Part shown: in pieces, positions 1-64,000 of the stretch
How positions within the stretch are numbered: the first letter of the stretch is position 1
Layout: each line of letters begins with the position of its first letter
Program-made: the position numbers and the translations under genes
Assembly (NCBI GenBank): GCA_033220425.1
Contig: CM065652.1
Coordinates: 4,216,001 to 4,280,000 of the forward strand
DNA length: 64,000 bases
Direction of reading: 5' to 3'
From: Lepraria neglecta
Lineage: Eukaryota; Ascomycota; Lecanoromycetes; Lecanorales; Stereocaulaceae
Notes under the pieces: model-generated
The model's input: the letters and a program-made list of their open reading frames with translations, nothing else
Told to the model about the DNA's origin: nothing
The model's database searches: none

Positions 1-682
1 TGTTGAAAAAATTAATTTCGTTGAACTCGGCTAAGGCGCTGGGGGTTGCCCGGTGTTGAGTTGAGTTGCGATCAAACCGCTTGTGGAAGCAGGGTCCAAA
101 AGCCACCACCTTCTCACCGCTGCCTCGGAACACCACCTATGGCTTTTGGACCCTTGATTGGTCATACCTTCACGGCACATTTTCAAACGCCTTTCGCGTA
201 TCCACCGCTTCAATGACCGTCAAGCTTGGCATGCGTGGACCCACTTTCTTTGTAAGAGTAGAACATACCTTATGCAGCCCGAGAGTGGTATTTCGGGAAG
301 GTGGTTTAAGCGGCCTTTTGGCTTGCGCAACCCATTAGAACAAGTCCCAGGCTATACCCCGAATGCTGCGTGAAATTTCGAAGTCAACGAGGCCACCCAA
401 GGAAGAGCCCAATAGTCAGAAATGTTGGTGATAGACGCTGGGTGACGATCAGGCGTCTCGATCAAGCCATGAGGCAACCGACTAGATGAGTTGGATAGGT
501 ACAGAATTTACACCCACAGAACCTCCGATCTTTGAGATGCATGGCCTGAAAAAGGGAGCCCTCGAAGCTGTCGTACAGTCGCTCCTGAGAGGAAGAAATT
601 TCTTGAGGCGACACCGAACCTCAAGACACCTCTTCCGTTGCGACTCAATTATAAACATCAAGCCCCACTGGCTCTTGTGCCT
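1..682. other. no gene recognised
   Basis: Short open frames occur on both strands but none shows a recognisable domain, a signal peptide or a consistent splice pattern. A gene running in from the left edge cannot be excluded. Confidence 0.4.
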
Positions 683-1315
683 TCACTTTGCATCCAGCGC
701 TTCAAATGTCCCGTTGACGTCCCCAACAGTTGTAAGGTTGGCCTGTGACCGAGCACCCGGGTACTTTGCCTCCAAAGTCCCATTGAAGTCCCGACTACTC
801 GTAATATTGATATCCAGACCATTCATCGGCCTTGCTGTATGCCAAAGCCACAGGTTCGCGGTACCCTCGGTGCCATATCCTCCAATACCGCTCCATATTA
901 CCTTCCCACCGTCAAAAGGTCCATAAGTCCCGATTTTGTCGACACACCGCCGTGCAAGGTGAAATGCGAATTCCGTTGCGATTTCTATGCATAACAGAAG
1001 AGGATGTATGGGTGTACTGTGCGCTCCCGCGTAGTCTGACGTAAGTACGCAGCCGGGTCTTTCGATCACGAGGGGGCATTTGAGGCTTCTGCGAAGGAAG
1101 AGTCCTCGGTGTGTGAGGAAGTATAGTGTTGGATCGGTTCTTAAAGGAGATCTCTAGTTGAATTCCATGACAGCTTCGCGGCGTCCGGAGTAGGAGAGAC
1201 GAGGCCGGGTTGTTGCCTCTTCGCATATGATTTCCTGGGCATTAGAGGCTGTTGAGAAGATGGCCAGGAGAATGAGGAGATACGTTAATGGGTGTGTTAA
1301 AGAACAATAGTGCAT
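683..1315 (-). pseudogene. secreted protein gene with one in-frame TAG
   Basis: From the ATG at 1315 the reading frame runs 211 codons to a TGA at 683, interrupted once by TAG at 1156-1154 (codon 54). The first ~26 residues form a clear signal peptide: a hydrophobic stretch TYLLILLAIF followed by an A-x-A-like STASNA cleavage site. After the stop the same frame continues for about 157 residues with cysteines and several N-glycosylation sequons (NIT, NGT, NLT). I do not recognise the family. No good intron removes the stop while keeping the frame; the nearest GT-AG pairs are 18 or 47 nt long and have poor donors. The stop could be a CAG or TGG codon changed by one transition, a sequencing error, or evidence that the downstream frame is not coding. 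The signal peptide supports a real gene; the break is seen directly, its cause is inference. Confidence 0.5.
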
Positions 1316-1438
1316 TGTTTCCTTTTGCTAGATCACGATTGTAAGATGTAAGACTTACAGATCAAGCGTCTCATCGAAAGGCATGAGATTTCAAGAGTTT
1401 CTGCCTTCAGCCGCCTCAATCGTCCAAGTATGCTTGTA

Positions 1439-6180
<4,742 letters not shown>

Positions 6181-8137
6181 ATACCCTTATCCACAGAATT
6201 TACCGGAGAGCTCTATGGAAGGAGCCTCACACTTGCAGGCGCTACTATTGGACTGGTATGATCCTGTACCGTTCGCCGCGTGACCCCCCAAAACTAATCA
6301 AAGATACAGTACACAGTCTACCAAATCGGCCTTACAATCCATAATGTCTGGTTTTACCCTCTAGCTAAGTTTCCTGGCCCAAAGACTGCCGCTGCCTGTC
6401 AAATTCCCTACGTCAGGGCTTTGTTGGCGGGAAAGCAGCCGCAATGGGTAGAGAAGTTACACGATCAGTACCAGTCTGACGTGGTTCGGATATCACCATG
6501 TGAATTATCCTTTATCGGAGTCTCTACTTGGCCTGATATCTATGGCTGCTATACCGGTATAACACCCTTCGAGAGAGACCCTCTCGTAAATGGCAAATCT
6601 TTTAACGATGTCGAATATCTTTTCAGCGCCAGGAATGCTGGCTATACACGTATGCGTGGGGTCTTAGGCCACGCTTTCTCTGAAAAAGCTATTAGAGCGC
6701 AAGAGCCTGCCGTCCAGACCTATATTAATAAACTTATCTGCCGGCTGCATCGGGAAGTAAGGGGCTCGGCGCAAGGAAAAGTCAGCCTAGTCAAGTGGTT
6801 CACTTGGGTGGCCTTCGATATCATGGGCGATCTTACTTTTGGAGAATCTTTCCATTCCCTTGACGATCAGAAACACCATCCGTGGGTTGAAAACGTCTTT
6901 GTATGTTTTCCCCCCTTTGTTCCGTTCCTACTTGGCCCGTGAGTCAAGTCGCAAGACCTGTCTTGGGGGCAATGAACCTTCTTTTGCTCCTAAATTAGTC
7001 TTACAACTCGGGTTTCCTGTTCATAGAGCGGCGTACTGACCCAGAAATCTGCACAGGGCAATGCAGAGGCCGTTGCCTTCAGGGGTGCATGCAATCGCTT
7101 TTCTATCTCTCGGATCCTCCTCCCCTACCTAACTCCCAAAAGAATAATGCAAATGGTTGAGGATACCTGGACTGCGACCGAAGAAACGTTGGCACGTCGA
7201 ATCGAATTGGGTGCTGATCGCCCCGATTTTATGTCTGCTGTCCTCGAGAACAACAGGACTGACAGCAAGGTTTTGTGCAAACCAGAAATCCTGGCAAACG
7301 CTTGGCTTGTTGTCAATGCTGGAAGTGAGACCACAGCCGGAACCTTGGGCGGCACGATATATTACTTATTGAGCACTGGATCAATTGGGAAGGCCATCAC
7401 TGAGGTTCGTGGGAAGTTGTCCGACATCAATGCACAGAGTATTGCACAATTACCCTACTTCTTGGCTTGTTTCTGGGAGACTCACCGCATGTATCCTGCG
7501 GGTGTTGTGGAGCAAGCCGTTTTCGTACCACCGCAAGGGGCGGCGATCTGCGGATACTGGATTCCAGGAAACGTGAGCATTCTCCGCATTTCTCCCCCTG
7601 AAAGCATGCTTTACCTACTCGCAAAAGCTATGCACCATTTTCAAGTGTGGCCCGTAGGTAAAGCTGATCCCTCGCTATTCCTGCATAGACCGGAGTCACG
7701 AACAACCAGTATGCTTCTTACCGTTCAAAGACAATGTTCAAGAACCCCGATGATTATATCCCCGAGCGCTAGCTTAGCGATTCAAACTACGCTTCCGATC
7801 AAAGGACCGTATTCCAGCCTTTCGCATACGGTGCGCGGAATTGCATTAGCAAAGGGTAAGTGATTATTTTTCCACTGCTAGATCTAACAAGACTAAAAAA
7901 TACTCTTGCTACAGTCTCGCAATTATGAAAAACCGCCTGGTTGTTGCTAGGATGATCTGGAATTTTGACATGGAACTCTGCACAGAGACAGGGCCGGATT
8001 GGGATGATCAAAAAGCCTACATGACATGGCAGAAGAAGCCACCTATCATCAAGTTGACGCCCAGCCCCCGAGCAAAAGCTGTCAATAATCAATCGGTCGA
8101 ATTGGTGGTCGAGTTAGCTTTGGGCAGTCCTCTTTAG
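6181..8137 (+). pseudogene. cytochrome P450 monooxygenase, inactivated
   Basis: Exons by hand: 6181?-6255, 6310-6900, 7057-7572, 7689-7855 and 7915-8137. Family features in order: N-terminal membrane anchor leading to the proline hinge FPGPK (6370), the I-helix segment AGSETT (about 7318), the K-helix ExxR (WETHR, about 7477), the meander, and the heme loop FAYGARNC (about 7820). It resembles fungal secondary-metabolism P450s of the CYP65-like type. Three lesions are visible. No ATG is in frame between the upstream stop (6157) and exon 1; an ATA sits at 6181 where a start would fit. The tryptophan of the PERW motif is a TAG (7770-7772). The conserved glycine after the heme-ligand cysteine (CIG) is serine (CIS). 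All three fit TG-to-TA transitions. The first intron-exon phase and all others keep frame, so the gene decayed recently. Confidence 0.88.
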
Positions 8138-8974
8138 CAGGTTATAGTAGGAAGGGTTTTGAGCTAAAAGTTTCCCTCTCTTTTTTTTTGCTTTGAAGTA
8201 TATAGTATCATCATGCCTCGGTGGATACTGGTCAAAAGTCCGCTTCCATTGCCAGCTTAATCCTAGTCGCCTGCAAAATGTTGCACACTGACCTCGTAGG
8301 TAGAAAAATAGTCCAGACGAGCGTCCACGAAATTTCCCTCTGGCAGCTCCAGCCACAGAAAATAATTGTCTGGTCACCAAGTCACAATTCGACAGTTTTT
8401 CGGATTGTACCCCAGATAATGAGGCAATTGGTGTTCCTAGTTCCAAGACTTTTTGCACGTCCAGTTGGGCATGTCCGAACTATTCTACCACCCGCGAGAC
8501 TGACTAAACCACTGACTCACCAACGCATGAAGGAGGGCAATCTCATAGACTCAAAGATGTTCGCATTCAAACTCACGTACTTACAGCCCAGAAATACTTC
8601 GCACGGATGGGACCCCAAAAGCGGCTACATCTAGAAGCGGACCCTAAGTGTGTTCAACGCAGCTTCTAGGTCAGCCTGTATCTACTTCCTCAAACCGAGG
8701 GTAATAACCGTGAATGCGAAAGTGTTGTAATTATGTGCTCTTTTGCTAAGTCTAGCATGGGAGATTGTGACGGGATTTTTTTTAGGACAGATACGCATGC
8801 AATTCACTACGAAAGCCTAGTTACATGCATCGCCAGGAAATGAAGCTGATGATCCCGCCAACCGATCTACACTCAAGGCAAAAGAAGTTTGAATCAAACA
8901 TTCTAGCGGTCTTCCCCCAGACTCTGAGACCAGACCCCAATCTTCCCGCCATCAGCCCTCGCACATCCATTCAC
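8138..8974. other. no gene recognised
   Basis: Downstream flank of the P450 remnant. Open frames of up to ~137 codons exist on both strands but carry no recognisable motif and overlap one another. Confidence 0.5.
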
Positions 8975-9208
8975 CTAAGGAGAAGGAGAAGCAGTGTTGT
9001 GATGGTGCCACTCGCCCGTGTGCGTTCCAGTGTGAGTGTGGGTCCCGGTGTGCGAATGGTGAGAGTGGGATTCGCCCTCGGTCCAAGTCTTTGTGTGGCG
9101 GGTATGCTCGTACGTCAAGGTGGTAGTGGGGACTTGAGCCTCTTGGGGTTGAGGCATGGCGAGAGTGAGGGGGGCAAGGAAGGTGAGCAGGAGGTACTGG
9201 GGATGCAT
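8975..9208 (-). CDS. small secreted histidine-rich protein
   Basis: A single-exon frame of 77 residues starts at the ATG at 9208. The first ~17 residues form a signal peptide (LLLTFLAPLTLA) followed by a PQPQE linker. The mature part is dominated by Thr, His and Ser, with 12 histidines, including repeated HTGTHT-type units and a terminal WHHH. Cysteines are absent. Such composition would suit metal binding or a surface coat, but no known family is recognised and function is inference. A TATA box lies about 180 bp upstream on the same strand (9388-9396), which supports expression. The opposite strand has a longer open frame (8825-9268), but this one has the signal peptide and a promoter. It could be an effector-like small protein. 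Confidence 0.65.
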   Translation of the reverse strand: MHPQYLLLTFLAPLTLAMPQPQEAQVPTTTLTYEHTRHTKTWTEGESHSHHSHTGTHTHTGTHTGEWHHHNTASPSP

Positions 9209-9387
9209 TGTGACTGTTTTATGGAGGAGTTGCTGCGTTGGTGCTTTGTGGACTGTGGGGGACGGTAGGCGTAGATTGCAAGGGGGAGATTATCAAGTGT
9301 GAATTGGTAGAGCAACCAGTGCTTTTGAGTTCGAGTTCGAGTTCAGTGCTTTGGATTGTTGATGCCAAGGGCTGGGCACGAGCGACT

Positions 9388-9396
9388 TTTTATATA
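9388..9396 (-). promoter_or_regulatory. TATA box of the His-rich secreted protein gene
   Basis: On the minus strand this reads TATATAAAA, about 180 bp upstream of the ATG at 9208. Its strand and distance suit that gene. Confidence 0.5.
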
Positions 9397-11713
9397 GCAG
9401 ACCACATGTACCACCAGCGGAAGTTCGGCATCGAGGAAATATTTCCCAAACATTTCCTGCTTCACCTATGCAACATACCTTAGGCCAACATTGTTGCCAT
9501 TACGTACTCGCAGGCATGCAAGCCGTTTCTTGCAACTCGGTGCAACTGTTCCAAGCTATGGCCAATCCATGCAGTGGCTCTTCAAATTTTGTTCTTGGCA
9601 GAGGTGCGCTTGTGCGCTAATTGGACGAAAGATCTACCGTGCTTTGGAAAGAGCTTACGCGGCCCTTTTCTCCCGAGCGATTGAAACACTACCGAAACTT
9701 ACCATGGTCGGCAATGTTCATACCTACTTCGTCGGTCCAGAAACAGTAGGCAAATCCACAGGCTGAGCTTTAACCAACATCAAATGTGACCACAGCGAGC
9801 ATGTGAAGGCCAGCGATGGGAAGGGGCCTGTGAACGAAAATGGCATCAGTAAGTCGCGATCAAGCTCACTCGGCTCAGCTACCAATCATTGCGGCCACAG
9901 CCGCAATTATAGGATATTGGCGCGATCTCAAAACATTCCTAGCCCGGGTGAAGCGTTGTCGGTCCGCGAACCACCCCCCTGGACTCCGTAGGATTCATTT
10001 AGAGTCATAGACTTGTCCATGTACCTTGCAGGTTCGACCATGCTGCATTCCAGATCCATCGAGACCCTAACCGCTGGCTTCGCCATAGGACACAAATTTA
10101 AAGAAATGACGTAGAGAACGAGTGAAATATACAGTTAGAGACCGTGCAAGGCCCAACGAGACCCTGGCCGTAGACGTCGTTTTCTGACATTCTCAAATGG
10201 ATGGCCTAGACACTAGGTAGATTGCGTTGTTGGTACAACATGTTAGAAACAGAATAGAATGGGGCATTGCAGCCGAGCTCGGCCCTAATGGATCAAAATA
10301 CTGTTGCCAACAAAAAGATCCATTTGGAGTAGAGATCAAGAAGTTTGAAACGAGATGCAAAAAGGCCAATTTGGTCTTGGTCGTGGTCTCACTATTGAAA
10401 AAGCAAGAGCTTGCGTAACGCATTTTCAAGTCTTTGTTAAGTATCATCGGAAAGGACAACCTTGGCGACGTTGCCTCCTGTGTCCTGCAGCTCCTTGGCC
10501 TTTCATCCTGCCGTATTACATTGTGAAATTCTATTTCGAGACAGGCAGATTGCCTTAACAGGCAGCATTTGGGCGATCGAGGCGCGAGTCAATGGCCAGT
10601 AGCCCACATACGTTAGGAAAATCTCCATTTCGTTAGTTGTGCAGTGAAGTGTGGGGCTATTCAGCCTATCACGGTCTTCTGATCAAATCGAATATCATTT
10701 TCAAGTCGGCTGACTCTTGGAACAGTGCCATGACGCTCCTGTTCCAAGCTGGACCTCTATCGTCTCATCTTCTCCGTAGACGTGGATTGGGAAGTTTAGC
10801 ATGTTCAGTCGCTGGCTGTTGCGTTTCATAACGTAGGAAGAGGAAGAGGAAGAACAAACGAGTATTTCAGGCGACTGGCAATCTCCGGCACAACAGCGAG
10901 TTACAACATGTCCTCGTGAGCGGTAAGGTAAGGTAGGTAAAGTACTTGACAAGCTTTAGGCCAAGCACTTGAAAATCGCGCCCTCGGATCGGCGCCTAGC
11001 GCTATTAGTGTACACTAATAGCCCAAGGCACACCCGAAAAATGCCAAGTCCGCCTTCCAGCACGCGGCCAAGTCCTACCCTGGCTTGAACCTCCTTACAT
11101 GTACCTCTCCCAACAACTCATCACTGAATACCTCCCTCCGACGGCCTCGGCTCTCTTTGAAGGGCTATTGACGATATGTGCAAGTGGCCGGCTGACGACT
11201 GGCTTGAAAGCCATGCTGTCAGACGGCCCTACACTCAGGATTGAAATGATACAACTGCCTTGGCTGCCATTGCAAGCAATGTCCGTCGAACTGAGTATGC
11301 CAGGCCCAAAAGCTGTGGTATTTGAGGGAGAGGGTCGATACGATGAGGAATAGTGTGTAAAGGCGCTCGAGAACCAGGCAATCAGGCTTTGCTCATGTGT
11401 ATATATGTGTGGTTCTGTCCGGTTGCAGCGGCCGCCCTGTCGACTTACGCAAGCGCACATTCCACAAAGAAAAGTTCATTGGCTTTGTATTGCTCCCTCT
11501 AAAGAAGCACGGAAAATTATTCACAAACAACCTAGCACTATGAGAGCCAAAATGAACATCATTCGAGTTTACTACATACAAACGCACTACGTGTCAATTT
11601 CCTCAAATTCATTCTCACACGCTGTCACGCTGACAACCTCCTACTCGATGCCTGAGACTTAGCAGACAAATTCTCGTCTGGGTATTCCAATCGGGCCTGA
11701 TCCCACCGACTAA
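9397..11713. other. long region without a recognised gene
   Basis: Many short frames (for example 9491-9766 plus, 10193-10459 minus, 11095-11460 minus) show no domain or splice structure. Simple GAAGAG-type and GGTAA-type repeats occur near 10840 and 10920, and a perfect palindrome lies at 11001-11022. The right end should contain the promoter of the kinase-like gene. Confidence 0.5.
11001..11022. repeat. perfect 22 bp palindrome
   Basis: The sequence is GCTATTAGTG, then TA, then CACTAATAGC: two perfect 10-base arms around a central TA. It lies in non-coding DNA and could be a binding site for a dimeric factor or the remnant of a small element. Confidence 0.8.
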
Positions 11714-13181
11714 ATGTCACAACGAGTAGAAGCATCTTCTAACAAGGCTTCAAATATCTTGGAGGTAGCCTCGGTCCAAGCGTCAGATGATCCTCCAAAT
11801 ACCTTCGAGGTAGCCCCAGCACCAGCGACAAATGCTTCAAACGTACCCCCAGACGACACGTCAAGCCCGCCATCTCAACCAAATGATACACCAGATGCTC
11901 CCTCGGATGAGACTCATCGCTCTCCAAGCTCGGTTCACTCAGACTCCTCTACGTTGCTCTATAGACATGAGCCATTCGACCAATTCAAACTGCGGGTCCA
12001 AGAACTATGTTATTACTTGTGGCCCATTCCAAAGAAGTCTCTCATTGAGAGTCTCTCCGACAAAAATGTTGTTGGCGCCTTGCATGCGAAGAAAATATTC
12101 CGCTCATTCTGTCCCTCTTCTTCTGGGGAGTTCCTTGTCCAGCGCCTGAAGGGAGGCGGTTACAATCGGATGATTGGTATAATAACTCTCGCCAAAGGAG
12201 GCCAGGAGTCAAGACTGCTGATACTTCGAGTAACACGGCACTTTGACGCTCGGCCGGATCGGGAAGTGGCTGTATTACGCTTCGTTCGTCAACACACATC
12301 GATTTCGGTAGCAGAAATCGTGGGTTTGGATTTCACTAACGAAAATCTACTGCAGAAAACCCCACGTCATTCAAAAACGCATAGAAGGCTCCGACCTGCA
12401 AGATGTCATCTTAGATCTCACCCATCTGCAGCACTGCGTTATTGCAAAAGAACTTGGCCGCATACTGCTTGCCATACAAGCTGTCAAAAACCCTACAGCT
12501 GGCGTCATAGAAGGCACCGTTGACAAAGATGGTAGTCAACAGACCTTCTTCGTCCATCCATTCGAGCTCAAAACACCCCTTGAAGTTGAGCAGGAGCAAG
12601 AGAGAATTCTTTTCATCAATGGCACGGAAAGACAATCTCCCTTCGACTTTTTCCTCGCTCAACTAGGAAGGTGGAAGACAGTCAAAACTAGATACGGTGA
12701 GCACAAGGTCCGTCTTTGGGATCGACTCATCACCGCCATCACCGCCTTCACCGCTGCTCGCCAATTGGATCGGTTGGGGTTCTTAGGTAGAAATGAAAAT
12801 TGTTTGTGCCACTTGAATTTCCAGGCTCGGAACATCATGGCGATCCCTGGACCAAAACAATCGCTGACGATCTCTGCCATCCTAGACTGGGACAGTGCTA
12901 TCTTTGCTCCATGTTCCATCTCCTGTGTTCCGACTTGGTGGATTTGGGTTGATGACGACAACGACGACGATAAGGAAGAAGAAAGCAGTGCAAATGAAAC
13001 ACCTAACTCTCTCATTTATCAAGAGCTCAAGCATCTCTTCGAGGAAACGGTCGGCGCAGATTTTCTACATTACGCTTATGAACCGCAGTATCAACTAGGA
13101 AGGACCTCAGTTCGTTTGGCCATAAAAGGGATACGTTCGAGTGAACACTTTACGTCGGCTGATAAGTTTCTAGCCAAGTAG
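11714..13181 (+). pseudogene. aminoglycoside phosphotransferase/kinase-like protein, frameshifted
   Basis: The frame starts at ATG 11714 with a ~75-residue Pro/Ser/Asp-rich leader, then a fold typical of the fungal phosphotransferase (APH, PF01636) group. The frame is lost at an A4C4 run (12356-12363). From there the next frame continues the fold (KPHVIQKRIEG, then onward) without a stop to TAG at 13179-13181. One base too many in the run would explain it; no intron at this point changes the frame. The catalytic loop reads LCHLNFQARN, where the family usually has H-x-D, so the catalytic aspartate is asparagine. The second metal-binding aspartate region ILDWDSA is kept. With the frameshift and the Asp-to-Asn change it is either a decayed gene or a pseudokinase with an assembly error. 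Total about 489 codons. Confidence 0.75.
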
Positions 13182-14154
13182 CAGGCGATATACGAATCTC
13201 TCGTACCGCAGGAGACGATAACATCTCAGGGCGAAGGTAAAGAACCAAAAAGCCGGTTTCCCTCAAAGATAAACTTTTCTCAAAAATAGACTACGGTGGC
13301 CAAGCCTCATCCTACCTTTGAAAACGAGTCATCCTCATCATTATGAACCACCTTCCAAGAGGCTGCATTGGAAGTCTGACGGGCCTCTTCTGATTCGTAA
13401 AGAGCGATGGCTGCAACAATTCAAATAATCCGGATGATTTCCCAACTTGACGGCCAAGATATCTGATAAAGCTGTAGGCTGTTAAGATTTTGAGTCCAAG
13501 AGACAAGCAATTTTCTAATCGTTACTCAATAACCGAATCTGTACTGCCAATCTTTTCTATTCGAGCTGTCAGAACGCAAGTTCGAGGGGCTATCGTCGCG
13601 ATGGCCCGAACGCTTTTAGCCGACCCGTCGCCTAGCCCCGGAGCTACCTCTAGCCTAACCTTTCCCTCCTTTCCTCCCCTACCACCAAGTCCATGCAATG
13701 TGATTACCACATGGAAGCCAGCCGGATCGTCGCTCGTGATCTCAGCTTACTCTGAGCATTCAAAAAGAAAAATTAGAATTTTCAATGCAACACACCATCA
13801 TCATATTAACCAGTCGATATTCCGTCCGCATGCTCCATCATGCACGAGAAATGCGGTCATCAACTATTAATCAGGCATTTACTTTTGCGCTCCCCCAACA
13901 AACTCTTTCTCAGCCTTATAAGACGCAGGCTCAGGTAGATCACTTGCATGCGCCGATTCCCAGCAGATAGTCGTCGCAGGCATACTTTTATATCGTGCTC
14001 ACGTAATCCGCCGTGATCTTGTCCCATAGGTGTCCTTCGCTTGTGCAAAATTCTTTCCACCAGTGCATCTTATCTACCTTCATACTTTTCTTTGACGTGC
14101 TGTTTTGGACGAGCAAAGTTGGAGTGCGGCGCTAAATTCAGGACTGCCTCCCCA
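13182..14154. other. no gene recognised
   Basis: Intergenic. The right part should hold the promoter and 5' leader of the rhodopsin-like gene. A pyrimidine-rich stretch occurs near 13650-13690. Confidence 0.5.
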
Positions 14155-15557
14155 ATGTCATCCTCTTCAAGCCCTCCTACCACGTCCACAGAAGGTGGTC
14201 ATAACATAGGGAATACTATTATCGCCGTTACATGGAGTCTAATTGCTTTGACAATGGTAGCTGTTGGTGCGAGGCTGTTTGGAAGGGTGTTACTGACTCG
14301 CAACGTTGGCTGGGACGACTTTTGGATAATTGTTTCTTTGGTGAGACTCCACGCATGGCTCTCAGATCACGATTCCAGAAACTGACCATGCTAATCAACA
14401 TCCAGGTCGTGAATATTCTCTATACATCATTGAACACGGTGTCCGTGGTCGCAGCTGTTCGTCGACATACTCATGAACTGAGCTTGGCCCAAACAACAAA
14501 GGCCCTCAAGTACAAAAGCTTGGCGAATCCATGGGGCATCATGTCCACTACGGTCCCGAAGTTAGCGGTTGCGTGCCTTCTGGAAAGGCTTCTTAATCCA
14601 AAAGGAATGAATAGATTGCAGAAACGGATTTGGTTTTCTCTCAGCATCAGCTGCAACCTCGCCGCAGTGCTGTGCGCTATATTCTCTTTTATACGGTGCA
14701 CGCCAGTTGCTGGCCTGTGGGATCTGCAGGTCAAATCTACCTGTTGGAATATAAATACATATATTGATTTTGCAATCTTCACTAGTGGTAAGACTCCCAT
14801 TGTAGGAAGAAAACTTTAAGCTGATTCTCTTAGCTCTGGCAACTTTTACGGACTTCTACCTTGCAGTGTACCCTATGACTGTCCTCTTCAAGTTGAACAT
14901 GAGCATGAAGAAGAAAATCGGTTGTAGCTCTGCTCTGGGTCTAGGCGTAATGTGAGCAAGCGTGTCTAATTGTTATTAATGGATGACTGACTCGCGAGCA
15001 GCGCTACTGCTGTTGCGATATACAGAACCTCTTTGCTTCCAGACGTTCGTCAACATCCTGAGGTTACATGTGAGCCTCATTACTATCTACCACATAGCCC
15101 TTGACTGAACACCGTTTCAGATGCTTCTTCGGATCTGGCCATGATGACCTCGTTAGTACCTCCGCTTAGTAATCAAAATTCATGGGTTACTGACCCATTC
15201 TTCGCGACTAGAGTCGAGTCAGCAGTCATTATCGTTGCAGCCTGTATACCCACTCTTCGGCCCGTATACCTGTTCATCACCGGCAACAGAAATATGATCA
15301 ACAACAGTCCTGTGCCCATGAATATACGTGGTGAATATCCGCTTCATTCTCGATCGAGTTCCAGCAAGACGGGTCTTTGCACGGATCTCTCCTCTACAGA
15401 ATTACCTAAGAATGGAGAGGCGGACATTATGGATGATCACATCCTACCACCTCATGCAATCCTCATGACTTATGATGTGGAAGTCACTCGAAATGAAACA
15501 AGGCAACCAGCAGCAGAGCTCCCCCGGGAAGCCTTGGAGCTTAGGGCAGGTCGGTAA
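14155..15557 (+). CDS. fungal rhodopsin-like (PTH11-related) integral membrane protein
   Basis: Five exons: 14155-14340, 14406-14787, 14834-14951, 15002-15069 and 15121-15557, giving 396 residues. It has the layout of the large fungal membrane family often annotated as rhodopsin-domain or PTH11-like. A short Ser/Thr N-terminus is followed by a first helix (IIAVTWSLIALTMVAVGARL) and the conserved NVGWDDFW segment. Five or six further hydrophobic helices follow, including the paired-cysteine region with IRCTPVAGLWD, then a hydrophilic tail of ~110 residues. The family is proposed to sense surfaces or ligands at the plasma membrane; the partner is unknown. Introns are 46-65 nt and all keep frame. 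No damage is seen, in contrast to the gene on each side. The exact number of helices is uncertain. Confidence 0.85.
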
Positions 15558-15937
15558 TTTGTGGGTACAGGGAAATTCGGCTAGTTCACCTTTCCGCACG
15601 GAGTGCCTCGCAACTAATATTAGGCCCCTGATATGGGTTTGGATTAGTTCTTGCGTGGTACAGTTCTCGCCATTCATCTTTTCACCTTTCCATCTTGAAG
15701 CTCAAGCTCGGCGGTGACGCATCAAAAACGGCTAGACATGGAACGAGGCGTCGACCGCCTTGAAACCTGCACTTGAACACAACCTTCTTCCAAGACTTCC
15801 CCAGGACTTTCAAGGACCGCTAATTTCTTGCTGCTGGTTGCTGCCTCGCAGTGCTTTGGGTTTCGTGGTTGATACATCAGACTACATATCCTGGGGCCGC
15901 ATCTGGCCCTCGAATCTCAAAACTGCCGCCAGCAGAC
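15558..15937. other. no gene recognised
   Basis: Intergenic tail of the membrane-protein gene. Nothing supported. Confidence 0.5.
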
Positions 15938-16285
15938 ATGTTCAACAATACTCTAAGGTCATGTAGGATGACTTCGCACAATCGATGTTTGATTCGAGGA
16001 AATTTGTTGGCTTTGGCAAATAGGACCGCAGGGCGGGCTTTGAGAGGGTTCGGCGGTGCTAATAGCATCAATGTGACAACCTCATCAGCGCCTGCGCCGA
16101 AGACCGCTGCAGCAGCGGCACTTTCAAAACGTGTGTCTCTGCAGATGCCCCTATCTGACCACTCCCTCGAAGAGTTTATCAACTGCGTCATTGGGAACAG
16201 AATATCGACAGCATTATTCACACTAACCCCTCTCCTGCCTTCTATACTGCCTCAAACTCACCACTATTGTACACAGCGTTACTGA
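15938..16285 (+). CDS. hypothetical protein, weakly supported
   Basis: An ATG at 15938 opens 115 codons ending at 16285. The N-terminal half is basic and rich in Arg, Ser and Ala, like a mitochondrial presequence. The rest shows no domain. A CTGCAG that could be an intron acceptor lies inside. The opposite strand is also open (15877-16221), so coding is uncertain. Confidence 0.25.
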   Translation: MFNNTLRSCRMTSHNRCLIRGNLLALANRTAGRALRGFGGANSINVTTSSAPAPKTAAAAALSKRVSLQMPLSDHSLEEFINCVIGNRISTALFTLTPLLPSILPQTHHYCTQRY

Positions 16286-19200
16286 CTTCATTTTGTTGAA
16301 GAACCTGCTTTGCCAATGGCCTTTGTGACGGAGATGACGACGACAACAACAACAACAACGGAGCATTGGAAGAAATTGGATCGCCTAGACTGTTTGAATG
16401 GGCAGACGAAGAAGTCGAAGACGGGGAGTTGGAGACGTTGGTATTATTTACTGCTGCTTCAACAGGAAGGGAATTCCAGGGCTGTTGACGTTTGGGAGTT
16501 CCGTACATTTATATAACAGCACTGAGAGATTCTACGGTCAACATGTCGGAAGATGGACCCCACAGTATAGGCACAGGGGGTTCGTTAGACTTACATCGAC
16601 TGTAAATCTGATAATTGAATATTAACTGGCTCGAGGATTGACTGTCTCTCCCAACGGCTGCATTCATAACCTTGATATAGGTATCACCGATCTTGATATG
16701 TCTACTGACCGGGATGTAGTGCCAAAGAAGCCCATCCAAATCTCCTCGGCTAAAGTCTGGACGAAAAGGTTTCCTGTTGGCCTGACGGCGAACATACTTC
16801 CAAAAAGTACAGGACATTGCCAAGGATTGTAATCTCCCCCGTTAGGCGGCAAATTGAAGATAGCCGGGCACAATCCTACAACAGGTTCCAAATTGGTTGG
16901 ACTGAGAGTGTAAGTCCTGCGCTTGCAATATTGGTAACTCGGGGTTCCAGTCGCGTGTTTCTGTACTATCCCAATTGTCAGGTACAAGGGAACTGCGCTT
17001 CGCTAACTCCTCGTGGAGGCAGCGAAGACGACAAAGCGCAAATTGTACATTATCGTCGCATGGAATTGGCACGAAGCCGGCTAAATTCTTCACACACTTG
17101 GACCACAGTATGCGACTCACTGGCAAAGAAGTGTCACAGCCTCCGCTGGTCAGATCCACTTTTCCACATCGCCTAATCAGTAAAAATAGCACTGATATGT
17201 CCGTCAAATAAGAAACAAGACTGGGGAATGGAGGGAAGAACGAAGGGGGAGGACAGCCTTTATGTTATTCTAGGAAGGAAGCGCCTTCGGCTAGATCCCG
17301 AGGAGTGCTGATAGTGTATACTACAGAGTCAAAGGGATTTCATACAAGCAGCCTTAAAATGAGATATGAAGCAGCACAGATATGTCTTGAGCTTGCCGCC
17401 ATGAATCTTCTAAGGTATGAAGGTATTTGTTGAAAGCGGCACAACTGTAATGTAGAACTAGACGGCGCAGAGCGTACGGAGTACTAGTACCTAGCACAAG
17501 CAATCAAGCGTTCTACACCCTATATCTTGATAACATCAGTGTGAGAACTTTGAATCTGATGCAGGGAGAGTGATGGTTCAGTTTATAGCTGGGTTGAGAC
17601 AGCTGTGACTCCCTACCAGCGTTCCGAAAGTGGCTGTCTGTTTCCATATCATCCCTCTCCAAGTCTTGAACAATCGAATGTAGAGCATCTTTAGCAATCA
17701 AGAAACTAACGACCGAGTATTCCGATTTCACAAGTAACAGAGCATGCTGGAAAGGTGGAACATACGGCAGCATGGGCAGGCCGAAGCCATGGAAGCCATC
17801 ATCCTCAAAATACGTTCGGCGGAGGGTTTGCGGTCATGTTTTAGCCTTGCAGGGAATTCCATCGAATTGGTCACTGAATCCTTAGCTCGGAGATGAGATC
17901 CTGTAAGTAGACCCAATTTCCCCACCCAGCGGAAGTTCCACCACGGCCACATTTCGGCCACATCTCGCACCGCCGTTAGCTCCCATATGCAGTTCAGCAC
18001 TTATTCACGAGGTTCTCACCATCTTCAAGGTATTCGGAGTCTGTCGTGCGTCTGCTAGAGCGAACCGGTCTGGACTTGAGAGCAACTCTAATTTCCAACG
18101 AGCAACCATTTCCCTTTCGAGATGTCTATCTCGCTGTATGGGCTGAATTCGGCTATTGCCTGCCATACGAAGTCCTCCGTCCTCGTCTTACCTAGCTCCG
18201 GCTTCCTCTCCCACACCAAGAAAGGTACTAGGTCAGCTACTATACACCACACGGAAAAGACAAATGCCAGCACTGGTGCGGCTAAGAACTCGATCCAATT
18301 TGTAACATTGCATCTTCAGCGGCCTATATTGCCGATTGAGTGACACGGTTCATTGGGACTGATATTGTAGTAGAAGAGGCTCGCAGATCGCTTTAGCTGC
18401 GGGGTAAGCGTCTAGAGAACACATGATGATTGGAGGCACAATACAACAGACGTTGACTGGCTAAAATCCGAAGATTATGACCTCGAAACTCGCAGCGACT
18501 AGCTAGCTTCTTGGGCAAAAGGTCTTCAAATCACTCGCAGAGTACGTTATGCACGCATCATCACTTTTCAAAATCCTAGACAAAGCTGCACAATCTAACC
18601 CGACAAACCTACTTCCACATGTGACGTTGCAGAGGCCTGAGCAAGTAAACAAAGCTACTCTATACTTAACTTTGAAGCTGCAGTGCAAGACATAATCTTG
18701 ATCCGGGATTGTCGGAAATTTTGGCCTCCAGCCAACCCAGTCACCTAATTATGAGATGTGTATATAGGCAATTTTGCCCTCGGGAAGTCGTCAATCAATC
18801 GTTTCTTCCTGAACGTTCAACAGGAATACTTTGCATCATTTCCAAAATAGTATCATTCACGAGCGTCTCGTTCGAATAGTGCTTGCTGCATGTGGTTGCT
18901 GCATAGCATTTGCCGCATAGCATTCGTTAGCATTATGTGGTGGAATCTCTGGCGGTGCCCCTTGCACTAAGCCTAAAGCGGTTAGCGTAGTATTTCGCCT
19001 ACGAAAAGTCTATTTACTTTCTGCACGCGACTCCATAGATTTAGCAATAGCATGCAATGAACATGGTTCTTCTCATACGAACTGATTAGCAAGCACATAT
19101 GCTAAAGGCATTTGCCGCATAGCATTTGCTGCCTGCATGATACCATCGGACAATCCATTCCGTCGACCGGACCAACTTCGAGGTGGGTCACGGCACAGAT

Positions 19201-19417
19201 ATGACAAACAGAGATCTAAAGCTCGCCAATCACTTGGTGCTTCGACATTCCCTATTGTATCGTCCGTAAGCCTACCCTCGGAGGTCTTCTCCTCCAGACT
19301 TTACAGATTATCGCTTCATAAATACTGCTACTTTCACACTCCATCCACAACTATTCCAGAAATCATCAGAGAATTTTCTGTACAGCTTAACCATCAATTG
19401 CCAAAACGTTCAACTTC
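16286..19417. other. 3 kb without a convincing gene
   Basis: A short ACA/ACG microsatellite lies near 16336-16360. Three overlapping minus-strand frames (17207-16842, 16987-16664, 16823-16509) are open but share no recognisable fold or splice pattern; they could be a decayed gene. From 17210 to 18800 only short frames occur. Short direct repeats lie at 18906-19126. Confidence 0.45.
18906..19126. repeat. two exact 19 bp direct repeats
   Basis: GCATTTGCCGCATAGCATT occurs at 18906-18924 and again at 19108-19126. Shorter variants (GCATAGCATT, TGCTGCATAGC) lie beside each copy. It sits a few hundred bases upstream of the hydrolase gene. Confidence 0.6.
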
Positions 19418-20877
19418 ATGTGGCCGCTATTGCTTCCGCTCGTGCCATTTACTTTACTCGACCAGTCCACGGCCCGAGTTATCACTCAAGGCAACTCGAA
19501 AGAACAGGCACCGTTCATGACTTCAAGCCAAGATCCTAAAACCTTAGCGACCAGAAGCTACTTCTACGTAGGGGGAGAGTACGTTCATGTATGGATGTCC
19601 TTGCCCCGATCTTTAGGCCCTAAATCGTGGAAGTGTCTGACTGGTCATGCAGCATGGCCTGTTACAACACACCTTCCAGGACCAGATGTACGTCGAGAAA
19701 CTTGTACCACCAGGTGGGGGGCAGCAGAAGGACCCTATCGTTTTGATACACGGGAGAGCTCAAACAGGCACTGTGAGCCAGTCAAATCGGAATACAAGCT
19801 GTTTTTACGACAACTTATGATATGGTGGAGAGTGACTTACTCGATTTAATGAACCAGAACTGGCTTAATACACCTGATGGACGTCAGGGTTGGGCGTCAT
19901 GGTTCGTTCAGAACGGATATACGGTCTATATAGTTGATCAGCCGCAGCGAGGTCGCTCGGCGTACAATCCCGATGGCTCACTGGGTACTTTTTCTGCCGA
20001 AGCCATTTCAACACTATTTACTGGTGTCCAGTATTTGAAACTGTGGCCACAGGCACATTTGCACACTCAATGGCCTGGAGTGAGTGTTATTCTTCTACCA
20101 TTTTCCCAAAGCTCTTCACATACGAGTTAGAGAATGAATTCTTTAGGCCTGATACTGATGATTAAGTGAAGCCAGGAATTAAAGGAGATCCGATTTTCGA
20201 TGCTTTCTACGCTTCTAATGTTCCGTTCCTAAATGATACGGTACCATACATCTCATTACCCACCCTTCAAAGACTCTAGATACTAACAATTAATAGGTCC
20301 AGGTGCAGACCAAGACCCAAAACGCTGGCGCTGCACTTCTCGACCGTATCGGTCCCGCCGTGTTAATTGCTCACTCTGAAGGGGGGCCTCTAGGCTTTAC
20401 AATCGCAGACGTACGCCCTTCACTGGTTAAAGCCCTTATCAGCATCGAGCCGGAAGGTCCCCCGTTCGAAGATCGTTTCCCCCCCAGCAGCAAAATCAAG
20501 CGTCCTTTCGGCCTCACAAACATTCCCATTACCTACGACCCGCCTGTCCGTGACCCGGCGACGGATCTGCCTATAAACACAACCCCCCGAGCGGGACCAC
20601 ACCTGAGCAAGTACGTTATGCAGGCGTCGCCGCCCAAGAAATTGGTCAACTTGGCTAAGGTCCCACAGCTGGTGGTTACGAGCGAAGCCAGTTTTCATGC
20701 CATGTACGACTACTGCACAGTGCGATATCTGAAGCAGGGGGAGTGGCTGTGGACTTTTTGGAACTGCCGCAGTGTGGCATCCATGGCAATGCGCATATGC
20801 TTTTCATGGAAAAAAATAATCTTGATATTGCTGCGAAGATTGAGGCTTGGATTAGGATGAAGAAACTGTCTTGTTGA
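19418..20877 (+). pseudogene. secreted alpha/beta hydrolase with a C-terminal frameshift
   Basis: Exons: 19418-19588, 19653-19772, 19858-20079, 20172-20240 and 20297 onward. The protein starts with a signal peptide (MWPLLLPLVPFTLL). It then carries QMYVEKL, an oxyanion-hole region with [19 protein letters not shown] and VDQPQRGRS, and the nucleophile elbow AHSEGG. This matches a fungal family of secreted esterase-like hydrolases. After YLKQ the frame breaks at a G5 run (20737-20741). One more G would restore the usual ending with GIHGNAHMLF, which holds the catalytic histidine, and a TGA at 20875-20877. As read, the frame ends at 20860 without that histidine. Four introns (56-92 nt) keep frame; the fourth has a perfect TACTAAC branch point. 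A homopolymer sequencing error is as likely as a true mutation. Confidence 0.82.
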
Positions 20878-21659
20878 ATAATGGATGGAGGACGTGATGA
20901 TGGATTGATTATCTAAGATGAAAATGGAAGAAGGTGGTATTTCCTAGTAACGGCTGACTAAACACATTTTCAAGAGTTTTGATTGATAATCTGCACTGGC
21001 TGAAGGGGGGCATGCCGGATTGGTGGCTGTTTGGTGCGCAAATAATGCATTGTATTTTCTTTTAAGCCATGCATGAAATGAATTGGATTGAATTCCTTCC
21101 AATCTACGCAATAAATTGAACAGGACGCAGCCAATGCATGAACGATCTAAGCGGGTGAGATAAAACGACACAGTTAAGCGCTGTAATGTCATTAGCAGTG
21201 GAATGAACAACTTGAACCTGCCCGTTTGTTTCTATTAACATTTATGCACCCCATGCAGAGGCATTTTGACGTATGAGCTACCTTGTCGGGGCTGTCGGTA
21301 AAGTCTTGAATTATGCATGTGTGATTTGTTCCAACATGTATCTTTTTCTGTAAGATCTTCTTCTAGATGCAAATGTCGCAATTCTATTATACGTGTACAA
21401 GTAAGTGCCCGTAATCTTCACAGAAGATTACTGTAAAAACGGCTATAACTCGCTTATTTTATACTCTATTTAGATTATTTAAGCGGAATTAGAAAGCCCT
21501 CCATTTATAGTATATATTATATATATAAAGTTAAGCTATAACCCTAATATATTAAAAGTTATTAAGGGTTAAATATTTGAGTGCTCCGGAGGCACTTCGG
21601 GGGTGACTGCAGGTGTAGCTTCAGGGAACTATACAGGCAAAAACATGTTTTTTGAGCTT
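20878..21659. other. AT-rich intergenic DNA
   Basis: Very AT-rich from about 21430 to 21590, with a long run of TATA-type dinucleotides. No gene seen. It borders the tandem repeat array. Confidence 0.55.
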
Positions 21660-22285
21660 TCCTTAGCCAAATCTTAGCCGAATTTCAAAATTCGAACGGT
21701 GTTGGAAAGAACATGCTTGGTTCCAAACCCTAAAAAATTATGATGATATCATATAACATATATGGCGCGGGGCATTGCTGCGAAGAAGTTGCGATGCGCA
21801 TTCAACTTTTGATATTCCGGGGTCTCAATGCTTGGCATTTGCCATAAGCTTGCGCTACCTGCAAAACATGGCGAAAACGCTTCTTTTAGTCATATCTTTT
21901 GCGCAAATAGACCGATTTTGAAAAATTTGACGGTATTAGAAAGCGCATACTTAATTCCAAAACTTATGAAATTGTCTCGATATTATATGACGTATGTGGC
22001 GCGGGCATTACTGCGAAGAAGTTGCGGTGCGTATTCAACTTTTGATGTTCTAGGGTCCGGGGGCCAATGGCATTTGCTACTAAGCTTGCGCTACCTGCAA
22101 AACATGGCGAAAATGCTTCTTTTGCTCATAACTATTGCGTAAATAGGCCGATTCTAAAAATTCTTGATGCGCAAGCAAGGTAATGATTAACTCCAAAACA
22201 TATGAAATCATCTCGATATCATATGATGTATATGGCGCGAGGCAGTGCTGCGAAGAAGTTGCGGTGCGTATTCAACCACAATTTG
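21660..22285. repeat. degenerate tandem repeat, unit about 235 bp, nearly three copies
   Basis: The anchor GCGAAGAAGTTGCG occurs at 21780, 22013 and 22250 (spacing 233 and 237). Each unit also contains a TATGGCGCG block before it and GCTTGCGCTACCTGCAAAAC with ATGGCGAAAA after it (present in the first two units). The copies differ by many substitutions. No coding capacity is evident. Confidence 0.8.
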
Positions 22286-23791
22286 ATGGTTGATGCCAAG
22301 CATCCTTTGACTACCCGATTCGGTATCAGTTGCCTAAATAGGCATTAAAACCTATTCTGTTATTAGAAGAAGATGCACGATGACTTGGCATTCATGTGCC
22401 GGAGCTGCTTACGCTAGGCCTAGAGCTACCCTGATTGCCATCTCTATCTCTGCTCACGAATCCATACGGATCACTGCTCTTGGCTCGTGTCATATGTACT
22501 TATTCAGCATTTCTGTATTGCTCTGTGTAATATGGCTTATAAAGATGGCATTTTGACAACCAAGTCGTCTTAATTGTACATCCACTCTCGCTATATATCA
22601 GTCTCCTCATTCATAGATGCATCAGACAAAGATAGTTAGACCCTCGCCGCCCTGACCTTGCAGTGTTAGTTCGTCCCAGTCATCTGCCTGCATACACACA
22701 TGTTTGCCACCCACCGACACCGACCTATTCCACCCATCCGAGCTATCTATGCACCCACCTCGTCATCTCAGTGTTTCTGTTAATGAGGTCCAGTGACGAC
22801 GACATTCAACGTCGCGTTTCCGATAACGACAGCGAGATTCCGGCGACAGCAGGGTTTTGTGACATCCCGGGATTAGCGGCGAGGTTCCTTAGCTACTAAC
22901 TACTGCAAGCCTTCTGTCGCTGGAAAAAGCGTCCTATAGGTCATTTGCAAATGGAATGTGGATAATTCATGATTGGGGCGGTGTGTAGTTGTGAATGCGC
23001 AATCGTGTGCAGTGCAACCCGTATCAGCTCGGTGCTGATGGAATGCATTCGAGGCCTATGTTTTTCCGGCAATCGAATATGATCACATCACTACACCTCC
23101 GAGGGTATCTATGAATAATGCAAAGCTTTGGTTTTCAGAAGTCCGAAACGTTGTCATGTCTTCCGTAACATCTAGAAACTCTCCTTGGACAAAAATCGCG
23201 GAAACGGTATCGCTATGCGGATTTTACCCTTTCATTTCAAGATCTCTCTGTGCTTGATTCAGCGGCATCTAATGAGCCGTTTTTCGGGTGCTAATCCCCA
23301 CTCGGAGCAATACATACATACATTGCGGCAAGCAGTTGATCCTACCGACCCCAAGGTAAGGCGATGTGAGGGGCAATGGCGTCAGTATGCATCAGTGCTC
23401 CTCTCTATCTCATCAGACCTCAAAGTACTACTGGGAATAGACGTACCATAGCGTCAGCTACCACCCACCGAAAATCGTGCGACCTCCTGGTTTGGTATTA
23501 GGCTTGTCCAGACCTCCGAGCAAGAATTCGGCACCATGTCTGCTCCAGACCCTCGGTTCTCGCACAGCGTAGTGTAGAAAAATTGATCTAGCCCTTTCCA
23601 TGTAGTGGGGGGCGAAAGTTGTGTGTCAGGGCAATTTGGCTCACCGATGTTGATGTCCTGATACTTCATAGTTACGATATGGAACTGAGCCACCTTGGTC
23701 ATGGCTACTCTATGAAACTGTTGAATGTTGCGTCGTGGAAGCGAATACGGCCAAGCTCAGGAACGGAACCTCGCCTGATGTAACAGCCCCT
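22286..23791. other. no gene recognised
   Basis: Short frames only. A minus-strand frame at 23702-23454 (82 codons with three cysteines) could be a further exon or a remnant related to the secreted-protein gene next to it, but the connection could not be established. Confidence 0.4.
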
Positions 23792-24478
23792 CTAAATAGG
23801 GCCAAGCGGCGGTCCTCTTCCGGGGGGTTTAGAAATGTCGCAGGTGACGAGGACTTCTTGCGGGTTGTCGGGGCGATTGCAGGCGGATTCGTAGAAGACA
23901 AGGTGTTGGGGAAGACCGATGCATTGGTTCATGATGCGGGCGCTGGCGGGGATTCGTTTGCGGTGACGGGTTGGCGGGGCCTGTGAGGAGCCAGTGTTGA
24001 GGGTGACTATAGGACTTCGAAATCAGCAATGCTCTTTTAAGATAATTTTGGAGTCGAAAGATATGTCTCAAGAGCCGAAAAAGATGTCCGACCCTCCAGA
24101 CGTATCTCACGTGTCTGTTGGGGGGGACAAGAGAGAATAATAACTTAGAAAAGGTGCTTACCGAGGTGGGAGACGTCGGCGCCGGTGGTGTCAGTGAAGT
24201 CTAGTGTGACATTGAAGGTGGAGCTAGAAACTGTGGTAAACATAGATACATCATTTGATAAAGGTGCGCTTGAGGCACATTAGACGTGTACCGAACAGGC
24301 GGACTTACGTGACTTGTCGAACAAGAAGGCCAGCGAGGAGAGCTGTGGTCGACTTATTCTGATAGAACATGGTTTCTGAGTCTTTGAGATCCGCTGTAAA
24401 GGCTTGTGCTTCTGCAAATGGATAAAAGAGTATAGTAGTCAATACTTGACAGGCACTGATCAAAGGCGGGTTCGTCAT
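23792..24478 (-). CDS. putative small secreted protein
   Basis: Proposed exons 24478-24309, 24223-24162 and 24006-23792 give 148 residues, with all phases consistent. The N-terminus is a plausible signal peptide (VLTTILFYPFAEA). The mature part contains an N-glycosylation sequon (NVT) and a C-terminal segment with three cysteines (QCIGLP, ESACNR, VTCDIS). I do not recognise the family; the composition suits a small secreted or effector-like protein. Intron 2 (155 nt) is longer than usual here and resembles an intron of the ectodomain gene at 27 kb over its whole length. The model depends on a hand-chosen acceptor for each intron, so exon borders are uncertain. An alternative is that only the first exon is real. 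Confidence 0.5.
24007..24161 (-). repeat. intron resembling another intron in the window (possible introner-like element)
   Basis: Read on the minus strand it begins GTAAGCACCTTTTCTAAG and ends in CTGATTTCGAAGTCCTATAG. Its first ~30 and last ~70 bases align with the intron at 26988-27123, which lies in an unrelated gene. Confidence 0.4.
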
Positions 24479-25617
24479 CTTCTTGCGATTTGAGAGATGG
24501 CTAACCTGTAAGGAAAGAACATGGTATTTATATGCTTCTCTTTCCTCGTGTTGCTTGATGGGCCGTGTCGAGAAGACTCCAGTATTGGTGCGCGAAAGTT
24601 TCACCACTGTCCACTTTCAGCGACATGTAAATAACGTGGATCTGCAGAGCAGCCACCATGGTGAGTATCTTCGCGGGCTGTATGATTCACGGCAAAGAGG
24701 TGCAGATTCATTGCCAAGGATACAATGGCCAGAGTAGGCACGGGAATGTTGAGGAATGTCTTAACAACCAACAGAACGGATGACAAACCCAAGAGAATTG
24801 TTGTTGCTGCCTGATCTTTTGCAAATGACGTTTCAATGTTGTCCTGTAGGTAGTCAGTCTGTATCCCAGACCACTTTCACGCCGAGACGCCCTGCTACTC
24901 TCGTCGACTAGACGGGTGAAGCTGAGCCGCCTAGGATGTTTCAAATATCTCCTGAGCCCTGGCAGGTGTCATTCTCCCGAATTCGATGACCCAACACTGT
25001 TGGCAATGCTGTGTACAACAAACCGAACGGTAAGGCTTCGCCACCAAGCTGTTCTCTTGCTGCAGCTGCATCAATCAAAAACCTCGACCACGACCCTGTC
25101 GAGGACATACGTGCGTCCTTGAGCTGGCATAAAATGTATTGGGTAGTGCAGAACATGTTTCATGTGAGCAATAATGCGAATGGCTCATCTTGCGAAGATC
25201 AAACAAAAGAAAACACTAAGGCTCGGCTCGGCTCGCAACAAACAGTCCGTCGGTCTTAAGGTAGTAGATTTGTGAAATATTGGCGACGATACAGTCCAAA
25301 ATTTTCTCCATGCTGCGATGATTCAAGTCATCTCTGCGTCGCTGATGACGATGGGCTATGGTAGCGGGACCATTCATTACTTTCTTTGTGAATTCGAACG
25401 TCCAGAATTCCCAATCGTGTCGAGAACCTCAAAGATAGAAAAAAGAAGGCTTCAAAGAGGGGCTTTTCAGCAGGGCAGCTTCTCACTAGATCTTATCGCA
25501 CCACTCAACCATCGGATTTTCCCGTTGATTACCTTGTCATCTATAAACAACCATCAAAGTAGTACGACTCCTCGAGCAGTTCCGCATCATGACCACTCAG
25601 GCCAAAGTCTAAGTGTA
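24479..25617. other. no gene recognised
   Basis: Short overlapping frames on both strands. A hydrophobic minus-strand frame (24792-24601) and neighbours could be relics, but nothing is identifiable. The right end is the upstream region of the ectodomain gene. Confidence 0.45.
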
Positions 25618-27355
25618 ATGGAACAATCTCACTCTGAGCTTGGAGCAGCTGGAGACTTAATCGGTGATACCTGGCGACAGCTCATAGCTCGCCAGATAGA
25701 ACTACCTCTGGATGACGAGGCGATAGCCCAGCGATCCAGATTCAGAAGATTTTGCTATAAACCCACGATGAGGCTGTGGAAGAATTTTTTGAGACAACCC
25801 GTGGATCTTGCGATTTAATTCCTCATATCGTTTGTCTTCATTGGCATATTTGTTGCAGAATCCTCTGGTAGCGTACTATCAGCCAGCATTGTTAGCAGTA
25901 CAATAGTGCTAGCATCGACTTCTCGATTTTATACTCCCAATCGTACTGTTAGCGCTTCTGCTCGAGCTACGGCCTACAGTCGACAGTGCTACAATGCGTC
26001 GCAAGGCGCCGAGGGATGCAGCTATTATTATAATTAGACAATCGGCTATACATTAGTGTCCAACGATGGTTGTCCTTAGGAAGGGGACAGGTGTGCTTTA
26101 CGGAAGAACGCTGCATACTCACCGCTTTGTTCGCACAAAAGACATTGGTATCAATGCACCAGAGCGGTATACATTTCGTAGAAGAACGACCTGCGCGCCG
26201 TTGATTGCGAGCAATGGCTTTGACAAGCAAATGATCCGCCCGGGATCTTCTATGGGGGTATGGGATGAGCCTTGGGCCTCTACCGGCGCCTTCGGGTTTA
26301 TGATAGGCAAGTACATAGATTCCGAAAGCCTTGGACAAGCGATTTCGTCTTCTATCATATTGTTTATTGCTAACTAAAAGTTAGAATCCTTTGCAGGGCT
26401 GACCTGTCCTTCTTCTCTAACGAGTCACTCGAATCAACTAGGATCACTTTTTTACAAATTTATTCCAGGAACGTGACGTACCCAAGATACCGAGACGACG
26501 GAATCTTCCCTGCTCAAACTCCTGGCTTGAGCCCATATGGCGGCCCAGACATAGTTCGAATACCGGTATACCATAACAACGATATCAACCGAGACTACCT
26601 GGGTTGTACAGATAGCACAGACATATGCGATTCGGGTAGAAAGCAATGCTGGCCTGCATCTAGGTGGTCTACTCCGAGGGCAGTGTTTCGGACAGTAAAT
26701 GGATCTGTACCTGCTGAACAGGACCGTACGCTTGCCTTTCTTGTGAGCTCCCTTGCAGGCTCCAATGTATGTTCTGCGCTCAGTGGGGACTCGGTAGAGA
26801 GAACCGTGAATAACTACCAGTTCGAAGCAGCATCAAAATGCTACTATAATTCTTGGAGCGATCTACCGGAAGATCAATGGAAAATTGAGGTGAGAAGATG
26901 GTTTGAGGCGTCGCTGGCTAGGATACAAATCAATGTACTAGACATCGTACATGGTACTGGCAATGATGGCGAAGATTATGCTGGCATGTACGTTATCCCT
27001 TCTGAGCTATTATTTCCCCATTCCTACCCTCATTCGAGCTGGAAAATGTTTCCAGCTCGTGAGACATGTCTTTCAACTCGAGGATCGTCTCAAAAGGGAA
27101 ATTCTGACTCCTAAATCATTCAGTCCACCAGATTGGAGAGGAGTTTGCCAAATGAGAGAATTTAAAAGCGTCGGTTGGCGCAATGTCAGTGTTTGGGGGT
27201 TCCATGGACTGCTTTCCTTAGCCGGCGGAATCACTTTAGCGAGTTGTAGGACTCGAAACGAAAGTCTGTGGCCAGTTGAGGGGGCCAAGCGAGCGTTCGG
27301 TGCTATACGTCGGACAGTTAAACTCTCGGTATCGTCGCTGTCGAATCATAGTTGA
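25618..27355 (+). pseudogene. fungal membrane protein with cysteine-rich ectodomain, several nonsense codons
   Basis: From the ATG at 25618 comes a ~65-residue cytoplasmic part with LWKNFLRQP before a membrane helix, then an extracellular region. That region shows motifs of a large uncharacterised ascomycete family: QCYNAS, NDGCP, GINAPERYTFRRRTTCAP, YRDDGIFPAQTP, LGCTDSTDICD and DYAG, then CQMREFKS and a second hydrophobic stretch. In-frame stops lie at 25816 (TAA, start of the helix), 26035 (TAG, in a YYYN-x-TIGY context) and 26077 (TAG after NDGCP). A frameshift follows near 26125. The later part (26473-26987, then 27124-27355 after an intron) is open. All three stops fit C-to-T or G-to-A transitions of CAA, CAG or TGG. 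The biochemical role of the family is unknown. The lesions are seen directly; the family assignment rests on motif memory. Confidence 0.7.
26988..27123 (+). repeat. intron resembling the one at 24007-24161 (possible introner-like element)
   Basis: It begins GTACGTTATCCCTTCTGAGC and ends CTGACTCCTAAATCATTCAG. The last 70 bases match the other intron at about 49 of 70 positions by hand count. Both are longer than the typical intron of the window. Confidence 0.4.
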
Positions 27356-27753
27356 CAGCGGCCCGCGGATTCTGGAAGGTGATATGCTCATCATAAGTGG
27401 CCATGATGATGAACGCCAAGAAGCTTCCTTCCGTTCCGAAATGGGAGGATTACTACAAGTTCGGCCATTTCTGCTTTCAAGACATGCTCGAAGTCCATTA
27501 TACCATTCAAAATCAAACAAGCGTTGCTAAAGTAATGCTGCTGGATAAGGCAAAACTCCGACATGGTACACTTAGCCTGGCTACTGACACTAATAGTAAG
27601 ATTCACATCGTGATTTATATTTCACCAGGCTTCAGTCAAAGAGCCTACTGCCGTCGACTTGATAAGGTCGACTGACAACACCTTGCCTTGGCTTGCCTGT
27701 GTACGTCTCAAATTCTCTGGTCCATCTGGTACGAGGCACTCTCTAGCTCGGCC

Positions 27754-29138
27754 TTAAGCAACTGCCGTGACCGTGACAGTTGTGTAGGATGTTTGTCTCG
27801 GTGGGCATGCGCCGCACGTGGGGCAAAGTGCAGTGGTTGGGAAACTAGAGACGGCCATTACACCGCCGGGCCCTGAGCTTACAGCTGTGCTGCTGCCTGG
27901 CGCAGAGCCGACTATCGCCCCAGAAGTGGAGGGGCAAGCTGCATCCGACGTAGATTTGTCCTCTATAACCGGCCAACCTCCATCATCGAAAGACAATTTG
28001 TTCCATCCGAAGTCGATGGGGAACGTATCACCGAGCGTACTAGAGGATGCTTTGTGGACCACTGACCGTTCGGTATTAGTATCGGTCAAGAAAAGATAGA
28101 CTGGGAAGTTAGCTTACGATAATGATAATACAGGATGAGGCTACACACCGAGCCATCGTAGTATACACCTTGTCCACCAGGGGCGTAGACGTTGCCATGG
28201 GAGCCGAGGATCTCCGTTCCGCCATTCTCGAGAAGACAACTCTTCTCTTCTTTGTCGACAAATGGTCCCGTTGGTGCGATTGAGCGACAAACCATGACTT
28301 TATACTCTTCTCCAACGGGCACGCCGCGGGTGTCGAGTCCACAACAAGTTCCGGAAGAAAGGAATAGAAAGAAGTGGGTTTTGCCATGGGCAGGCCAGGC
28401 AAATTGAAAACTTCCTTCTATAGGATCTGGCGGCAGAGGAGTTGGGTTTTTGCCCAGGCTATCAGGGCGTTGTGTAGTGTTCCGAACAAGATGCACTGGC
28501 TGTGCACCGGGCATTATGGTCAAGGGATCTTTCATTCGAATCTGATAAAGACCGTCAAAGTAAGAGCCAAAAGAAAGGTAGAACTCGGAGCCCTGGTCCA
28601 CGACTAGTAAGTTGGCGTCGACAAGATTGTAATCAATGCCAAGAAAGTTTGTCGGTGGATCTGTGTTGTGGACTGGAAGGGGCAGGATCCCGTGATCTGT
28701 CCATGTACCTGGCTCCATCGATGGGGAACTGGCCACATGAATCGCTGACGCATTGTTATTCCCAAATGCTGTGGCCTGATAGTAGAGGTAACACATGTCT
28801 TCAACTTTATGAACACCGGGTGCCTGTGAACATGTAAGTCAAAATCCATGGGAAATAGTCCGTTATACAATGTTAGGAAAGGCTATTACCCCCAATTGCG
28901 TCGAACTTGGCAGTGCTCCTCCAGGCTGCGTTGCCCACGGACCGCTGAGAGCTGTTGCAGTGGCGACGGTCACATTTGGATCTGAAGCAAAGCGAAAGTA
29001 TTTCCCATCAGGGCGTCGGACCACAGAAGGATCGTGACTTTGGTTGCAATTGCCCAAGCATGGCCCAGGGCTCGGCCATTGTGCGTTTACGGATACCGCA
29101 AAAAACAGAGCGCTGAGTGGCAAGAATAGCGCAAGCAT
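27754..29138 (-). CDS. secreted GH43-type endo-1,5-alpha-L-arabinanase-like glycosidase
   Basis: Exons 29138-28890, 28823-28118 and 28061-27754 give 420 residues. A signal peptide (MLALFLPLSALFFAVSVNA) is followed by the five-bladed propeller of GH43. The catalytic base Asp lies in QSHDPSVVRRPDGKY, a second Asp in GIDYNLVDANLL, and the acid Glu in PIEGSFQFAW. The WNKLSFDDGGWPVI block closes the domain. The C-terminal ~60 residues are Ser/Thr/Pro-rich with a few cysteines and end in a TVTVTA-type run. It should act outside the cell on pectic arabinan. The two introns are 66 and 56 nt; the second has a TACTAAT branch point. No damage is seen, although the neighbour at 25.6-27.4 kb and the transposon at 29.4 kb are decayed. 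Substrate preference within GH43 is inference. Confidence 0.9.
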
Positions 29139-29408
29139 TGCTAATGACAGGACAAAAGTGCTGGAAATCGGAGCGAGTTGAGCTGCAAAAGAAATTTACA
29201 AAGGACAATGTACATGACCTGGGCTTCCTGGCACTTTATCTCATGGTTCCCTGTCAAACAGTAATGATTCCTTGCCTTGAGCATGTCCAAACAAACTGTA
29301 AGACACGTTGATCACATCAAGATTGTCTGCACCGGTATGACAGTAGAGCGTTGGACTTTGCTGTTTTGGCGGAAGCTGTCCACGATCTTCCACAATATCT
29401 CGCATTTA

Positions 29409-29468
29409 GAAGTATTGACCTATGGCTCGGCAATACCCATGGCTCGGCACGCTAAACCCGATTAGGAA
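29409..29468 (+). repeat. left terminal inverted repeat (60 bp) of the pogo-type element
   Basis: It starts GAAGTATTGACC and matches the reverse complement of 31998-32057 at all 60 positions. Confidence 0.95.
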
Positions 29469-29769
29469 CCATATGCATTTCTCTCCACATTATCTATTAC
29501 TCTATATCTATTACACTAAGCTATACATTGATTTAGAGCTTCAGTGAACGTTACCCTATACCCCCCCAGCCAGGGCGGACCCTTAATTGACCAATTAAAC
29601 TAAAAAGAAGTACAGAAATTGTGATTAATGGCGAAGATAGATAGGGATTTTAACTGTCAATTCGAATTCGATTCACGAGGTGTTGAGAGCTCTCAATCCT
29701 GATTGGCTTACGCCGATAAGTATTAAGGATCTGCGGATATGGCTACATCAGGTTGCTCAAGCTGATTGG

Positions 29770-29881
29770 TCAATCCAACAGCTTGGATGGTTTCCTGATG
29801 TATCTGCCACGGCGGCTGCGTTGGGGAGCTGGTGCCGGCAGGGCGGATACTGCTACTGGAGCTGGTGCTGGAGCTGGTACT

Positions 29882-29933
<52 letters not shown>

Positions 29934-31911
29934 CTGGCGGGGCTGGTGCTGCTAGTAGAGCTGATTTTGCTGGCGGTGCTGTTGCTGGCGGAGCTGCTGC
30001 TAGTACTGGCGGAGCTGCTGGAACTGGTACTGGCGGAGCTGGTGCTGCTGGCGGAGCTAGTGCTGCTGGTGGAGCTGATACTACTGGCGGTACTGATGCT
30101 GGACTGGACAGATCGTGATCGCTAGTACTTGGTATCGTAGGTGGATAGCAGAAATCAATAGACCTCCCTGGCGTCGATTTACGGCCTCTTCTATTGAGCT
30201 CTCTGACAGTCTTTAGCTACCTGGTATTCGCCTTCTTTGCACGTTTTATATCCTCTCTTTCTTACTATAGACGCTGTTTTTCTAAATCGGCTTACTTACG
30301 CTCCGCGAGGAGTTCATCGTTTATAAGAATTGTACTAGGAAAGTAAGCTTGCTTTCTATTAGTTTTGTTCTGTTTCCGCTCATTAAGCTCTTTAAGATAA
30401 TTAGCAGTATAGCAATAAATTTATATATTGGATCGATAATAGGTTGCTGCTTTAGCAATCTTCTGGGTTCTTATATCGAATACCTTGAATATACGGAGCA
30501 GCCTTTCTATAGCAGCATTATCGTAAGGTATATCCGGCTATAGAATGTCGCTGATACTGTGAGTGACGCTATTGATCTAGATTTCTGGTGGTATAGTAGG
30601 GCAGATAGAATAAGCGATTTGGAGGTTACCCTGGATCACTGGGTTTGAAGCATCCTCCTGTGTATTGGCTGTATAGTTAGGAAGCTTCTGGAGCACTTGC
30701 ATTGGCTCAAAAGGAGCTAGACCTGATACCTCCTAGGCCTTTATGATGGTTAAAGTGGTAGCGACTTGCCGACGAGCAAGTATATAGAACTCTAAGAACT
30801 CTGATTTATCGATAGAGTAACTAGCTCCTAGTCTACTTACTCGTTAAATATTCGATTTATAGACATTAGCGAGTGGTACAAAGAAGCCAACATCTAGCGG
30901 CTGTAGAAGATATATACTGTGCGGTGGCAAGCAGAGTACGATAATCCTATTGGCTACAGCGAATTCGATAGCCTTAGTAGTAATATATGATGCATGGCCG
31001 TCAAAGATAAGTATTCGATATTTTTGGCCTAAATCGTTCCTGTATATCTACTTTTGGAAGCACTGTAGCCACTCGAAGCCAATATTATTATCGGTCCATC
31101 CATTTATACTGGTATGTACAGACCATAATGGCTCCATCTTTTCAAGCTAATCAACCCATAAATGTATGACTACTTTGCCTTTAAAGATAATCCAGGGAGG
31201 AAGGACCCGGCCATCCATTGAGATACAATCGATAGTAGTCACCCATTCACGATTGCCAGGTTGAGTCATCGTAGCTTCTTTGTTATGCTTTGAAATAATG
31301 ACTCGCATTTTGGCTATAACTCCCATCATGAAGCCTTTCTCATCCATATTCCATATATCTTGATCCTCAACGTCATACATGCTCCTAGCCTTTTAATATA
31401 TATCGAACCAGTGCTTAATAACTACTGGATTCTCTACCTGACGCTGTACTTTATCGAGAGGAGGAACAAATTTGGTTTTGAATTAAGGGTGTCGAGCAAG
31501 GAATTTGGCTGACCAGTATACTCCGATAGGCTCTATGTCGTTCTTAGCTTCTAGTAGCTCTTTAGCTATACTAACAAGCTGTTAGATCGTTAACGGCCAG
31601 CCCCAGGCCTCCAGTCGCTCAATATAGCTGCAAAGTGCTTTTTCTTCTCCTTCTATTAAACGCTGTCGAAATTTAACTACCTCAGCGTAAGGTATTTTAC
31701 CGTTAACTCAATCGTTCAAGGTGCTTCTAGGTAGCCCATACTACCTTACAACCTTGCTCAGCGAGTCGTTGTTGGTTGGTGATCGAAAATATTAACAAGC
31801 AAGTTGGTATCGGAGTTCTTTGGGAAGCTCTTCTTGCTCGTCAGCTTCGTCTTGAGGGGGGAAGCTTTGCTAGGCCCCGTAACAGGTATCTAGGGGAGTT
31901 CTTTGAGGCAT
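29770..31911 (-). pseudogene. Fot1/pogo-like transposase remnant
   Basis: Read from the ATG at 31911, in order: an N-terminal HTH region with GLPRSTLND and EKALCSYIERLEAWGWPL; then YWSAKFLARHP; the catalytic core with IWNMDEKGFMMG and TTIDCISMDGRVLPPWIIFKGK; then FDGHASYITTKAIEFA (second Asp region) and LCLPPHSIYLLQPLDVG. The tail is rich in Ala-Pro and ends RRGRYIRKPSKLLD before a TGA at 29772-29770. Numerous TAG/TAA codons interrupt it, for example before KARSMYDVEDQD and after LARHP. The enzyme would cut and paste the element at TA sites. It cannot be translated as it stands. The Ala-Pro tail is encoded by a 12 bp minisatellite and looks expanded compared with relatives. Confidence 0.88.
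29856..29944. repeat. 12 bp minisatellite in the transposase tail
   Basis: About seven head-to-tail copies of GGAGCTGGTGCT with few changes; diverged copies continue to about 30110. On the transposase strand it encodes Ala-Pro repeats. Confidence 0.85.
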
Positions 31912-31997
31912 TTGGGAGTACTGGGAGGGTGGTTGGGTAGTTAGGTGGTTTATGTGATAGATAAACAGTTATTGTTGACAAATTCAGAAGATTGCGA

Positions 31998-32057
31998 TTC
32001 CTAATCGGGTTTAGCGTGCCGAGCCATGGGTATTGCCGAGCCATAGGTCAATACTTC
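31998..32057 (-). repeat. right terminal inverted repeat (60 bp) of the pogo-type element
   Basis: Exact inverted copy of 29409-29468; a TA target duplication follows. Confidence 0.95.
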
Positions 32058-32360
32058 TACCTGCTCTAAGCGGTTAGTGTGAGGCTATGCGGACAAGTTT
32101 CATTGACCGAAATGGTGAACTCCACCGCATGGAAAGACTTCGGTGGTTCCCTAACACAGGTACAGTCATTTGGCTGTCCAATCCGATCTTGTAGTTAAGA
32201 GATATTAATAGACAAATTTTTCGAATCTCAGCCAAGCGCTTGGGCGGGTTGGCTTGGCACAGTATTCTAGTAGCATTTAGAACCCTTCCACAACAGGTTA
32301 TCACTTAATTCACCACTGGGCCTTGTCGAGAGGTTCGAATTGGATGTACTAGAGGTCACA

Positions 32361-32783
32361 ATGGACGGACACTGCCAGTGCGGAAACATCGAATTCACAA
32401 CACCCATACCTGCACCGCTAGCGGTCTACATCTGCCATTGCACTCAATGCCGTCATCAATCTTCCTCGGCCTTTGGGATATCTGCAATATTCCCAGCATT
32501 CGAGATCCAGTCTCCTCGTCCAGGCGCGATCGGTATGTTCTCACGTCCAACGGCATTAGGCAAGCAATTGGACTGCCTGTTCTGCACCCAGTGTGGAAGC
32601 AGACTGATACATAAGAATGAAGGCGGAGAGACACTTAGTGTCAAGGGAGGTTGTCTGGATGAGTTATCGTTGAAAGGCGCAATACATATCTGGTGCAAAG
32701 AGGCTATCATAGACATTCCCGCTGGATCGCAAGCGTTTGATGAAGACGCTCCCGAGCATGTACGGAGTATACCAAAGGATTGA
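32361..32783 (+). CDS. GFA/CENP-V domain protein (glutathione-dependent formaldehyde-activating enzyme family)
   Basis: An intronless frame of 140 residues starts at the ATG at 32361. A longer frame begins at a non-ATG codon upstream and is not used. The GFA zinc-binding pattern is complete: CQCGNIEF at the N-terminus, then CHCTQCR, then FCTQCGSRL. The family uses Cys-coordinated zinc; some members bind S-hydroxymethylglutathione, but most fungal paralogues have unknown substrates. The length is typical. The gene lies about 300 bp right of the pogo-type element and appears intact. The general family is secure; the reaction is not. Confidence 0.88.
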   Translation: MDGHCQCGNIEFTTPIPAPLAVYICHCTQCRHQSSSAFGISAIFPAFEIQSPRPGAIGMFSRPTALGKQLDCLFCTQCGSRLIHKNEGGETLSVKGGCLDELSLKGAIHIWCKEAIIDIPAGSQAFDEDAPEHVRSIPKD

Positions 32784-33492
32784 GGTAAGCGTTCGAGATA
32801 CCACAAATATTAAGCGCTAAGATTATTGCGATTTCTTAGGCCTTCTACGACTAGCAATGTCCTTTCTGAGGTCATTAAGTCCTTAGATAGCAACATGTTT
32901 CACACCATACAACCCATATTCGATATCGATTGAGGGTCGCTCTGGAGAAAGGCCCTCCTTTCCTTGTAATCTGACCAACCTCAAACAGGCCATGTCTCGC
33001 CGAATACCGGAAACAAACACCAAAGATCTGTCTCGGGACATGGTACCATCCAGAGCAATCGATGCAATGCGATGTACAAGGTGGCACCTTTCCGTTGGAG
33101 ATTCTGGGTCCTGTCCGAATTACCGAGTGCCGAGGTTGTTTTAGAGTTATCGATAAGCCACCCCGAAATCTTTCTTCTCGAATGTGATGCCTTCCTTAGA
33201 GTAGCCATTAAACACACAATTACATTTGCTCTGTTACCTACCACTCTACTTTAATACTCTGTATCAAGGCTAAAGTTGCTTGGAGTGGCGTGACAAACTG
33301 CGACCCCGCCGGCGAAGGTTCCGCAAATACCCCTTCCGTTCCCCCTTCAATGATTGACTAACACATTCCAGACGATCTGCACCAAGACTCTGACGTATTG
33401 AGCTCCAGGCTTCTCGTCTTCTCTCCACCGTTATTACACTCATCCTTGCAACTACCTAAAACACACAAATCCAGTACAAACACAAATTCAAC
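32784..33492. other. intergenic region upstream of malate synthase
   Basis: No gene recognised. It should contain the malate synthase promoter and a pyrimidine-rich 5' leader (33400-33490). Confidence 0.55.
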
Positions 33493-35377
33493 ATGTCAAA
33501 CATCGATGCTATCATCCAGGGCGTGTCTATCCTTGGCCCCCTCAATGACCGGACCAGCAAGATTTTGAGCAAAGAGGCCACGGCCTTCCTTGCCCTGCTC
33601 CATCGCTCGTTCAATGCCCGGCGCAAAGAGCTACTGCAGCGCCGTGACATCCGCCAGGCTGAGCTCGACAAGGGCGTGCTTCCAGATTTCCTGCCAGAGA
33701 CCAAGCGTATCCGTGAAAGCCCAGCATGGAGAGGTGCTCCACCAGCGCCAGGCTTGGTCGACAGGAGGACTGAGATCACTGGACCCACAGACCGGAAGAT
33801 GGTTGTCAATGCATTGAACTCCAATGTTTGGACGTACATGGCCGATTTTGAAGGTAGGAATTCCTCTGGTGGTTTCAAATTCAAGGCTGATGATTCGTTA
33901 CAGACTCCAGTGCACCAACGTGGGACAACATGGTCAATGGCCAAGTCAACCTTTATGACGCTATCCGGAAGCAGGTCGACTTCAAGCAAGGAGAGAAAGA
34001 GTACAAACTTCGAACAGACAGAAAACTCCCCACCCTGATTGCCCGATCTCGAGGATGGCACATGGTGGAGAAGCACTTCACAGTGGATGGTGAAGCTATA
34101 TCCGCAAGTCTTTTCGACTTTGGCCTCTACTTCTTCCACAACGCAGATGAGCTCGTCCGGACAGGGACAGGACCATACTTCTACCTACCAAAAATGGAGT
34201 CACATCTCGAAGCCCGCTTGTGGAATGACGTGTTCAACTTGGCTCAGGATTACATAGCAATGCCACGTGGAACCATTCGAGGCACCGTCCTGATCGAGAC
34301 CATTGTCGCGGCCTTTGAGATGGAGGAGGTAAGTCGGACAATCAATAAAAATTGGCATCCGCTTACCCCATGTAGATCATATACGAGCTTCGAGATCACA
34401 GCTCTGGATTGAACTGTGGTCGATGGGATTACATCTTCAGCGTGATCAAGAAGTTCCGCCAAAATCCCAACTTCGTCCTGCCAGACCGGTCAGCTGTAAC
34501 AATGACTGTACCATTCATGGATGCATATGTCCAATTGCTCATCCAAACATGCCACAAGCGCGGTGTACACGCCATGGTAAGTAATCGAGCGTTGAGGAGC
34601 ACTCCTGAATGGAAAAATTGCTAAGACGTTGTAGGGTGGTATGGCAGCACAGATACCCATCAAAGATGACAAGGAGGCAAATGACAAAGCTATGGCTGGT
34701 GTCTATGCCGACAAGCTCCGTGAAGTGCGTGCTGGCCACGATGGCACATGGGTTGCTCATCCAGCGCTGGCATCGATTGCAAATGAAGTCTTCAACAAGC
34801 ACATGCCCACGCCGAACCAGCTTTTCGTCTATAGAGAGGAGGTACATGTCACTGCCAACGACCTGCTAAACATGAACATGCCGGGCACCGTCACCGAAGA
34901 AGGCATCCGGAAGAACCTCAACATCGGCCTTGGGTACATGGAGGGCTGGCTCAAGGGAATTGGTTGCGTTCCGATCAATTTTTTGATGGTAAAAGGGTCC
35001 AATCAACCAAATCTGGCAAAGGCTGACCCGGTTATGATATCATAGGAGGACGCTGCGACTGCTGAAGTCAGTCGATCCCAGCTTTGGCAGTGGTGCAAAC
35101 ACGGCACCGTCACAGCCGAGGGCAAGAAAGTCGACAGGGCATACGCGCAGAAGCTGCTCAAAGAGCAAGCAGATGAGCTCTCATCGAAAGCTCCCAAGGG
35201 CAACAAGTACCACCTTGCGGCGCAGTACTTTGCTGGACAAGTCACTGGAGAGGACTATGCAGGCAAGCATCTCCAACATGTTCGACCCAGCCGCTCTTGC
35301 TAATCTGTGTTGTAGACTTCTTGACGACCTTGCTCTACAACGAGATCACATCCGTAGGCCCGGCTGCCAAATTGTAA
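33493..35377 (+). CDS. malate synthase, peroxisomal (glyoxylate cycle)
   Basis: Condenses glyoxylate with acetyl-CoA to malate (EC 2.3.3.9), needed for growth on acetate and fatty acids. Six exons: 33493-33853, 33904-34328, 34376-34576, 34635-34988, 35046-35262 and 35316-35377. They give 539 residues, the normal fungal length. Landmarks are an N-terminal [12 protein letters not shown] region, the family signature [16 protein letters not shown] in exon 3, and [12 protein letters not shown] opening exon 4. The C-terminus AKL is a PTS1 peroxisomal signal. The last intron is GC-AG (donor GCAAGC at 35263), while the others are GT-AG. It is the usual target of acetate induction; I could not assign sites by eye. 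The gene converges with cbp4. Confidence 0.96.
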
Positions 35378-35842
35378 AGATCGTCCAAAGTTGCGAGTAC
35401 TCGAGCCAGGAGCCTTGAGAGCGTTTGAGACTGGGGTTCGAGCTTTCGGCTCTGAATAATACTTAAGACTGTACAAATTGTAAACCTATCGATCTTATGT
35501 AAATAGCATCTTTGCAAGACAATTTCAGTTAAGAGAAATATTGTTTTCCCATGGTCAGTGGAATTCGACCACAATCATGCAAATCGAGAAGATATGCACC
35601 CAGGTTGTAAGGCAATGCGTCCGGCATAAAGGGCTCCATTGTTCACATTTGGTTTTCCTGCTCCAACGCGAACGCGTACTCAAGACTGAGGTAGACGGGC
35701 ACCGAAAAGATCATGCCAGCGTTCTGGAGAGTAAATCCGTCCCCGGGTATCAATGACGTGCTCGAATCGTTTCAAGCAGATATATCATTCTGAAGGTTGT
35801 AGTACACGTCGCTGCAAAACCGCCTGAACGCCGGCCAAGTCA
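35378..35842. other. intergenic region between convergent malate synthase and cbp4
   Basis: Shared 3' region; no gene recognised. Confidence 0.6.
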
Positions 35843-36298
35843 TTACTCCGGGCTTATCGAATGTCTCTTAATCTCATCCCTTCGCTTTTGTATCTCTGCC
35901 GCTATCCTCCGCTGCTCCTCCGCATTATTGACTTTGATGCGAGCTTCATCTTCTGCGGCAGCTGCCCATATCGGCTTGTCTGATTTTGAGTACTCCTTGA
36001 GCTTGTTGACGAAGTTTTCGAAGTCCTGCTGCTTCTGCTCTCTGTTCTCAAGAGATCGTTTCTGCAGTTCTGGGTTGTATCGCTGCTTTTCGTCAACCCT
36101 GGCTTCAGTAGAAGCGTAGATGGAGAACACGTGCCTTGAATAGCTCTTCTTCTGTTGGCGAAACGTAGTAGACCAGGGCTGGACCTCCGATCATCAGTAT
36201 CCCTCCTCTGGGTATGATCAATACGTGTCTATTATTGGAGCGATTGGGCTGTGCTCTTACGAGGCCAGCATCTTGAACCACAATCCTGCTTTCGACAT
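35843..36298 (-). CDS. cbp4: Cbp4, cytochrome bc1 complex assembly factor
   Basis: A small mitochondrial inner-membrane protein needed to mature cytochrome b into complex III. Exons 36298-36261, 36207-36135 and 36082-35843 give 116 residues. The N-terminus (SKAGLWFKMLA) leads to a single membrane helix (GGILMIGGPALVYYV). The family block follows: SPTEEELFKRYNPELQKRSL, then FENFVNKLKEYSKSDKPIW, and a charged helical tail. The second intron is GC-AG (donor GCACGT at 36134, 52 nt), and the block PTEEELFK-RYNPELQ confirms that splice. Length is typical. The gene diverges from the chitin synthase activator with ~690 bp between starts. Confidence 0.85.
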
Positions 36299-36985
36299 GA
36301 TGGCAATTGCACCATAGGATTGTCGTACGTGCGGAAGCAGATCCGGAAGGTCAAGACTCCGAACGACCTTGTAGCGATGGAGGGTATTCGAATTCGCAGC
36401 TCGAGTTGATCACAGAAGGACTCAAGCGGCGATCGGCAGCGCCACAAAGATTCAGCCACACAAATACCCGCAACCTTAACAATGACCGTTGTCTGGGAAC
36501 GGTGATTGGTTCTTCCCCTCGAGACCATATAACCCAGCTCGAACTCCGTGTCCATGTTTCTCGTCGCCTGACCGCGAATTGAATGCTGATCCAAGTAACC
36601 GGCTCTGGCCCCCTTCCACTCGTTTCTCAGGCCCCTGGTGCCTGCGTCTTGCACCTCTTTTCCTGCCCTATGGTTCGAATCTTGACACTACCCCAGTCGT
36701 ACAGGGATTAGACAACGCTCATTTAACGGCTACCATGGCTTGTTGATGCATTTTGCGCCTCCCATCTTTGCCCTACGTTTTGCTTCAGAGGCAATTGCCC
36801 ATCCGTCACTCCTGGTCACACGACTTTAAGAAGACGAGGAACTATTCGCTTTCATCTTACGCCTGGAGCGCAATTCATACCTTCGAATGGGCGAAAGACC
36901 GTTTATTACCATGAGCTAGTATTCATGACCTGCGGGCATTCTAAATGCGACTACCATGAATCATAACTCCTGAAGAACTAGCATT
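36299..36985. other. divergent intergenic region between cbp4 and the chs4-like gene
   Basis: Should contain both promoters. Open frames here are short and unsupported. A GGTTCGAATC box near 36672 was considered as a tRNA B-box and rejected. Confidence 0.55.
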
Positions 36986-39900
36986 ATGGCATACGCTCAA
37001 CAACCACGCTATGGCGGCCCTCAAAGACCCAACTACGAGCACCAGCAAGTCTCATATGCTTCTTCTGCCCAGCCTTACGCCGCCGAGTACGATTATGCCG
37101 ATGGGAATCCAGGCGGTCACTACAATGATGATCCTAGAGGTGGACCTCCACAGCAGTATCTTGATCCTTATAGCCAACAAGGAGGAGAGTATGGGAATAA
37201 CCAGGGAGCATGGCAAGCTGGCATTGCACAACACGCAAATGGCGGGCAATATGGAGGCAGGGGCCAGCAAAGAGGTGGAAGGCAGCCTGCACAACAGCAG
37301 TATTCCAGACCAGTAAAGCCAGGGGGCTACACGCACAGCGACCCTCGCAGTCGGGGACCTCTGCAGTCTAAGTCTAGATTCCCGCCAAGGGGTCAATATC
37401 AGCAACAAGATCAAGGGTATCAGTCCAGTCGCCAGCCTGAGGCACCACGCCACCAGCAGCAGTATCCTCCAGAGCAAGAACCGTGGCCGGCAAATGGTGG
37501 CTATGAATATGACGACCCATCCTATGCGCCTCAGGACAATTGGACACCGACGCAGCAACATTTCCCTGGAGCTTCGGATAACGGAGCAAATGGCTATCAC
37601 GCTCCCCAACAGGATGCCGGGTATCAGCAACAGGAATTCTCAGGCGGATATGATAGGGGGATCTCCCCAGACAAGCGCGGCAATGTCCCAAATGCTCTGA
37701 CTAGCAGACATGAGGCTTCAGCACCTGAATCTGCTAAGGGTCAGTCACAGGGCAGCTCTACGAGATCTAAGAGTTCTCAGCGCTCAAAAGCTGGTGAGTG
37801 ACCCAAATCGTAACAACGAGCGAAACTTGGCGCTTGGGAATTTCAGCTGACAGCTGTATCTAGCTCCGAAACGGATCGTCGAAACCCCAATCTCGCCCGA
37901 CACGGTTGCCTGGGACAATCCATTCCCCACATTTCCTATGAGACCCAAGAAAGGAGCGCATTCGAGCTCTAAAAGTGTCGACGGCTCTTCGGGTGGATCA
38001 AGCATGAAAGATGGGGCCGCTCAAGAGAAGATTCATGACAGCAGGCCACAGACTGCGAGCAGCAAAGGCAGTAGCTACGCCATTCCGCAAAATAGGGATT
38101 TGGAAGAGCCAAATGGATATTCCAGCAATCAGCATGATAGATATTCCGGTAGCCAGTTACGATGGCGTAAGGGCACCGAGCAAAACCGCGACGTAACACA
38201 AGCAAGGCCGAGTACCAGCGGGAATGGCCATAGTGGAGGCCGTATTGATCAGCTCAAGCCACCACCAGTGAACGGTCGACACTCAGAAGACAATAGGACA
38301 AGGCCGTCATTTCGCAATGATTCGGTGATTGACTCGGGCTACGGGCGAAGCAGAACGATGCCGACAGCGATCTCAGAAGGCGTTGCGAAGTATGGCTATC
38401 AGCCAAGTCAACCGGATCAATCGGCTTGGCAGGAACCTGGTCCAGTCGCTGGCTATTACGGCCCCGAAGACAGAGAGTATTTGCCAGCGAGTCCTGTGGA
38501 TGGTCCTCAACAAAGGCCGCATGGCCAAACAAGAGCGCAATCTGATGAACACAGACCCTACGGCCATGCAGCGATTCCGACCCCACCAGCTCAGAAGACA
38601 AACCCCCCTCAGCCACACGCTCCACATGGCAGCCTTGGGGATTTCTATGACGACTACTACAACGCGGGGCAACAGGATCACCAGCCTTATTTGCAAGATC
38701 AGGGAAATAAGCACCGCTCTCCTGTTGATGAGGATATGCCAAACTTTGATTTTGTAGCTGACCCAGGCGCTATCCATAGACGTGGCATGACGATTGACGA
38801 CCACCTAAAGCCGCAACAGAAATCGCAAGAATACCCACGAATGCCAACGCCACCTCGACAGGACGAGCGCAGAGATATGAGGAACGATTCGAACTACAAA
38901 AGCCAATTTCCACCCCGAAGTAAATCGCAGCCGAACCTGAAAGACAGACGATCGCCGAGAGAAGAAAACTTTGATTTCGGTGTACCTGGAACTCCCGGTC
39001 GACCACCTGCGACTGCTCCCGCTGCAGGCGGATACGAGGGTGAAAACAATCCTGCGATGGGGTATCCAAACGATAGACCGCAGAGAAGGGATCGACCACC
39101 AATGGGCCGTGACCCTAAGGGCCCCATGCCAGTCGCAAGATATGGCCCCGAAAACCGAAACGGACCCAACTATCCACCTCCCAGGACAGGGCTGCCTCCC
39201 ATACCCCACCAGGGCAACGCTCCAACCGATCGATACCGCTCACCGCCGCTGCAAGACGGACGCTCACGAAGGGCCCCTATGAGACCACCAGGCGGCGGAC
39301 CTTCTCCAGTCGATCGAAACATGGCAAACGGTCCGCCTCCAATGGGTTATCAGAATGGTGCACCACCTGATCGATTTCGTTCACCGCCTATACAAGATGG
39401 TCGCTCTCGCGGAGGTCAGATGAGACCACCCGATGGAAGACCATCTCCTACCAATCGAACAGGACCCGCTTCACCTCCATTTCGTACACCTTCGAACCCC
39501 GATGCATTACCATCTCACCCTGCCCCATTCCGTCCAGGTTTAATAGAAGACTCTCCAGTCAATCAAGCCACAAAACCGCCTCCAGTCAGGCAGTACAACG
39601 CAGCTCCTTCACCGATGCAAGAGTCTAATCCAACACGAAAAGGCTCTTCACACTCCACTGATAACAAACGAGAGTCTGTTCCGGTCACTCATCAGGAGCT
39701 CGAACAGCTCCGACAAGCTACGGCAAGGAAACCCGATGACATGGCAACTCAACTTACTTTGGCCAAGAAATTGGTCGAAGCAGCTTCTGTTCTAGTTGAC
39801 GAGCGCGCTGATCCAAGAACCAAAAGCAAGAGCCGCGAGAAGTACAACGCGGAAGCCTACAAGATTGTGAAGAAGCTCTCGGGAAATGGTTACACAGAAG

Positions 39901-40918
39901 CCAATTTCTATCTTGCAGATGCTTACAGTCGCGGATCGTTGGGCTTGGAGGCAGATACACGCGAAGCCTTCAAACTCTACCAAACAGCAGCCAAAGTAGG
40001 ACACGCTCAAGCTGCTTACAGAGTGGCGGTATGCTGCGAGATCGGACAAGAAGAGGGTGGAGGGACGAGTCGAGATGCGGTGAAAGCTATGCAATGGTAT
40101 AAACGGGCTGCGACGCTGGGAGATACTCCTGCTATGTACAAAATGGGCATCATCTCACTGAAAGGACTTTTGGGTCAGCCCAGGAACCCTCAAGAAGCCT
40201 TGGTCTGGTTGAAGAAAGCTGCTGACCGAGCAGATCAGGAAAACCCTCATGCTCTTCACGAACTTGTGAGTTTCTCCCTTGGGATGACCAAGAAGAAGAT
40301 AGCACTGACGAACTTTAGGCTCTGCTCCACGAGAAGCCGACTGGCAATGAGGGTGTGCAAAAGGACGAAGCGTATTCAAAGCAGTTATACATTCAAGCAG
40401 CGAAGCTAGGCTACAAGTTCTCCCAATTCCGACTTGGATGCGCATACGAGTACGGCCTGCTTGGATGTCCTGTGGATCCCCGACAGAGTATCGCTTGGTA
40501 CAGTAAAGCCGCGGTACAAGGAGAGCACCAAAGCGAGCTGGCCCTGAGCGGCTGGTATCTCACAGGATCCGAGGGCGTGCTCCAGCAAAGTGACACCGAA
40601 GCATACCTCTGGGCACGGAAAGCTGCTCAGGCCGGTCTGGCCAAGGCTGAATATGCTATGGGGTACTTTACGGAAGTTGGTATTGGGGCTCCTGCCAATC
40701 TCGACGATGCCAAGCGGTGGTATTGGCGTGCTGCTTGTCAGTCTTATCCCCTTAACATATGCTGAGCTTCGCTGACCCGAGCGTTCGTAGCACAAAATTT
40801 CCAGAAAGCGCGAGAAAAGCTTGAAGACCTGCGAAAAGGCGGAGGGACTAAGCCAAGGATGAGGGTTTCGCGCTCCAACATGAAAAAGCAGTCAGATGGT
40901 GAATGTCTGGTCATGTAA
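36986..40918 (+). CDS. Chs4/Skt5-like chitin synthase activator with Sel1 repeats
   Basis: Activates and anchors class IV (Chs3-type) chitin synthase at sites of wall growth. Exons 36986-37793, 37864-40265, 40319-40736 and 40791-40918 give 1251 residues. The first ~800 residues are disordered and rich in Gln, Gly, Tyr, Pro and Arg, with many YGGP/QQ-type runs and FRSPPxQDGRSR repeats. From about residue 860 come Sel1-like repeats (for example YKIVKKLSGNGYTEANFYLADAY, YQTAAKVGHAQAAYRVAVC, YKRAATLGDTPAMYKMG, YIQAAKLGYKFSQFRLGCAYEYG, ARKAAQAGLAKAEYAMGYF). The C-terminus CLVM is a CaaX box, predicting farnesylation as in yeast Skt5. Introns are 53-70 nt. The N-terminal region is long for the family, but frame and splice sites are clean. 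Confidence 0.92.
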
Positions 40919-41459
40919 TACTTGTATTTCTGTCCGCCTTTCCTTCCTCATAAAGCATAAAAGCCTACCTACGGCGGCGTCATTGATTCGTTGGGAGTTG
41001 CCATTCGACACTGTGGATAGGGTAAGATCATCATTGGACATAAATGGTATGAGCGAATGGTGCTCGTGTATGATACGTATCATGTTGATATGCTCTGCTG
41101 CGCTGGCAGATCCAGCTGCGACTACGGGTGAGAGCTCAATTTAAAATACGTATGGCTTGCTCTGAGCCGTTACTTCCGTATACATGTATCACCTTGCTCA
41201 TATGTCTTTCATAAGCCACTCTTTATGTACCAGCCGATGTATGGGCTCGCCATCAGCATTAGCAGGGCTTGAAATTTCTTGTCGGATAATGCACCCGGCT
41301 GAAGGGGTTTTTGGCTCTCGGCCTCTCGGGAATAACTCCTTTCCGGGCGTCAAATGCTTTCTCACCAGGCTTTGTTGATGCTTTGTAAACGCTGATTCAG
41401 TAAGTCAAGTAGTACAATTAGGAGTAAGATATTTACACTCCTTGCAATCCTGTTGCTGC
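40919..41459. other. no gene recognised
   Basis: Intergenic between two genes on the plus strand; short frames only. Confidence 0.6.
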
Positions 41460-42763
41460 ATGTCTCTCCGTAGTCTTTCTTTGAAGATCTTCTCCATAAT
41501 CATCCCAGTCCTAGCCATCTTACTTGCATATCAAGCCTCAACCCGGTGGTCCAACTTCTCCTCTGCTATCAAAGAAGACTGGTCCAGTAATTTTCGTGCC
41601 GAGCCTATGCTTAAGGCTGTTAAGAGTGCATCTTCTACATCAGCAAAGATGTCTAGAACGCCTGTCTATTTGTACGTAGTCCTCCCAAGTTACATCATGT
41701 ATGCTAGGTGAATTATATACTGACTCAGACTCCCAGCGTATCCCATGGCGGTGTAAGTGACCCTTTACCCGCTGAGAATTGAGGACTAGTATCCCAGATT
41801 CGTACTGCTATGTAACGAGGACTGATCTAAGATTTAAAGCCCAATATCATGTACGATATGGACCATCCAGTCTATAGCAAGCTCCAAAAGATCGGAAAGG
41901 AAATTACCACGAAAGTGAAGCCAAAGGCCATCGTAGTGTTCTCCGCCCATTGGCAGGCACCGAGCCCAAACAAAATCCAGGTCAACATGAAGGAAACGAA
42001 CGATCTGATATATGAGTAAGTATCCTTTCCTGGCTACCCATGGTTCGATCGTGTGTCAGTTGGAGAAAAGGCGCTGATCAGGTATCACACAGCTTCTACG
42101 GGTTTCCAGGTCACTACTACAAAGGTATGCCGGCCCTAAAAGCCAATTAAAGAAGTGTCTGTCATGCTAAGTCACAAACAAGAAAAATACCCAAACGTCG
42201 GCAGTAAAGAGGTGGCCTCCCGCGTCATGTCGGCCCTCAAGTCTAATGGCATCGACGTCGAGTCCACCTCAAGAGGTCTAGACCATGGCGTATGGGCCTC
42301 CTTCAAAGTCCTCTTCGATCCAGAAACCAACCCCCTAAATGTCCCCATAGTCCAAGTGTCTCTCTTCTCCTCCGAAGATCCCAACCAGCACTACGCTCTA
42401 GGCCGCGCCGTCTCTGCTCTCCGCTCCGAAAACATCGCAATCATAGTCTCAGGCATGGCTGTGCACAATCTGCGGGACTTGGGACGCACGATGGGGAATC
42501 CCACCCCCTTGCCATACACGAGCAGTTTCGATGAAGCATTGAAGGATGCGGTGACTGTGCTGCCTGCTGAGCGTGAGCAGAAGATGGCGGAGCTATTGAA
42601 GAGGCCTGATGCTAAGCAGGCGCATCCCACTTTTGAGCATTTGTTGCCGATATTTGTTGGGGCGGGGGCTGCGGGGGAGGATATGGGGAAGAGGCTGTGG
42701 ACGCTGAAGGAGGGGAGTATGAGTTGGGCGCAGTATAGATTTGGAGATGTAGAAGCCAGTTGA
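41460..42763 (+). CDS. LigB-type extradiol ring-opening dioxygenase (DOPA dioxygenase-like)
   Basis: Non-heme iron enzyme of the class III extradiol/4,5-DOPA dioxygenase group, which cleaves catechol-type rings. Five exons: 41460-41671, 41737-41752, 41840-42015, 42093-42124 and 42183-42763, 338 residues. All metal and active-site histidines are present: VSHGG, FSAHW, GLDHGVW and MAVHN. Exon 2 is only 16 nt and encodes part of the first motif. Exon 4 is 32 nt. The N-terminus is unusual: a hydrophobic helix (KIFSIIIPVLAILLAYQ) precedes the enzyme by ~40 residues. A second in-frame ATG (41649, MSRTPVY) would give the ordinary cytosolic form. The gene converges with NDUFA2, leaving ~70 bp between stops. 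Natural substrate unknown. Confidence 0.9.
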
Positions 42764-42834
42764 GTGTGCTTGGATTTTTCTTGATGCTTGGGGACCCTGA
42801 TATATAGAATGCTCCTATTCGTAACACTTTTCCA

Positions 42835-43279
42835 TCATATCCCTGACTGTACCAAACCTGCGACCTTCTCTTCTATCTGCTTGTCGGTCAAGCCTACCAA
42901 ATTGGAATCAGTAAACTCATGCGATTGAGGATCAGGTTTACCCACCACTCAGCGATTCTTGCTTCTCCTTCCCGAGCTCTGCATAATTGTATTAGCCGTA
43001 GCTCTTGTCAAAGCTCTCCTCCGTGCGTACCATATCTAGCGAATATTCGTGGCTGCGTATCCAGCGCTTCCCTCAACATGATCGGTGTATGTGGATTGTT
43101 CTTCTTCATCGTAGGATACGCTCGTGTAAGGAAAGATCTGGAGTATAATGTCAGTCCAAAGATCTCGTATCTCATAGAATCATAAGAACGAACCTTGCGG
43201 CAGCACTGTGCTCCGATGACTGGCAGAACAGGAAGCGGACCTCCCTGAGAGACTTGGTAAAGGCGTATTTGCCCGACAT
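42835..43279 (-). CDS. NADH:ubiquinone oxidoreductase subunit NDUFA2 (B8)
   Basis: Accessory subunit of mitochondrial complex I with a thioredoxin-like fold (L51/S25/CI-B8 domain). Exons 43279-43194, 43137-43031, 42978-42946 and 42893-42835 give 94 residues, the typical length. Characteristic segments are YAFTKSLREVRFLFCQSSEH, TRAYPTMKKNNPHTPIMLRE, FARYELGKE and LTDKQIEEKVAGLVQ. Three introns of 52-56 nt interrupt this very short gene. It diverges from the mitochondrial pyruvate carrier gene with 166 bp between the two ATGs. Confidence 0.93.
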
Positions 43280-43445
43280 CTTGGCTAGATAGCTGTCAGT
43301 CCGGAGTACAAATCTGAGAGCTTTCTTACCGCAACGGAGCCTTGGCGGATCGGAGATAAAATCTGACGGTCGGAGGGAACCCAACCAACGTCGCTCACTT
43401 CAGACTCAGCGTCCTCCATCACAACCCACTCTCCACTTCATCAAC
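43280..43445. promoter_or_regulatory. 166 bp divergent promoter shared by NDUFA2 and the pyruvate carrier
   Basis: The space between the two start codons carries both upstream regions. The pentamer CGGAG occurs four times (near 43303, 43342, 43353 and 43370). Both genes make mitochondrial proteins, so joint control is plausible; this is inference. Confidence 0.6.
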
Positions 43446-44125
43446 ATGTCTTCAAGAGCGGGTCTCCGCTTCCTCCAGAACTCGCGGTTCGCGCGAGCTT
43501 CTTTCAAGAAGAACATAGGCCGCCGATACCAAACTGCCGATGCGACAGCTACTCCGACTCTACAACAGTCAACGTTTCAGAAACTATGGAATAGTCCCAT
43601 TGGGGTCAAGACGGTGCATTTCTGGTATGTAGAGTTATGCTGCTACGAGGCTACAGGTGCTGACAGCTTCTAGGGCTCCTGTCATGAAGGTACGCTAGCA
43701 GTAGTACTACATCTCATTGAGGGTCTGCAAATTCACGATTAGAAGTGGAGTATTGTTCTCGCAGGTGTCAGCGACTTCGCCCGACCAGCAGAAAGTCTGT
43801 CCCTCTCACAGAATCTCGCTATCACAACCACCGGTGCAATCTGGACTCGGTGGTGCTTCATTATCAAGCCCCGAAACCTACTGTAAGACTGTCGCACACA
43901 GTGCATTCGGGACCGGAACTAACATCCAATCACAGCCTGGCCGCCGTCAATTTCTTCCTCTGTTGTGTCGGAGTAACACAAGTGACCCGAATAATGATGT
44001 ACCAGAAGAGCATAGAGGGGTTATCGGCAGAGGAGATTGCTGAGAAGAACGCGAAGGAAGCTGCGAACACGGCTCAGGGTATTGCGAAGGACCCAGAGGG
44101 TGCTGCGAACAAAGCTGTCAATTGA
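43446..44125 (+). CDS. mitochondrial pyruvate carrier subunit (MPC2-like)
   Basis: Part of the heterodimer that imports pyruvate across the mitochondrial inner membrane. Exons 43446-43624, 43674-43689, 43746-43882 and 43936-44125 give 173 residues. An Arg/Ser-rich presequence precedes LWNSPIGVKTVHFWAPVMKW. The next blocks are DFARPAESLSLSQNLALT/AITTTG, then IWTRWCFIIKPRN, then LAAVNFFLCCVGVTQVTRI, which together make the usual three-helix layout. The C-terminal ~45 residues are Ala/Glu/Lys-rich. Exon 2 is only 16 nt (encoding APVMK with split codons). The acceptor of intron 2 was set by homology; an alternative three bases upstream would add one Lys. Confidence 0.92.
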
Positions 44126-44692
44126 TCGGGACAGATCTGCGATGTGGAGTAGGCGCTGAGATATTGATGCCGCTGTGTATTGCGGATACTTATTACGGCA
44201 TTTTTTTGCACAACGGACGTATGCCCTTGGGAGGTTCAAGATGTCAGCTGCTTGCCATTGTATCTACTAGCAACTAGTCAATCACTCCTTCATCTGGAGG
44301 CTTTGTGACCGCTTCAGAGTCATTTTCTTTGCGATTGTGTGATGGCTTGATTTTATCTATGTTACTGGAATGCGAAGTATTGATAGCCACGACTGGCTCC
44401 GCGATATCTACATAATTTATGCACATGCACCGGCAGAATCTCGGCCAAACGGTATCTATTGTAGAATGGCGATTCGTAGGATCAGACTGAGCTGATTGAG
44501 GAGTACTGTGCTCGTTGTAGGAAAGCAACTCGGTCACCGACCCGTCAACCATCATGCTTCTCCGGCTGTCACCTTAACTTGGAGATGTTGCAATACCAAA
44601 GGCACACATTTTCTTTAGGTTTCCTTTAGCTTCCTGATAGGACCACTTTGCTTTTCCATCCAACGGCTGCTCAATACCGTATGACCACTATT
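44126..44692. other. no gene recognised
   Basis: A minus-strand frame of 93 codons (44555-44274) begins with ATG but shows no domain. Otherwise intergenic. Confidence 0.5.
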
Positions 44693-44959
44693 CAATTGAT
44701 CGACAATAGGCCGTCCGCAGCATTCACTCTTGAACAATAGACTAGCGCACACACAACACAATTTTCAGAAACGATGAAACAAGGGGTCAATTGTTTCAAA
44801 TCCCCCAATTGGGCAATTGTGTTGCGAAAAGTGAATGTGAAGCCTTTGCAACAATAGGACGAAAACGTGAAACTTGAAAAACCGCTATTGTCAACACATT
44901 AGCCATTCTCGAAAATAGGGACTCCCAACCTCCCCTATTATCAAGCTCATTGACAATAG
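44693..44959. promoter_or_regulatory. cluster of ACAATAG and CAATTG motifs upstream of the Nup53-like gene
   Basis: ACAATAG occurs on the plus strand at 44703, 44734, 44851 and 44953, and on the minus strand at 44885-44891. CAATTG occurs at 44693, 44788, 44806 and 44814. Five copies of a 7-mer in about 260 bp is far above chance. AACAAT/ACAAT is the core bound by HMG-box proteins of the SRY/SOX type; use of that class here is inference. Confidence 0.5.
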
Positions 44960-45111
44960 CAGTAGAGTAGCGCAGCGTAGCGTAGACTAGACGGCTTCCA
45001 TTCTACAACTCAGTCAGGCTTCTCCTTCTCTCCTTCAACATACTCATTTCCACACTATCGAGCTATACCAATCGTCATTGCTTCAAACCCATACGAACAC
45101 ACAGAATCAGG

Positions 45112-48066
45112 ATGGGTAACCTGACTCGCGCGGGCAATGCCCTTCTTGAAGCAGCGGAGGCATCGAGGAGAGCCAGCCCGAGTACCGGTGGTGCACAGAG
45201 GCACCGACTGGCGTCCCCCGGGACATCCACCCCGCCTACGCCAACGACACCAAGACTGAAGCTGTATAGCAGTGAAGCGAACCGAAGAGCGGAGGCAGCA
45301 AAGGCGGAGGGAGCCAGCGCTGGCGCTAGCTCGTCCGCCAATGATCCCTCCCCAACAACCACCACCGTGCCATTAACCCCTTTTCAGCAAGCAATGGCGA
45401 TGTTCCCCCCCACATCAACGGCCTCAACTGCACCAATCACCCCCGCCGCCGCCACCACCACTCCCTCGCTCTCCGTCCCCGCTGCCCCACGAAAGATTGG
45501 GAATCAGCGTGTCCCGGACAACCACCCCTCGCAGAGAAGCGCTCCCGTGTCGACCGCTGCTCCGGTCTCGGCCCCAGTCTCGGCCCCGCTTCCTGTTCCT
45601 GCCCTCAAATTGGGCAACTATACGGTCGAAGCAGCAGAAACACCTGCTCCCACGCCCTCCGTCCCCTCCTCCGCCCTCTCCGACGCCCCGCCGCTCCCTT
45701 CCGCCAACGACGACTGCGGCCTCCTCGCCCCTAATGACCTCCTCGAAGTGCTCATAAAGCCCGCCATCAGCGGCACATTTTCCTCTCCGCTTCCCCCTCC
45801 ACCACCAGCTCCGCTTGCGCCGCCCCGTCCTCCTGCCGCCTTCCAGGGGGCATTCCCCTCACTCACGTGGCAGCAAGAGCTGCAAGAGGTTTCAATTGCC
45901 TTCCCACAGGCATGGGAGACGCTAGTCGGCCTCTTTTTCCAGGAATCGGGCCGCGCGCCCGTCGAATTGGCGGACAGCACCAACAACTCAACGGTGTTGA
46001 GAGAGTATTGGGGGCCTGACGCCCGGAAGCAGGACTTGGGGGTGAATAACCCCCAGAACATCCAGTTTGAAAAGTGGGAGTGGCCCCAAGGAGATGGGGA
46101 TTTCGCGTCGCTCGTTGCCGCTGTTAACAACGGCGGACAGGCCATTTTTGAGTCCGTGGTGCGTTCGTGGGCGGGTCGTTGCCCCGATCGAGTACGTTTT
46201 GTGTTGCGGAAAGCCGGATGGCTCCGGCCTTACGACAGAGAATCCTCCTATCCGGAGGAACGAAGAGTGGTTAGCAACATCTTGATGATGGAAGAAGGAG
46301 AGGAACGGAGCCGCCTGGTGGCTCTAGCAAAGGAGGAATCCCCGCGGTTTTTTCAAGAGTGCCTGGACGATCATTTCATCTGTAACCAGTAAGTTGGATC
46401 TGCACCCCATCACTCTTTCCCATTGTCGCTTGTATTGAGGCATTTTGTTGTCAAGAATTGTGGCTACCTGAGTTATCAGTTGTTACATTTTCGCGCTAAA
46501 TGCGGGTTGCTGATTCTTGGCAAACACAGCAAAAAGACGACTCTCAAGAGACGTGCAGGAGACGAGACTGACGCCGATTGCTATTACGACAATACGTGGT
46601 TCGAGAATCAGCGAAGAATCATAGGCACCGTGGGCTTTGAGCCGCTGAAGAGTAGTTCTCCCAAGAGGCTCAGGATGTCTCCGATGGGCGGCCTACCGAC
46701 ACAGTTCCATGGGGTCCCGCTGGAGGAGCGAGCTATCGACAGCAAGGGCAATCGGATGCCGTGGTCTTTGGAGTGGCATGAGTAAGTATCACCATCCTCC
46801 AAAACATGTCATTCAGCCTGCTAACAGACGCGTAGCGATCACCCAAATGCACGTGGACATAACCGACATACTGAAGAGAAGGGTCCTTTCGGCAAGTCTA
46901 CGAAGCGCAGGGGTTCTTCCAGAACGAGAACAGCGACACCAGCAAAGAAAGAGAACCCCACTCTCGACGGCTTTGACAAAGCACTTCAGTTCTCCGCAAA
47001 GAAGGCCATCGAAGATCAGCAAGAAGCCAATGCATCAGCGAGACCTCAGACCGACGGCCATGTCACCTCACATAACGCCCCTTCACACGACAAAGAGCCG
47101 ACTGCTGTCATGCTGTACGGATTCAGTTCAAGTACGCAATGGTCCGCTATCAACTCCTATGAAAAAGCTTCCCACGGCATGATCTGCGAAGACTACGACC
47201 GCGAGCCTCCTGCCGAGCTACAGAAATACCCCAGAACACTGAGCTCTACGTCCTCCGTTAAGCGAAGACCCTTGACTCAACAAGAGAGGCGCATGGCTTT
47301 CAAGTATGCTGGAGGCAATCACTGGATCAAGGTCACCTTCGATTCTGCAGAAGCCGCGAACCGAGCCATCGAGCATTCTCCATATCCGATCTACGGAAAG
47401 TGGGTATACGCCGAGCTCTATCACGATGAAGCACCTGCTGATGCAGAAATCCCAATCCTCGAAGGCGAGCAGGCACATGCAAGACCTGCCCGTAGGCCCG
47501 CACAGACATTGAGCGCCGTTTTTGCGCAGCAAGCCAGCCACCAGCAACGAGCGACAGCTACACTCCCCCGATCCTTCAACCCAACTGCTATGTCACAAGC
47601 AGACGATCAGCGGCCAAATGATGCCTTGTCCTCTTCACCATCTACAGCTTCATCGGCCACAGCCACAGGCCCCGAATATCCCAACCTCCGCAATCGTCAC
47701 CCATCTCAGACTCAAGAGCATGGATCTTCTACTATTACACAGGCCATTGCACCAGTATCGAACGTTGCGCCTGGGGAATACAACCCTGCTATGATGCGAC
47801 ATTTCCAACATATTCCACGCACCGTCATCCGTCCTGCCAGCGAAGCCTTCCTGCCTGTGCCAAACTACTGGGAGCGATGGGTTCAATGGCTTAGAGCGAA
47901 CGGTCTGATTCCAGGTGATTTCGTTGGCGATTTGTTACCGCGCGATGCGAACGGCAACTTCGATTGGAATGGAGCGACCTGGTACTGGCGCTTTTGGTAC
48001 ACGATCGACAAGTATCTTGGCACCGACATTTGTGCTTTGAAGCCCGAGCGCCCTGCGGAGGATTGA
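45112..48066 (+). CDS. Nup53/Nup35-like nucleoporin with long N-terminal extension
   Basis: Exons 45112-46388, 46530-46781 and 46836-48066 give 919 residues; both introns have perfect GTAAGT donors and consistent phases. The C-terminal half is Nup53-like. It contains an MPPN/RRM_Nup35 domain at about residues 600-705 (TAVMLYGFSSSTQWSAINSYEK to GKWVYAELYHDEAP), a Ser/Gln/Thr-rich linker, and a final aromatic helix region (NYWERWVQWLRANGL, WYWRFWYTIDKYLG) suited to membrane binding at the pore. The first exon (425 residues) is Pro/Ala/Thr-rich, then has a globular part (SLTWQQELQEVSIAFPQAWETLVGLF onward) that I do not recognise. A separate upstream gene is possible, but no ATG opens the second exon, which favours one transcript. 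Confidence 0.75.
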
Positions 48067-48527
48067 GTCCGAATGACATCTTCCCAGGCATTCCATCACA
48101 TCATCGACAAGTGGAGAATGAGTACGAATGGCATCTCCCCCTGCAGTACACCATATCAGCGGCATAATCCTCCGGCAAAGTACCACATAATACACACATT
48201 TACGATTCAGCATGGCGTTACATTCAGCCGTTCCAGGGTCTAAAGCCCCTGCAATACAGCATCTTTCGGCTCTAGCATTTTCATCGGCGTTTCTACATGG
48301 CCGATACCCAATTCGATTCGTCATTTCGCTGTGATAGGATCTCATCATTCAGCATTCGCATGGGGCTGGTACTCATTGCATAGCATAGCGTGGGATTGAA
48401 TTTCATTTTCATGTCAATGTCATCATAGGGAGAAACTTTTCTAGCTTTTCAGACCAATGGAAGTCTTCAAACAACCATAAAGCCTCATTTGCAGATGTTG
48501 ACGGGGCTTTTCCCCAAGCATATACGT
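48067..48527. other. no gene recognised
   Basis: Downstream flank of the nucleoporin gene. Confidence 0.55.
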
Positions 48528-48815
48528 CTACCAAAATACAGTGACAAGACTTCCTCCCATGAGAACACCCCAAAGCCTCAGCTCCATCCTCTCAGCAGCC
48601 TCTGTCGTCGGCGAAGGCTTGGTTGTGCCGCCTGTGCCAGAAGCCGCTACCTCCGAGTCATCAGTCTCATTGGCGTTCTTGTTCGGACCGCTGTAGCTGG
48701 TGGCAGTAACGCCAGTGTCATTGGTGCATATACCCATGGGGGCGGTTGACAAGAACAGATACCTCGCTTGAAAGCGACGGGAGATCAGATCTAGATCTAC
48801 AGGGTCTTTCTCCAC
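48528..48815 (-). CDS. possible C-terminal exon of a GPI-anchored protein
   Basis: A 95-codon frame ends in a Ser/Thr/Gly-rich stretch (AASGTGGTTKPSPTTEA) and a hydrophobic tail (LWGVLMGGSLVTVFW), as in GPI-anchored wall proteins. It contains one N-glycosylation-like site and one cysteine. No matching signal-peptide exon was found upstream on the same strand, so this may be a remnant or chance. Confidence 0.28.
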   Translation of the reverse strand: MEKDPVDLDLISRRFQARYLFLSTAPMGICTNDTGVTATSYSGPNKNANETDDSEVAASGTGGTTKPSPTTEAAERMELRLWGVLMGGSLVTVFW

Positions 48816-49328
48816 AGTCTTAGCATTATGAATGAAGTTGAGCCACTATCATGTACACAATATCTGCCTACTTGAAGGTATCATTAACTATAATGGTAGA
48901 AGAAAGTGCTGCCGTACTCGAGTATTGGAGTTTAGAGAGCGTACGCCTAGGAGGTAGGATTGTACGAGGAGCCGTGCCCTATTAACAGTGTGGAGAGGGG
49001 TTGGGCTGGAAAAGATAACAAAGAACAGTCACCAGGCCGCCCTTGGCGAGGTTTTCTGCCAGGGGCACCTTTCGACATCAATGGTGAGGTTATCGCGAGA
49101 GAGGACGTTGCTACTATCCAGCCTGTTGTCTCTCCATTAAAGAAGCGCAAGAAGCACTGCGATGCAATGAACATCCTTCAATGGTTTGCTGGTACACCGT
49201 AAGTGTACATCATGTGTCGACTGTATCATACTTCAGGTACTTGTCTGAGAGGCTTGATGCTTTGGTATTTCATGAGGCAGAATCTAGGGCAAAAACTGAA
49301 ATGCTTCGGTGGCAAACCCAGCACTCTT
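48816..49328. other. no gene recognised
   Basis: Short frames on both strands; nothing supported. Confidence 0.5.
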
Positions 49329-52067
49329 CTATTCATTGTACCACGCCCAACGATCTGGACTCGAAATAAAAGTAGTTCGATTCCAATCCTCCAAATTCGA
49401 GAAATAATAAGCGACCGTATCGTCGACAGTTGCGCATGCTGGAAGAGCGTCTGGAAATTCGCCACAGCCGCAGAACGGCTTCATCATGTCTTTCTGCACA
49501 AGTGCAATGGCAACATCGCCCTTACTGGAGAGACTCTTATTTAGGGCATCCATGTTGAAATTCTGTGAAATCCATTCATCTCCCACCTCCAGACGTCTGT
49601 AGGTTAGTAATTCTGTCTGAATAGCGGCCCAAAGAGATGCGAGAACTTTGCTCCCCCCGAAGAAATTCTGATGGTGTTCTGCGTCGGGACATTCAGCAGG
49701 AAGGTGGGTGTCATGACTTGCTTCATCATCGATGCTCATCTCATCTTCGCTGTATTCAATGAAGATTTGGAATTCATCATCGTGCTCCATTCCCCTTGAG
49801 GTGGACCGTCGCCGGGAGGGTTTGACTTTCCATTCTGCTTGTGAGTGCCTGAGAACATGGCGAATGACTTCCCAACCTGTCCTAAGCTCCCTAGGCCACA
49901 TTGATGTCAAGCTAGCCGGCACCCTCCCCGCGAGCTCAGCGGGGTCCAGTTCCTCGTGGCTGCATTCGTTGACCTCCTCAATGCCTAGAAGAGCCTGCAA
50001 GGAGAGATTTGCCTTCAGTAGAGGATTTGCCCCATTACTCAAGAGACAAAGCAAACACGCGAGTACGCCGAACAAAGTTTCGTCTTTGCACCCGGACTGA
50101 GAAAGATGAAGCCCAACCAAAACCAAGGTATGTAGCGGTAAAAGCTGCAGCTTAAGTCCACAATGCAAGCAACGTCTCACGAACAATCCACTCAGCGCGT
50201 TGATATCTGGTCCCCAAGGAGGCCCGAAGACGGTTCCAATACAATGGCAAATGGTCTGAACTGAGGTGTGGCAGAACATGTGCTTCCATTCAAATGGTAT
50301 GCCTGCAGTACCATTCGCCAACAGTGCCCGAATGCATTCGGAGTCGGCGTCCCATCGCCCACATATATCCACGTCTTCTCCTTCAAAACGCTTCTCTTTC
50401 TTGAAGATAACATCAACTACGCTGGGCAAGCAAGACGTGTGAGCTTTGAGAATGGCAATCATGAGTTGGTCAAGAATTGTATGGCCAAGGTCGTTGACAT
50501 AGAGCTTGCGGGAAAGCGGGTGGTATTGCTCAATAGTGTCGAGAATGCTACAGCATTTTTTTGAGCCGTCTAGGTAACTGACGGCAAGATGAAATGGGTA
50601 GAGCCCGCTGACGTCGAGGCCCTTGCCAATTTTTTCGAGCAGCCCTACCATTAGGTCCATATTTCGGCTCATGATGCTGAAGCCAAGAGCCTCTTCAAGA
50701 AGCTCATTAGGTGAAAGTCGTGCAGCTTTGACTATATGATTCACTGCTATCGGCAAATCATCGAGTCTAACGTTGCTAAAATCGTTGCTTTCTAGGCTGT
50801 CGCTGAGCTTTTCTGTGAACTCTTTGGGATCACGGGAGCCAGGCCACGCTGGCCAACTTTCCTCGTCATTGAAGTCCAGATTTTGTGGGGGGGAACGTGG
50901 TGGGGAAGGAATGGGCTGATAGTCTACATAAGGGCAGTGAATGCTCCATCGACATAGGGACGACGGCCTCTTGACGTCATTCACCAGGGCGGGGTCAATC
51001 AGTTCATCCTCTCTCGGGGTGAACTGGGACGCTGGAGTACCCACATTCACCCCCGGAGTATTCGGCGAAGACATTGAGATTGTTCCCCGTTGATGATAAT
51101 CATCGAAGCCAAGAATTTCAGCAGTCCAGTCTTGAGGGCCACGGCCCCAATGCTTTGCTGTTTTGAAGGAGAAGAGCCAAAATTGATACATCCACGTCGA
51201 CATGGTGCTATATAAGCTGTCAGGAGCGCCAGAAGCGGTATCGAATAGGACGCTTACACCCTCTGTTGCTTTTCCATTGATTTAAGCAGGTCATTGTGTC
51301 TTCCTTCAACGAAGAGCCGAGCTCTATCAATGGCCGTCATTGCTCTGACAGCTACAGCCATAGGAGACGGTGCTCCATGGGGGGACAGTGGAGTAGTGAC
51401 GACGATATCGCTCAGCGGTGAGATGTGATCCGCCGCTCTGGTTGCTGAAGATCTCATGGCCCCGTAAGGCATATTCCAGTTCATGAATCTGGCCAATAAC
51501 GAGTGAGTCAGAAGTTGATGCTGGGCTCGAGGAGACTTACATCCTGTTGCCAAACTGGGTTATATGCCCGGAGAACGAGCTAGCATCTCTGACAGCTCCG
51601 CCTGCAATCGGCTGCAGTGTGACAGCCCTCCTTGCCTCAGTCTTGAGATATCTTCGTAGGTTTTTGGTGTCAACATTCTGCCCTCCACGTGTGATAACCG
51701 ACGATTTGCCCAGCTGCGCTCTTGTTTGGATGACTTGGTATAGCGCCGCCTTCTTCGGAGTCGAAGTGTTCTTCTTCAACTTCCACTTCCGGATCTGATA
51801 TTTGTACTGGGACTCACTGGTTAGAGCAGAGAGGGTTAGCATTCAGTACCCCCGAAGAACACGCCATCAGTAAAGGGTGTATACAGCAGTTGGCACTTAC
51901 GCAGCGCCGAATCCGTGTTGATCTTTGATGGCTTTGACGACATCGGACAGCTTCCAGTTCTCATGAATGTACAGACGCTCGATGGTAGGTTTGAGAAGCT
52001 CCCATTTCTGATCGAATGGCACACCGAGAAGCGAACGGGAAAGGCCTTGCGGGACCAACGGCTCCAT
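49329..52067 (-). CDS. Clr5-domain protein
   Basis: Exons 52067-51901, 51816-51541, 51488-51258 and 51207-49329 give 850 residues; introns are 50-84 nt with consistent phases. The N-terminus holds the fungal Clr5 domain: PFDQKWELLKPTIERLYIHE, then LSDVVKAIKDQHGFGA, AAESQYKYQIRKWKLKKN. It is a small helical module named after a silencing factor of fission yeast and common at the start of multidomain fungal proteins. A Ser/Pro-rich linker follows. A long helical region (for example NELLEEALGFSIMSRNMDLMVGLLEKIGKGLDVSGLYPFHLAVSYLDG) looks like diverged ankyrin-type repeats. A C-terminal segment has FCGCGEF cysteines. Nuclear or chromatin-linked function is only suggested by the domain name. The gene is intact although repeats and a retroelement lie just upstream. 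Confidence 0.82.
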
Positions 52068-52326
52068 TATGAGTAGCGACTAGCAAAGTAGAGGTTGATG
52101 GGATTAAGCTTGTGAAATATCAGGCAGCGCGGTTTGAGGAAGAGAGAGAAAATTGGAATAAGCGCATGTTTGCAGTCTTGAGAAGAGAAATAGGGCCGAG
52201 GATGCCCCAGAGGCTGGGGAAGCAGAACACGGTGTCCCATTGGTGAGGCTGCCTTGGGCAAGAATCAAGAAATGCAGTTGGATCCGTAGAGTACTACATA
52301 TGCGGCGGATAAGACGCCAAGGCGAG
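52068..52326. promoter_or_regulatory. upstream region of the Clr5-domain gene
   Basis: Presumed promoter; no motif singled out. Confidence 0.4.
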
Positions 52327-53430
52327 CAAAAGAAGACTGACCAGTGAGACGTTGCAAGGGAAGGTGCGGCCCTGGCAGAAACCGTAGGCGCACTACGTCA
52401 GCTAAGGCTTAGCCGTTGATCTCCCACATACCTTACTCCCGAGAACGCTACTTGTTGAACAAAAGTAGACTGTCCAATTAAGAAGGGTCCCACTCTCCAA
52501 TGAAGGTCAATCTTCATGATTACGCTAACCCTCATCTAGGCGAGGTCCTCTCCACTTTGCACATACATGCTCCATGATCAGCCGGCTTACTATAACCCTA
52601 GACGCCAATGCAAACAAAAGTAGACTGGCCAATCGTGGGACTATTGGGAGCCGCAATGGCTTCTAGAAAGTAGAATTTGATCTGCACGAAAGCATCAGCA
52701 TAACTAAATGCCGCTGCGCCTTCTGAGCTTCAAGGTGGACAAAAGGAGACCGCCCAATGATACAAGGGTTGGAGAAGCCAGCCTACGCGTGCCATCCCAA
52801 CTGTGGACTACCGCCATTGGTGCACCCTAGTTGCTAAGGTGTACAAAAAGATACTAGCCAACGGCAGAGAAACAATGTCGGCAGCAGAAACACGAAACCA
52901 CCTAGTAATAGAAGACATGACCTCAGGATTGCCTTGCAAGTCTAGCTAACCCTGGGTCATCACTACCATACGCTAGCTTGAGCTACTGCAACCATTGATG
53001 AATTCCGTGCCCATAAATGGCCATGCCTCGATTCATATAGTGGGGCTGGCCCAATCTCAGAGGATGCATCCTTCATACCTGCAGCTATGGGTCGTGGTTG
53101 CCTTCCTTGCGCGGCGGACGTTGTAACACCTGGTCTGTACAGTGTATAACACTATATAATGTCAGTCAGATCGCCATAGTGCAGGAAAAATTCCAGACCT
53201 TAAACCAGTCCACAGCCAGGAGCATTCTCACGACTCTGAAGAAATTCAGTCCCGTCCCTTCTCATTCTCCTTCCCATTTCAGCAGCGAAGTTCAATATCT
53301 TCTCAGCAACTCAACTCCAATGGCTCCCACGAGACACGTTCCGAAGCCCAGAAGGTGACGAATCCCTCCGAGTTCAGACGTGTCCATTGAATTGCGGAAG
53401 CTTCGACGACAAAAGGAGACTGACAGCTTG
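52327..53430 (+). repeat. degenerate interspersed repeat, five or six copies
   Basis: A shared ~19 bp core, best written CAAAAGTAGACTGGCCAAT, occurs at 52327, 52460, 52615, 52740 and 52844, with a weaker copy at 53410. Spacing is 104-155 bp. The segments between the cores also share short words such as CTAACCCT. It fills the stretch between the Clr5 gene and the gene hit by the retroelement. Confidence 0.65.
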
Positions 53431-53520
53431 TTGTAGGAACCATCCCTCTCGTGACACTCAGAATCAAAGCCAGACGAACCTGACAACTCAGTCGTCCACC
53501 CCTGGCCTGACAACCCAAAG

Positions 53521-53651
53521 TTAGTGTTCTCACTCCTGAAGCTATACACACCGGCACAAGTGGATATGTAAATAGATGCTTGGGCGGTCTAACGCCAGGG
53601 CTAGCAGGCCTAGAAAGGCTACAACAGGTGCCCCAGCGCTAGAAAACTCCC
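53521..53651 (-). repeat. B2 terminal repeat of the YR element (131 bp)
   Basis: Outer copy of the B repeat; host sequence starts at 53520. Confidence 0.9.
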
Positions 53652-53723
53652 ATGCCTAGGCGGCATAGACCTGGAGTGTAGATAGGCTATATATAGGCTA
53701 TGTATAAGGTGCGGGTAGGCGGG

Positions 53724-53903
53724 AAAGAACTGCTATAGCTCTGAAAGAGATGAACTCGACTGAAGAGCCAACTGCTAGTAGGATGCTTATACAAATAGTG
53801 CTCTCAGGAAGCACGGATCTCTCGCTGTAGCCCATGGTTATAGCGTATAGCTGAAACCGCATCTGATCATAAGATACACTAACCCACAGTCCTACTGTAG
53901 CGA
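53724..53903 (-). repeat. A2 repeat of the YR element (180 bp)
   Basis: Internal copy of the A repeat, next to B1. Confidence 0.9.
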
Positions 53904-54034
53904 TTAGTGTTCTCACTCCTGAAGCTATATATACCGGCATAAGTGGATATATAAATAGATGCTTGGGCGGTCTAACACCAGGGCTAGCAGGCCTAGAAAG
54001 GCTATAACAGGTGCCCCAGCGCTAGAAAACTCCC
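53904..54034 (-). repeat. B1 repeat of the YR element (131 bp)
   Basis: Matches B2 (53521-53651) with about six differences, all transitions; directly abuts A2. Confidence 0.9.
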
Positions 54035-57000
54035 AAACAACACCCAAACAACGCCCCCGTAGAGGGTTTCCAAGGAAGGCCTCGCAGGGTAGCTCCTAGC
54101 GAGTATCGCTAGTACTAGCGCTGCTGGTGCCGATATAATACTATAAGTATTCGCTCGGGATAAGTGACTATATATAGACGATAGGAGTCCGACTTCTATC
54201 GCCCTAGTAGCTAGATTTCTTTATTACTAAGGCCTGCCTCTTATATAGAGGTAGCGGCCCCCCTGCGGAAGGAGTGTCCTGAATAATAACCTTCTACCCT
54301 GAGTAATGTGAGTACTTGACGAAGGTAACTCGTAGTGATCTCCCTTATGAATACAGAGCCTCCTAGCTAGAAGAGGGGACTATTTAGTACGGTCTTCCAC
54401 TTAAATAAATAGCGTAACGCCTTAACTGCGTATACTCTATCGCCGGAAGCTACGATAGTAAGGGTAATACCCTGCCTGAAAGGGTCCGTTTTTAATACTA
54501 GGAGGGTAAGCTCTAGATAGTTCTTATATAGCCTTACTGAGCGACGAGTCAGGAACCACTGGCTGAATTCGTGATTATTACAATCTTTTGCGGTATAGGT
54601 AAACTCCCCTACACGGAGGAATACGGCGAATACAAGGTAAAAGGCCGTATATAATATTAAACTAGTCTCGTTATACTAGTTAAAATAAGGGAGGATCTAT
54701 AGCAGTAGATCCTTAGTAATAGGACGTCTTTCTTTTATCCCGGCCTCGCCCTATAGGCGTCGTATACCCGCTATTATACATTCTAATTATGGGTTATAAA
54801 ATACTATAAGGCCCCTATAGCCCATGTCTATATACGTTAATCTAATACCTGTCAAGTAGGCCTTAACTATCTTTACCTTAACCCGTTTCGTACTAAGATC
54901 TACTATCCAGCTAGCTAATAAGTTTACTATCACTAGGAAGGGAGGTATACTCCCTCTAAGTATACAATAGGTAATATATAACTGCGTTAGTATGGTATAC
55001 GTTTTTCGGGTTTTTGTTACTAACCCCTACTATAGGAGTCGAGCGGCTTCTTGTGGCAGTACGGTCTAACTATACCACGATTATAGTAGGTCCCGCCCTG
55101 ACTCAGCGGGGATATAGCTAGGTGACCTAGCTGAGGGTATCTATCAGCGATTTTTCGATATCGGAATCGCGAGAGGTTATTAGCCAGTTAGTTAGCTCCT
55201 GTTGGGATCCATTCCGGAACCAAATAGATGTTATATCTAGCCGTGAGTATAGCTATATCCCTTAGTAGGGCCATAGCTAGTCCACAGATCGAGGATTTAT
55301 ATAGCCTATAGATACAGGTATTATTATCGTAATAAAGGGTTAATTTTGATCCCCGGAGTTATTCTAACTATAGCTGTATCGCATAAAGAATAGCCTTCAT
55401 TTCTTTGAATTATATATCTTTACGACGATAGCGTATAGTAACCGGTATACTAAAGACGTCCTAGACCGAGTATAAATAGGCTGGGTGATTAAGAATGTAG
55501 CCCCCTATACTAAGCCTCCTAGAGGCATCAGTCTATATATACTACGATGGTCGACTAACGACGTGACGTAGTAGTTTAAGGCCATTCCAGTCCTTCAGGA
55601 AGGTATACTACTATAGTAGATTAGCCCTTATAGCTACGGTGATATATAGGATAGCTATTAGCCTCCGAATTACATTAAAAAGTCGCCTCAAGAAGGCCCT
55701 TCCTGGAACTATAATTTTGGTAGTAAATAATAGAAAACCGACTGCTGACTCAAGTTCCGAATATAGGATTATAGGCCTTTTAAGGAGGCCTTGCACTATA
55801 TTTCTTACCCTATCTAGCTTATCCGGAGGGAGTCGTGCCTGTATAAAGATACTATCGAATTCAATTCCTATAAAGTCGGCTTTTATACCTCTCGCATCCT
55901 TCGAATAGTTAACTAACAGGCCTAATTCGTTATATACTTGATCGAATTGATAGCTGTATACGATAGCGTCGGCTTATAGTGCCAGAATGGCGAAGAAATC
56001 GTCCAAGTAGTATAATACTATAGCCTATAGTAATACTGCGGTTATAATCTAGTTAACCGCCTTCGTAAACAGGTTAAAGAGGAACGGTACTATATATAAA
56101 CTAAAGGGTAGATAGCGTTCTTTCCAGTAGAAACCATTGTAGTAGAAACCCAGTAGCTACTGGTCTGAAGTAGCTACTGGAATATGACGAAAGGCGTCTT
56201 TCAGGTCTCGCTTAACGAATTAAGCCCCTGGACCTTGTTACAGCAGCGCATCCACGGCGTCATTATATATTACATACTCTAAGGCACCCCAATCGTGAGG
56301 TATACTATCATTAACTGAGCTGCTGTATAGAAACGAGAGGTCATGAATGCGTCTCCAGCCCCTATCGTGCTTCGGGACCAAGCCTAGCGGCGAACAGACG
56401 TACCGGGGCTCCGTCTGATGGTCTACTAGAGTTAACCGGTTGTGCTGAAGCTGTTTTTGAAGGTCCGCAGTTAATATATCTAGTGCTGCACGTACTGATT
56501 GGTGGTTTTAACTGAGGTGTTGGATGTCTATACCTCTATACCCGATTTTTGCCCCCTTCTGAAGAATAGCCGCTAGGGTCTTGGCGAAGGTTTGATCGGG
56601 GTGATTCTTTAACCATTTACACCAACTATCAACGCGCAACGGGCCCTGATAGGGTAGATCTAGATCGGATAGATCGACGAGTGAGTATGGAAAACCTTCT
56701 GCTACGTACAGTAGCGATATAGGCACCTACGGGTACTCTAGGAGTCATTCCGACTTGGAAATTCGATTTGCTAGTAGTATTAAGTTGGCGTTGTTCGAGG
56801 CCGAGTTAGCCCTTGAGCACGTATTCGCTGGGTGATTCTGCTAATATATAGAACAGATATGAAGATACCTGCAGCGGTCGCGTGGACAGTAGCCGCTATT
56901 GAACGATCTACACGTGAATAGGCCTGAAGAGGAGGATTTTGAGGCACTACCACCTATGTATGACCTAGTATCGCCCTGTACGGATATCCTTCGGACCAAG

Positions 57001-57913
57001 AGGTCTGAGCAGCGTCTATCGTCGATCGACCAGGCTACTAGATCATCCTGGCTACTCAGGATATATATAGTGACGAACGCGTGATGGTATGCGCGGATAG
57101 AGTCAAATTTATAGTGTATATACAGCTCCGCAAGGCGAAGGCGGTAGTCCGAAAGGGCTACCTGTAACTGTATACTTACTATAGGGTGCGTATAGTGATA
57201 AACGGCCTAGCCATATACCTCGAAATACTGCAGGAGGTATACCAACCCGTTGGTCTCCTAGATAGTATCGCTATCTGTACGATTGGTATAGTTATAGGCC
57301 AGCTTTGTGAGGTATTCCGTTTTAAACGTTCCAAAGAAGATTTGCTTAAAATACTTGATATTAATAGCACGATAGCGCTTATAAAGACTAAGAAAGGGTT
57401 TCTTACCTTCGGTATGCCTGAAAGAGACTATTAGGCCATCCCCCTCCTCCGAGTCTGTACTAGAAATAGATAAGTGGCGATAACGATGACGGCAACGGCG
57501 ACTATGTGACTTATAGACTCGATAGCGATCCTGGTGATCGCGCTGGTCCTTTAGCGCCGCTAGGCGGTGTTCTAACTCGCGAATTTAATCACGGTGACTA
57601 GGAGGAGGTGTTTCGTCGATAAGGCTTGGGCTGATAGTTCCCGAAGAGGTAGCAGATACCTGTAATTCGGGGGGGGGTATAGCATCCCTCCGAGTGGCTG
57701 TTTTAGCTTGTTTGCGGTTCTTGGAGGAGGTCTTGGGGGCCGTCTTGGAGGCTTTCTTGGAGGCTTTCTTAGAGGTAGCTGATTTACGTGTAGCGACGGC
57801 TATAACTAGGTGATGCTGAGGTGTTTATACTTAGAAAGAGGGGGGAAGAATATAAGTATAGATGGGATAAAAGGATAGATGGACTAATATATATATAGGC
57901 TTAATTACTGTGA
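54035..57913 (-). pseudogene. reverse transcriptase and tyrosine recombinase of the YR element, degenerate
   Basis: On the minus strand, in order: a poorly readable first region (57900-56750) that would hold a gag-like frame. Then comes the RT domain with KWLKNHPDQTFAKTL and IGYRGIDIQH (near 56600), CSPLGLVPKHDRGWRRIHDL (near 56380) and the polymerase motif YYLDDFFAIL (55985-56014). The RNase H region cannot be read. Last is a tyrosine recombinase with LTRRSVRLYKNYL (near 54540), GHSFRRGAATS (His-x-x-Arg, 54245-54280) and SDSYRLYI holding the nucleophile Tyr (54172-54200). Many TAG/TAA codons interrupt all parts, typically where Gln or Trp would stand (for example LLGR-stop-KSDS for LLGRWKSDS). 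It is non-functional as read. Confidence 0.85.
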
Positions 57914-58093
57914 AAAGAACTGCTATGGCTCTGAAAGAGATAAACTCGACTGAAGAGCTAACTGCTGGTGGGATGCTTATACAAATAGTGCTCTCAGGAA
58001 GCACGGATCTCTCGCTATGGCCCATGGTCATGGCGCATGGCTGAAACCGCATCTGATCATGAGACATACTAACCCACAGTCCCACTGTAGCGA
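57914..58093 (-). repeat. A1 terminal repeat of the YR element (180 bp)
   Basis: It is the same length as A2 and differs at about 15 positions by hand count, all transitions. Confidence 0.9.
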
Positions 58094-58553
58094 AGAGACT
58101 CCAGACCAGCAGAAGGGTTCTGGAGACCCCACCTTCATCGCAGGCACAACTGCCCACACGCAATGCGGTGCCGCAGAAACCTTCGGTCCTGAACCTCAGC
58201 GACCGTCGGCAGACGAACTATCCACATACAAATCCAACAGAGAGCACCATGACCTTCTAGGCGTGGGTTCGCAAACCTTCAACACAGGCGACATACAGTA
58301 TAAGCCTCGCACGGCACGCATGGAGGAAACATCTGTGTGCCCGTATCATCGCCTCATTCTCCAAGAGCGTCTCACGAACCCTTGCTCTGGCCAAGGATTG
58401 GGTCCGATGGATCGGTATCTCGCCGAGGGCCCCTCAGAACGATACGCCATTCTCCATCGACCAGATGCTGGAACTATGTCCACATATAAGGGTTGTCGGT
58501 GCATTGAAATGATGGAAAGCAGTATCGATACCAATGACCATGCCCAGAAGTGA

Positions 58554-59604
58554 CAGACAAAAGGGGTTTTGATCAAAGGAGCAGTATTGACGCTCAAGCC
58601 TAGCGACATCTTGAGGTCTCCAGTGCCACTTGAAGATGGCTGGGGAATTGACGACAATGGATGTGAATCTTGTTTTAACTGGTTGCAATTGGTCCACACT
58701 TGTTTCATTTCAACCCCCTACCTTCTTGAGCGGCGAAAGGGTCATATTTCTTAAGCATGTCAAAGACTAGTCTTTTGAGCGCCATCCATAGAGTTTGCAA
58801 TAGGCATTCATTGAATTCATATTCGCTGTTTACCAAACCTTGACTTGAAGTAACCCCGCTGGAGGTTAGCACCGTCTGAGGATCATACACCCCTTGCACA
58901 TTGACAACTGTGCCTGAATCTCGGCGTCGTACGAACCGAACACATCATGAGGACGCAACATAGTTCTGATACATGGAATGATGTCCAGGTTTTTAGACCG
59001 CATCAAAGGAACCAATCTGCAAGAACACGCATCTCAGTCGCGTGCGATGGCGAACAATAGCGCAAGATAAAGATACATCCGCTCCGGGGGTAGTAGCAAT
59101 GACGCTATACAGCACTCAGGATGAACACTTATCGCTGAAAGGTCCGTCGGTGGAGGAGACTCGGAGACTATTCATGTCGATTCCCAGGATCCATTTATTT
59201 GTCGGCAGAGGCTGGGAAGCAGACCGGGACAGTGTTGGGAGTAGTCTTTAGAATGTCGAATTCGTACGGAGGGTGGCCAGGTACAACTGGCGTGCCTCGC
59301 CGGGCCAGATTTCACCATTGATCTTGACTTGCCTGGGAAGTTTGGGTATCTCTCGCTTCTAGATCTGCAGGGTCACGTTTCCAAAGTCTTGGCATGAGAA
59401 GGTGACAAAAATCTGATCCGGCATTTGCCAAGCCTTTTTTTTTCTGCTGCGGCTAGCGCTCCGCCCCAAATGGTTACTAACGAATTGTAGAGTCCCGCTT
59501 CCAATGGACTTCCAATATACTGTATTACAGGCGGACCTCGACAGTGGCCCAGTGCCTAAATTTGTATGATTGTTTCTCAAACAATCGCCCGAGGCTTGGC
59601 TTTA
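58554..59604. other. no gene recognised
   Basis: Minus-strand frames with coding-like composition occur (58899-58705, and roughly 59300-59040 with stops), possibly remnants of one decayed gene. No family was recognised. Confidence 0.4.
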
Positions 59605-60690
59605 GAAGGGTTCATCCCTCAACCGGCAGCCCTACAGGGCTGAATTTCAAAATTTGTATGCATACAACCGATTTTATTGCAGATTCAGACTTATTTGACT
59701 CCAAAAAGCTCTCTATCTATTGACCAGCCTTACGAGGCTTTCTGACACGTAGCCATCTTCCCATTGGTTGATTCTGAAGCTCCCCGGAGCTCTCCTGCCT
59801 TCCGCTCTGCTGCCCCCAACGACCCTGCTGTAGCTCCTGAGTAGTCACCCTTACTGGCAATATCACTATTCTTCTGCGACGTCTCGGCGGAGGAGTCACC
59901 GGGCGGAGCGAGCTCTCTGGCGGACGTCTTGGCGGAGGAGAAATGAGGCGGTGGAGGCTTAATGACGGTGAAAGCTCAGTAGCTGGGGCTTGGGCACGTC
60001 TTCTTGGTGTAGCTGGACGCTGTGGGGCGAAGATATTTGGTCCCAGTGCTCGTAGTCTTTTCTCCTCCTTATTCCACTCCTTTAGCGCTTTCTCAGCGTT
60101 CTTCTCAGCAAATTTCTCTGCAGCGTCCTTCTTCCGCTGGTCGATAACGTCTTGATTCATAACCCTTGCGTTGCCCCAGTTGCCTTTGGCACGATTAGCG
60201 TTACGCTCCTTCCTCTTATTTAATTCCAAAAGCTCATTGGTTGTAGCACTCTGAATAGTACGTTCAGCCATCGTAAAACAAGCAGCTTTACTTACTTCCC
60301 AGGCCTGAAGACGTAGGATCCAATCGCATAGAGCTGTCTCTTCTTCGGGGGAGAGCTTTTGCCGACTCTGCTGCCGTACCGTTGCTGAAACAGCGCCATC
60401 TATTCGACCCTTTAGAGTGCTCTTAGGGACGCCGTGCTTGCGAGCAATTTCAACCATTAGGATAGTTTTATCTTCTTTCCAGCGCTTATTAGCAAGATTA
60501 AGACGCTCATCCAGCGACAGCTCGAGTAGGTCGGAGGGGTCGATAGGGGGTGAGGGTCTCGTAGGCATTTGGGACGCTTATGGGAGTCGATTAATCGAAA
60601 TTTTGGTTGAAAAGAAGACCATTAAGCAGATAAAATTTAGATGTATGAAATTTAGCCCTATAGGGCTGGCGGTTGAGGGGTGAACCCTTC
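59605..60690 (-). mobile_element. short pogo-like element with TA target duplication
   Basis: A 1086 bp element is bounded by ~44 bp inverted repeats (59605-59648 and 60647-60690; 40 of 44 positions match by hand). It is flanked by TA at 59603-59604 and 60691-60692. The ends start GAAGGGTTCA, sharing GAAG with the larger element at 29.4 kb but otherwise unrelated. It carries one intact ORF derived from a transposase without its catalytic core. Its right end lies ~100 bp upstream of the NUDIX start. Confidence 0.88.
59717..60568 (-). CDS. DDE-less Fot1/pogo-type transposase derivative, intact ORF
   Basis: A single uninterrupted frame of 283 residues runs from ATG 60568 to 59717. Residues ~15-60 form a psq-type HTH (LSLDERLNLANKRW, EIARKHGVPKSTLKGRI). 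Residues ~70-95 match the start of the Tc5-type DNA-binding domain (KLSPEEETALCDWILRLQAW). The frame then jumps directly to the transposase tail (TTNELLELNKRKERNANRAKGNWGNARVM, a long charged helix, then Pro/Arg-rich sequence with PPPRRPP repeats). The whole DDE catalytic domain, usually ~300 residues between these parts, is missing. The protein could bind the element's ends but not cut DNA. That the frame has no stop codon, unlike the other elements here, suggests recent arrival or selection. Function is inference. Confidence 0.75.
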   Translation of the reverse strand: MPTRPSPPIDPSDLLELSLDERLNLANKRWKEDKTILMVEIARKHGVPKSTLKGRIDGAVSATVRQQSRQKLSPEEETALCDWILRLQAWEVSKAACFTMAERTIQSATTNELLELNKRKERNANRAKGNWGNARVMNQDVIDQRKKDAAEKFAEKNAEKALKEWNKEEKRLRALGPNIFAPQRPATPRRRAQAPATELSPSLSLHRLISPPPRRPPESSLRPVTPPPRRRRRIVILPVRVTTQELQQGRWGQQSGRQESSGELQNQPMGRWLRVRKPRKAGQ

Positions 60691-60792
60691 TACAGGTTGC
60701 CGCCTTCAGATGATATAAATGTTATGTATCGAGATATCTCCTTTCTAAAGACCATTAAGACTACTCGAAACTCCATACCTTTAGCACGTAAA

Positions 60793-61374
60793 ATGGCAGG
60801 AAAAGCATATCCTCCCTTGAGATTCACCGCCCATCCTTCAACCTCGCCATTTACCGTCTCTCAACAAAAATACTTGTCCCAACATCCTGATGAAAGATTC
60901 CAATATATAGCGACTGCGGCGCTTGTCTTTGACATAAAAAAGGGCATCGATCCCCGTATTCTCCTTCTGCAACGTTCAGCCCAGGATAGCATGCCAAATA
61001 GATGGGAAGTCCCTGGAGGTGGGTGCGATGACGAAGACGAGAGCATCCTGCACGGCTTGGCGCGCGAATTGTGGGAAGAAGCAGGACTCAAGGCAACCTA
61101 TATCGAGCCGTCATTGGGAGAGCCGCACTTTTTTACTAGCAGGTCGGGGAAGAGAATTTGCAAATTTGTGTTCGTGGTGCAAGTGGAACAGGGTGCTCAA
61201 GGGCATTTGAACGTGAAATTGGATCCGGAAGAGCATCGGCGATTTGTGTGGGCGAGCCAGGATGAGGTCAAGGCGAAGAAGGTAGGGGATGTGGAACTAG
61301 AGTTTACAACTCAGGACTTGGAGAACTCTTTGCTTCAGTCCTTTGGCTACATTGAGGAGAGGTCAGTACAGTAA
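60793..61374 (+). CDS. NUDIX hydrolase
   Basis: An intronless frame; the start at ATG 60793 gives 193 residues (MAGKAYPPLRF). An in-frame ATG at 60724 would add 23. The Nudix box is complete: GGGCDDEDESILHGLARELW continuing EEAGL, matching G-x5-E-x7-REUxEExGU. Upstream, FQYIATAALVF and ILLLQRSAQDSMPNRWEVPGG form the usual strand and approach. The C-terminal half (EPHFFTSRSGKRICKFVFVV, EEHRRFVWASQDEV) is typical of small fungal NUDIX proteins. The family cleaves nucleoside-diphosphate-linked compounds; the substrate is unknown. A pogo-like element ends just upstream, so it may sit in the promoter. The gene converges with the HET-domain gene (113 bp between stops). Confidence 0.9.
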   Translation: MAGKAYPPLRFTAHPSTSPFTVSQQKYLSQHPDERFQYIATAALVFDIKKGIDPRILLLQRSAQDSMPNRWEVPGGGCDDEDESILHGLARELWEEAGLKATYIEPSLGEPHFFTSRSGKRICKFVFVVQVEQGAQGHLNVKLDPEEHRRFVWASQDEVKAKKVGDVELEFTTQDLENSLLQSFGYIEERSVQ

Positions 61375-61487
61375 TATGAGCTACAAATATTGAAATGCTA
61401 GAATTCCTATCGACCAACTCCAGTGCTTATCATACCCAAATCTACATATTACAACCAAGTATCTCAGATTGCGGAAGGAAGACTACG

Positions 61488-63500
61488 TCAGACAATTTTA
61501 AAGACTTCTTCAGCTAGCTCTTGACGATTCGTCATTTCCATGGCCTCTCCATTCATCAATCCATGCACGTAACACTCGCCAACGAGTAGATATCGATCTC
61601 CCAAAGGGCGCAGACAGAAAGGCAGCTTGCCACCGAAGAGAACACACACAACGTCACCCGGCTGTGTGACCTTTGGGCCTAGAACATAGTAGCCTTTCTC
61701 AGTCTTCGCAAAGATGCGATTCTTTGATGCCCCATTAGCTGAACGACTCCACTGCTCTTCTATGTATTTGGTCTCTGCCTCCTCCGCTAATTGACGCAGA
61801 TCCGGTGCCACAACATCTGACTGACCCAACGCCTTTACCAGGTACATAGCTTCTTGTTCAAGCCATCTGACTTTTGGAATACCATGGTACGGCATTTTCT
61901 CGCGGCTGGCGATCTGCACGCAGCCGTTGCTCAGCGTCTGCATACAGGCAAATACGTAACAGTCCTCGCCGTCGAGATACTGGCCACTGAGGTTGAACTG
62001 ATCTCTCTCGCAGACATCGCGCCAAATGTATTCAATGGTTGATTCATTCTCCCCGGAAGATTCCTTCAAGTGAAATTCCTTCGTTGCTAAAGGCCGGGAG
62101 CAGATTTTAATTTTATCTATTTGTAAGCCATGAATTCGAAGTAGTCGATCGTTCATATCAAATGCCAGCTTCGACGATGATTTACCGTGAGCACGATGTG
62201 GGTTGACTGGCTCTGAGAGGATGAAACTTTGATAAGTTCTCCAGTCTGGGACCCAGGATGGCAACCAAATTTTGTCGACAATTTGACCTTCAACATGAGT
62301 CTGCGCAGGTGCCTCGCTGGGCGACAAGTTTATATGCTGCACAGCCGCAAGTGCAATCAAAGCAGAGCCGTCATTGTTCCTCTCATCGGTCTCGACCTTT
62401 AGCGCCAATTTGGCCAAGTCGATATAAACCTCTGCCAATGTCTTCTTGTAGTCGGCTTTCAATGTTTCCGCAAGCTCTTTGAAAGTCCAATGCTTCGAGT
62501 AGTGGCCGAGCCAGGCGTAGACCCGGTCTCGATGATCGGTGAATTTGAGACCCCGTGCTCTGTGCAGCTCGTATATGAAGCTCACACGATTTGCGTGGTG
62601 GCTGCTCATGTCTGGGTGGACAAATCGCTCGAAGACATACTTGATCTCCGAAGTCCGGATATTGAATCGGCTACGGAGAAGATGGTAGTCCGTTAGGATC
62701 TCGCAAACTCTGTGTAGGACCGTCCAGTCGATGTCCTCATCACCCCACAACAAGGTCGCTGGAGCTTTTGTTCCGATCTCCTGTACGATCCAGCCTCGTG
62801 TAAACTATGGAGAGCCGAGGATGTTCAGTAAGGCGTTTCATTTTCTTCGGGTGGTGGTTTTCCTACTTACCCATGGGCGCCCTGTCAAGTGGTCCAAAGC
62901 ATTCCATCTATCTCTTGATTGTTCCTCCAGATCCTTTATAGCCGCGGTGGAGAATTTTGCGTGTTTTATTTCGTCTTGGAATATATGGTCGAGACTATGG
63001 ACCAGCTCGAAAGCAGGTTTCGCCAGGCCAGTATCGTCTGGACCGAGCCACACCAAAATATGGCTCGCATGCTTGTAGATTCGGTTCATGAATTGCACTT
63101 GCTGGCTGCGCTCAGCCACGTCGGATTGATTGATACAAATCTGGTCAACCCAGAGCCGACGTTGTTTGTCTGGGAAACGGAGTCGCAGTAGAGTTTCTTT
63201 GAGGCTAGCAGTTAGGTCCACCGGCCACTCATTATTTCCATGCCGGATGGAGATATTGTCCACCTGGTTGGATGTACCCCAAACGTAAGAGAGCGTCTCG
63301 TAGCTCCCAGCCGAGTCGATGTCAGCGAGTTCAAGTCGTCCTTTTAAGGGGTCGGCTAATTCTCCAGGCTCAAGTATCAGCATGCGAATGGATTGGCCAT
63401 CCGGTAGCGCTGCGTATGGCTCTCCTTTCGCGCTGTTTGCTTTGCTTGACTCGACAAAGTCACCGACCGAGGATTCCAGTGATGGAGCTAGATCACCCAT
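61488..63500 (-). CDS. heterokaryon-incompatibility (HET) domain protein
   Basis: Exons 63500-62871 and 62804-61488 give 648 residues; the 66 nt intron keeps frame. All three HET signatures (PF06985) are present: YETLSYVWG (about residue 68), LWVDQICINQSD (about 120), and TRGWIVQEIG just after the intron. HET proteins trigger programmed cell death when incompatible strains fuse; individual partners are usually unknown. The C-terminal ~350 residues (for example KIWLPSWVPDWRTYQSF, LLRIHGLQIDKI, GDVVCVLFGGKLPFCLRP, YLLVGECYVHGLMNGEAM) match the usual tail of this family. No ankyrin, WD or TPR repeats follow. The gene appears intact. Confidence 0.94.
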
Positions 63501-64000
63501 TGTTACTACGTTCAAACTCTAACAAAGAACCAAAATAGGGTGCAGGTGAAAAACACTGGAGAGTCGTATCTAAAGAACCTGCACTCCAAAGCCATTCGAC
63601 ATTTTCATAGTGAGTGATGTCGCCTGCTGTTGTCATTAGTCCTCAATTCTCTCAGCCTGATTCCACAAGCTTCCATTGCGGCTACCAACACCAATTGAGA
63701 AAAGCAACGTAGCCCGTTATTTCTTGCTAAGGTTCTCCTGGCTAGACCAATCCCCGAATCTCGCCAATCTATTCTTAGAAGGCTCTACCCCTCGAGTTCA
63801 CCGAGCTGAAAATTGCGCCTCACCCGTGAAGGCCATTGGTGGTCCTAATTCTTATGTAATCTTCGAAGTCCAGTGGGAGGTGTTACCGTAGACTTCAGAA
63901 CCATTGGCGGGAACGCTAAGGCACTTTTGGGGTACCCCACCAAACACCAAATTTTGGTGGCAGAAGAGGTATCTAGTGAGGGTAGACCGTAGATGCAATT
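63501..64000. other. upstream flank of the HET gene, no gene recognised
   Basis: Should contain the HET promoter. A plus-strand frame at 63676-63891 has no recognisable features. Confidence 0.5.

Follow-up and report, generated by a model that had tools for sequence, protein, structure and literature searches.

The element and its repeats

The window analysed here is a 64,000-nucleotide stretch of the genome of the ascomycete Lepraria neglecta (contig CM065652.1). Its minus strand carries, between positions 53521 and 58093, an element organised in the order A1-interior-B1-A2-spacer-B2 (Table 1). Two families of direct repeats are detected by a repeat search of positions 53000-58700, the A pair matching at 92% and the B pair at 95%, while the same interval contains no pair of inverted repeats of at least 20 bases. 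This agrees with a sequence-only reading of the locus, which had described two 180 bp A repeats, two B repeats and B1 abutting A2; the length that it gave for B, 131 bp, becomes 132 bp, and a 71-bp spacer has to be added between A2 and B2. The three motifs on which it relied (YYLDDFF, GHSFRRG and SDSYRLY) are all legible in the window. Its proposal that the exact ends can be read from the repeats is borne out in the genome, where 22 of 40 fetched copies span the same 4573 bp (element 1-4573), sharing both ends while differing in their flanks. Hence, the element is not a chance arrangement.

Table 1. Features of the element in the window, in element order
Feature	Window position	Strand	Element position	Remarks
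A1	57914..58093	-		180 bp; left terminal repeat, element 5' end TCGCTACAG
gag frame	56748..57824	-	270-1346	Basic N-terminus, Cys/His cluster near end; broken by stops in window copy
Putative intron	55131..57406	-	688-2963	GTAAGA...branch-like site...CAG; absent from L049
In-frame stop terminating gag	56745..56747	-		TGA in window copy
pol frame	55023..56744	-	1350-3071	RT with YYLDDFF, then RNase H; broken in window copy
Tyrosine recombinase (YR) frame	54118..55140	-	2954-3976	Overlaps end of pol in another frame
B1	53904..54035	-		132 bp; adjoins A2; taken as circle-junction copy
A2	53724..53903	-		180 bp
Spacer S	53653..53723	-		71 bp; separates A2 and B2
B2	53521..53652	-		132 bp; right terminal repeat, element 3' end ACACTAA

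RIP-type mutation has inactivated the window copy. Its composite RIP index is +0.76, whereas the flanks give -0.78 and -0.61, and its YR frame is interrupted by 12 stops (9 TAG and 3 TAA). Mutation of the same type is found in all the long copies compared except one, a sister copy designated L013. This heavy damage had not been mentioned in the sequence-only reading. RIP and HET matches both point to a filamentous ascomycete as the host; four ORFs of the window yielded no match in PDB.

Reading frames and encoded domains

gag and pol lie in one frame, divided by a single stop that is present in all 28 alignments, the window copy included (TAA in 23, TGA in 5). At element position 291, 6 of 23 alignments have the codon ATG and the other 17 have ATA, and no ATG is found near the start of the pol frame in L013. 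The YR frame overlaps the end of pol by 118 bases in the -1 frame. It has no early ATG, its single ATG being at element position 3269.

The domains are recognised in L013, which is less mutated than the window copy. Its reverse transcriptase matches the Pfam family RVT_1 above the cut-off (E=2.6e-12). The recombinase matches Phage_integrase with E=1.9e-5, at 24.9 bits, below the Pfam cut-off of 27.1; its HxxR and Tyr motifs were identified by eye. RNase H family matches (0.0096-0.037) are all below the Pfam cut-off. The RT and YR profile matches expected from the sequence-only reading are thus obtained in the sister copy, whereas the nine pieces taken from the window itself give none. Compared with PDB sequences, the RT displays a weak resemblance to Ty3 and retroviral enzymes (best E=0.0038), and the YR yields nothing credible. 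No relatives of the RT were found in viral_contigs, nor of the YR in genome_contigs.

Copies and insertion sites

A search for other copies, as the earlier reading had advised, reveals about 50 long copies of the family in the genome. In L013 the repeat pairs are nearly identical (1 difference in 180 for A, 0 in 132 for B). Three elements could be compared with empty sites, and in all four comparisons the 90 bases around the junction align without a gap: insertion occurs without duplication or deletion. Likewise, among 52 pairs of flanks, a target-site duplication (TSD) is seen in none at k=3, 5, 6, 7 or 8 and in one at k=4. The left target flank displays a preference that resembles the end of B. 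Indeed, 20 of 55 left flanks match ACTA in at least 3 of 4 positions at -5..-2, versus 2.6 expected (p=3e-13), and at a control offset 4 do so; the motif was picked only after the flanks had been inspected.

Class of the element

The element is very likely an Ngaro-like YR retrotransposon that is integrated by its recombinase. It combines split direct repeats with RT and RNase H and with a YR in place of a DDE integrase, and has neither a methyltransferase nor a TSD. The sequence-only reading had left the choice between Ngaro and PAT. The YR type is sustained by the layout, by the RT and YR of L013 and by the duplication-free insertion, and PAT is disfavoured relative to Ngaro because a methyltransferase is the defining trait of PAT/DIRS elements (PMC4157794) and the genome holds no Dam match. 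The Dam family PF05869 has 0 matches in the genome and none in the L013 frames, while a control search finds Dam in E. coli.

Split direct repeats are common to PAT and Ngaro, and the structural features of YR elements are described as homoplasious (PMC4157794). In Caenorhabditis briggsae, moreover, a PAT-derived lineage without methyltransferase is on record (PMC4157794). A PAT-type or DIRS1-type element, or a PAT derivative that lost its methyltransferase, is nonetheless improbable here, given the missing Dam match. The inverted terminal repeats of DIRS1-like elements and their internal complementary region are not seen either, and the internal repeats lie downstream of YR. Cryptons are defined by a YR without RT and by short terminal direct repeats; L013 carries an RT.

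An LTR retrotransposon or LINE with coincidental repeats has a negligible probability: the Pfam matches of the L013 frames include no integrase core and no endonuclease, and neither the 4-6 bp TSD of Gypsy/Copia elements nor the TSD of target-primed LINE insertion is found. The one feature in its favour, that many fetched copies seem to have lost their 5' part while the 3' end stays constant (17 of 40 are below full length), is an impression created by the 3'-end query, which biases the sample. Several truncation points continue into sequences common to different loci, and beyond several of the truncated copies, at a distance of about 6-40 kb on the same strand, lies a lone A1 end, so that the breaks look like nested insertions. 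In all, nothing that the sequence-only reading had named as fatal to it (a Gypsy/Copia integrase, a LINE endonuclease or misaligned A and B repeats) was encountered.

Solo A-S-B units

The family also occurs as solo A-spacer-B units of 383 bp, of which 30 complete ones were seen and about 97 are estimated, the latter count being obtained by subtraction. They probably arise by recombination between A1 and A2, like solo LTRs. The published reading of the comparable units of Cafeteria is indeed recombination of the 5' and 3' repeats (PMC8547959).

It is possible, with a clearly lower probability, that the solo units insert as such. On this model a circle with two B|A junctions is resolved at these by the recombinase, giving an A-S-B minicircle and a second circle, A-ORFs-B, and each of the two integrates. 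Both products are present; however, about equal numbers would be expected, and about 97 A-S-B units are set against two A-ORFs-B copies. The fetched solos, judged by eye, are mostly RIP-free. RIP requires a minimum length, under which units of 383 bp would fall. At +8 of the right flank, A/T is found in 10 of 19 solos (18 of 30 in a larger set) versus 37 of 40 long copies (Fisher p=0.0009), but this position was selected post hoc and +9 is not significant (p=0.17). The left-flank preference is alike in both, with A at -2 in 25 of 33 solos and 14 of 22 long copies. A1 x A2 recombination thus appears the better account of the solo units.

Expression of the recombinase and replication

A relative, L049, lacks exactly the segment listed in Table 1 as a putative intron, which contains a branch-site-like GCTGAC before its terminal CAG. 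The 687/2964 join places the gag start in frame with YR, and the joined frame is open for 477 codons in L013. Since this exact deletion has splice-like ends and an in-frame join, and an early ATG is missing from the YR frame, spliced RNA is the probable source of YR. Judging from these sequences, we consider it likely that part of the RNA loses a spliceosomal intron of 2276 nt, yielding YR as a fusion to the gag start. An intron of 2.3 kb is long for a fungus. The donor is kept in 25 of 25 alignments and the acceptor in 31 of 31, although copies of one recent burst would share both anyway. Between L049 and L013, the YR has a dN/dS of 0.34.

L049 is the only intron-less copy, the one exact match among 97 junction-pattern matches. 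Its origin is not simple, because the A2-S-B2 part and the greater part of A1 are missing from it and its left flank does not resemble the usual target. The notion that L049 is a copy of a duplicated exon of the host, attached to the element, was discarded, as its upstream 603 bases match only themselves.

Alternatively, translation might pass from the end of pol into YR by -1 frameshifting or another form of recoding, L049 being a chance internal deletion. The overlap of the two frames, with YR in the -1 frame, would suit such a mechanism, and 2 bases of microhomology at the L049 junction are compatible with a deletion. This alternative seems unlikely: a search of L013 positions 2948-3080 for one slippery-heptamer pattern found none, and the break of L049 coincides exactly with a strong donor and with an acceptor supported by a branch site. 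The possible deletions number 6.9 million; of the ten donor-branch-acceptor pairs among them, this is the sole one to yield a gag-to-YR frame. Searches of titles and abstracts, covering part of the central literature, found no report of a spliced YR.

Splicing, as we envisage it, would fuse the gag start (139 open-frame codons, 132 from ATG) to the YR frame. The RT is, on balance, expected to be made via readthrough of the UGA terminating gag. The RNA would be copied into a circle, with the internal B1A2 serving as template for its B|A junction, and the recombinase would cross this junction into the target.

These steps can be assembled into a retrovirus-like plan in an element that is no retrovirus, and to this we give an even chance. 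Gag would be made from full RNA, Gag-RT via a leaky UGA, and YR only from spliced RNA, which would lend it the basic N-terminus of Gag. From time to time spliced RNA would undergo reverse transcription and insertion, and the products would be independent Gag-YR units that lack RT, such as L049, a possible route from a retrotransposon to a Crypton-like DNA element. If confirmed, splicing would account for the translation of a YR frame that has no early start codon, and YR retrotransposons would gain a gene-expression switch known from retroviruses. The splicing plan is reminiscent of the production of retroviral envelope protein.

Comparison with known elements

Earlier work has described Ngaro elements, their occurrence in ascomycetes and solo AB units. 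The Ngaro elements described in Cafeteria burkhardae (PMC8547959) and in fungi (PMC3783388) share with the Lepraria family the A1-[ORFs]-B1A2B2 layout, Gag, RT-RNase H and YR without methyltransferase, and isolated AB repeats scattered in the genome. Unlike them, as described there, the Lepraria family has gag and pol in one frame split by one stop, a YR apparently reached by splicing from gag, an ascomycete host, heavily RIPped copies and 71 bp between A2 and B2.

The rarity of Ngaro/PAT-type elements in ascomycetes, asserted in the sequence-only reading, fits two published reports. The first reports one Ngaro remnant in 177 fungal genomes (PMC3783388); that of Neosartorya fischeri has, like the present family, an ascomycete RT, RNase H and YR, but is described as single, truncated and without terminal repeats (PMC3783388). 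Later, one complete family, RYN, was described in Zymoseptoria tritici, the Ngaro superfamily being presented as otherwise absent from Ascomycota (PMC4502367). Like RYN, the Lepraria family is complete, very likely belongs to this superfamily and lives in an ascomycete. The RYN table row reads 1 and 23, which we take as families and copies (PMC4502367); compared by description rather than by sequence, the Lepraria family comprises roughly double that number of long copies and has solos besides.

YR retrotransposons are poorly understood, and complete ascomycete ones are rare in the literature found. Here, exact ends, empty sites, a target preference, solos and an intron-less relative occur together in a multi-copy family of one genome, which makes integration by the recombinase and its expression directly testable.

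Cryptons are fungal YR mobile elements without RT (PMC3212892), and in this respect L049, a Gag-YR unit without RT, resembles them. They differ in that GCR1_C is part of CryptonF proteins and the elements end in direct repeats of 4 or 6 bp, according to the same description (PMC3212892), whereas the sequence of L049 derives from the present retrotransposon family.

Structure and decay of the window copy

The element runs from window 58093 down to 53521 (element coordinates 1-4573). In window 53000-58700 a repeat search finds two direct-repeat families, A and B, and no inverted repeats. Their minus-strand order is A1-interior-B1-A2-spacer-B2, with B1 adjoining A2. The sequence-only reading had given this order, the adjoining B1 and A2, and two 180-bp A repeats, all of which hold; its B length of 131 is corrected to 132 bp, and a 71-bp spacer (S) lies between A2 and B2. 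The motifs that it quoted, YYLDDFF, GHSFRRG and SDSYRLY, are present in the window sequence.

Features of the element, its relatives and its neighbours
Feature	Position	Strand	Remarks
A repeats	window 57914-58093 and 53724-53903	minus	180 bp, 92% identity
B repeats	window 53904-54035 and 53521-53652	minus	132 bp, 95% identity
L013 frame 1 (gag)	element 270-1346		nothing credible in Pfam
L013 frame 2	element 1350-2558		same reading frame as 1 and 3; RVT_1, E=2.6e-12
L013 frame 3	element 2562-3071		same reading frame as 1 and 2; below-cut-off matches to RNase H families (E=0.0096 to 0.037)
L013 frame 4 (YR)	element 2954-3976		different reading frame; Phage_integrase, E=1.9e-5, 24.9 bits (Pfam cut-off 27.1)
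L049	C1:5857900-5861400		element 162-687 joined to 2964-4190; ends at single B
Cytochrome P450 exon	window 7027-7863
GH43 exon	window 28086-28838
852-aa open frame	window 37851-40409	plus	Sel1 repeats, E=1e-24
NUDIX exon	window 60664-61374
HET (heterokaryon incompatibility) domain gene	window 62838-63518	minus	E=4e-29

The window copy is RIPped. Its indices are 1.47 for TA/AT, 0.71 for (CA+TG)/(AC+GT) and +0.76 for the composite, against composite values of -0.78 and -0.61 in the flanks. All 15 differences between A1 and A2, and 5 of the 6 between B1 and B2, are CA/TA or TG/TA changes, and the YR frame holds 9 TAG and 3 TAA stops. Nine pieces of the element match no RT or integrase profile, only weak zinc fingers in gag and one weak uncharacterised family; L013, a little-mutated sister copy elsewhere in the genome, was therefore used, unedited, for domain analysis. 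Outside the element, the low-GC stretch at window 30001-32000 is the sole 2-kb step with a positive composite index (+0.13).

Coding frames and classification

The gag frame contains a Cys/His cluster, weakly matched by zf-CCCH in the window copy (E=0.0039). At element 1347-1349 the gag stop is TAA in 23 of 28 alignments and TGA in 5, TAA being the product of RIP on TGA. UGA followed by C is a leaky stop. Pol continues in the same frame after this stop, with no ATG near its start, and we infer from the frames that it may be reached by readthrough.

The scheme for YR retrotransposon types in the accessible part of PMC4157794 counts a methyltransferase among the defining features, while describing such features as homoplasious and one PAT-derived lineage as having lost it. 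A six-frame profile search of the genome (E. coli control positive) finds no Dam methyltransferase match. Together with the domain content, this makes the element Ngaro-like rather than PAT or DIRS1 by that scheme (PMC4157794). Of the earlier label 'Ngaro/PAT-type', a YR retrotransposon is borne out by the repeat layout and by RT and YR in L013; the PAT half is disfavoured by the missing Dam match. The Z. tritici family was reportedly published by Grandaubert et al. 2015. In the accessible parts of the literature we find one remnant Ngaro in an ascomycete (Muszewska et al. 2013, PMC3783388), one complete family in Z. tritici (2015, PMC4502367) and a table with Ngaro matches in 3 of 4 Sporothrix genomes.

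A candidate intron leading to the recombinase

The only ATG of the YR frame, at 3269, lies too far downstream to start the complete enzyme. A search of element 2948-3080 in L013 for one slippery-heptamer pattern finds no match. The 2276 bases absent from the relative L049 start with GTAAGA and end with CTCAG; in L013 a branch-like GCTGAC lies shortly upstream of the acceptor. The L049 join leads the gag frame into the YR frame, with a gag part of 139 codons from the frame opening or 132 from the ATG at 291, and the same join made in L013 is open for 477 codons. L013 has two GTAAG[AT] donors and seven YAG acceptors with a branch-like site. Just one of the 10 donor-acceptor pairs yields the gag-to-YR frame, and it is the pair seen in L049, to be set against 6.9 million possible deletions. 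The best reading of these sequences is that L049 descends from spliced RNA. Against this count its being the sole such copy found and the absence of most of A1. L049 as a copied host-element chimera is rejected, since the 603 bases upstream match themselves alone.

A genome search for the L049 junction (up to 3 mismatches) gives one exact match, L049, and 96 others, attributed to unspliced acceptors, to these read in reverse or to background (reversed control, 38). The donor GTAAGA is kept in 25/25 alignments and the acceptor AG in 31/31, a sharing expected anyway among copies of one recent burst. Across the 1011 bases of exon 2, 69 differences separate L049 from L013, of which 64 are transitions and 5 transversions, with dN/dS of 0.34 by a simple count that skips one stop codon. 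The element part of L049 opens inside A1 (element 162), beside the acceptor-like stretch CTCTTTCAG; this left end possibly marks where the RNA starts, the border of a second intron or a deletion.

A spliced recombinase is unreported in the listed titles and abstract openings on splicing or introns in YR, Ngaro and DIRS elements, though central papers on these elements may contain an earlier report. A word search finds no mention of splicing in PMC8547959, PMC3266345, PMC9210276 or PMC2685390.

Copies across the genome

In the 42.0-Mb assembly (11 contigs), three DNA queries match at least 41, 40 and 40 places among 197, 199 and 52 first-look candidates, and the YR protein matches 70 stretches, several per single copy. 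The search for further copies that the sequence-only reading had called for thus yields many: among 40 fetched via the 3' end, 22 span 1-4573, one spans 17-4573 and 17 are shorter. Several of the shorter ones break at sequences common to different loci, and several have an isolated A1 end some 6-40 kb farther outward on the same strand; the reading is therefore that nested insertions have split them, the halves not being paired individually.

A comparison of L013 with 22 other long copies over positions 181-4058 counts 8758 transitions, against 69 transversions and 51 gap positions. These differences are nearly all RIP-type, which argues for a recent spread of the family. L013 itself differs at 1/180 positions between A1 and A2 and at 0/132 between B1 and B2. 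RIP here is of CpA type (4829 C-to-T changes before A and 2209 G-to-A after T; 728 and 695 at CpG).

Integration

For three elements, the two flanks put together align with host-repeat copies that lack the insertion, in four comparisons (L031/L030, L045/L034, L045/L025 and, at 73% identity only, L021/L037). All are gapless over 90 bases at the junction, with neither duplication nor loss. Target duplications of 3, 5, 6, 7 or 8 bp occur in 0 of 52 flank pairs, and of 4 bp in one. Left-flank positions -5 to -2 prefer ACTA, a motif chosen after the flanks were seen (at least 3/4 matches in 20 of 55 flanks where 2.6 are expected, p=3e-13; a control offset gives 4); the same letters stand within the B end, ACACTAA. 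Uncorrected for the number of positions, there is a weak pyrimidine lean at -1 (40/55), a stronger one at +1 (54/70) and an A/T lean at +8, +9 and +10 (55/70, 56/70 and 52/70). Because the target resembles the junction, the ends are exact and insertion is conservative, these observations fit a tyrosine recombinase crossing the B-A junction of a circle into the target. We infer the circle intermediate from the literature model, as set out in the accessible part of PMC6681497.

Solo A-S-B units

A search for the opening 26 bases of A (both strands, at most 3 mismatches; control 0) gives 192 occurrences. The border between A1 and the interior is found 45 times and the B-A junction 51 times, or 50 without an A1 that has a B-like left flank. 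Subtraction leaves about 97 solitary A copies. Of about 100 zero-mismatch places listed for the A start, 46 were picked and 33 of these fetched, a sample biased to well-kept units. Among the fetched loci, 30 hold a whole A-S-B unit (372-384 bp) and 3 a cut one. C5:1359995, picked as a candidate solo, is an A1. By eye, RIP is absent from most fetched solos, L072 and L074 excepted. These two have nearly identical left flanks (24/25 bases) and different right flanks, perhaps through exchange between elements or insertion beside a repeat border.

The units resemble the isolated AB repeats of Cafeteria Ngaro elements, read in the accessible part of PMC8547959 as possible recombination remnants. The reciprocal form, A-ORFs-B with a single B, is found on contigs C9 and C5. 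Solos might derive from recombinase-made circles or from A1 x A2 recombination; the ratio of solos to A-ORFs-B forms, near 97 to 2, disfavours the circles and favours A1 x A2 recombination, without settling the matter.

Neighbouring genes and repeats

HET domain matches number at least 150 among 196 candidates in the genome, some being pieces of one gene. Such HET numbers and RIP of CpA type both suggest that the host is a filamentous ascomycete. Window 21418-21537 is 88% identical over 120 bp to a flank of element copy L038, and thus marks another dispersed repeat in the window.
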